NCBI GenBank assembly: GCA_020440025.1
Contig: JAGROX010000014.1
Location: 1-40,281 of the forward strand
Length of the DNA stretch: 40,281 bases
Reading direction: 5' to 3'
DNA from: Verrucomicrobiia bacterium
GTDB lineage: Bacteria > Verrucomicrobiota > Verrucomicrobiia > Verrucomicrobiales > DEV007
The position numbers were made by a program, and so were the translations under genes. The notes beneath the pieces are model-generated. The model did no database searches. It saw only the letters and a program-made list of their open reading frames with translations, and was not told the DNA's origin. How positions within the stretch are numbered: the first letter of the stretch is position 1; each line of letters starts with the position of its first letter. This document shows positions 1 through 40,281 of this stretch, piece after piece.

Positions 1-3000
1 AACTCTCGTCTTCGTAGTCATCGACTCCGACGGCGGGATTGTCGAAATCTCCGTCACCACCGCGCTCGTCGGCATCGGAGCCGTCGACTACCTCGGCATC
101 GAGAGAGGTCCATTCGACATCGGCCTCGTTGATCAGATCCTGACCATCGCGCACCGTGGAGAGAACGGTGGTGTCGTAGGTGAGAGTGATGCGGTCCCCG
201 GCGGCAAGGTCGAAGCCGGAACCCGCCTGAACGATCTGGCCAGCGGTCACTGTGAAGAAGCTGCTAACATCGACACTGCCCGTGCTCAGGGTGGCGGTGA
301 AGCTGCCGAGATCGACGTTCAATTCGGCCGGAAGGAGATCCCGGAAGGTGAGATCAAAGGCGTTGATGTCAGAGGTGTTCTCGATCACCACCTCATAGGT
401 GATGGTGTCGCCAGCGTCGGGATTTGCCGGAGCGGTCGTGATCGATTTCGCGACCGTGACGGTGGGTTCGACAATTTCCACGTCGACGTTGGCCTCGCGG
501 ATGACCTCGTCATCTGCTTCACCATCGTTGTCCACGTCCTCGAGGACCGTCAGGCGACCAAGGTTGTTGACCACATCGCCATCCTGGTTTTCGACCACAT
601 TGACGACCACTGCGTCGATCTCGATCCGAATCTGTCCATCCTCGGGATTGGTTCCTGAGGCATCATTGACGATCTGGCCGAAATCGATCGCGATCTGATC
701 GGTGTAGGTGTCGACGTTGCTGTCGGTCAGCGTTGGGACAACTGAGGCGAAACCGCCGGGGACGGAGGTCGTCAAATTCGAGCCCCCGGTGATGCGAACG
801 GCGCGAATGTCGAGGATACCATTGGCCAACGAAAGGATGTCGGCTACCTGAACGCTGGGCGTGGTGCCTTCCCCGATGGAAGCGGTGAGGACATAGGTTA
901 CCGTTTCTCCGATGGTCAGGTCAGTGATCGTCGGACTGGTGCCATTCGCGGCGGTGGTATGGGCGGCGGAGGTGCTGCCGATGACCTTGGTGAACCCATA
1001 TTGGGGAGAAAGATTGGCCACGACCGTGGTGGAATCCTCGTTTTCGTAGTCATCGGGATTGGTGACTGCGGCGGGATTGTCGAAGTCGCCATCGCCACCG
1101 CGTTCGTCGGCTTGAGTGCCGTCGAGAGAGGTCCACTCGACGTCGGCCTCATTGATCAAGTTCCGCCCGTCGGTGACAGTGGACAGGATGATCGCGTCAT
1201 AGGTGATGGTGATGCTTTCGCCATCGGCTAGGTCGAAGCCCCCCCCGAAATGGGTGATGCTGTTGGCGGTTCGGACAAAGCGACCATCCACCCCAAAGCC
1301 GGACGGCTGCAGCGTGGCGGAGAACGTGGCAGTCTGCAGATTCAGATCGGCCGGCAGGAGGTCCTGGAAAGTGACTTCAAAGGCATCGACCCCGGAGTTG
1401 TTTTCGATGACGACCTGATACGAGATGATATCGCCAGCATTCGGGTTTGCCGGGGCAGTGATCACGGATTTGGTAACCGTGACTTCGGGTTCGACGATCT
1501 CGACGTCGACGGTGTCGGTGATTTCCTGTTGCTCCTGATTGCCATCGCCATCGATATCCTGGAGGAAACGGAGTTGACCGGTGTTGGTCACCACATCGCC
1601 GCTCTGGTTTTCGAGATCGTTGACGACGACGGCTTCGATCAGGATGACGATCTGCTCGTCCTCGGGATTGATGATGAGGGACGGATCGTTGACGATGGTG
1701 TTGAAGTCGATCTGAACACTGTCGTTGTAACCATCGGCACCGAGGGCATCCGAGATGGCGACGTCGGCGTCCCAGGCCCGACTATCGGAGCGGGAGAGGG
1801 CCGCTCCGGCAGTTACGGTGACGTTGCGAATATCGAGGCGTCCATTGGCGATCGAGAGAGTGTCGAGAATCTGGACGGCATCGGTAGTGCCGCGACCGAT
1901 GGTAGCGGTGAGTCGGTAGACGACTGTTTCGCCGATGGTCAGGTCAGTAATGGTGGCGCTGGTTCCCCCGTTGATGCCGGTGTGAGTCGCTGAAGTGCTC
2001 TCGATGCTCTTGGTGAAGGCGTAGACCGGATCGAGATCGACACGGAAGGTCTGCGAGGATTCGACCTCGTAATCGTTCGGGTCGAGTGGCCCTGCCGGAT
2101 TGTCCGGATCGCCGTCGCCGCCTCGCTCATCGGCATTGACACCACTGATGGAGGTCCATTCGACGTCGACCTCGTTGACGAGATCCTGACCATCGCGAAC
2201 TGTCGGGAGTATGGTGGCATCGTAGGTGATCGTGATACGATCTCCCGCTGCCAGAGTGAATCCGGTGCCGACCTGATTGATGTCATCAGTTGTGACCGCA
2301 AACCAGGAGGCCACATTGCTCAAGCCAGATTGGCGGATGGCAGTGAAGCTTCCGGTATCGAGATCGAGCTCGGCCGGGAGGATATCCTGGAAGGTGATGT
2401 CGAAGGCGTCAATGTTTGACCTGTTCTCGATCACGATCTCGTAGCTCACGCTGTCACCGGCATCCGGGTTGGCGGGGATTGAGGTGATCGATTTGGTGGC
2501 GGAGATCGCAGGCTCAACGATCTCTACATCGACGTTGGACTCGCGGACAACGGAGTCGTCGGCGTTGCCGTCGTTGTCCGTATCTTCGAGCACGGTGAGG
2601 CGACCGAGGTTGTTGATGACGTCGCCATCCTGGTTTTCGAGAACATTGACGACTACCGCGTCGATAAAGATGCGGATCTGTTCGTCCTCGGGACCACCGG
2701 AAAGCGTGGGATCATTGACCACGGAACCGAAGTCGATGCGGACCTGATCGTCATAGGTATCCACATTGGAATCGGTGATGACGGGAGTCGAAGAAGTCAC
2801 CATCACGGCGGCCCCGGTTTCGATGCGCACATTGCGGATGTCGAGAATGCCGTTGGTCAGGGCGAGGAAATCCTCGATGATGACGCTGGGCGTGGTGCCA
2901 CGGCCGAGTTGCGCGGTGAGCTGGTAGGTGACGGTCTCGCCGATCACCAGGTCGGTGATGGTGGCAGAGGTGCCAAATGCGGTGCCGGTGTGGCTTTCAG

Positions 3001-6000
3001 AGGTCGAGAAAACCGACTTCGTGAAATCATAGAGCGGGGAGAGTTCGCCGGTGATTTCGGCGGTGTCTTCGTCCTCGTAGTCGTCGACACCGGTGGCGGG
3101 AGTATCGAAATCGCCATCACCGCCGCGTTCGTCAGCGTCGGAACCGTCGGTGGCTTCCGCGTTGAGTGATGTCCACTCGATGTCCACTTCGTTGAGAAGA
3201 CTCTGCCCATCGGTCACCGTGGACAACACGGTCGCGTTGTAGGTGATGGTGATGGATTGTCCCGCCGCGAGATCGAATCCGGTTCCCGCGTGAGTGATGC
3301 CACCGGCAGAGACCGTGAAGAAGCTGGCGACGTTGAACAGATCGCTCCGTTCAGCGATGAAAGATCCGGTATTCAGTGACATCGCGGCCGGCAATTGATC
3401 GCGAAGCGTCAGATCGAAAGCATCGATGTCCGAAGTGTTGGTGATGACGATCTGGTAGCCGACGACATCGCCCGCATCGGCTTCCGTGGTGCCGAGGGGA
3501 ATGGATTTGGCTACCGTGACCGTGGGCTCGACGATCTCCACGTCGACGGTGTCAGTGATGGTGCGGGTGTCATCAGCGTTTCCGTCGTTGTCGCTGTCTT
3601 CGAGGAAGGAAAGAGTGCCGGTATTGGAGACGACATCACCGTCCTGGTTTTCGATGGTGTTGACGACGACCGCCTGAATGAGGACGACGATTTGTTCGTC
3701 GGCTCCGGTACCGGAAGCATCGTTGACGACGGTGCCGAAATCGATCTGGACACTGTCGTTGTAGCCATCGGTGCCGAGAGCATCGGTAATAGAGACATCG
3801 GCATCCCAAGCCCTCGCATCCGATCGAGAAAGAGCTGAGCCAGCCGTCACGGTGACGCTGCGAATGTCGAGACGACCATTGGCAATGTCGAGCGTATCGA
3901 AGATCTGGACCAATGGCGTGGTGCCGCGACCGAGGGTTGCGGTGAGACGATAGGTGACCACTTCGCCGATCGTCAGGTCGGTGATGGTGGCATTGGTCCC
4001 GTTGATGATGCCGGTATGGGCGGCCGAGGTGCTGTCAATGACCTTGGTAAAGGCATAGAGCGGCGAGAGTTCGCCGGTGATTTCGGCGGTATCCTCGTCC
4101 TCGTAGTCGTCGACGCCGGTGGCGGGAGTATCGAAATCGCCATCACCGCCGCGTTCGTCAGCGTCGGAACCGTCGGTGGCTTCCGCGTTGAGTGATGTCC
4201 ATTCGATATCCACTTCGTTCAACAGGCTCTGGCCGTCGGTGACGGTGGACAACACGGTCGCGTTGTAGGTGATGGTGATGGATTGTCCCGCCGCGAGATC
4301 GAATCCGGTTCCCGCGTGAGTGATGCCACCGGCAGTGACCGTGAAGAAGCTGGCGACGTTGAACAGATCGCTCCGTTCAGCGATGAAAGATCCGGTATTC
4401 AGTGACATCGCGGCCGACAATTGATCGCGAAGCGTTAGATCGAAAGCATCGATGTCCGAAGTGTTGGTGATGACGATCTGGTAGCCGACGACATCGCCCG
4501 CATCGGCTTCCGTGGTACCGAGGGGAATGGACTTGGCTACCGTGACCGTGGGCTCGACGATCTCCACGTCGACGGTGTCAGTGATGGTTTGCTGTTCCTG
4601 GATGCCATCGCGATCGATGTCTTCGAGGAAACGTAGTTGGCCGGTGTTGGTGATGACATCGCCATCCTGATTTTCGAGGCTGTTCACCACGACAGCTTGG
4701 ACGAGGATCACGATCTGTTCGGCGGCTCCGGTGCCGGAGGCGTCATTGACGACGGTGCCGAAGTCGATTTGGAGCCTGTCATCATAGCCATCCGTCCCGA
4801 GAGAATCAGTGACAGTGATATCCGCGTCCCAGGCCCGTCCATCCGTTCGCGAGAGGGCGGAACCGGCGGTCACGGTGACATTGCGGATGTCGAGACGACC
4901 GTTGGCAATGTCGAGGGTGTCGAGAATCTGAACCAGATCCGTCGTGCCGCGTCCGATCGTGGCGGTGAGGCGGTAGGTGACGACTTCGCCAATGGTGAGG
5001 TCGGTGATGGTCGGGCTGGTGCCATCAAGGATGCCGGTGTGGCCGGCAGAGGTGCTTTCAATGGTTTTGGTGAACGCGTAGGTCAGATCGGCGCGGAATT
5101 GGGCACTGTCCTCGGCTTCGTAGTCGTTCGGATTGGCGGGGTTGACGGGATTATTGGGATCGCCATCGCCGGTCCTCTCGCCCGCCACGACGCCGTCCAT
5201 GGTGGTCCACTCGATGTCGGCTTCGTTCACGAACAGATCGCCGTCTTTGACGGTCGCGGGGACGGAAACGTTGTAGGTGATGACCACCTCGTCGCCACCG
5301 GCGATGTCGAGAGCGCCCGGGATCGCGGTGATGCTGCCGCCAGCCGTCACAGTAAACAGGGTTGAAACGTCGGCTTGAGAGGGTTGACCCGGATTCAGGG
5401 TCGCGGTGAAGGTTCCGGGAAGGAAAGTCAGTCCAGTCGGCGTTTGATCGATGAAAGTGACATCATAGGCCGTCTCGGCGCTGGTGTTGTCGACCACGAT
5501 CCGGTAACTCACCACGTCGCCGGCATCGGGCGTGGCTTGAATCGCGGAGAATGATTTGTCCACCGTGAGCGTGGGCTCGACAATGGTGATGACGGTATCG
5601 AGATCACCGGTGCTGTCGGCCAACACATTGGTCGTCGTGCCATCTTCATCGGTGTAAGAAAAGACGGCCGTGTTGTTGAGCGTGTCCGTTTCCTGATTGG
5701 TCAGGATGTTTTCCACCCGGAGACGGTAGCGAATCTCAATGGTTCCGTTGTTCAGTCCGTTGGCGGCGCCGGTGTTGTTGAAATCGACAAAATCAAAATC
5801 GAAACGCATCGTCTCGCTGGATGCGGTTCCGGGATCCGTGTGAGTGAAAAACGTGGCGTTCGATTCATCCAGCAGACCGGCCGTTCCGACGGTGATCCCG
5901 GCGCTCGGAGTGACCGTCAGGGAGCCGGCGACAAAGGCAAAACCGGAATCAATGGTGTCCAGAATCCAGGCATCGGGCGAGCCGACCCGGCCTTCCGGCA

Positions 6001-9000
6001 CTTGCAGAGTGATGACGTATTCGACTTCCTCACCGATGGTGAAATTCTTGTCGGCGGGATTTGCCAGCACCTTGCTCAGGACTGGACTCGGGGTGGTGAA
6101 GGCGTCGTTGGCGGAAGTGCTGTAGAGGCGTTCTCCGCTCTCGGTGTTCGGAGTTCCCGATTCGTTGCCGGTGGTGTTGTCGCCGACTCCGTTGTCGGTG
6201 CCGTCGTCCGGCAGGGAACTATAGGCGAGGGTGGCGGTGTTGGTCACCGTTTCGTCAGAATGAATCTGATCGGCGCCGGTGTCACGGACGCGGGCCTGGA
6301 AGGTGATCTGGAAGGATTCGCCGGGGGCGAGTTGATCAATCCGGACATCGATGTTCTGCCCGATGACGGTGTTGGAAACGACGGTCGATCCGCCGGGCAA
6401 TCCGACGACCGTGACTGCTCCCCCCACGATTTCCAGTTCCGCAGGAACGGCGTCTGCGATTCGAAGGTCGAATGCGGTCGCGGTGTTGGCCGCGCTGGAA
6501 GCGACGACGTTCAGCGTGTAGGTGATGAGATCTCCGGCATCGGCGGTGGTCACGCCACCATCCGATTTGGTGAGGGTCAGGACCGGTTCCACCACTGTCA
6601 GGGGAACGGCGAGCGGGCTGCCGAGGTTGACTCCACCCTCGCGCAGTTGCACCGAGTTGGTCAGGACGTCTCCGCGGACATTGCCCACATCGTTCCGAAC
6701 GATGGTGTTGTAGCGGATCACGATGTATTCGGGAGTGGAATCTGTCTCCAGATTGGTGAGGTCGCCGAAATTGAAGGTGACCTGATTGGTCGTGCCGTTG
6801 TAGCTGACTAGGGCGGGATCGAGCGCGTAGGTGGTGCCATCTGCCGGTGGCATCAGAGGATTGCTAGCGACCAGATTGCCAGGTACGGTGAATCCTTCCA
6901 AGGCTATCTCGAGATCATTGGTGGCGGCATCGATCCAGAACAGGCCAGGATCGAGCGTATCGACGAGTTGCAGCTGAGAGTTCAACGCCTGAGGCAGGCG
7001 AATGCGGACCTCATAGCGAACCACTTCGCCGATGGCTCCAGAGACGGTGCCCGCAGTGGAGGTGTCTTGGCTGGTGTGAGCCTCGGAGGTGTCGGTGATC
7101 ACTTTGTCGATCCCAACAGGATTGCCCACCGTGACATTGACAACGGACGAAACGAGGTAGTCGTTGGCAGCGAGGCCGGGATCGGTGGGATCGCCGGTTC
7201 GCTCCACCGCAGTCGTGTAGACGGTGTTGGCGGGGTTGAGATTGACGTTCAAGGCACCGGTGCCGAACGTCAGCGCGGGATTCGCACTCGTGGGATCAAA
7301 CCCGGTGTAAGCTCCTCCACCCGGAGTGTCTGGCAGGCTAGTGAATTCGACTCTGGCGGTGTTCGGGATCACCCTGTCGGTGGGCAGTCCGTCATCGATT
7401 CTGACGGTAACTTCGATCTCGGAGAATTCTCCGACGGCGAGCCGGGCCCAGGTGGCCACTATTTCGCCCTCCGGTCCGCTGGCTGGGAGGAATTGGAGTG
7501 AACTTGCATCCGGAGCAACGCCGATTCCGTTCCAGACGGCGCTGGCTGCCACGTAGGCGACATCGGTGGGTAGCAAGTCGCTCAGGGAGACATTGTAGGC
7601 CTCCGAGACATTCACATTCGAGTTGTTGTTCGAAATGCGAATCCGATAGGTGATTTCCTGGGCTCCCTCGACCGTGGCTACGGAGCCAACGACCGACTTG
7701 GTGACCCGCACATCCGGCTCCACTACGCGGACAGAGATCTGGCTTTGTACCGATTGATCCACCGTATCCAGGGTCCAATGGAGTTCGGCATCGTTGTTTC
7801 GATTATTTCCAATCTGGTTGGCCGTGGTATCGAGAACGACCGCGCGATAGGTAACGACAATGTTTTCAGCGACCGCGTTGTCAGTATTGCTATTGACGAT
7901 AGTGCCGAGACCGGCGACCCCAGCGGTCGCGTAGCCGAGTTCGAGTTGACGGGCGGTGCCATTGAAGTATCCCACCACATCGGAATTCAAATTGCCGGAG
8001 GGCGAACTGAGGCCTGGACTGACGATGATGCTGTCAATGCCGACGAACGCCATGCCGGAGGGCAGGGAATCGATCACCTGTGCTCCGTTCAAGGTCCCTT
8101 CGGGAATGCGAAAAGTCACCTGATAGGTCACCACTTCACCAATCGCGACCTCTCGGTTGCCGTCGGTGTTGTTGGTGTCGTCATGGCTGGTGTTGATGAT
8201 GACTTTGCTAGCAGCCGGCCGAGACATGGTTGCGGTGGCCGTGTCCTGCAGTTCGCCGGGATCGGCAAAATCGAAACCGCCTTCGCTCGCGGCATAGGTC
8301 TGCACTTCGGCAACATTGGTCAGGGTCTCCAGCGAGGTGACGGTGTTCTGTACGACGAGATCGTAGGCGATGACGATGAGATTTTGTCCGCTGGTCCCGT
8401 GGTAGGCATCGAGAGCGCCCTGATTGGCGGCGGGATCGATCAACTCGAGAGGAGTCGAGAGAAGATCGCCGGTATAGTCCACTCCCGAGGTCAGAAGCGC
8501 GCCGTCGCCATAGGAAACGCGGAGATTTGCGCCGCCTCCCGGGATGGCGAAGCCAGCCGGAATGGTGTCGGAGATCGAAACATCGAAGGCTCCGTATTGG
8601 CTGGTCCCAGTGTTTTCCACCACCACGAAAAAGGTGACGGTATCTCCGGCGTCGATGTTGGAGAGATTGGCGTCGATCGCTTGACTGGCCAGTCCATCGG
8701 AAGTGATGGTTCCGGTGAACGCATTGGCGGAGCCGGGCGCGTTGAAGGTGACGCCAGCCGGGCCGACAGGGGCGCTGAACGAACCGGACGGATTTGTCAC
8801 TGAGGTGATGCCCTTTTTGATGTTCAGCTTAGGCTGGACGAGGATGATTTGAGCGATCTCGTCAGTCTCGGTGGACGTTCCCGGAGTGTTTTGCTCGGTT
8901 GAGGCCACCTGATTGGTGAAGAAAAGACGATCCGCAAATTCGCCGTCGATCACGGGAACGGTCACGAGAAGTTCCAAGGTGGTCGTCTGAGAGTCGAAAC

Positions 9001-11374
9001 CATCGCCGGGATGGTAGTCACCGATGTTGATGACGAAGCCATTGGTTGAAGCGAAGGTAGTCTTGTCGATCGATCCGATGATGGAGGTGGTGGAATTGTA
9101 TCCCAGATTGTCGTCGATCCCGCCGTCTCCCAGTTGATCGGGGCCATTCGGTCCGACAAAGGTGTCATTCGGTCCCCAACTGATGCGTCCCGACTGCGTG
9201 AACGAGTCGGTGGCGTGATAGTCGTAGATCTGAGTGGCGTCGATCGACGAGACATCGAAAATCGGCAGGGGAAGGAAGTCCTTGAACTGGAGATTTTCGA
9301 ACTCTGTCAGGGGAAGTGTATAGGTGATACGGTAGGTGACGAGATCACCCGGAGTCACGCCAATGACTGGCTCCGTGGTGGGATTGTTGTCATCGCCAAA
9401 GGGAATGATGTTTCCGTGACTGTAGACACTTTCAACGACTTTGGTGAGGGTGCCGGTGGGAAGTTCGACTCCGGCGCTGGAGTCATCGGTTACCGTGGCC
9501 AGGGCTGCTAAGGTCGTGATGTCTCGATTGGTGCCCGAGATGGTGACGCCGTTGGTCAGGCTGTCTCCCTGGCTGATCTGCTGCTGGCCTCCACTGGTGT
9601 AGGATTCCCTGACCTGGACCCGATAGGTGATGGTTCCCTGGGTAGCTCCGCCGTTAAAGGTGCCGAGATTGGCAGGGAGGATGCCGGTGTCCGGAATGAA
9701 GCCGCCCCGCAAAGCCTCGCCATCGGTGATAAATCCGGAATCGATGAGTTGTTGATAGACATCGAACTGAATGTCGGTGGTGCCATCGACGTTTTCGACC
9801 CAGGTGAAATTGCCGGGATCGAAGTTGACGGAGACACTTGCCCCGTCCATTTGGAAACTGAGAGTGGGAACGATTTCCAGGGCGTCGACCACATTGCTGC
9901 CGTCACCGGGGAGAAAATCCTGGCCGTCGCCGAGCAGGTCATCGACCACCACGTCGGTAAATGCGAAGTAGTCCGAGATCTGGAAGTTCATGGTGTACTC
10001 CAGCACGTCCCGAGGATTCACGGTGCCCCCAACAGCACGGTCGCCTCCGGCAGCAAAGCCGACGCCTTTCTGAATCGCGATGGAGTGCTCTTCGATGATG
10101 TAATCGGTTTCGACATCGCCGAGCAGACCATCGGCATCGAAGCCGGGCAGGGGCCCGGCGTCATCACTGACGGCGTTCCCGTTCCAAGTCCCGGTCACGC
10201 TGGCGTTGTTGTATTCCGGATCGAGATCGTTCTCTTCGCCGCCGACGGGATCGATGATCAGGGTGCCGGATTCTTCGCGGTAGGGAACAAACGCGGTGTA
10301 GGTCACCGTGATCGAGGCTCCCGCATTGGGATCCTGTCCGGTGATGCTGTCGATGGTGATACGGAGGGTGTCATCAGCGGCAGGGACTCCGGTGAGATCA
10401 TCCGTGTTGATGGTCGGCTCCGCGTTGACGGTATAGTTGCGCGGACCGGACGTCCCAGCTCCAAAAGTCACGGACAGATTACCAGTGTAGGCGATGTCAT
10501 CGGGGAGCAGATCCTGGATGACGAGATTGTTGATGGTTTCCCCTTCGGCAATGTTGATCCGAAGCGTGTAGGTCAGCGGGAAATTCGGGCCTGAGGGCAT
10601 CTCGCCCGTGTAGGGGCCGTCGTCCTCGAAAACCGAGGCCGTTTTGAGCAGATCCATCACATAGGGGTAGACGGTATCGGAGCTGAGGTTGCCGAATAGC
10701 GGGGCATCGGCGGGAGCGGCTACTGTTCCGGGATTATCGAGAGCATCCTGACCGAGGGCAAATCCGCCCACTGCCGTGAGTTCATAGGCCTGATTCGGCA
10801 AAATCCCGTCGGCAGTATCGAGACCGGTCGTGACTTGAACGGTTGCGGGGAAATTGGTGGTGGTGAAAGATCCGAAAGGCAGTTCCACGCTGTAGACGTA
10901 TTGACCCACCAGGTCAGGATTGGTGCCCACATCATAAAGAACGGGAGCCGTTCCCGAGCCAGCGCCTCCAAAATAGTCGGAGCTTGGAGCGCCAATGCTG
11001 GTGGCGAACATCGGGTGATCCACCGGGACTCCCGTCGTGATGTCGACTACCTGCCCGTCGGCCGCAATCCGTCCAATGGGATCGACGGAAGCGCCTCCGG
11101 GATTTTCCGCCGCCGCGCCATAGACCGTCACTCCTTTGATCTTGAGTTCGGAAGGGGCCACAAAATCGACATAGGGAGCGTAGCCGGTAGCATCTCCTGT
11201 GTTGTCGAATTCGATCTCAAAACGGATGTCATCATTGACGAACTGATCCTCTGCCACCGTGAGATTTTCAGAGGTGGAAACCGTGACCTCCGGAGCAGCA
11301 TCAAAGAGAACTCGGGGTTCCAAGGCTTCGAACTGGAGAGCGGATTGCGTGCGAGGTTTTTTGGGCATTCTCAT
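1..11374 (-). CDS. Giant LEPR-XLL / DUF11-repeat exoprotein (3' end outside window)
   Basis: The minus-strand frame opening at 11374 (ATG AGA ATG; 11368 is the alternative start) is the same frame read at position 1. I translated most of it and met no stop, so at least about 3,790 residues lie here and the C-terminus is missing. Near the N-terminus is FEALEPRVLFDAAPEV, matching the LEPR-XLL motif known at the start of giant repetitive bacterial exoproteins. The rest is a chain of DUF11-like beta-sandwich domains of about 170 residues, many starting with TKS and ending with an Asn-rich strand (VVNVLENQDGD, INEADVEWTS). The N-terminal domains are divergent. The last five two-domain units are highly alike. 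Acidic loops such as DVDNDGEADD and DADERGGDGDFD recur and resemble calcium sites. The protein is very acidic and I saw no cysteine in the parts translated. Probable role: surface adhesin or envelope fibre. It lies downstream of two HlyD-like genes that probably serve it. Confidence 0.9.
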   Translation of the reverse strand, partial: MRMPKKPRTQSALQFEALEPRVLFDAAPEVTVSTSENLTVAEDQFVNDDIRFEIEFDNTGDATGYAPYVDFVAPSELKIKGVTVYGAAAENPGGASVDPIGRIAADGQVVDITTGVPVDHPMFATSIGAPSSDYFGGAGSGTAPVLYDVGTNPDLVGQYVYSVELPFGSFTTTNFPATVQVTTGLDTADGILPNQAYELTAVGGFALGQDALDNPGTVAAPADAPLFGNLSSDTVYPYVMDLLKTASVFEDDGPYTGEMPSGPNFPLTYTLRINIAEGETINNLVIQDLLPDDIAYTGNLSVTFGAGTSGPRNYTVNAEPTINTDDLTGVPAADDTLRITIDSITGQDPNAGASITVTYTAFVPYREESGTLIIDPVGGEENDLDPEYNNASVTGTWNGNAVSDDAGPLPGFDADGLLGDVETDYIIEEHSIAIQKGVGFAAGGDRAVGGTVNPRDVLEYTMNFQISDYFAFTDVVVDDLLGDGQDFLPGDGSNVVDALEIVPTLSFQMDGASVSVNFDPGNFTWVENVDGTTDIQFDVYQQLIDSGFITDGEALRGGFIPDTGILPANLGTFNGGATQGTITYRVQVRESYTSGGQQQISQGDSLTNGVTISGTNRDITTLAALATVTDDSSAGVELPTGTLTKVVESVYSHGNIIPFGDDNNPTTEPVIGVTPGDLVTYRITYTLPLTEFENLQFKDFLPLPIFDVSSIDATQIYDYHATDSFTQSGRISWGPNDTFVGPNGPDQLGDGGIDDNLGYNSTTSIIGSIDKTTFASTNGFVINIGDYHPGDGFDSQTTTLELLVTVPVIDGEFADRLFFTNQVASTEQNTPGTSTETDEIAQIILVQPKLNIKKGITSVTNPSGSFSAPVGPAGVTFNAPGSANAFTGTITSDGLASQAIDANLSNIDAGDTVTFFVVVENTGTSQYGAFDVSISDTIPAGFAIPGGGANLRVSYGDGALLTSGVDYTGDLLSTPLELIDPAANQGALDAYHGTSGQNLIVIAYDLVVQNTVTSLETLTNVAEVQTYAASEGGFDFADPGELQDTATATMSRPAASKVIINTSHDDTNNTDGNREVAIGEVVTYQVTFRIPEGTLNGAQVIDSLPSGMAFVGIDSIIVSPGLSSPSGNLNSDVVGYFNGTARQLELGYATAGVAGLGTIVNSNTDNAVAENIVVTYRAVVLDTTANQIGNNRNNDAELHWTLDTVDQSVQSQISVRVVEPDVRVTKSVVGSVATVEGAQEITYRIRISNNNSNVNVSEAYNVSLSDLLPTDVAYVAASAVWNGIGVAPDASSLQFLPASGPEGEIVATWARLAVGEFSEIEVTVRIDDGLPTDRVIPNTARVEFTSLPDTPGGGAYTGFDPTSANPALTFGTGALNVNLNPANTVYTTAVERTGDPTDPGLAANDYLVSSVVNVTVGNPVGIDKVITDTSEAHTSQDTSTAGTVSGAIGEVVRYEVRIRLPQALNSQLQLVDTLDPGLFWIDAATNDLEIALEGFTVPGNLVASNPLMPPADGTTYALDPALVSYNGTTNQVTFNFGDLTNLETDSTPEYIVIRYNTIVRNDVGNVRGDVLTNSVQLREGGVNLGSPLAVPLTVVEPVLTLTKSDGGVTTADAGDLITYTLNVVASSAANTATAFDLRIADAVPAELEIVGGAVTVVGLPGGSTVVSNTVIGQNIDVRIDQLAPGESFQITFQARVRDTGADQIHSDETVTNTATLAYSSLPDDGTDNGVGDNTTGNESGTPNTESGERLYSTSANDAFTTPSPVLSKVLANPADKNFTIGEEVEYVITLQVPEGRVGSPDAWILDTIDSGFAFVAGSLTVTPSAGITVGTAGLLDESNATFFTHTDPGTASSETMRFDFDFVDFNNTGAANGLNNGTIEIRYRLRVENILTNQETDTLNNTAVFSYTDEDGTTTNVLADSTGDLDTVITIVEPTLTVDKSFSAIQATPDAGDVVSYRIVVDNTSAETAYDVTFIDQTPTGLTFLPGTFTATLNPGQPSQADVSTLFTVTAGGSITAIPGALDIAGGDEVVITYNVSVPATVKDGDLFVNEADIEWTTMDGVVAGERTGDGDPNNPVNPANPNDYEAEDSAQFRADLTYAFTKTIESTSAGHTGILDGTSPTITDLTIGEVVTYRLTATIGRGTTDLVQILDTLDIANGRLDIRNVTVTAGSALSRTDGRAWDADITVTDSLGTDGYDDRLQIDFGTVVNDASGTGAAEQIVILVQAVVVNSLENQDGDVITNTGQLRFLEDIDRDGIQEQQTITDTVDVEIVEPTVTVAKSIPLGTTEADAGDVVGYQIVITNTSDIDAFDLTLRDQLSAAMSLNTGSFIAERSDLFNVASFFTVTAGGITHAGTGFDLAAGQSITITYNATVLSTVTDGQSLLNEVDIEWTSLNAEATDGSDADERGGDGDFDTPATGVDDYEDEDTAEITGELSPLYAFTKVIDSTSAAHTGIINGTNATITDLTIGEVVTYRLTATLGRGTTPLVQIFDTLDIANGRLDIRSVTVTAGSALSRSDARAWDADVSITDALGTDGYNDSVQIDFGTVVNDASGTGADEQIVVLIQAVVVNTIENQDGDVVSNTGTLSFLEDSDNDGNADDTRTITDTVDVEIVEPTVTVAKSIPLGTTEADAGDVVGYQIVITNTSDIDAFDLTLRDQLPAAMSLNTGSFIAERSDLFNVASFFTVSAGGITHAGTGFDLAAGQSITITYNATVLSTVTDGQSLLNEVDIEWTSLNAEATDGSDADERGGDGDFDTPATGVDDYEDEDTAEITGELSPLYDFTKSVFSTSESHTGTAFGTSATITDLVIGETVTYQLTAQLGRGTTPSVIIEDFLALTNGILDIRNVRIETGAAVMVTSSTPVITDSNVDTYDDQVRIDFGSVVNDPTLSGGPEDEQIRIFIDAVVVNVLENQDGDVINNLGRLTVLEDTDNDGNADDSVVRESNVDVEIVEPAISATKSITSIPANPDAGDSVSYEIVIENRSNIDAFDITFQDILPAELDLDTGSFTAIRQSGLSNVASWFAVTTDDINQVGTGFTLAAGDRITITYDATILPTVRDGQDLVNEVDVEWTSISGVNADERGGDGDPDNPAGPLDPNDYEVESSQTFRVDLDPVYAFTKSIESTSATHTGINGGTSATITDLTIGETVVYRLTATIGRGTTDAVQILDTLSIANGRLDIRNVTVTAGAALSRSDSRAWDADVAISDALGADGYNDSVQIDFNTIVNDPSLIINPEDEQIVILIEAVVVNDLENQSGDVVTNTGQLRFLQDIDGDGNQEQQEITDTVDVEIVEPEVTVTKSVITAPANPNAGDIISYQVVIENNSGVDAFEVTFQDLLPADLNLQTATFSATLQPSGFGVDGRFVRTANSITHFGGGFDLADGESITITYDAIILSTVTDGRNLINEADVEWTSLDGTQADERGGDGDFDNPAAVTNPDDYENEDSTTVVANLSPQYGFTKVIGSTSAAHTTAANGTSPTITDLTIGETVTYVLTASIGEGTTPSVQVADILSLANGILDIRAVRITGGSNLTTSVPGGFASVVPTLTDSNVDTYTDQIAIDFGQIVNDASGTNPEDGQIRIEIDAVVVNVVENQDGDVVNNLGRLTVLEDVDNDGEADDEVIREANVDVEIVEPTVTVAKSITTAPANPDAGDTITYEVVIENTSDINAFDLTFRDLLPAELNVDLGSFTATLSTGSVDVSSFFTVTAGQIVQAGSGFDLAAGDRITLTYDTTVLSTVRDGQDLINEADVEWTSLDAEVVDGSDADERGGDGDFDNPAVGVDDYEDES
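3035..3562 (-). repeat. Near-identical in-frame direct repeat, copy 1
   Basis: This segment is repeated at 4061-4588 at an offset of 1,026 bp, which is 342 codons. By eye there are roughly a dozen or more differences in the first ~200 bp but only about five in the last ~335 bp (3225-3562). It covers the acidic DADERGGDGDFD region and most of the following DUF11-like domain. Confidence 0.9.
4061..4588 (-). repeat. Near-identical in-frame direct repeat, copy 2
   Basis: Partner of 3035-3562, same strand and same frame. The sequence diverges sharply just after 4588, where copy 1 reads into a DNDG-type module and copy 2 into an RDGIQEQQ-type module. The homogenised tract therefore ends inside a module rather than at its border. 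Confidence 0.9.
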
Positions 11375-11529
11375 TTTATCGGATTTGGAGGCAAAGCATC
11401 TGTGAAAAGACACAATAAATATGAAAATTATAGTTTATCAAATAAAATATGATGATTTATGAAAATTAATTATCAGCCCGCGATCGAGCTTGATCAGATG
11501 GGAGAGAGAGGGGGGAAACGCGAAGCTGC
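11375..11529 (-). promoter_or_regulatory. AT-rich leader upstream of the giant gene
   Basis: This 155-bp gap lies between the stop of the M50/HlyD gene and the start of the giant gene. The part next to the giant gene is strikingly AT-rich compared with its surroundings. It holds a perfect TATAAT on the minus strand at 11432-11427, about 53 bases before the ATG, but no convincing -35 box at the usual distance. No clear Shine-Dalgarno sequence precedes the ATG. The giant gene may have its own promoter in addition to readthrough from the upstream genes. Confidence 0.3.
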
Positions 11530-13749
11530 CTACTGGCCGGTCCGGCTTTCGACGAGCATGTCGATGCGACTGCGGACCTCGCGGAGCGCCAAGGCGGCCA
11601 GGCTCTGGTCTCTCGAAGCCTTGGCGACGGCAGTGCCGATCTCGCCTTCCATGAGCAGACCGCTCCCTTCACCCTCGAGATCCGCGTGAATCTCGAATCG
11701 AGGCTTGGTCAGTTCAAAGCTGGCAGTCGGTGAGTTTCCGCCTCCCGAAGCGGCACCATCCGATTTGCGTCGAACCGCGATGGGACCATCGCCCGGAGTG
11801 ATCAGCGCGAAGTGGGTCGGGTCTGTGGTGGCACGCGGCGTCATTTCCCGAAAAGTGGCAAGGGAAGTCTGCCAACGTCCCCGGGGCCGGAATTCCAAGG
11901 GACGTCCGGCGGCCTGAGCTTCGGCAAATTGGTCCCAATCATCTTGAGCGGCGAGGATGACCAGTTCGTTGCGGTCTTCGGCATCGATCGTCAGCAACAG
12001 GGTGCCGGGTTCGATCCAAGTCTCTTCGAGCGATTCCAGATGTCGTCCCAACACTCTTCCCGCACGGGGTGCTCTCACTTCCAGTTTGTCGGTATAGGCG
12101 CGGAGTTCCCTGGCAGACTCTTCCAGAGCCGAAAGGTGTTGGGATTCCGCCTGCCACGAGGCCAGTTGTTGTTGCTCCAAATACAGATCCCGGCGCAGGC
12201 GGCTCCGGTCGATGTCCCGCTCAAGTTGATGAAGACGGGAAACTTCTTCGACGTTTTCCAAGCGAAGTAGCAGATCTCCCTCTTGGACCCTTGCGCCGTC
12301 AGCGACCGCGATTTCGATCAAAAAGCCGGGACACTCGGTCCGAACTTCGCCTCCGCTGATGTCCTGCACCACGGCGGGCGCTTTGACGGAAGGCGTCACT
12401 CGAATCAGGCAAAGCCCACCCACCAGAAGGCCGATGATCACTGTCATCCGAAGGATGAGTCGGGCAGGGCGAAGTCCTTCACCGGCCGCTGATTTCTTTA
12501 GGAAACGAATGGCTCCCGTGATCCCTTGTAGAATCATCGCTGCTCCGGCCACGATGGCGAGAATGAGCCCAGCACCTTGGAACAGAGCCGAAGCGGCGAT
12601 CAGGAGACCCAATACCACCACCACCCGCCAGAAAGCGGCAGCGATTCCATACGCGGTAATCACGAACTTGGGATCGTTCGGACGCAGAGGGAAATTGGCC
12701 TTCTTCAATCCCAGGATCCAACGGCGGAACAACCACTGGGTCATCGACTGGGCTTTCCCATAGAGGTTGGGCACCTCGATCAAGTCGGAGAAAATGTAGT
12801 AGCCGTCGAACCGCATCAGGGGATTCGCGTTGAAAAGCACCGTGGTGATACTGGAGAGGACGACGACCTGATGCAGGGCCGCGCTGAGCGGACCCGGATC
12901 GATCCGGCTCCAGATGATCGCAGCCACGGCGGCGATCAGCAGTTCGCCATAGATTCCGGCTGCGGAGACCGCAATCCGTTGCCACTTGGAGGGAAAGGCG
13001 GTGCTTGACGAGGCATTCACGTAGCCAAGTGGTGTCGTCAGCAACAGCAGGGAAACCCCGGCTTCAGGCACCGCCCCTCCGAACTTGCGGCACACCAGGC
13101 CATGCCAACATTCGTGGAAGACTTTGAGCACGATCCAGAGTCCTCCGAGCATCCACAGATTGCCAAAATCGAAGACACCCGACATTTGGGCCGAGAAGCG
13201 ATCCCACTGATGCTGGACTGATGCGAAGCCCCAGGCGACCACGAGAAGCCAGAAAAGGCCGAATCCGGGACTGACCAGCCAGCCAAACTGGCGAGCAAGA
13301 AAGGCAAAGAAACGGTCAGGGTTTCCCAAGGGTAACCGAAGGAAAAGCACCTGGCCCATCCGTCCCAGCAATTGCTGATTCTCTCGAGGGCGGTTCACCT
13401 CGTCCCAGACACGATGAGCGTGTTCGCTGTCACCGCTGACCACGAGACCGGCATCGATCAACATTCTGACCAGCGAACCTGCTTGGTTGGCATCGAGAGA
13501 CATCTCTTCGCTCCCCGAGGCAAAGTCGGCCACGATTTCCGCGATGGTACGTCGACCATCGAGAGATTTCACAAAATGGTGTTCTCGTCGCCCGAGTCGA
13601 AAAAACTTCCCACTCAGAGGATCCTCCAGCAGGTAGCTTCCTTCGCCGGCGATCTCCTGAAATGTCCAACGCAGATCCTCGCGAATCCGAGGCGTGGTGA
13701 CCTCGATTTCGCGGACCGCAAAGTCCGGGCTGGGAGTGGATGGCTTCAT
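11530..13749 (-). CDS. PqqD-like / M50 site-2 protease / HlyD-like fusion membrane protein
   Basis: This 739-residue protein has three recognisable parts. Residues about 28-105 resemble a PqqD-type domain (LEDPLSGKFFRLG, then a helical segment around DGRRTIAEIVADF). Residues about 160-450 are polytopic and carry the zinc-protease motif HECWH (212-216) and the second M50 signature NPLMRFDG (309-316). After a last membrane helix (about 431-450), residues about 455-640 form a biotinyl-lipoyl/HlyD-like arm with a coiled-coil hairpin and end in a beta-rich region. Similar M50-HlyD proteins are known in planctomycetes and relatives, usually annotated only as peptidase M50. It follows the GAF-HlyD gene by 33 bp and precedes the giant exoprotein gene, so the three probably form one operon. 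Whether it cleaves a substrate or only uses the M50 fold is unknown. Confidence 0.88.
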   Translation of the reverse strand: MKPSTPSPDFAVREIEVTTPRIREDLRWTFQEIAGEGSYLLEDPLSGKFFRLGRREHHFVKSLDGRRTIAEIVADFASGSEEMSLDANQAGSLVRMLIDAGLVVSGDSEHAHRVWDEVNRPRENQQLLGRMGQVLFLRLPLGNPDRFFAFLARQFGWLVSPGFGLFWLLVVAWGFASVQHQWDRFSAQMSGVFDFGNLWMLGGLWIVLKVFHECWHGLVCRKFGGAVPEAGVSLLLLTTPLGYVNASSSTAFPSKWQRIAVSAAGIYGELLIAAVAAIIWSRIDPGPLSAALHQVVVLSSITTVLFNANPLMRFDGYYIFSDLIEVPNLYGKAQSMTQWLFRRWILGLKKANFPLRPNDPKFVITAYGIAAAFWRVVVVLGLLIAASALFQGAGLILAIVAGAAMILQGITGAIRFLKKSAAGEGLRPARLILRMTVIIGLLVGGLCLIRVTPSVKAPAVVQDISGGEVRTECPGFLIEIAVADGARVQEGDLLLRLENVEEVSRLHQLERDIDRSRLRRDLYLEQQQLASWQAESQHLSALEESARELRAYTDKLEVRAPRAGRVLGRHLESLEETWIEPGTLLLTIDAEDRNELVILAAQDDWDQFAEAQAAGRPLEFRPRGRWQTSLATFREMTPRATTDPTHFALITPGDGPIAVRRKSDGAASGGGNSPTASFELTKPRFEIHADLEGEGSGLLMEGEIGTAVAKASRDQSLAALALREVRSRIDMLVESRTGQ

Positions 13750-13782
13750 GGGAGAACGAAAGTCAGTTTCTGAAACGCGCGC

Positions 13783-15786
13783 TTACCAGAGATGGTAGCG
13801 AAGTGCGAGGCAGGCGTCCCTGACCCAGATCCAGGCGAGAGGTCGACGAGGGCCGAAGATCTTGCCTTTCCCTGCCAGACCGGCGCGAAGAACGGCGTCA
13901 GGGTTTTCGATCTCGGCTTCACAGATGAACACATTGGAGTCGCCGCGAAACTCGGACTTGGGAGAGATGCGGAGGATCTTTGCCTCGATCTTGTCGTCGG
14001 TGTAGGCCTCCAGTTTGAGTTGGGCCTCGTCGCCCACTGAGATGAGGGAAATGTCGGTGGCGTTGACCGCGAATTCCACGATCAGTCGATCCAGAGGGCC
14101 GACTTCGAAAAGAGGATCACCCATGTGCAATGGGGCGCCTTCGGATCTTTCCAGATCGCCTTGGAGCACCAGACCATCGATGGGCGAGCGAACCTGCAGA
14201 TGTTCCTGCCGATACTCTAGCCGTTCGATCTCGTGACCCAATCCATCGGCTTCAAATGCAGCCATGCGGGATTCCGCGATTCGATTCGCCGCCAGCGCGG
14301 TGTCTGCTTCTTTCAGGGCGCGTTCCCGACGGGCGATGGCTTCAGCCAACTCGGAACGGACCTCTCGACCATCCAACTCGGCGAGGATTTGCCCCTTTTT
14401 CACGGTTTCACCGGCGCGGATGGTGGATTTTTTGAGAATGCCATCGAACGGAGCGGCGATGACCCGGCGAACCACCGGCTGGAGTTCGCACTTGGTGCCC
14501 ACCGGATAGCGGATCGGAACCAGCAGCGCGGTAATGGCTGCCACGGCCGCAAAAGTCATGAGGCGTCGCTGACTGCCGCTGCCACGTTTCCAGAGTCGAA
14601 GGAATGCCCCGACCGCTGCGCCTGGTTTGGCCCGATGCAGCAATGAGAGCAGGGGAGCGACCTCGGGAGTGGCCGCCTTGATCAGCGATTCCTTTTCTTC
14701 AAAATCTTTCGGTTCTTCGCTCCAGAGAAAGACCCAGCCACCCCGAAGATTTCCCTCGGCATCAATCAGAGGCAGGCAATAGGAGAGCGCGGGATCGAAC
14801 CATTCCTGCAAAGAAACGGCGCCGGATGACTCACTGGGAGCATTGTCTCGCGAGGCGCGACGCGTGAGCAGGGGCTGACGACGATGGATGGCCTCGGAGA
14901 GATGTCCCAGCAGCGCCCGACGTCCGGGTGAATGGGCCTCGGCAGGTCCGGTTTCTCCCGAGATCGCGGCCATTTTGGTGCGGCCGAAACGGCAGACCGC
15001 CAACGCGACGGTGTCACATTCCAGGATCTCTCGAAGATGATTCGCCAGGCGGCGAGAGCATTCGGCAAAGTCCGTGCCGCCCTCGGATGACGCCAGCATT
15101 TCCACGAAAGCGGCCACTTTCCCAAATCGGGATCGAATGCGTTCGCTGTCGGATCGAGTTTGGTCAAGGATGCGTAGTAAGCCCGTTAACTGAAGCGCAG
15201 CGAGGGCGCTGGCCTCACCCGTGGGCTGATGAGCATCCTGAACTCGGCAGAGGCAACAGGTGACGATGTCTCCTTCAAAAACAGGCACGGCCTGCACCTG
15301 ACAAGCCTGACCGGCTAGCTCAGAGGTTTCGATCTCGGGTTTCATCGAGCGCACCGCAGAAATCGCCGCGGCCTGGCTGGCAATCAGGACGAGTTCTCCC
15401 GAAGCCTGGTGATAGCGTTCGTGGAGCGCGGGCCCCACGGCGATCGATTCAGGCGTCAAGACTGGCGCCGGGCGTTCCTCGTCGGTGACGGATTCCTCAC
15501 GAGAAAGTGCGACGGAATCTTCGACCCGGTAGATGACCCACCCCCAACCGCCGTGCAGTTTTTGCAGCGCTTCCAGAGTGGCGGAAAGCAAGCGAGGCTG
15601 AGAGAGATTGGTCAAATGCCCCAACACTTGGGGCGGAATCGCTGCCGGGACGTTCTCGCGAACGGGCGCCGAAATCGATTCCGCAGCTCCAGAGGGAGCC
15701 AACGAGACCTCTCCAAGGGAGACCAGTCGCGAGGATCCAGAGCGAGAGGGGATCTGTTTGATTCGAATGGGAGGAGCGTCAGCCAT
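13783..15786 (-). CDS. GAF-domain membrane-fusion (HlyD-like) protein
   Basis: This is a 667-residue protein. The first ~400 residues are predicted cytoplasmic, and about 240-380 look like a GAF-type sensor domain (FAECSRRLANHLREILECDTVALAVCRF, shown here as a family impression rather than a profile hit). A single membrane helix follows (about 408-425, TFAAVAAITALLVPI). Residues about 440-545 are a biotinyl-lipoyl domain with a short coiled-coil hairpin (APFDGIL then VRSPIDGLVLQGDL), followed by the beta-barrel of membrane-fusion proteins to the end. The usual HlyD-type adaptor has only a short cytoplasmic tail, so the large sensor part is unusual. First gene of the apparent operon with the M50-HlyD and giant genes. 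A sigma70-like promoter lies directly upstream. Confidence 0.85.
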   Translation of the reverse strand: MADAPPIRIKQIPSRSGSSRLVSLGEVSLAPSGAAESISAPVRENVPAAIPPQVLGHLTNLSQPRLLSATLEALQKLHGGWGWVIYRVEDSVALSREESVTDEERPAPVLTPESIAVGPALHERYHQASGELVLIASQAAAISAVRSMKPEIETSELAGQACQVQAVPVFEGDIVTCCLCRVQDAHQPTGEASALAALQLTGLLRILDQTRSDSERIRSRFGKVAAFVEMLASSEGGTDFAECSRRLANHLREILECDTVALAVCRFGRTKMAAISGETGPAEAHSPGRRALLGHLSEAIHRRQPLLTRRASRDNAPSESSGAVSLQEWFDPALSYCLPLIDAEGNLRGGWVFLWSEEPKDFEEKESLIKAATPEVAPLLSLLHRAKPGAAVGAFLRLWKRGSGSQRRLMTFAAVAAITALLVPIRYPVGTKCELQPVVRRVIAAPFDGILKKSTIRAGETVKKGQILAELDGREVRSELAEAIARRERALKEADTALAANRIAESRMAAFEADGLGHEIERLEYRQEHLQVRSPIDGLVLQGDLERSEGAPLHMGDPLFEVGPLDRLIVEFAVNATDISLISVGDEAQLKLEAYTDDKIEAKILRISPKSEFRGDSNVFICEAEIENPDAVLRAGLAGKGKIFGPRRPLAWIWVRDACLALRYHLW

Positions 15787-15809
15787 GAATTTCTAAGTTT
15801 ATGGAAATT

Positions 15810-15837
15810 ATTATAATACCAGTATTTAAGAAATCAA
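15810..15837 (-). promoter_or_regulatory. Sigma70-like promoter of the secretion/giant-protein operon
   Basis: On the minus strand, TTGATT (15837-15832) is followed after 16 bases by a perfect TATAAT (15815-15810), with the ATG of the GAF-HlyD gene 23 bases further on. The surrounding DNA is AT-rich in an otherwise GC-rich region. The implied 5' leader is short, about 15-18 bases. The 145-bp intergenic region is shared with the divergent cbpA-like gene. Confidence 0.55.
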
Positions 15838-15931
15838 AATAGAAAATGCCTCATTTCAGAATGTGGGGGAAACCGAGTGAAAACTTCCCGGGGTCCGGTA
15901 GATTAGCCGGAGCAACCCCCTGAATGGAGCG

Positions 15932-16924
15932 ATGGCGGTAAAATTTCGAGATTATTACGAAGTTCTGGGCGTCAATCGCGACGCCAGTCACGATGAAATC
16001 AGAAAGGCCTTCCGGAAACTGGCTCGGAAGTACCATCCTGACGTGGCCGAAGACAAATCGACGGCGGAGGAGAAGTTCAAGGAGTTGAACGAGGCCTACG
16101 AGGTACTTGGGGACACCCAAAAGCGGGAAACCTACGACGCGCTCGGTCCGGGATGGGAAGATGGCGGGGATTTCCGCAGGCCTCCGGGCGGCAGAGCCTC
16201 TGCTCATCACTCCTCCTACCCGGGGCAGGGCGGACAGGAATTTCATTTTGGCGGCAGCACGGGCTTCAGTGACTTTTTCGAAAGCATGTTCGGCTCACGG
16301 ACTGCTGGAGATCCCTTTGGAGCCTTTGGCGGATTTCAACGCGACTCCGGGCGGAACGACATGCCCAGTCGCGGCAGTGACATTGAATCTGACTTACTGG
16401 TGAAGCTCGAGGAAGTGATGACCGGAGCCGAACGCCAACTGCGCATGCGCCGACCCGATGGTAGCGGCGGCACCAAGGAGAGCTCTCTCAAAGTCCACAT
16501 TCCCAAAGGTATCGCTCAGGGACAGTTGATTCGCTGCGCCGGGATCGGTGAGCCCGGCAGGAATGGGGGCGATCCCGGCGACCTGTTTCTGCGGGTGAAG
16601 TTGGAGCGCCACCCACTCTATGAGGTGCGCGGAGCGGATCTGCACATGGAACTCGAACTGGCCCCTTGGGAGGCGGTGCTCGGATCCAGTGTTCCGCTGA
16701 AGACCCTGCACGGTCCCCTGAATCTGAAAATTCCCGTCGGCACCCAGCCCGGCACTCAGTTGCGACTGCGCGGTCGAGGACTACCCGAACACGCGGATCG
16801 TTTCGGTGATCTCTACATCGACATTCGCGTCCGCATTCCCGAGGAAATCAGCGACGAGGAGCGCAAGCAATGGGAAGCACTCGCTGCGGTCTCGACATTT
16901 CGACCTCGCGCCAGCCAGACCTGA
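15932..16924 (+). CDS. cbpA: DnaJ-class co-chaperone, CbpA-like
   Basis: This 330-residue protein begins with a J-domain (1-70) holding the HPD motif at 35-37, which stimulates the ATPase of DnaK. A Gly/Phe/Ser-rich linker (about 75-145) follows. There is no CxxCxGxG zinc-finger cluster, so it is of the CbpA/type-II rather than the DnaJ/type-I kind. The C-terminal two-part substrate-binding domain runs from about 150 to 318. A GGAG lies just before the start at 15932. It is transcribed away from the export operon and converges on bioB, with a hairpin between them. Confidence 0.92.
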
Positions 16925-16937
16925 CAGGGTTGGGTCG

Positions 16938-16960
16938 CCGATTCAACAGGGTTGAATCGG
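16938..16960. terminator. Palindromic hairpin between convergent cbpA and bioB
   Basis: A perfect 10-bp inverted repeat, CCGATTCAAC / GTTGAATCGG with a 3-base spacer, sits in the 46-bp gap between two convergent stop codons. Neither side has a strong T-run, so it may be a weak bidirectional terminator. Its 21-bp core closely resembles a second palindrome inside rlmN (21987-22007). Confidence 0.5.
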
Positions 16961-16970
16961 TCCAAAAAAC

Positions 16971-17966
16971 TCAAGCCTCGACCAGGGCCGCTTCTTCCTC
17001 CGTCGCCTTGGCTGGAGCTGGCACGTCGGTGAAAGGCATCTGCGGGGTCATCCCGAGTTTTTCCAACAGAGCCAAATCGGCCTGAGCCTGGGGATTGGTC
17101 GTGGTCAGGAGTTTGTCTCCGTAGAAAATGGAGTTCGCCCCGGCGAAGAAGCAAAGCGCTTGAGCCTCTTCGCTGAGTTGGGCGCGTCCGGCGGAAAGGC
17201 GAACTTTGGCGCCGGGAACAGCGATGCGGGCCACGGCAATCATGCGCACGAGACCAAAAGTATCGATGGGATCGTTGCCGCCCATGGGCGTTCCGGCGAT
17301 CGGCACGAGGCTGTTGATCGGCACACTCTCCGGTTGGGGATCGAGATTGCTGAGCACCTCGACCATGCGAAGTCGATCATCGACGGTCTCACCCAGTCCT
17401 AAGATGCCGCCGCAGCACACTGACATGCCCGCATCCTGCACGTGGCCGATGGTGTTGAGTCGATCCTGAAAGGTGTGAGTGGTGACGATGTTGGGATAGT
17501 GCTCGGGCGAGGTGTCGATATTGTGGTTGTAGGCGGTCACCCCGGCTTCGCGGAGCTTCTTCGCCTCGACCGGGCCGAGTTCGCCCAGAGTCACGCAGAC
17601 TTCCATCCCGAGTTGGCTCACGTTGCGGACGATTTCGAGGACTTCGTCGAATTTTTGGGTTCCATCGCGGACACCTTTCCACGCGGCACCCATGCAAAAA
17701 CGGGTGGAACCATTGTCTCGGGCGGCTTGAGCCCGCTCCATCACGGCCCCGCAGCTCAGAAGGCGCTCGTTTTCCACCGGAGTGTCATAGCGAGCCGACT
17801 GGGCGCAGTAGGAGCAATCCTCCGAACAACCACCGGTCTTGATGCTCAGCAGGGTGCAAAGCTGGACTTCATTCTTCGGCCAGTTGGCCTCGTGCACGGC
17901 CCGGGCCTGCTTGAGGAGATCAAAGAGTGGCAGTTGATAGAGGCGCTGAAGTTCGTCGAAGTGCAT
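16971..17966 (-). CDS. bioB: Biotin synthase
   Basis: A radical-SAM enzyme that inserts sulfur into dethiobiotin in the last step of biotin synthesis. The cluster motif CSEDCSYC gives Cys47, Cys51 and Cys54 for the 4Fe-4S centre. Other family marks are YNHNIDTSPEHY, GGILGLGET and the C-terminal LSAGR and GANSIFYG segments. I chose the ATG at 17966 (331 residues, starting MHFDELQRLY), because the 24 extra codons upstream need a TTG start and look non-coding. The last ~20 residues (Ala/Glu-rich) exceed the family core. No other biotin genes are nearby. Confidence 0.95.
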   Translation of the reverse strand: MHFDELQRLYQLPLFDLLKQARAVHEANWPKNEVQLCTLLSIKTGGCSEDCSYCAQSARYDTPVENERLLSCGAVMERAQAARDNGSTRFCMGAAWKGVRDGTQKFDEVLEIVRNVSQLGMEVCVTLGELGPVEAKKLREAGVTAYNHNIDTSPEHYPNIVTTHTFQDRLNTIGHVQDAGMSVCCGGILGLGETVDDRLRMVEVLSNLDPQPESVPINSLVPIAGTPMGGNDPIDTFGLVRMIAVARIAVPGAKVRLSAGRAQLSEEAQALCFFAGANSIFYGDKLLTTTNPQAQADLALLEKLGMTPQMPFTDVPAPAKATEEEAALVEA

Positions 17967-18132
17967 GGCAAAAGAATTTCTAAATCCCAATCTCTAAATC
18001 CGAAATAAATTCCAATTTCGAATGGGGGAAGGTTCGAAACGGGAAACAGTGGACGCTTTTGGGGCTTGGTGAATTGGTTTTTTGAATTTGTTTCGGATTT
18101 GGATCTTGGCGCTTCGAATTTAAAGCGCAGCG
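17967..18132. other. AT-rich intergenic stretch with degenerate short repeats
   Basis: These 166 bp lie between the start of bioB and the stop of the next minus-strand gene. They contain repeated words such as TCTAAATCC (twice) and AATTCCAATTTCGAA, and runs of purine-only or T-rich sequence. In some frames this reads as Ser/Lys/Asn-rich peptide, which I regard as spurious. Similar low-complexity intergenic DNA is common in planctomycetes and verrucomicrobia. The bioB promoter presumably lies here, but I see no convincing hexamers. Confidence 0.4.
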
Positions 18133-18864
18133 TTAGTTCGTCCACTTCCCGCCAGGCGAAGAAAGCGTGGGTAGGATCAGTTTGTAGGTGTCTGAATAGT
18201 CCGTTTTTCCGACGGCACCAATCATCTTGACTCCGGTGGCGCGCTTGAAGGCGGCGGCAAAGCTTTCGCCGGAGTGACAGCCCCAGCTTTTGCAAAAAGC
18301 ATCCCGGGAAAAGACGCCCCGCTTAATGTTTTTCAGGTCCCGCTCGTGAAGGAAGGCGGTGGAGGCGCCGAGGATGGCGTTCGAGTAATCGAAGGTGAAG
18401 CAATACTTGTTGGAGTGGCCGAAATACTCAAAACCACCCACCTTCATCTTTCGGCGGTTCTGGCCTTCGTTGAGGTAGTTGATGATGTCATTGCCGTTTT
18501 GGTAATAGACGAGTTTTACTTTGTACTTGTCCCGGACACTCTCGATGTGGCTGATCAGCGGTTCGCCGTCCTCGTCGGCGCGGCGCTGGTAGCCGGGGCC
18601 GTAGACCAACCAGGTGATGTTGAGGTCGCCTTTGTAGTATTTCTGGAGTTGATCCATCCGAATGCGGGCGGTCCGGATGAAATTGCCCCACCACTTGTCA
18701 TGGCGGTGGCTTTCCAGGCGATATTGCTCCCACTCCTGCAGAGACGGTCCTCCGCTCACGATGATGTATTCATCGCGGGGGTCCGGTTGAGCTTCCGCGG
18801 ATTGGGGGACAAAAGCCCCCGCGAGCGCGACTGCGATGCCAATGATTGCCAGGATCCGCTTCAT
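18133..18864 (-). CDS. Secreted protein with possible caspase-fold (clan CD-like) His/Cys dyad
   Basis: I do not recognise a named family. The protein is 243 residues from the ATG at 18864, with an N-terminal signal peptide (MKRILAIIGIAVALAGAF, probable cleavage after about residue 25 at AEA). The mature part has alternating beta strands and helices: EYIIVSGGP, ITWLVYGPG, VKLVYYQNG, then FGHSN with His150 and SWGCHSGESF with Cys196, then VKMIGAVGKTDYS. A His after one hydrophobic strand and a Cys-x-Ser-Gly about 46 residues later is the layout of clan CD peptidases such as legumain, gingipain and CHAT. The upstream in-frame extension to 19125 overlaps lysA and is rejected. No partner gene is evident. 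Function is open. Confidence 0.75.
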   Translation of the reverse strand: MKRILAIIGIAVALAGAFVPQSAEAQPDPRDEYIIVSGGPSLQEWEQYRLESHRHDKWWGNFIRTARIRMDQLQKYYKGDLNITWLVYGPGYQRRADEDGEPLISHIESVRDKYKVKLVYYQNGNDIINYLNEGQNRRKMKVGGFEYFGHSNKYCFTFDYSNAILGASTAFLHERDLKNIKRGVFSRDAFCKSWGCHSGESFAAAFKRATGVKMIGAVGKTDYSDTYKLILPTLSSPGGKWTN

Positions 18865-18959
18865 GATGTGGGTGCCGAAATGCGAAGGACGAGCGTCAGA
18901 CTCGGATGGTTCCGGCAAAATCTCAAGCCCCGGAATGGCGGATCGCTCAGAATTGAGAT

Positions 18960-20258
18960 TCAGCCCGGAATTTCTTCGCCCGCGATCAGGTCCTCGAAGG
19001 TCTGGCGCTTGCGAATGACATGGGCTTTTTCTCCATCGACGAGGATCTCGGCAGGGAGGGCGCGGGAGTTGTAGTTCGACGCCATCACGAATCCGTAGGC
19101 ACCGGAACTCAGTAGCGCGAGGCAATCGCCCTCCGCCGTCGCTGGAATTTCCCGATTCTGGGCAAAGAAATCGCCGCTCTCGCAGACTGGGCCAACGACA
19201 TCCACCATCTCGGTGGCTCCATCGGCTCCCGGCTCGCGAAGGGGAGCGATGTCGTGATGTCCCTGATACAGAGCGGGGCGGATGAGGTCGTTCATCCCGG
19301 CGTCGACGATCTTGAATGTCTTGACAGAACCCTTCTTTTCATAGAGCACCCGGGTCAACATGACCCCGGCATTGCCGACCATGTAGCGACCGGGTTCCAG
19401 CAGAATTCGTAGCCCGAGTGGCTTCAGCAAGGGCACCAGTCGTGCGGCGTATTCCTCGATGGTCAGCGGCTTTTCCGCGTCTTCCTTGGCGTCCCACCAT
19501 CCGGTGTTTCCGCTGGCGAGGGAGTCTTGATAAACGATGCCGATGCCGCCACCGATGCTGAAAAACTCGATGCCGTAGGTTTCTTTCAGGTGCGCCACGA
19601 GCGGCGCCACCTTTTCCACAGCCTCAATGAAAGGCCCCGAGGAGGTCAGCTGCGACCCGATGTGCATCTGAAGACCACGGACGGTGACGTTCGGCAGCGC
19701 GGCGGCGCGTGCGTAGGCCTCGCGAATGGTTTCGAAATCGATGCCGAACTTGTTCTCGCTCTTGCCGGTGGAAATGTATTTGTGGGTGTGGGCGTCGACG
19801 TTGGGATTCACTCGCAATGCCACCGGGGCCTTCACGCCAAGTTCTCCAGCGACCTGATCGATGAAGGCGACTTCGGCTTCGCTCTCGGCATTGAAGCAGT
19901 AAATGCCTTTGCGAAGGGCGAGTTCGATTTCGGCGCGGGTTTTGCCAACCCCGGCGAAAGTGCATTTGCCAGGATCGCCACCGGCCCGCTCGACCCGTTG
20001 CAGTTCGCCACCCGAGACGATGTCAAAACCGGCGCCTTCCTTGGCGAGCAGATTGAGGACGGCGAGGTTCGAGTTCGCTTTGGTGGCGTAGCAGATCAGG
20101 TGATCCAGCTCACTCATGGCCGAGTCGAGTCGACGGAAATGATCGAGAATCGTCGCCTGACTGTAGACGTAAAGCGGCGTGCCGTGCTGGTCGGCGAGGG
20201 ACTGGAGGTCGACGCCCTCGCAATGCAGGGAACCGTCTTGGTAGTGGAAAGAGTGCAT
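18960..20258 (-). CDS. lysA: Diaminopimelate decarboxylase
   Basis: PLP enzyme that decarboxylates meso-diaminopimelate to lysine. The PLP lysine is Lys60 in CYATKANSN; the glycine loop SIGGGIGI, the LLEPGRYMVGNAG motif, the VDAGMNDLIRPALY segment and the CESGDFFA active-site region are all present. At 432 residues it is of normal length. I prefer the ATG at 20258 (MHSFHYQDGS) over a GTG at 20300, since the extra 14 residues do not belong to the family. No clear Shine-Dalgarno is visible. The downstream secreted protein starts 95 bp after the stop. Confidence 0.94.
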   Translation of the reverse strand: MHSFHYQDGSLHCEGVDLQSLADQHGTPLYVYSQATILDHFRRLDSAMSELDHLICYATKANSNLAVLNLLAKEGAGFDIVSGGELQRVERAGGDPGKCTFAGVGKTRAEIELALRKGIYCFNAESEAEVAFIDQVAGELGVKAPVALRVNPNVDAHTHKYISTGKSENKFGIDFETIREAYARAAALPNVTVRGLQMHIGSQLTSSGPFIEAVEKVAPLVAHLKETYGIEFFSIGGGIGIVYQDSLASGNTGWWDAKEDAEKPLTIEEYAARLVPLLKPLGLRILLEPGRYMVGNAGVMLTRVLYEKKGSVKTFKIVDAGMNDLIRPALYQGHHDIAPLREPGADGATEMVDVVGPVCESGDFFAQNREIPATAEGDCLALLSSGAYGFVMASNYNSRALPAEILVDGEKAHVIRKRQTFEDLIAGEEIPG

Positions 20259-20332
20259 GTCAGTCTGGGAAAACGAAAGGGGCGCAAGATAGGACGCCAC
20301 TCGCCCCGGTCAAGCGCGGCCATCGCCTTCGC

Positions 20333-21046
20333 TCATTCCCGGTTCGGATTGGCGATCATGGTCGTTTCGCCGTTGTCGTAGACGACCACGATGCGCTCCA
20401 CGTCAGGCGGCGCGATCTCGCGAATCACCATGACCGATCCTTCCAACTCTCGAAGGATCGGACGCTCGTGGGGAACGAGTACAAAAGCGGGAGTGGATTC
20501 CGTCTTTTCGTCATCCGAACGGGAAAGTTGATCGATCATTTTCTCGGCACTCTCCCAGAGTGAATCGTGCTGTGGCTTGAGCAGGCGCTCCAGATCGGTG
20601 GGGCTCAGGTAGCGACCGCGGAGTTGCTCCCAGTTCTCCGGGTAGCGTTCGTTGTGGTCACGGGTGTAAGTCTCGCACGACCGAAACAGTTCCGAAGCAT
20701 GATCCAGCCGACTGCGTTCCTGGTTTTGTTTGTGGCTGCTGTCGATCAGGGGAATGGCCACGGCAAGCCCGATGGCAAGCAGCGGCGTCAGGAGCACCGT
20801 GGCGTAGCCGGCGATCAGGCCGATGATGGCCGCCAATCGACCGCGCAACTTCTGGCGGCTGTGTTTGATTTTGATCAGGGCCACATGACCGCAGATCAGC
20901 GCGATCACCGCCGGGATGATTCCCAGCAGCAGGATGGTGGCAAATCCCAACAAACCGAGCAGAAGGGCAGCCACCGCCAGCCAGGAGAGCCTGGGCTCGG
21001 CAGAGGAGGAAGAGGACGGGGGAGTGGCGGCGATGCTCGGATTCAC
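20333..21046 (-). CDS. DUF4190-like membrane protein with soluble C-terminal domain
   Basis: This is a 237-residue protein from a GTG start. After a Ser/Pro-rich N-terminus come two or three membrane helices (about 20-45 and 68-100) with GHVALIKIK between them, typical of DUF4190 proteins. The remaining ~135 residues form a soluble domain (YTRDHNERYPENWEQL, then beta strands such as VERIVVVYDNGE). The function of the family is unknown. It lies between rlmN and lysA on the same strand, 49 bp after the rlmN stop, so cotranscription with rlmN is possible. Confidence 0.75.
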   Translation of the reverse strand: MNPSIAATPPSSSSSAEPRLSWLAVAALLLGLLGFATILLLGIIPAVIALICGHVALIKIKHSRQKLRGRLAAIIGLIAGYATVLLTPLLAIGLAVAIPLIDSSHKQNQERSRLDHASELFRSCETYTRDHNERYPENWEQLRGRYLSPTDLERLLKPQHDSLWESAEKMIDQLSRSDDEKTESTPAFVLVPHERPILRELEGSVMVIREIAPPDVERIVVVYDNGETTMIANPNRE

Positions 21047-21095
21047 GGGGCGCTAAGCGTAACGTGGATTGGAAAAAACAGCGACCGCCAATTTC

Positions 21096-22217
21096 TCAAC
21101 TTCGCGCCGCCGCGACCGGGGCCTCGATGATGCCTTCGTCGGTCTCCTGTTTCAGTCGCAACTGACCACAGGCGGCCGCGATGTCGTGGCCCTTTTCCCG
21201 GCGCAGAGTCGCCTGCACGCCCTTTGACAGCAGGTGATCGAGAAAGGCTTCCTGCACCTTCACCTCGGGCCGTTTCCACGGAAGTCCTTCGACCGTGTTG
21301 TAGGGGATCAGGTTTACCTTGGCCCGAACCTTTCGCGCCCGTTTGGCGAGTAGTTCGGCTTGTTCCCGGGAATCGTTGATGCCCTGGATGAGGATATATT
21401 CGAAAGTGATCTTCTGCTTCCGAGTCGTTTGCCAGATTTCGAGCGCTTTGAACAGGCGGTCGATGGGATACTTTTTGTTCACCGGCATGATCTGCTCGCG
21501 AACTTCGTCGCTGGCGCCGTGCAGGGAAATCGCGAGGCGAAACTGCAGGGGTTCCTGCGCCAGTTTTTCGATCTGAGGGGCGAGACCGCTGGTGGAGATC
21601 GTCAGGTGGCGCGCCCCGATGCCCACGCCCCACTCGGCGTTGATGATGCGGATTGCCTTGGTCAGGTTGGTCAAATTGGCGAGCGGTTCGCCCATTCCCA
21701 TGAAGACCAGGTTGTTGATCTTTTCCCCGCCGAGCTTTTCGGCCTGAAGGATCTGCCCGACGATTTCGGCCGCGTCGAGATTGCGAGTGAACCCGGCCAA
21801 TCCCGAGGCGCAAAATTTGCAATCGTAGGCGCAACCCACTTGGCTGGAAACGCAGAGCGTGCGGCGATCCGATTTTTCGCCGTAGAGAGCTGGCGACGCC
21901 GGAATCACGACCGTCTCGATGTAGCGACCGTCGTGAAGGCGGAAAAGCAGTTTGCTGGTGGTGTCGATTGAACCCTCTTGGGTCCGCGACTCAAGAGGGT
22001 TGAGTCGAAAGTTTTCGGCCAGGGCCTGGCGCAGTCCAGCGCCGAGATTCGTCATCGCGTCGAAGGAGTCGACCCGCTTGCGAAACAGCCAGTCGAGAAT
22101 CTGCTGGGCACGGAAGGCGGGCTCGCCCTGTGACGACAGCCAAGCGATCCAATCGTCCTTTTCGAGACCAATGGCGGAAGGTTTGACGGAGGTGGGTGCT
22201 GGAGAGTCGGTGGTCAC
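21096..22217 (-). CDS. rlmN: 23S rRNA / tRNA adenine-C2 methyltransferase RlmN
   Basis: A radical-SAM enzyme that methylates C2 of adenosine in 23S rRNA (A2503 in E. coli) and in some tRNAs. The cluster motif CAYDCKFC supplies Cys129, Cys133 and Cys136. Also present are MGMGEPLANL, the ISTSGL segment, FEYILIQGIND and the C-terminal GHDIAAACGQL with the methyl-carrying cysteine. The start is a GTG at 22217 because there is no suitable ATG before residue 55; the length (373 residues) fits the family. A 21-bp palindrome lies inside its coding sequence at 21987-22007. Divergent from the arsC-like gene. Confidence 0.95.
   Translation of the reverse strand: MTTDSPAPTSVKPSAIGLEKDDWIAWLSSQGEPAFRAQQILDWLFRKRVDSFDAMTNLGAGLRQALAENFRLNPLESRTQEGSIDTTSKLLFRLHDGRYIETVVIPASPALYGEKSDRRTLCVSSQVGCAYDCKFCASGLAGFTRNLDAAEIVGQILQAEKLGGEKINNLVFMGMGEPLANLTNLTKAIRIINAEWGVGIGARHLTISTSGLAPQIEKLAQEPLQFRLAISLHGASDEVREQIMPVNKKYPIDRLFKALEIWQTTRKQKITFEYILIQGINDSREQAELLAKRARKVRAKVNLIPYNTVEGLPWKRPEVKVQEAFLDHLLSKGVQATLRREKGHDIAAACGQLRLKQETDEGIIEAPVAAARS
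21987..22007. repeat. 21-bp palindrome inside rlmN, related to the bioB-side hairpin
   Basis: CGACTCAA / TTGAGTCG with a five-base spacer GAGGG. It matches 16939-16959 (CGATTCAA / TTGAATCG, spacer CAGGG) except for one spacer base and one compensated pair per arm. A further inverted match (AACCCTCTTG at 21971-21980) lies just beside it. Confidence 0.6.
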
Positions 22218-22283
22218 GGTGACGATTTGTTACCAAACCACCGATTGACAATTTAGGCATCCGGAATTCCGCTCAGGGTCAAT

Positions 22284-22733
22284 ATGAGTGAACTATCCCA
22301 ATCCGCCGCTGCTCCCCTGGTTTTGATTCTTTGCACGGGAAATTCCTGTCGTTCCCAGATGGCTGAGGCCTTTCTACAAAAAGCTGCCGGTGACAGTCTC
22401 CGAGTCGCCAGTGCCGGTTCGGTGCCGAGTGGCTACGTCCATCCCTTGTCGATCGAGGTGATGGCCGAAGTCGGCATCGACATCAGCGATGCCCGGTCGA
22501 AGTCGCTCGACGAATTTCTCGATCAGGACGTCGAGACCGTGATCACCGTTTGCGGCAATGCCGACCAGGCCTGCCCGAGTTTTCCCGGTCAGGTGCGGCG
22601 ATACCACTGGGGTTTCGAAGATCCCGCCCATGCCTCTGGCGACAAGGAAGGCCAGATGCACGTCTTCCGCCGCGTTCGCGACGAAATCGAGCGGGTGTTT
22701 TCGGCCTATGGGTGCGGTCGGAAGGATGCGTGA
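22284..22733 (+). CDS. Arsenate reductase (thioredoxin type) / low-molecular-weight phosphatase family protein
   Basis: The 149-residue protein has the P-loop CTGNSCRS (CX5R: Cys17, Arg23) of low-molecular-weight tyrosine phosphatases. Cys90 and Cys97 in [15 protein letters not shown] match the redox cysteines of thioredoxin-coupled ArsC, and [11 protein letters not shown] carries the general-acid Asp. This favours arsenate reductase over a phosphatase. No other ars genes are adjacent. The stop codon lies inside the first conserved word of REP-like element A. The start at 22284 is the first ATG after the 66-bp divergent gap shared with rlmN. Confidence 0.88.
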
Positions 22734-22786
22734 CTCGCGGGATACAATCCAGCGGGGACAGGCACGGAGTAAAACTCCATGCTACG
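22730..22786 (+). repeat. REP-like 57-bp element A
   Basis: Two small hairpins joined by conserved words: GTGACTCGCGG, then hairpin 1 (GGATACAATCC), then GGGGACAGGCACG, then hairpin 2 (GGAGTAAAACTCC), then ATGCTACG. It overlaps the arsC stop codon. It forms an inverted pair with element B, 30 bp apart. Confidence 0.85.
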
Positions 22787-22816
22787 CCACTGGCTTCAGG
22801 CAAGCGTTGAAAGCGC

Positions 22817-22873
22817 CGTAGCATGGGATTGTATCCCGTGCCTGTCCCCGTGGGCTTCCAGTCCGCGAGTCAC
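22817..22873 (-). repeat. REP-like 57-bp element B
   Basis: Read on the minus strand: GTGACTCGCGG, an imperfect first hairpin (GGACTGGAAGCCC), GGGGACAGGCACG, a perfect second hairpin (GGGATACAATCCC) and ATGCTACG. It ends 8 bp from the stop of the transposase gene. Confidence 0.85.
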
Positions 22874-22881
22874 TCGATCAC

Positions 22882-23577
22882 TCAGCGAGCCCGAAATCTC
22901 CAACCAAATTCCTCCCAAGTTGGGCTCACCCAGCGAGCGAACTCGCCCTCTCTCAAGTTTGCCTTCAAAGGATTTCTCCCAATGTATTGGAGACAACGGT
23001 AGAGATGCTCCGCATCCCTCACGATCCGATCATAGCTCTCCTGAAACCAGATCGAACCAGAGGTTCCCTGCAAACGATTGATTTCGCGACTGACAAACCG
23101 CTTCCAACTGCCTTCGAGGGTCTCCAGCGGGAACTCTTCAGCCGAAAGGGGACGAATCAGACAATGCACATGATTCGGCATCACGACATAGGCACCGAGT
23201 TCGTAGCGCGGTGACGGAGCCGAAGTATCGAAAAACCTCATCGCATTTTCTATGATAGTGCGATGATCGGGATTCTTGAAGAGGCAGCTGCCATGCCCTT
23301 GGTCGAGCCAATGCTCGGCCCGCCGACTGAGTTCGATGGCGAGGTCGGTGGTTTGTTGCGGATTGAGTGGCTCAGGGTGATGGCGCGTTTCCCATTCCTT
23401 CCTGATGGATTCGAAGTCTGCAATGGCTGATGCGGGCAGGGAATCACCGAGCCGGAAGGTCGTGAAATAGGTTGCTCGCTCCTGCCGCCAATGTGGCAGG
23501 TGTCGGCGGTAGAAGGTGACGGGCAGGTCGTCCCTGAGACCACCGAAGCCGGGAGGCGGGTCCAGATTGAGTCGCAT
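22882..23577 (-). CDS. REP-associated tyrosine transposase (RAYT, Y1/HUH family)
   Basis: The 231-residue protein carries the HUH metal-binding motif in VVMPNHVHCLIRP (His136, His138) and a probable catalytic Tyr182 in FQESYDRIVRD, in the order expected for Y1 transposases of the IS200/RAYT type. It also has the C-terminal YIGRNPLKANL helix common in RAYTs. It is single-copy here, with no IS ends or target duplication, but is flanked on both sides by 57-bp REP-like elements, which is how RAYT genes usually sit. Such proteins nick and join single-stranded REP DNA and are thought to have spread REPs. The gene looks intact. Confidence 0.88.
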   Translation of the reverse strand: MRLNLDPPPGFGGLRDDLPVTFYRRHLPHWRQERATYFTTFRLGDSLPASAIADFESIRKEWETRHHPEPLNPQQTTDLAIELSRRAEHWLDQGHGSCLFKNPDHRTIIENAMRFFDTSAPSPRYELGAYVVMPNHVHCLIRPLSAEEFPLETLEGSWKRFVSREINRLQGTSGSIWFQESYDRIVRDAEHLYRCLQYIGRNPLKANLREGEFARWVSPTWEEFGWRFRAR

Positions 23578-23595
23578 GGGAGGACTCTACAATGG

Positions 23596-23652
23596 GTGAC
23601 TCGCGGGATGCAATCCCACGAGGACGGGCACGGGCTGATAGCCCATGCTACG
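23596..23652 (+). repeat. REP-like 57-bp element C
   Basis: GTGACTCGCGG, a perfect first hairpin (GGGATGCAATCCC), GAGGACGGGCACG, a perfect second hairpin (GGGCTGATAGCCC) and ATGCTACG. It lies 18 bp upstream of the transposase start and 9 bp after the stop of the DUF1080 gene. It has the same length as A and B. Confidence 0.85.
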
Positions 23653-23661
23653 AGGCTGCCG

Positions 23662-24411
23662 TCAATCCAGCTTCTTGATAAAGATATTCCGAAACTGAAC
23701 CAGGCTGGAGGCGGGTGAGAATTCGCCGTCGGGCTTTTTGCCGCCGTGATGTTGGAGGGCGATGGCACCCTTTTCGGGGATCTCGGGAAGCTGGGCGTCT
23801 TCGATGATGGGGTAGCCGTTTGAGATCACGGTCAGGCGGTCGCCTTTCAGGGTGATGTGGAATTTGTTCCACGAGCCGACAGGATTGTCGGGATTCAGCT
23901 TGGGCGTCACGCCAGCACGAACCTCGGGTGACTGTTTGGGGTCGTTGCGATAGCCGTAGACTTCGCCCGAACCGATGGGCCAGCACCAGATATTGAGCTG
24001 AGCCTTCGAGGTGCCACGGAGGTAAATACCTGAGTCGGCGTTTTTGATGGCATGGGTCAGATTCTTGCCGTCGGGACCTTTGACGGTCGTTCCATCAGGC
24101 AGGACATAGGGGACATCATAGAATCCGGTGGTCTCCTTGAGACGCCACTCGATGATGAGCTCGAAGTCGCCGTATTCCTCGGCCGACCAGAGGTGTTTTT
24201 CATCCTTGGCTTCCGATTGCGCGTCGTAGTCGATGACACCATCGACGACTTTCCAGTGCCCGTTGTCGCCTTCCGGAATTTTCCAACTGGAGAGATCCTT
24301 GCCGTTGAAGAGAGAGGTGAAGCCTTCCGGGGCCACGTCGGGGGATGCTTTGGCGACGACCATGCTGGCGAGGAAACAGAAAGCAAAGAGCGAGGGATAT
24401 GAGAGTTTCAT
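23662..24411 (-). CDS. Secreted DUF1080 (3-keto-disaccharide hydrolase-like) protein
   Basis: A 249-residue protein with a signal peptide (MKLSYPSLFAFCFLASMVVA). The mature part is a concanavalin-like beta sandwich of the DUF1080 family: GFTSLFNGKDLSSWK at its start, then GDFELIIEWRL, ADSGIYLRG and SWNKFHITLKGDRLTVISNG. The family, abundant in planctomycetes and verrucomicrobia, includes 3-keto-glycoside hydrolases; substrate here is unknown. I chose the ATG at 24411, since the longer frame to 24489 overlaps the upstream gene and lacks a signal peptide at its start. It follows the PQQ propeller gene by 64 bp on the same strand. Confidence 0.88.
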   Translation of the reverse strand: MKLSYPSLFAFCFLASMVVAKASPDVAPEGFTSLFNGKDLSSWKIPEGDNGHWKVVDGVIDYDAQSEAKDEKHLWSAEEYGDFELIIEWRLKETTGFYDVPYVLPDGTTVKGPDGKNLTHAIKNADSGIYLRGTSKAQLNIWCWPIGSGEVYGYRNDPKQSPEVRAGVTPKLNPDNPVGSWNKFHITLKGDRLTVISNGYPIIEDAQLPEIPEKGAIALQHHGGKKPDGEFSPASSLVQFRNIFIKKLD

Positions 24412-24475
24412 GATGAGGGTTGTAGCCACGGAAAGCGCGGAAGCCACGGATAAAATCTGGCCGATCTGCGCCGAA

Positions 24476-25801
24476 TCAGGGGGCGGCATTCACCGCAAAC
24501 AGCTTTCCATAGGTCCGCACAAACATGGCTCCATTGCCGATGGCTGGAGTGGTCCGGCAGAGATCGCCGAGGGCATTTTTACCGAGCGGCTTGAGCTCAT
24601 CGGCCACGGCGATGGCGTGGACAATGCCGCTTTCGTCGACGCAGAAAATCTTCTCGCCGTCGCTGACGGGGGAACCCATGCAGACGCCCTCGACTCCTGG
24701 CACGCGACCTTTCCAAAGTTCCTCGCCGGTGGCGGCGCGGACGCAAGTGACGATGCCGGCATCGTCCCAGAGGAAACATTGATCGCCGACGACGATGACA
24801 CTGGGAATGTGAGGCGCATTGCGTTCGTTGCGCCAGACTTCTTCGAGTTCGTTCTGGGCGTTCATCCGCACGGCGACGCAGTGCTTGGGATTGCCGGTGA
24901 AGCCGCAGGTGCCGATGACGAGATCCTGATAGACCACCGGGGAGCTGATGGCCCGCTCGTTGATACCCTTGTCCTTGTTAAAAACACTCAACTCGGCGAC
25001 GACCGAGCCATCCTTGGGATCGATGACGCTGAACCCGTGCTGCCAGTTGGTGAACATGAGCAACTGGCGGCCATTGGCGTCGAAGACGCAGGGAACCGAG
25101 TAGCTGATGCGTTCGCTTTGGCGTTTCACGGTCCATTTCACTTCGCCCGTGTTCGCGTCGACGGCGAGTAGGTTGCCGGCCTGTTTTTCCTGATCGTTGT
25201 TCAGGATGACGAGGTCGCCGAGCAGCATTGGAGAGGCGGCAAAACCGTGTCCGCCATTGACCGGTCCGAGATCGCTCTCCCAGAGCTTTTCGCCCTCATG
25301 GGAAAAGGCGATCATGGTGAGTTTGTCCTTCGTGCCCCAGGTGAAGACGACGCGTTTGTCATCGACGGCTGGAGTGGTGGAGGCGGGACTGTTGAATTTG
25401 TGTCCCTTGAAGCTGCCTTCGGCGATCTCTTTTTGCCACAGGATGGAGCCATCCTTGGCGCTCACGCAGAGTGGCATCCAACGTTGGGGTTCGGCTTCGC
25501 TCGCGCCTTTCTCCGGGGGCTTTTTGGCTTTTCCTTTCGCTTTGGTTGCCGGAGGCGATTCACTGGCGGCGAGGAGAAAAATTCGATCACCCCAGACGAC
25601 GGGGGAACCATTCCCGATCCCGGGCAGATCGATCTTCCAGCGGAAATCGGAGTCCTTCCATTCGGCGGGGAACGTGAGTTTGCTGGCGATGCCGCTGCCA
25701 TTGTTTCCGCGGAGGCGAGGCCAGTTTGACTCGGCTCCTTGTGATGAGTTGAGGCAAATCAGGAACGGAGAGAAAAGGACAAGAAGGAGCAGCGAACGCA
25801 T
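24476..25801 (-). CDS. Secreted PQQ-binding-like beta-propeller protein
   Basis: A 441-residue protein with a signal peptide (MRSLLLLVLFSPFLICL). It begins with NWPRLRGNNGSGIASKL, the usual opening of this family, and then has propeller blades with repeated marks such as AKDGSILWQKE, HEGEKLWESDLG, ANTGEVKWTV and AATGEELWKGRV. A Lys/Pro-rich insert lies near residues 88-105. Such proteins are common in planctomycetes and verrucomicrobia; they are structurally like BamB or quinoprotein dehydrogenases, but PQQ-ligand residues are not evident, so enzymatic activity is doubtful. Probably cotranscribed with the DUF1080 gene. Confidence 0.88.
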   Translation of the reverse strand: MRSLLLLVLFSPFLICLNSSQGAESNWPRLRGNNGSGIASKLTFPAEWKDSDFRWKIDLPGIGNGSPVVWGDRIFLLAASESPPATKAKGKAKKPPEKGASEAEPQRWMPLCVSAKDGSILWQKEIAEGSFKGHKFNSPASTTPAVDDKRVVFTWGTKDKLTMIAFSHEGEKLWESDLGPVNGGHGFAASPMLLGDLVILNNDQEKQAGNLLAVDANTGEVKWTVKRQSERISYSVPCVFDANGRQLLMFTNWQHGFSVIDPKDGSVVAELSVFNKDKGINERAISSPVVYQDLVIGTCGFTGNPKHCVAVRMNAQNELEEVWRNERNAPHIPSVIVVGDQCFLWDDAGIVTCVRAATGEELWKGRVPGVEGVCMGSPVSDGEKIFCVDESGIVHAIAVADELKPLGKNALGDLCRTTPAIGNGAMFVRTYGKLFAVNAAP

Positions 25802-25853
25802 GGGGGCATCCTAGAAATTTTCCCTCCCTTGGCAAGAGCCGTGATCGATGGGG

Positions 25854-27260
25854 TTACATCCGCTTGGCCTGGCCCGGAAGCTGCAGGGCACCTGCCCGCC
25901 ACGGGTGATTCGTTCCGAGGAGTTGATAGGTCAGAAACCAGGCGAGCAGCAGCAAGGCGATTGCGATCGTGGCGACGAATGCCGCGATCAAATCGGGTTC
26001 GAAATCGAGTCGATCAGAAAAGGTGCGAATTAGCTGAGTCGCCGGAAGCAATATCATCAGGATCACTATTGCAGGAATGCCGAAACCTCGTCTCAGGATA
26101 AGAGGTATCCCAAGGAGGGCGATTGCCGATGAGGCGATTGCCAGACCGAGATCGGGCCACGCGGGGGTTGTCGAGAAAATCAATTTGAAAACAGCACTGG
26201 CCGCGAAGATGAAAAAAAGCGAAAAGGTGATGGGCCAGAAAATGAGATAGTGAGTGATGGTCCGTCTGGTCAACGGGAGCGATCGCAAGTTTCGCAGTTG
26301 GCCGATGGTGGTAAACACCAAAATGAAGCTCAGGATCGGCACGATGAAGGACAATTGTCCTGTCATGATCGAGAGATCCGGACCTTTCTCGACCAGATTG
26401 GTGTCCGACATCTCCTTGAAAACTCCGATCTGGGATGTCTGACCGAGCATGAAAGACATGAAAATCCAGTTGAACGTCAGAATCGCGAGGCCCATCAGTG
26501 CCGCTCGAGAGCCGAATTGGAACATGTGTAATGGGATGCCGCCGAATCCTCGTATCTGGGAAATGGCGTTCGGATCTCGTGATGTTTTCGAAGCGCGATT
26601 CGGTTTCGCGTTTTCACTGAATCGTTCCACGCGTCGCTGCACCAGGATGTCGGCGCGGAACCAACCCGCCACGGTGGCGACTGCAAGAAGCGTCCCGACG
26701 ATCCACATTAGAGGGGTCAATTCATCAAATTCGTTGGGGATCGCCTGAGCCATGAAAATGGATCCGGGAATCGAAATGCCCCAGAGTACTGCAAACAAGT
26801 TGGCTCGGATGTAGTCCCAAGTGGAGTTGATGCCGACCAGCTGATGGTGCAGGCCGGTCAATGCGAAAAAGACGCCCCCCAACAGAAGGGTCTGAGCGAT
26901 TCCAGCGATGAGGATGCGCTCGGTGGTGATGTGATGCGCGGTGCCGAAGAGTTGGTTGCCGACGATGCTGAGAGCCAGAGCCAAAAGGAACCACAGGGTC
27001 GGAAATTCCAAGGCGACGAATCGCCACGCTCTGGAGAGGTCTTTTGCTCGTAAGGGCAGGGCCAACAGGGTCCGGGTGAGGGTGGCTCCATGCCGGTTGA
27101 GATGGGCGACGAGGATGAGGGCGCTGCCTCCGAGCACGGAAGCGAGGGAGGTCCATTTTCCGAATTGCCAGGACAATATCAGCGCGCCGACATGGGTGCA
27201 GAACCCCAGTAGGTAGGCCCAACCGTAGCGTCGGAAGTAGTCAAAGATGATCGCCTTCAT
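25854..27260 (-). CDS. ABC transporter permease
   Basis: A 468-residue protein made mostly of membrane helices, with about ten to twelve hydrophobic segments (e.g. ILSFILVFTTIG, FWPITFSLFFIFAASAVF, FVATIAIALLLLAWFL). The start overlaps the stop of the ATPase gene by 4 bp, showing translational coupling. Together with a GntR regulator this resembles the YtrA-type operons of Firmicutes. The transported substrate cannot be read from the sequence. Confidence 0.85.
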   Translation of the reverse strand: MKAIIFDYFRRYGWAYLLGFCTHVGALILSWQFGKWTSLASVLGGSALILVAHLNRHGATLTRTLLALPLRAKDLSRAWRFVALEFPTLWFLLALALSIVGNQLFGTAHHITTERILIAGIAQTLLLGGVFFALTGLHHQLVGINSTWDYIRANLFAVLWGISIPGSIFMAQAIPNEFDELTPLMWIVGTLLAVATVAGWFRADILVQRRVERFSENAKPNRASKTSRDPNAISQIRGFGGIPLHMFQFGSRAALMGLAILTFNWIFMSFMLGQTSQIGVFKEMSDTNLVEKGPDLSIMTGQLSFIVPILSFILVFTTIGQLRNLRSLPLTRRTITHYLIFWPITFSLFFIFAASAVFKLIFSTTPAWPDLGLAIASSAIALLGIPLILRRGFGIPAIVILMILLPATQLIRTFSDRLDFEPDLIAAFVATIAIALLLLAWFLTYQLLGTNHPWRAGALQLPGQAKRM

Positions 27261-28177
27261 GCTTGGGGACAGCTGGTTCCGCTCCGTGGTTTTTTTAGCA
27301 GCGACACGAAAAGATCTTCCAAGGTCACGGGCGACTCATTCACGTCTTCAACTGATTGACCGGCCAGCGCGGTCAATGCCTCGGTTTGGCGGTCAGCCAA
27401 CACTCGGATGCGGTTTTTCTCCTGTCGGATCAGGGTCATGCCTTCTCCGCAGACATAGTCGGTTTCTTCGACGGTAGTGAAATCCACGAGACAGTAGCGT
27501 TCCACGATTTCATGGATCGGCCCTTCGTGCAGCATGACCCCATCGCGAATGATGCCGAGGTGATCGGCGAACCGTTCGACGTCGGAGAGACTGTGCGAAG
27601 AAATGAGGATGGTCCGACTGGAGTCCTGCACCAGGGCGAGCAGTTGGGTAAACAGTTCCTGTTTCGCGATGGCATCGAGTCCCGTGGTGGGTTCGTCGAG
27701 AATGAGCACTTCCGGTCGACGGGCGAGGGCCAGACAGATGGCGAGCTTGGTTTTTGATCCGAATGAGAGCGTGGCAATCTTGGCATCGAGTTCGAGTCCG
27801 AAGTGATCGATCAGTTCCTGAAAATGGGCATCATCCCAAGTGTCGGGGTAGAATCCCCTGATGAATCGCGCGGCTTTGTGGATGCGCCCCCACTGGGAGT
27901 ATTCGAGTTCCGGACTGACATAGGCGGTGCGGCGTTTCATCGCCACCTCGTCTGCCTCGTGATCCAGTCCACAAACTGAAATCGTTCCCGCTTCGGCTCT
28001 GCCCATCCCGAAGATGAGATCAATGGTGGTGCTCTTCCCGGCACCATTGGGCCCGACAAATCCATAGATGGATCCGCGGGGGATGGTCATGTCGAGCGGC
28101 CCGAGATCGAAAGAGGGGAAATGCTTTCGCAGACCACGAATCTCGATGGCGTTTTCAGAGGGGGAGACCTGGCTCAT
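27257..28177 (-). CDS. ABC transporter ATP-binding protein
   Basis: A 306-residue ATPase with Walker A GPNGAGKSTT, Q-loop region (YVSPELEYSQWG), the ABC signature in an LSFGSKTKLA form, Walker B VLILDEPTTGLD and the switch histidine in ILISSHSLSD. The C-terminal ~90 residues are an accessory domain typical of ABC-2-type exporters. The signature LSFGS differs from the usual LSGGQ but is seen in the YtrB-type subfamily. It overlaps both neighbours by 4 bp. Confidence 0.92.
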   Translation of the reverse strand: MSQVSPSENAIEIRGLRKHFPSFDLGPLDMTIPRGSIYGFVGPNGAGKSTTIDLIFGMGRAEAGTISVCGLDHEADEVAMKRRTAYVSPELEYSQWGRIHKAARFIRGFYPDTWDDAHFQELIDHFGLELDAKIATLSFGSKTKLAICLALARRPEVLILDEPTTGLDAIAKQELFTQLLALVQDSSRTILISSHSLSDVERFADHLGIIRDGVMLHEGPIHEIVERYCLVDFTTVEETDYVCGEGMTLIRQEKNRIRVLADRQTEALTALAGQSVEDVNESPVTLEDLFVSLLKKPRSGTSCPQA

Positions 28178-28590
28178 GATGGTTTCGATTTGGGTTCGCG
28201 TATGCCTTCCAAGGCAAGGGCTTCGATTTCGGCGTCATCCAATCCGGCTTCAGTCGCTTCCCGGGCGGCGCGGGCAAAAAGTTCTCGGGCGGTTTTCAGT
28301 TTGGCGTCCCGACTGGCCTCGTCGCCTTGCTCGGCGACGAAAGTGCCGAGTCCCTGACGCCGATAGACGATGCCCTCGCGCTCGAGTTCTTCGTAGGCTC
28401 GCTTCACCGTGATGAGGCTGACCATGAGATCCTCGGCCAGAGCACGAAAGGAAGGCAGAGCCAGTCCGGGTGCCAGGCGTCCCTCGCTGATGGCGCGTCG
28501 GAAGCCATCGACGATCTGCTGATAGAGTGGTCCCGACGCTGCTGGCGAGATGGGACCGATCAGGAGAGCTGTCGATTTTTCTTCGGACAT
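28174..28590 (-). CDS. GntR-family regulator, YtrA type
   Basis: A 138-residue protein with an N-terminal winged helix (about residues 15-85: GPLYQQIVDGFRRAI, LPSFRALAEDLMVS, TVKRAYEELEREG, YRRQGLGTFVAEQ) and a short C-terminal helical tail instead of a large effector domain. This is the YtrA layout, whose members repress the ABC operon they belong to. I use the ATG at 28590; a TTG 18 bases further up is possible. Its stop overlaps the ATPase start. Confidence 0.9.
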   Translation of the reverse strand: MSEEKSTALLIGPISPAASGPLYQQIVDGFRRAISEGRLAPGLALPSFRALAEDLMVSLITVKRAYEELEREGIVYRRQGLGTFVAEQGDEASRDAKLKTARELFARAAREATEAGLDDAEIEALALEGIREPKSKPS

Positions 28591-28639
28591 GGAAGCGTCA
28601 TCAATCAATGCGAGGAGCCTGGAACGACCGTCTCGGAGT

Positions 28640-29167
28640 TCAGTTCTGGGGCGGGGCGTTCTTGATGCGTTCGATGGCCTCCTGAGTCGACTTTTGAATC
28701 TTCGGCATCAGGGTGGTCATCAGCTTTTGCATCTCCATCATCATCGCCGCTTGGAGTTGGGGTTGTTTTTCGACAAACACCCGACCGTCCGGACTTTCAA
28801 AAAACGCACTGAGGCGATTCATTTCGTCGGCGGAAAAGGTCGACACGTAAACTCGAACGAGCATCGGCTCCAAGTTCTCCCAGTTCAGAATCTTTTCGAC
28901 CTCCGCCGTCGACGCTTCCATGAGTTCCAAGGCTTGAGCCTTTTGTTCGTCGCTCAGGCCCTGTTGTTCGAGCATCGCATTTTGCATTTGTTTCATGCCT
29001 TCCATGGCAGGAGCCATCTGTTTCTGGATCTCCATGACAGACATCATCTTTTTCGCGGCCGCGACTGCTGCGGGGTCGAGATCGGCGCTGAAGGCGGAAT
29101 GTTGAGCCGCCACCGTCAAAAGGCAGACGGTGAAAGTCATGAGAGTTTTTTTGATTCGAGTTTTCAT
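28640..29167 (-). CDS. Exported DUF2059 protein
   Basis: A 175-residue protein with a signal peptide (MKTRIKKTLMTFTVCLLTVAA, cleavage probably near AFSA-DLD). The rest is helical, Met/Gln/Glu-rich, and contains VYVSTFSADEMNRLSAFFESPDGRVF, which is the DUF2059 signature. The function of the family is unknown. It is 49 bp upstream of the GntR gene on the same strand, so it may be the first gene of that operon. Confidence 0.82.
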   Translation of the reverse strand: MKTRIKKTLMTFTVCLLTVAAQHSAFSADLDPAAVAAAKKMMSVMEIQKQMAPAMEGMKQMQNAMLEQQGLSDEQKAQALELMEASTAEVEKILNWENLEPMLVRVYVSTFSADEMNRLSAFFESPDGRVFVEKQPQLQAAMMMEMQKLMTTLMPKIQKSTQEAIERIKNAPPQN

Positions 29168-29437
29168 TTGGTTCAGGCAGTGGGTTTTCTTGCTGCGTGA
29201 TTACTGTTTATATTGAACATATACACTAGGCAAGAAGATTTTTGATTCCGGGGCCGATTTGATGGATTTCTGGCTGGAAAATGATCACAACCAATGGGCT
29301 TGCCGGGGGTTTGATTGCCGAATAGTCTTCCGGCCACTGGATGGACCGCGGTCACCATTGTCATTTTCATCTGGAGCCGTCTCGGTAGAGAGGGACTCCT
29401 TCTCCCGTCATTTACCTTCGCCTCTTTCATTTCCGAC
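29168..29437. other. Divergent intergenic region before gspE
   Basis: These 270 bp separate the DUF2059 gene (minus) from gspE (plus). The first ~70 bp are AT-rich (TGTTTATATTGAACATATACAC near 29206-29227 is split here only as description) and probably hold the DUF2059 promoter. The gspE frame stays open through the second half, but the sequence there does not look like GspE. No RNA gene or strong hairpin was seen. Confidence 0.4.
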
Positions 29438-31126
29438 ATGTCCCTTGTTCCCCTCGTTACCAAGATCGCCATCGAGAGCGGCTGCCGGGATCGCCTTCGC
29501 TGCGAGCAGGTGCTGCAAGAGGCCGCCTCCCGGCAGGGGTCACTCGTGGAGGCGCTGCTCGATGCCGACTTGGTCGATGAAATCGAGTTTACGGAGCATC
29601 TTGCGAAGGCCACCGGGCTGGATTATCTGGCCGAGTCGGAACTGGACCTGACCCAGCCGCTCCACAATCGCTTTCCCGCCAAGCTGGCTCTTCGTCATCG
29701 ATTGCTGCCCGGCCGACTGGACGGCAAGGACGTGTGTCTGATGACCTACGATCCTTTCGACCTGAAGGCGAAACAAGCGGTTGGTCGGGATCTCCACAAG
29801 CACGTGACCTGGGCCGTGTCGACCCGCTACCAGATCATGGAAGGCCTGCGTCGTGGCTACGGCGTGGGTGCGGAGCATTTCGACGAACTGATCGAGGGAC
29901 GCGAGGCGGTGGGCGACGATGACGAGATGGGGCAGGAGGTGACCTTGCTCGATGAGGAGGATGAGGAAGCCTCGGTCATGAATTTCGTGAACCAGGTTTT
30001 CCGCGAAGCCCTCAAGGAGCGCGCCACTGACATTCACATCGAGCCACTGGAAAAAGATCTGCGGATTCGCTATCGCATCGACGGCGCCCTCCAGGAAGTC
30101 ACCGTGCCGCCGAATATCCGGTCGCTTCAGGCCTCGCTGATTTCGCGTCTGAAAATCATGGCGCAACTCGACATCGCCGAGCGCCGGCTTCCGCAGGACG
30201 GGCGCATCAACCTGCAGCTCGACGGCGAACCCATCGACGTGCGTGTTGCCACCATTCCGTCGGTGAATGGCGAGAGCGTCAGCTTGCGTCTCCTCACTCG
30301 CCAGAAATTCGACATGTCGATGATGGGTCTGGATGAGAAGAGCGAAAAAACGATTCGCGAACAACTCAAGCAACCCAATGGCATCATCCTCGTCACTGGG
30401 CCCACGGGTTCCGGTAAATCGACGACGCTTTACACCTTCCTCAAGATTCTCAACACCAAGGAAACCCGCATCGTCACCATCGAGGACCCGGTGGAAAACA
30501 AGCTCGATGGCGTCATCCAGATCGCGGTAAAGCCCGAGATCGGCCTGACCTTTGCCGGCGGATTGCGCAGCATTCTTCGTGGCGATCCCAACATCATCAT
30601 GGTCGGGGAAATGCGCGACCTGGAGACTACCGAGATCGCCGTTCGCGGCGCCTTGACGGGTCACTTGGTCTTCAGCACCCTGCATACCAACGATGCTGTC
30701 GGCGCGATCTCGCGTCTGCTCGACATGGGGGTGGAACCCTTCCTCATCGCGTCGTCGGTGCGTTGTTTTCTCGCCCAGCGACTGGTGCGAACACTGTGCG
30801 ACAGTTGCCGTAAACCGGCCGATCTGGATGAGGAGTATCTGAAACATATCGGATTTCCCATCGAGAAAAAAGAACACATCCACGAGGCGGTCGGCTGCCG
30901 GGCCTGTCGCAACACCGGCTATCGTGGACGAATGGCGCTGATGGAAATCTGCCTGATGACCAACGCATTGCAGGAACTCGTCACCGCTGGTGCTACTTAT
31001 GGAAAGCTGCGGGAGCAGGCGCTCAAGGATGGCATGATCATGCTGCGCGACTACGGTTGGCAAAAAGTTTCCGAGGGCAAAACCACGATCGAAGAGGTCT
31101 TGACCAATACCGCCGCGACGGACTGA
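29438..31126 (+). CDS. gspE: Type II secretion ATPase GspE (PilB/GspE family)
   Basis: A 562-residue cytoplasmic ATPase that powers pseudopilus assembly. The N-terminal part (1-150) is a GspE N1E-like domain. The core has RLPQDGRI, Walker A GPTGSGKS (321-328), the Asp box IEDPVE, Walker B IIMVGEMRD (386-393), a His box STLHTN and the zinc-binding pairs CDSC (454-457) and CRAC (487-490). I chose the ATG at 29438; the in-frame upstream codons look non-coding. GspE rather than PilB is favoured by the GspF-GspG order that follows. First gene of the gsp run. Confidence 0.92.
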   Translation: MSLVPLVTKIAIESGCRDRLRCEQVLQEAASRQGSLVEALLDADLVDEIEFTEHLAKATGLDYLAESELDLTQPLHNRFPAKLALRHRLLPGRLDGKDVCLMTYDPFDLKAKQAVGRDLHKHVTWAVSTRYQIMEGLRRGYGVGAEHFDELIEGREAVGDDDEMGQEVTLLDEEDEEASVMNFVNQVFREALKERATDIHIEPLEKDLRIRYRIDGALQEVTVPPNIRSLQASLISRLKIMAQLDIAERRLPQDGRINLQLDGEPIDVRVATIPSVNGESVSLRLLTRQKFDMSMMGLDEKSEKTIREQLKQPNGIILVTGPTGSGKSTTLYTFLKILNTKETRIVTIEDPVENKLDGVIQIAVKPEIGLTFAGGLRSILRGDPNIIMVGEMRDLETTEIAVRGALTGHLVFSTLHTNDAVGAISRLLDMGVEPFLIASSVRCFLAQRLVRTLCDSCRKPADLDEEYLKHIGFPIEKKEHIHEAVGCRACRNTGYRGRMALMEICLMTNALQELVTAGATYGKLREQALKDGMIMLRDYGWQKVSEGKTTIEEVLTNTAATD

Positions 31127-31155
31127 GTCACGTGTGACGCTCCATCTTTTCTACC

Positions 31156-32400
31156 ATGTCAGCTTTCGCCTACACCGCCATCGACAGCACCGGAAAACAG
31201 GTTTCCGGCAATCTGGCTGTGCGCAACAAGGCCGAGGCCTACCGCCAACTGGAGTCGAAGTCACTCATCCCCGTTTCGGTGCAACCGGTGGCGGAAGAGT
31301 CCGAGGCGAAAAACGCCAAGGCCAAAGCCAAGGCAGCCGCCAAAGCCGCGGGGCCGGTGGCGCTATCCCGTCCGCTGATCATTTCGTTCACCGAGGAACT
31401 GGCGGATCTACTGGACGCGGGTGTCCAGTTGGAGGGAGCCCTTCGAATTCTTCACGAGCGTCAGACCAACAAATCGATCCGCGATATCGCCGGGATTCTT
31501 CGCGAGGAGATTCGCGAGGGAACCAAATTTTCCAACGCGCTCAAAAAGGCATCGCCTTCATTCGATGACCTCTATCGAAACCTCGTGGCGGCAGGGGAGG
31601 CCAGCGGCTCTCTCACCGAGATTCTGCGTCGGTTGGCTCTCAGCTTGAAACAACTCTTCGGGCTCCAGCGCCGCGTCACCAGCGCGATGATCTACCCGAG
31701 TTTCCTCATGGCAGGTTGTATCGTTCTGCTCTTTGTCTTCAGCACCGTGCTGATGCCGAAGCTGACCGACCTCATCACCAAGACCGGCCAGGAATTCAGT
31801 CTCGTCACTGAGTTGTTGATCAAGTTCACCGACTTCATGGGCAACTGGTGGTGGCTGGTGCTCATTATCTCGATCACGTTTGTCTTGAGTTTCCGTGCTT
31901 ACATCGGCACGGTTGCCGGTCGGCTCTGGTGGGACGCCTATAAAATGCGAATCCCGGCCTTTGGTCCCGTCATTTCAGGCCGATTCTACGCCCAGTTCTG
32001 TCAGACCATGGCGAACCTGGTCAACAATGGAGTGCCCCTGCTGAGCAGCCTGAAATTGATCGCGCGAGGCACCACCAACCTATACGTCAAAGGTCACCTT
32101 GAAGCCGCCGTCATTGATGTCGGGCAGGGCACCTCACTCGCCCGAAGCATGGAAAAAAGCGGTGCTTTCCCCCTGGCTCTTATCGATCGCATCGCCATCG
32201 GCGAACAGACCGGCGAGTTGGGTAAAGCCTTCACCAAAGCCGCGACAAAATACGACGAAGACCTCGACGTTCGCATCAATCGTCTCACCAGCATCGTGCC
32301 CCAGGCCATCCTCGTTGTCATGGCCGTGGTCGTCGGCGTGGTGGCCTATTCCATCATGACCACCATCTTCGGATCGATGTCGGGAATCAAAGGAAAATAG
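31156..32400 (+). CDS. gspF: Type II secretion inner-membrane platform protein GspF
   Basis: A 414-residue protein starting with the typical MSAFAYTAID. It has an Ala/Lys-rich linker (about 50-65), then two T2SF domains, each with a cytoplasmic helical bundle and membrane segments (about 181-203 FLMAGCIVLLFVFSTVL, about 232-250 WWWLVLIISITFVLSF, and near the C-terminus AILVVMAVVVGVVAYSI). Family marks such as LVAAGEASGSL and IAIGEQTGELG are present. It sits 29 bp after gspE. Confidence 0.92.
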   Translation: MSAFAYTAIDSTGKQVSGNLAVRNKAEAYRQLESKSLIPVSVQPVAEESEAKNAKAKAKAAAKAAGPVALSRPLIISFTEELADLLDAGVQLEGALRILHERQTNKSIRDIAGILREEIREGTKFSNALKKASPSFDDLYRNLVAAGEASGSLTEILRRLALSLKQLFGLQRRVTSAMIYPSFLMAGCIVLLFVFSTVLMPKLTDLITKTGQEFSLVTELLIKFTDFMGNWWWLVLIISITFVLSFRAYIGTVAGRLWWDAYKMRIPAFGPVISGRFYAQFCQTMANLVNNGVPLLSSLKLIARGTTNLYVKGHLEAAVIDVGQGTSLARSMEKSGAFPLALIDRIAIGEQTGELGKAFTKAATKYDEDLDVRINRLTSIVPQAILVVMAVVVGVVAYSIMTTIFGSMSGIKGK

Positions 32401-32472
32401 ACACCGCGTCGAGAGATGGAATCTTGAAATCACACCCGCAACCGATTTAGCCTAGCTTAAAGACAGAAGACC

Positions 32473-32931
32473 ATGAAAACGCATCGCAACCCTTCGAGCC
32501 TCCGTTTCAAGCGCGGTTTCACTCTGGTGGAACTCGTCATCGTTCTCACCATCATCGGCATCCTCTCCGGTTCCGGCATCTACATGCTGATCGGCTTTCT
32601 CGACGAGGCCAAGTATGAGCGAGTCAAAGGTGACCTCAACACGCTCGACCTCGCCATCAAAGGATACGAGCGCGGCAACTACTCCAAACCGCCCACTCAG
32701 GAACAGGGACTCAATGCCTTGGTCGAACGTCCCACCAGTGATCCCCAACCCGAGCGCTGGCGTGCCTATCTCGAAGACCAAAAGGCATTGCTCGATCCGT
32801 GGGGCAATCCCTATCAGTACCGCTACCCCGCGACCAAGAGTAAGAAGAAATACGACCTCTGGTCCAATGGCGAAAACGGCATCGAGGACAGCGGCGAAGG
32901 CGAGGGTGTGGACGACATCGGAAACTGGTAG
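32473..32931 (+). CDS. gspG: Major pseudopilin GspG
   Basis: A 152-residue protein with a 15-residue basic leader and the prepilin peptidase site RG/FTLVELVIVL, followed by the usual hydrophobic helix. The C-terminal half has the GspG marks PPTQEQGLNALVERP, LLDPWGNPYQYRYP and YDLWSNGENG ending in DDIGNW, the last two belonging to the calcium-binding loop of the major pseudopilin. These make GspG much more likely than PilA. Confidence 0.95.
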   Translation: MKTHRNPSSLRFKRGFTLVELVIVLTIIGILSGSGIYMLIGFLDEAKYERVKGDLNTLDLAIKGYERGNYSKPPTQEQGLNALVERPTSDPQPERWRAYLEDQKALLDPWGNPYQYRYPATKSKKKYDLWSNGENGIEDSGEGEGVDDIGNW

Positions 32932-32933
32932 AC

Positions 32934-33641
32934 ATGAAACTGGCGCCTCGATTTTCGAACCGATGTCATGGGACGAATTGTTCCGGTGACCGGTTCGGAT
33001 TTCGAGAGATATCGAGTGCCGCGTTTACCCTCGTCGAGATCGTCATCAGCCTGACGGTCCTGGCAATTTTGGCCGGGATCGCCATCCCGACGATCAACGG
33101 CATTCAGAAGGAACGTGAAGCCCGCGCGCCGGTCACCGAGTTGGCTCGCATGGCGCGTGAGGTGCGGTCGCGGGCGATGGCGGAGCAGGTGCCCTACCAG
33201 ATCGCCTTTGATCAACGTGGTTTTCACGCGGCCCGATTCTACAATCCCTACGGCGAGAGCGAGGAGTTCGATCAGTTGGTGCGCGACATCGAAATGATCG
33301 ACCAGCAGCAGGAGATCATCGATGCCTCGCGTGCCCGGGGGATCGACATGAATGCCGGCCAGGCACCCACCGCCGCGGATCGTGCTCTGGAGACTGCGCG
33401 TCAGGGCATGAAGTTTCACGAGGCTTTTGAACTGCCCGATGGCATTCGCTATAGCCTCCTTTTCTGGGGCGAGACCGAATGGATCGACATGCAAAGCGGG
33501 CTCTTTCGACGCTGGGTCTTTCAGCCTTCCGGCATGTGCCAGCCGTTGAAGATCAAAGTGGAAGCCGATAACGCCTACTTTGAGGTGGAGTTTCATCCCC
33601 TCACCGCTGACGTGAAAAGCGAGCGGAGCTGGGTAGAGTAG
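32934..33641 (+). CDS. GspH-like minor pseudopilin
   Basis: A 235-residue protein starting 2 bp after the gspG stop. The type IV prepilin helix is AFTLVEIVISLTVLAILAGI. The leader before it is 30 residues, long for this family, with Ala instead of Gly before the cleavage site; no in-frame start lies closer. The rest is polar and beta-rich with no further motif recognised. It could be GspH or another minor pseudopilin. No gspI, J, K, D or C gene is in the window. Confidence 0.78.
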   Translation: MKLAPRFSNRCHGTNCSGDRFGFREISSAAFTLVEIVISLTVLAILAGIAIPTINGIQKEREARAPVTELARMAREVRSRAMAEQVPYQIAFDQRGFHAARFYNPYGESEEFDQLVRDIEMIDQQQEIIDASRARGIDMNAGQAPTAADRALETARQGMKFHEAFELPDGIRYSLLFWGETEWIDMQSGLFRRWVFQPSGMCQPLKIKVEADNAYFEVEFHPLTADVKSERSWVE

Positions 33642-33818
33642 TTCTCTCAGTGGAGAATTTCCTCTCCTGTTTCGGGTCGCAATGAGAGGAAGAGCGAGGG
33701 CTGTGCTGCCCGCAAATAAATGTTGGAGCGACCGAATGATCGGGCTTGCTTAGTAAAATAATAAGGCGAACAATTCCGCGCTTATTCTCGAAATTTGTAA
33801 GAGTCGAGGCCCCTCCAA
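33642..33818. other. Intergenic region before the subtilase-like gene
   Basis: These 177 bp hold an 8-bp inverted repeat TTCCTCTC / GAGAGGAA (33659-33666 and 33684-33691) with a 17-base loop and no T-run, perhaps ending the gsp transcript. Further on, TTGCTT and AACAAT are spaced by 17 bases (about 33747-33775), a weak promoter candidate for the next gene. The gap suggests that the protease-like gene is transcribed separately. Confidence 0.35.
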
Positions 33819-36800
33819 ATGAAAATATACCAGATTCTGTCATTGGCAGCCGTCATCGCTGTTCATTCCACCTTCGGCATAGCAATAGGCCAGGAGATCG
33901 ACGAAACAGCAAGAGCCCAGATCGAGGCGATTCAACAAAAGAAATCTCAGAGGACTGAAGCCGAAGGGAAGCTCGAATCACGTCTCATCTATCTTGCTCG
34001 CGAGGCCAAAGGGTTGCCTGCCGTAGAGGCGGCCCCTGACATGAAATCCCGTGTCCAGCTGGACGAGTCTGGTCGTGTGGTAGTGGAGATCGCGGCAGTG
34101 CCCAGTGCCGATCTGGTCGGCGAAATTACCCGATTGGGAGGCGTGATCAGCTATCAATCGACTCGTTGGAAAGTCATTCGGGTCGCGGTCCTTCCTGCGG
34201 CGCTTTTGGAACTTGCCGAAAGAGCCGATGTGACGCGGATCAAAAAATCGGTCGAAAAGAGTTCACACACTGGCCCGATCAACAATGCGGCGGATATCGC
34301 CCAAAAGGCTCAGCAGACGAGAGCTGGTTTTGGAGTTGATGGAACCGGTGTCAAAATTGGTGTCATCTCTGACAGTGTTCATCATTTGGAGGAATCGCTC
34401 GCCGCTGGTGAATTGCCCTCCACTTACACGGTTCTGCCTGGCCGCAGCGGAACTGGAGACAGCTCAAATGAAGGGGAAGGAACGGCGATGTCTGAAATCG
34501 TTCATGATATTGCTCCGGGCGCCGATATTTTCTTTGCTGAGGCGGGTCCAGGGAAACAAGGGTTTGCCGATTCGATTCTTCTCCTCAGGGATGCCGGTTG
34601 CCAGATCATTGTCGACGACATTTCCTATCCCAACGAGTGGCAGTTTCAGGATGATGAGATCGGGCAAGCCATCAACGAAGTTGTGGATGGTGGAGTGGTC
34701 TACCTTTCCTCTTCAGGCAACGAAGGGAGCCTGAAAAGAGGGAACTCGACAACTTGGGAAGGTGATTTCCTCGATGGCGGTACCAATAGCCGTCTTCCCG
34801 ATGGTCGGGTGCATGATTTTGGAGGTCAGGTGTTCAATCGATTGACGGAGGACAAGTCGGATGCCGTTTTCCAATGGAGTGATGAATACAATTCGTCGGC
34901 CAACGACTACGATCTCTACATTTTGAATGCAGCGGGAACTCGTGTGGTTGCCTCGTCGACCAACGAGCAAACAGGCACCCAAGAGCCGATCGAAATGGTA
35001 GATCGGGTGCGCAAAGGGGAGCGAATTGTGATTTGGAAGGCGAACGAAGCGGCACCTCGCTATTTGAGGCTCTCCTGCACGGGCAGCCCCTTGGAGCTTC
35101 AAACGGCCGGTCAGACGATTGGTCATGCGGGAACCCCCAAATGTATCTGTGTCGCCTCGTCCGACGCGTCTATACCGGTTCCCGGATCATTCTCCGCCGC
35201 GAGTGTGGTCAATGATTCCTCGTCTGATGGTCCTCATCAGATGTTCTTCAATGAAGACGGAACTCCGATCACTCCCGGAAATTTCCTCGCAGGAGGTGGT
35301 CTCCTGGTGCAGACACCAGCAATCACCGGAGGAGATGGTGGTGCGACATCGCTTGCTGATTTCAATCCGTTTTATGGAACCAGTGCAGCGGCGCCTGCTT
35401 GTGCGGCCATTGGCGCGCTCATACTGCAAAGGAACCCAGCTTTGGATGGTCCCGGTTTGCGGGCAATTCTCGAAGGGAGTTGTATCGATATCGAGGATCC
35501 CGGATTCGATGTGAACAGCGGGAATGGAATTCTGATGGCCAGTATCGCGCTCAGAAATGCTCTGGCTGGTCCCGAAATTACGTTGGAGCAGCCGCTGGAC
35601 ACGACTTTGGACGATGGCGGCAGCAGACATTTTGGTGTGATCCCTGTCAACACGACCAGTCCGATGGTGTTCACGATTCGCAATCTTGGAAGTGCTCCCT
35701 TGACTGTTAGCAACGTGTCTGTCTTTGGGGATGATGCTGCGGATTTTGATGTTCAATTGGGAGGTCCCCTGGATCCTTTCTCAGGAGATCTCGAAGTGAC
35801 TGTCACATTCCAGCCGACCGTGATCGGGGCGAAAAAGACGACGTTGAAGATCGAGAGCGATGACGTTGACGAACCCTCGATCGAAATCGCGTTGCAGGGG
35901 ATTTCTCGCGACTCGAATTCTGTCGCCGTTGACGACATCGTGAAGGCCACCAACGGAGTGACCTACTTCGCCCCGCTCGCAAACGATGATGATTCGGGCG
36001 GAATGCTCTCCATTGTCAGTGTCAGTGATCCCTCCGTTCAGATCATGGGACGGAATCTGCTGATCCCAGCTGGATTTACCGGATATTTTGCCTACGTCGT
36101 TACGGATGGGGGCAGTAGCTACCTGGGTGCTGTTGAGGTGATTGCAGGCTCCGAAATTTCGAATCCTATTCGGTGGTCGGGATTACTCTACGGCGATGTG
36201 AGTGGAGTCATCGAAGGAATTGCCTATCTCAACCGGCGAGGAAATATCTATTCAGGGTATGTGAGAATAGGCACGGCGAGGCAGGCTCTCAGGTTTCGTT
36301 TTGACGAGAACGACGAATTCGCCCGAGAATTCCGGTTGGGCTCGCTCACGGCAGTGCTGGAGGAAGATGGTCGGGTGACTCTGGATTTGGATGGTGAAAA
36401 TGACCTCTATTCCGGAGAACTGAGACAAGCCGTTTCGAATCCCGATCCTCAAAGGTTGAATGTCGCTCTCAAGCCGGCTGACTTGATGCTGAATGGTGCC
36501 GGTTACCTTCAAGCGATCGTGAGGCGATTTGGCACCACTTTGGTTCGCGGTCGGGGACCTGATGGGCGTCGGTTTGCCGCAGGAACTTGGGTGGGCGACA
36601 ACGAGTCCATCGCTTTCTATTCCCTCGTTCCGAGAACCAACTCCCGTGCAACTGTTGCGGGACTTCTCAACCAGGCAGACTTGTCCGCTACTGATGTGAC
36701 GGGAGAGCTGGATTGGAATCTGCCCGAGCAGCGCCGCGGTCTCTACAGTGATGGATTGATGACGGTTCTCGCTGCTACGGGAAGCAAATATGTCCGCGAT

Positions 36801-37100
36801 GATGAACTGATTGCGGATGGAACTGGTATCTTGAACCTTACAGGCGGAGATCTTGCCTCCAACAGCATGGAGGCTGTCAATCTCTTCAATGGTCGGCCCG
36901 AACTGCCGACTCCCTTCATCCGTTTCTGGGTGCCTGTTCGATCAACTGGTATCTTCCGGGTAAGGGTCCTTGATCCTGACCGGGGTCGCGTGGTGCCCGG
37001 CGATGGCGTCTATTTGCAGAAAAGTCAATCTGCTTGGGGATTCTTCCCGGGTTCAACCGAAGGTGGTCGAATCTCACTTCTGGCAGACCCAGTGCCGTGA
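33819..37100 (+). CDS. Secreted subtilase-fold (S8/S53-like) protein with choice-of-anchor D domain
   Basis: A 1,093-residue protein with a signal peptide (MKIYQILSLAAVIAVHSTFG). The subtilase-type domain spans about 170-560: Asp185 in GVISDSV, the loop EGEGTAMSEIVHDIAPGA, Asn301 in SSSGNEG and Ser522 in YGTSAAAPA. At the position where subtilisins have His (HGT) this has Glu220 (EGT), as in the subtilase-like S53-type group. Residues about 585-705 are a choice-of-anchor D/HYDIN-type Ig domain (FTIRNLGSAPLTVSNV, VTVTFQPT); about 705-775 look cadherin/Ig-like (VDDIVKA, ANDDDSGG). The last 300 residues are a beta-rich region ending GFFPGSTEGG, seen in verrucomicrobial secreted proteins. Codon use looks less GC-biased than in neighbours. 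It follows the gsp genes, so it may be a type II substrate. Confidence 0.85.
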   Translation: MKIYQILSLAAVIAVHSTFGIAIGQEIDETARAQIEAIQQKKSQRTEAEGKLESRLIYLAREAKGLPAVEAAPDMKSRVQLDESGRVVVEIAAVPSADLVGEITRLGGVISYQSTRWKVIRVAVLPAALLELAERADVTRIKKSVEKSSHTGPINNAADIAQKAQQTRAGFGVDGTGVKIGVISDSVHHLEESLAAGELPSTYTVLPGRSGTGDSSNEGEGTAMSEIVHDIAPGADIFFAEAGPGKQGFADSILLLRDAGCQIIVDDISYPNEWQFQDDEIGQAINEVVDGGVVYLSSSGNEGSLKRGNSTTWEGDFLDGGTNSRLPDGRVHDFGGQVFNRLTEDKSDAVFQWSDEYNSSANDYDLYILNAAGTRVVASSTNEQTGTQEPIEMVDRVRKGERIVIWKANEAAPRYLRLSCTGSPLELQTAGQTIGHAGTPKCICVASSDASIPVPGSFSAASVVNDSSSDGPHQMFFNEDGTPITPGNFLAGGGLLVQTPAITGGDGGATSLADFNPFYGTSAAAPACAAIGALILQRNPALDGPGLRAILEGSCIDIEDPGFDVNSGNGILMASIALRNALAGPEITLEQPLDTTLDDGGSRHFGVIPVNTTSPMVFTIRNLGSAPLTVSNVSVFGDDAADFDVQLGGPLDPFSGDLEVTVTFQPTVIGAKKTTLKIESDDVDEPSIEIALQGISRDSNSVAVDDIVKATNGVTYFAPLANDDDSGGMLSIVSVSDPSVQIMGRNLLIPAGFTGYFAYVVTDGGSSYLGAVEVIAGSEISNPIRWSGLLYGDVSGVIEGIAYLNRRGNIYSGYVRIGTARQALRFRFDENDEFAREFRLGSLTAVLEEDGRVTLDLDGENDLYSGELRQAVSNPDPQRLNVALKPADLMLNGAGYLQAIVRRFGTTLVRGRGPDGRRFAAGTWVGDNESIAFYSLVPRTNSRATVAGLLNQADLSATDVTGELDWNLPEQRRGLYSDGLMTVLAATGSKYVRDDELIADGTGILNLTGGDLASNSMEAVNLFNGRPELPTPFIRFWVPVRSTGIFRVRVLDPDRGRVVPGDGVYLQKSQSAWGFFPGSTEGGRISLLADPVP

Positions 37101-37103
37101 CCA

Positions 37104-37140
37104 GCTTGGACCAAGTCTAATTTAGGTTAGACCGTTTCTT
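37104..37140 (+). terminator. Possible terminator after the subtilase-like gene
   Basis: A short inverted repeat GTCTAA / TTAGAC (37115-37120 and 37127-37132, six-base loop) is followed by CGTTTCTTTT. The stem is only 6 bp and AT-rich, so the call is weak. It lies between the convergent subtilase-like and rhomboid genes. Confidence 0.35.
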
Positions 37141-37180
37141 TTGAGCTCTATTGATCGATTGGGAGTTATTTCCCAGACGG

Positions 37181-37795
37181 TCAGTAGAGTTTTTTTCCTT
37201 TCGGAAACATCGCCCACGCGGAGAGGATACCGGCGACGAAGCCGAAAAAGTGGCCCTGCCATGAGATGCCCGGTTGACCCGGCAGGATGCCGAAAATCAT
37301 CCCGCCGTAGGCGATGAGCAGGCCGAATCCGATCGCGATCCAGAGCGGCGACCGCTCGAATAGTCCCCGGCTGATGAGAAACCCGAGGTAGCCGAAAATG
37401 AGTCCGCTGGCACCGATATGCACCGTGCCTCCGGGGGCGAGGAGCCAGACGCCGAATCCGCCGACCACTGTCACGAAGATGGTGACGGCCCAGAAAACCC
37501 CGCGCTCTCCCAGCATGACGATGCCGCCGAGAATGAGAAACGGGATCGAGTTGGCCGCGAGATGAGAAAAACCGCCGTGGAGGAAGGGCGCTGCCACGAT
37601 CCCGAACAGACCGCTCGAATGGCGGGGAATGATCCCGAGATGATCGAGGTGCCAGAAAGGGAAAAGGAAATCGATGATTTCCACTGCCCACATCACCGCG
37701 AGCAGTCCAAACAGCGTGATCGCATGAGAACGCAGCGAGCCCAGTAATTCGTCGGCCGCCTGGCGTGGAGTCGGAGTGGAAGGTTTTCTGGGCAC
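37181..37795 (-). CDS. Rhomboid-family intramembrane serine protease
   Basis: A 204-residue polytopic protein from a GTG start. The catalytic serine is Ser130 in HIGASGLIFGYLG and the catalytic histidine His182 in WQGHFFGF. HGGFSHLAANSIPFLILG is the conserved His/Asn region of the oxyanion site. About six membrane helices, the core rhomboid number. Substrate unknown. Convergent with the subtilase-like gene and divergent from gluQ, with a 128-bp gap. Confidence 0.92.
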   Translation of the reverse strand: MPRKPSTPTPRQAADELLGSLRSHAITLFGLLAVMWAVEIIDFLFPFWHLDHLGIIPRHSSGLFGIVAAPFLHGGFSHLAANSIPFLILGGIVMLGERGVFWAVTIFVTVVGGFGVWLLAPGGTVHIGASGLIFGYLGFLISRGLFERSPLWIAIGFGLLIAYGGMIFGILPGQPGISWQGHFFGFVAGILSAWAMFPKGKKLY

Positions 37796-37923
37796 GCGCC
37801 AATCTCGGTCGGCGAGAACGATTGTGCAATCATCGCGGTCCTCATTGTACAGGGTTAGGTCCGCGATCTGCCCCTGTTGGATGGCGACTTGCGAAGGGGC
37901 GGATTCTTGGCGAGCCTCCCGGA

Positions 37924-38781
37924 ATGGGCGAGGTCGTCATCACGCGTTTTGCCCCGAGCCCGACGGGTTATTTGCATCTCGGGCATGCCTACTCGGCGCT
38001 GTTTTCCTATTCGGCGGCGCGACAGGGGAATGGCGGACGTTTCCTGTTGAGGCTGGAGGACATCGATTTCACCCGCTGCCGGGCCGACTTCGAGGAAGCT
38101 CTCCTTGAGGATCTCGCCTGGCTGGGGCTGGAGTGGGAAACCCCAGTGCGTCGTCAGTCGGAGCATCTGGATGCTTACGTCAAGGTCGCAGAAGGGCTGC
38201 GGGAGCGAGGGCTTTTGTATCCCTGCTTTTGCACTCGCAAGGACATCCTGCGCGAGATCGAACTGGCGGGCGGGGCTCCCCACGGGGCAGAGGGCCCGCT
38301 GTATCCGGGGATCTGCCGGGAGCTTTCCGCGGACGAACAGGAATCGCGCATCGCGGCGGGGGAGGAGCATGCGTTGCGTCTGGATTTGGGAAAAGCGCTC
38401 GCGTCCATCGGACCGGATGCCTTGACCTGGCATGATCTCGGGCGCGAAACCATCACCGCCGAGCCGGAGCGACTCGGCGACGCGGTGCTGGTGCGGAAGG
38501 ACATCGGGACCAGTTATCATCTCGCGGTGGTGTGGGACGATGCCTTGCAGGGGATCACCCGCGTCACTCGGGGCGAGGATTTGTTCGAGGCCACGCATCT
38601 GCATCGGGTGCTCCAGGCTCTGTTGGGCCTGCCGGTGCCGGAGTATCATCATCATGGGCTGATCTGTGATGCCAAGGGCCAACGATTGGCTAAGCGCGAT
38701 GAGTCGGAAACGCTGCGATCGCTGCGGAACGGTGGAGAAACGCCCGAAGCGATTCGATCTCGACTGGGTTTTGAGTTTTGA
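37924..38781 (+). CDS. gluQ: Glutamyl-Q tRNA(Asp) synthetase
   Basis: A 285-residue class I synthetase-like enzyme that attaches glutamate to queuosine in tRNA(Asp). [14 protein letters not shown] contains the HIGH-type motif (18-21) and LAKRDES the KMSKS-type motif. The zinc site is CFC plus YPGIC. The protein lacks the anticodon-binding domain of GltX and has the length of GluQ proteins. The ATG at 37924 gives the family start; the longer frame from 37765 is rejected. Confidence 0.93.
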
Positions 38782-38833
38782 TCCTGAGGCAACGGCGGTT
38801 GCACGACAGGGAATCCTGTGGTTGGCTCGGCCC

Positions 38834-39346
38834 ATGAGCGATACCAAAGTCGAAGACATCAAAATCACCCTGAAGACGGACAAAGGCGACATCGAAGCGA
38901 CGCTTTTCTCGTCCAAAGTTCCGGTGACCACCGCGAATTTCCTGAATCTGGCCTCGCGCGGCTACTACGATGGGATCACGTTTCACCGTGTCATCGCCGA
39001 TTTCATGATCCAGGGCGGCGATCCGACCGGCACGGGCATGGGCGGACCGGGCTACAAGTTCGAGGATGAGTTTGTGCCCGAACTGAAGCACGACAAGGCC
39101 GGGATTTTCTCCATGGCCAACGCCGGTCCCCGGACCAACGGCAGCCAGTTTTTCATCACTCACGGACCGACTCCCCACCTGAATGGCCGTCACTCGGTCT
39201 TCGGTGAAGTGACGAAGGGCCAGGACGTGGTCGACAGCATCGCTCAGGGCGACAAGATCACGGCGATTGAGATCCACGACTCGACCGAGGCCTTGTTTGC
39301 CGATCAGGCCGATCGCATCGCCGAGTGGAACGCCAAACTGGCCTGA
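38834..39346 (+). CDS. Cyclophilin-type peptidyl-prolyl isomerase
   Basis: A 170-residue protein with the cyclophilin marks [39 protein letters not shown] and [11 protein letters not shown], including the catalytic Arg in FHRV. No signal peptide, so it is cytoplasmic. The start at 38834 follows gluQ by 52 bp; the longer frame from 38666 overlaps gluQ and is rejected. The Rieske gene follows after 10 bp, suggesting cotranscription. Confidence 0.94.
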
Positions 39347-39356
39347 GTTCCGAGCG

Positions 39357-39677
39357 ATGAGTGATCCCGTCTATCAGGTCATTGGCGAAGCCGCCGACGT
39401 GGCCGAAAATCGGGGCAAAGCCTACATGGTGGATGGCGTGCAGATCGCCGTCATCCGTCATGAGGGCAAACTTTACGCCGTCGACGAGTTCTGCACTCAC
39501 GCAGACGCGTCGTTGGCGTTTGGCCATGTGAAGGACGGCTGTGTGGCCTGTCCGTGGCACTACGCGGAGTTCGATCTGGAAACCGGCGCGGCAAAATCGC
39601 TGCCCGCAGTGGAGGCCGTCAAAACCTACCCGGTGAGGGAAACGGAAGACGGCAAGATAGAGGTCGCGCTGGGCTGA
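39357..39677 (+). CDS. Rieske [2Fe-2S] ferredoxin
   Basis: A 106-residue soluble protein with the two Rieske ligand pairs: Cys46-Thr-His48 in FCTHADASL and Cys65-Pro-Trp-His68 in CPWHYAEFD. It has no membrane anchor and resembles NirD- or dioxygenase-type ferredoxins, which carry electrons to an oxygenase or reductase. No partner enzyme is in the window. The start is the ATG 10 bp after the cyclophilin stop. Confidence 0.92.
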   Translation: MSDPVYQVIGEAADVAENRGKAYMVDGVQIAVIRHEGKLYAVDEFCTHADASLAFGHVKDGCVACPWHYAEFDLETGAAKSLPAVEAVKTYPVRETEDGKIEVALG

Positions 39678-39680
39678 GTA

Positions 39681-39989
39681 TCAGCGGAGCGGACTCCGAA
39701 GATCTTTGCGAGTTCCTTTGAGGTCGGGATCGACTTCGTGATTGTCGGAACTCGCAGTGAGATCCTCGATGAAACGGACGCTGAAGGCGCCGTAGCGCTC
39801 TTGGATGGGATCCATGAGCATATTCGGCGGCGTTGGCGGGGGCTCCTCCTCCAGCGCGCTGAGGGGATCTCCCAGTTTACTGGCGAAGCCACTGTAGACT
39901 GGCTGATTGCTGAAGCAGGATGAGAGCAAACCGGTCGCGGCGAGCGCGGCCAAGGAGGTCGTCAGATAGCGGGGCAGGTCGCATTTCAT
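39681..39989 (-). CDS. Small lipoprotein, unknown function
   Basis: A 102-residue protein with a lipoprotein signal (TTSLAALAATGLLSSC, Cys25 as the lipidated residue). The mature part is Pro/Glu-rich near EEEPPPTPP, then YGAFSVRFIEDLTASSDNHEVDPDL. I recognise no family. Its stop lies only 3 bp from the convergent Rieske stop, leaving no room for a separate terminator. Confidence 0.72.
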   Translation of the reverse strand: MKCDLPRYLTTSLAALAATGLLSSCFSNQPVYSGFASKLGDPLSALEEEPPPTPPNMLMDPIQERYGAFSVRFIEDLTASSDNHEVDPDLKGTRKDLRSPLR

Positions 39990-40020
39990 GAGAGAAAATC
40001 AGGGAACGTGGGCGCGTGAA

Positions 40021-40281
40021 TCAATCGAAATAGGTATCGTCGTGAGAGTAGGGAGGGGAGCAGCAGCAGAGAAAACGAAGCGTGGTGTCGGCATCGGCGG
40101 TGATCTGATGCCAGGCTCCCGGGGGAATCAGGACGCCGTCGCCGGGGCGAACCTTACGCACTTCGCCATTGATTTCCATCATTCCCGTACCTTCGAGAAT
40201 AAAATAGAGTTCCTCGGCCAACTGATGATAATGGCGTTGGGTGGCCCTGGTGGGGGGAAGGGTGGCTTCGGCGAGGCTCTG
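40021..40281 (-). CDS. Cupin-domain protein (5' end outside window)
   Basis: The reading frame is open to the window edge, so the N-terminus is missing; 86 residues are visible. The cupin motif 1 region is HYHQLAEELYFILEGTG and motif 2 PGDGVLIPPGAWHQI, giving the metal-binding His/Glu set. Small single-domain cupin. The C-terminus has CCCSPPYSHDDTYFD, typical of this mannose-6-phosphate-isomerase-like group. Substrate unknown. Confidence 0.88.
   Translation of the reverse strand, partial: QSLAEATLPPTRATQRHYHQLAEELYFILEGTGMMEINGEVRKVRPGDGVLIPPGAWHQITADADTTLRFLCCCSPPYSHDDTYFD

Follow-up and report, generated by a model that had tools for sequence, protein, structure and literature searches.

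The window, that is, the whole stretch of 40,281 nucleotides analysed here (positions 1-40281 of a 41,475-bp contig), contains three neighbouring genes on the minus strand. The first of these (13783-15786) is an open reading frame of 667 aa in which an HlyD adaptor, with a strong domain score of 74.7 bits, lies at about 13879-14463 and a GAF-like N-terminal part at about 14722-15069. GAF is below detection in a domain search of the window protein itself and is found in 28 of the 34 members of its family alignment. The second gene (11530-13749) encodes a protein of 739 aa consisting of a PqqD-like N-terminal domain (13447-13701, residues 17-101), which is a candidate leader reader, an M50 core (12802-13134), and an HlyD adaptor part (11635-12384) whose domain score is marginal (22.0 bits). 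AlphaFold models are confident in the adaptor parts, which match MacA and MexA in the GAF-HlyD protein and MexA in the M50-HlyD protein (pLDDT 79 for the latter model).

The M50 core keeps the S2P/M50 intramembrane metalloprotease motifs HExxH (as HECWH) and NPLxxFDG (NPxxxFDG, here NPLMRFDG). Its Pfam M50 score of 22.9 bits is below the gathering cut-off of 27.2, and Pfam M50 is matched by 41 of the 45 members of a family alignment in which 44 sequences come from other phyla. The catalytic residues H212, E213, H216, N309, P310, and D315 do not vary, either among 24 relatives or across the 45 sequences. PqqD, below detection in the domain search of the window protein, is matched at the Pfam level by 31/45 family members, and the family profile gives a weak match to the PqqD structure 3g2b in the PDB (E 0.008).

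The third gene (2-11413) is the 5′ part of a giant, with 3804 codons in view and a frame that is open at the contig edge. It carries the leader FEALEPRVLFDAAP at 11291-11338 (minus strand) and is a member of the LEPR-XLL family NF012209 (20.6 bits, curated cut-off 17); DUF11/isopeptide-type repeats are found in it by direct domain match. A gap of 33 bp separates the first two genes, and the gap between the second gene and the giant is 116 bp with a GTG start or 155 bp with the ATG at 11374.

A sequence-only reading of this stretch had named the three minus-strand genes in this order, with gaps of 33 and 155 bp, HlyD arms in the first two, and the labels GAF, PqqD, M50, and LEPR-XLL. All of this holds, the first three labels at the family level. 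The reading had also placed one strong promoter ahead of the genes. A sigma-70-like match does lie upstream of the GAF-HlyD gene (15810-15837, minus strand; TTGATT-16-TATAAT, 10/12), but it comes from a consensus scan, and scans of this kind are weak evidence. The statement that the window has no TolC-type gene was right, whereas the companion statement on ABC ATPases was not: a NodI/PmtA-like nucleotide-binding domain is present at 27257-28177, 11 kb away and in an architecture that is not that of a type I exporter.

Probable continuation of the operon beyond the contig edge

The truncation of the window giant, whose frame reaches the contig edge, is a matter of assembly and not of biology. 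In a search of the same genome with a SecA-like profile, three accessory SecA copies were obtained, one of them on contig C461. This contig opens on the C-terminal 1435 residues of a giant whose repeats are almost the same as in the window giant, with 99-mers in common. On the same strand as this giant end follow a TolC-like protein (C461 4398-6290; OEP domain, 83.7 bits), a SecA-like ATPase (C461 6406-8445; 679 aa, 753 bits), and a third protein with an HlyD domain (C461 8476-9339). In a congener (G003), a single contig carries GAF-HlyD, M50-HlyD, a LEPR giant of 5330 aa, and TolC-like, SecA-like, and HlyD genes. The C461 genes have the identical order and are 72-81% identical to those of the congener, with 76% for the giant C-terminus. 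Given this synteny and identity, the interruption is best read as an assembly break within repeats, and the repeats together with the synteny suggest a join of the window contig to C461. The window taken at face value, as a system with no outer-membrane partner and no ATPase, was dropped once the contig break was recognised. The genome has two more cassettes, one on C158 and one on C243, and close to each lies a LEPR giant of its own.

The best explanation of the window is that it holds the first half of an operon comprising GAF-HlyD, PqqD-M50-HlyD, the giant, a TolC-like protein, a short SecA-like ATPase, and HlyD. An outer-membrane partner downstream of the giant, for which a search had been advised, is thus found just past the break and in the congener. 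The sequence-only reading had foreseen neither the identity of this TolC-like partner nor the SecA-like ATPase, the third HlyD, and the publication in 2015 of the locus type without a substrate.

The SecA-like ATPase bears on how the chain would cross the inner membrane. Six of these proteins were compared with domain families, and they match the DEAD, P-loop, preprotein cross-linking (PP_bind), and generic helicase families. They are thus unmistakable SecA homologues, which would suit a conventional arrangement where the giant is fed to SecYEG as usual and the HlyD, TolC, and M50 parts come into play only once the chain is in the periplasm. However, accessory SecA-like proteins measure about 640-740 aa, as compared to frames of about 1000 aa for housekeeping copies (679 aa on C461 versus a 1061-aa open frame on C99 in the same genome), and the Pfam helical scaffold/wing family is matched by none of the six. 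The helical scaffold/wing is the part of SecA that engages SecY. As the leader of the giants is also not Sec-like, delivery to SecYEG is considered unlikely.

Linkage of giants and cassettes across genomes

In a phylum sample of 241 genomes, accessory SecA is present in 17, with scores of 621-1065 bits against at most 412 for the next-best matches, which are mostly housekeeping SecA. LEPR proteins in frames of at least 640 aa occur in 15 of these 17 genomes and in 0/224 of the others. Weak LEPR matches in shorter frames were seen in four of the 224 genomes lacking accessory SecA; matches in tiny frames (G045, G078, G109, and the borderline G168) were treated as probable chance, and the statistics were computed both with and without them. 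The association gives a Fisher p of 5e-22, or 2e-18 with all weak matches, in tests that ignore shared ancestry. Presence and absence are also paired between congeneric species in g46 (G189 vs G134), g77 (G142 and G235 vs G077), and g39 (G089 vs G098 and G157). Among 187 Gammaproteobacteria, LEPR is found in 18 genomes, M50-HlyD in 29, and both in 16; LEPR is present in each of the 12 genomes whose M50-HlyD match exceeds 600 bits. Two LEPR-positive genomes of this set have no M50-HlyD match: in G382, LEPR is known only from a 3-kb contig, and G494 is a genuine exception.

A scan of named genomes yielded 80 M50-HlyD loci, chiefly from Alpha-, Beta-, and Gammaproteobacteria and also from deltaproteobacterial lineages and one genome each of Nitrospiraceae, Omnitrophota, and Rokubacteria. 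The 48 loci of at least 20 kb contain GAF-HlyD in 48 cases, SecA-like in 47, and HlyD in 37, and the order GAF-HlyD/M50/SecA is kept in 47-48 of them; these counts were made on six-frame ORFs, which also recover genes masked by antisense ORFs, such as the TolC-like gene of the congener. LEPR matches are present in 37 of the 39 named cassette genomes searched. The reading frames of LEPR-XLL giants reach about 20,000 codons. Giant and cassette share a contig in 33 cases and are within 8 kb of each other in 31. In most of these they are about 2 kb apart and share a strand, and the longest open frame measures 13,738 aa. By our own estimate, giants placed at random in a 5-Mb genome would be this close in the order of 1% of cases. 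The neighbourhood of M50-HlyD, GAF-HlyD, and LEPR-XLL proteins, the co-occurrence of which had been proposed as a check, is therefore conserved across phyla, and the earlier idea of a dedicated non-ABC export/display system, distinct from ordinary type I, is strongly supported.

Annotated plasmid records repeat this arrangement in the order giant, DUF3467, GAF-HlyD, PqqD/M50, SecA, HlyD, and TolC, although individual records may lack some of the genes. Giant and cassette might be linked without shared function, travelling together on a mobile or genomic island; indeed, several cassettes are plasmid-borne, and lateral transfer of the locus has been inferred (PMC4452313). Against this, the gene order, the mostly common strand, and the spacing of about 2 kb recur between cassettes of different phyla that are 40-65% identical, and the same leader is carried by otherwise unrelated giants. 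Neutral co-transfer would not explain that both order and leader are kept, and mere co-travel is held to be very improbable.

The cassette genomes with no NF012209 match were inspected singly. Variant leaders lie next to the cassette in several of them (LENRIVLDAA, LEQRVVLDAA, LEQRQLLAGG, and LEELEPRLLLSGG), others have giants cut at contig ends, and at some cassettes no giant is visible. A linked SecA-like gene is missing in some cassettes, namely on an E. coli plasmid and a Thalassospira plasmid. The E. coli cassette, found in 24/5426 E. coli genomes, is accompanied by the related leader FALESRQLFDGAA. It follows from these loci that the motor is shared or can be replaced.

An ABC gene lies inside none of the 80 named cassettes and in the flanks of only 5, and the operon of the congener is likewise free of an ABC transporter. 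This bears on whether the giant leaves the cell otherwise, by an unlinked ABC type I exporter or by general Sec, while the role of the cassette is confined to processing, anchoring, or sensing it at the envelope. Processing and sensing roles would fit M50 proteases, which act on substrates linked to the membrane, and GAF domains, which are signal sensors; type I exporter genes may also be unlinked to their cargo. Some LEPR giants also have C-terminal RTX-type regions, the usual ABC type I signal and as such a counter to the export reading; a Vibrio LEPR protein is an example (PMC10868602). Nevertheless, the cassette encodes an ATPase and adaptors of its own and in many cases a TolC-like channel, which amount to a complete conduit, ABC genes are as rare as stated, and the leaders have no Sec-like hydrophobic core. 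An exit by another route is thus regarded as improbable.

The LEPR-XLL leader

A set of 88 N-termini, a few loci being counted twice, gives the leader consensus xE-A-LEPR-x-LL-S/D-A. The search pattern forced the leucine-like position, E/D, R, and the hydrophobic pair, and conservation there is partly by construction. Outside the pattern, E is found at −2 in 88%, A at +8 in 85%, S or A at +7 in 87%, and D at +9 in 68%; P occupies +2 in 80%, though eight residues were allowed there. The stretch preceding the motif is often basic and not hydrophobic, and by a simple hydropathy test a Sec-like hydrophobic core is missing in 82/88 leaders. One entry (L171) is a false pick from a coiled-coil ORF, which hardly affects the counts. 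The leader is present in all 13 real giants that adjoin named cassettes and have their start in view, and the strict motif occurs in none of 510 background ORFs. Large ORFs devoid of the motif were judged by eye to be either unrelated enzymes or antisense frames of DNA rich in G+C. In four giants from loci of the window type (the window itself, G003, G027, and G033), D takes the place of the more usual S or A (LFDAAP, LFDGSP). E. coli-type leaders share this D, and the variant may reflect a pairing of leader and machine, the number of cases being small.

Proposed mechanism and known systems

It is very likely that the cassette is a dedicated exporter of the neighbouring LEPR-XLL giant. Established here are the existence of the parts, their linkage both in a congener and in several phyla, the leader that is not Sec-like, and the invariant M50 residues. 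The wider reading, in which the six-gene operon would be an ABC-free relative of type I secretion with the neighbouring giant surface protein as cargo, is held with good confidence; an ABC-free relative that recognises an N-terminal leader is the most likely form of it.

For the individual steps the following scheme is offered tentatively. The xE-A-LEPR-xLL-(S/D)-A leader could be gripped by the PqqD-like domain at the cytosolic face, and M50 might serve as an inner-membrane gate, as the protease cleaving the leader, or as both. The truncated SecA-like ATPase would possibly thread or push the unfolded chain, and the HlyD parts could form, together with the TolC-like protein, the conduit through which the giant, an adhesin-like fibre, ends outside the cell. 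The GAF part may sense the state. Leader reading by the PqqD-like domain and processing by M50 are plausible from the PqqD homology of family members and the invariant catalytic residues. Whether these steps combine into a distinct one-step secretion class for the largest bacterial proteins, with a PqqD-like domain fused to an S2P-type membrane protease reading the N-terminal leader, a wing-less SecA-like ATPase pushing, HlyD adaptors and a TolC-like channel, and neither ABC nor SecYEG, appears to us evenly balanced.

These results supply LEPR-XLL cargo and a candidate recognition tag for a secretion-like locus left with no role in 2015, and an exporter for giants that are among the largest bacterial proteins. 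They lead one to expect a motor of the SecA family that acts together with HlyD and TolC components, and a membrane protease able to read a leader. The locus in Methylobacterium extorquens AM1, an organism kept in the laboratory, and the E. coli plasmid relative make substrate and mechanism directly testable.

The locus type was described by Kamneva, Poudel and Ward in 2015 as a secondary SecA with M50/HlyD, GAF/HlyD, HlyD, and sometimes OEP/TolC, and is present in Methylobacterium extorquens AM1 (PMC4452313). SecA was proposed as the ATPase and M50 as the pore, the role was called "completely unknown", and no substrate, leader, PqqD domain, or giant was named (PMC4452313). The M50/HlyD, GAF/HlyD, and HlyD genes of that locus are all found here, as is its SecA_DEAD gene, on C461 by the probable join and syntenic in the congener. 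The machine genes are thus the same, and cargo, leader, operon link, and SecA-less variants are added. A literature search, with preprints and most subscription journals outside its scope, returned no paper tying the 2015 locus to LEPR-XLL giants, and as far as the searched literature shows the cargo is new, priority not being certain. The NF012209 family, to which the window giant belongs, is a sequence family only, and the papers found state no export route for it.

As compared to canonical SecA, the SecA-like proteins are not full-length and show no match to the helical scaffold/wing or C-terminal parts. The Gram-positive accessory SecA2 is similar in being an additional SecA reserved for large adhesins of the surface, whereas the present protein is shorter, has no helical wing, and occurs in diderms beside HlyD/TolC parts. 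With the Daptide and YydH/LiaK-type M50 peptide-maturation proteases (NF041824, NF058609), the M50-HlyD protein has the PqqD-like and M50 regions in common (residues 31-407), but it scores far under the equivalog cut-offs (135.9 vs 300 bits and 20.2 vs 225), is fused to an HlyD adaptor, and is linked to giants and not to peptides.

Type I secretion (HlyB/HlyD/TolC) is alike in its HlyD-type adaptors, TolC-type channel, and large, repetitive, adhesin-like cargo. Membrane fusion proteins (three HlyD proteins) and a TolC-type channel (the OEP protein of C461) are found here; an ABC protein with an exporter membrane domain is found neither in the operon of the congener nor inside the 80 named cassettes. 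In place of the ABC transporter there are a SecA-like ATPase and an M50 membrane protein, and in place of the C-terminal signal a candidate N-terminal leader. Since the working would be type I-like and the defining ABC component is lacking, the system is best described as a variant of type I secretion and not as a member of it.

Other genes in the window

The gene for a DnaJ-type chaperone (window 15932-16924) is divergent from the cassette, and a subtilase-like protein of 1093 aa with an Ig-like domain is encoded at 33819-37100. The sequence-only reading held that the window carries no ABC ATPase; this is contradicted by a protein with a NodI/PmtA-like ABC ATPase domain at 27257-28177, which is probably part of an unrelated ABC-2-type transporter.

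Variation in cassette composition

A small DUF3467 gene, placed between the giant and GAF-HlyD in the order giant / DUF3467 / GAF-HlyD, is conserved in many proteobacterial loci. Among the DNA stretches compared, it is found at 40970-41311 in L151, 16247-16567 in L152, and 17766-18062 in L154. The third M50-HlyD gene of the window's genome, G000, lies on another contig (C243; L050, about 9796-11960) and is split into two frames of 373 and 447 aa, reflecting either a broken gene or a sequencing error.

A survey of 5426 complete E. coli genomes yielded cassette genes in 24. The cassette of the E. coli plasmid NZ_CP081687 (L155, 4830-24581) consists of a Bap-like giant of 4459 aa with the leader FALESRQLFDGAA, a TolC-like protein, two HlyD proteins, and M50-HlyD; no SecA-like gene is linked to it on this plasmid.

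Size range of LEPR-XLL proteins

The LEPR-XLL tag also occurs beyond the giants. A complete LEPR-XLL protein of only 1569 aa is encoded on the 13.8-kb contig C130 of G000 (L052, 8875-13584), which bears no cassette; a cassette acting in trans may serve such orphan cargo. At the other extreme, the longest LEPR open frames reach 20,466, 19,216, 18,984, and 18,189 codons and thereby rank with the largest bacterial proteins.
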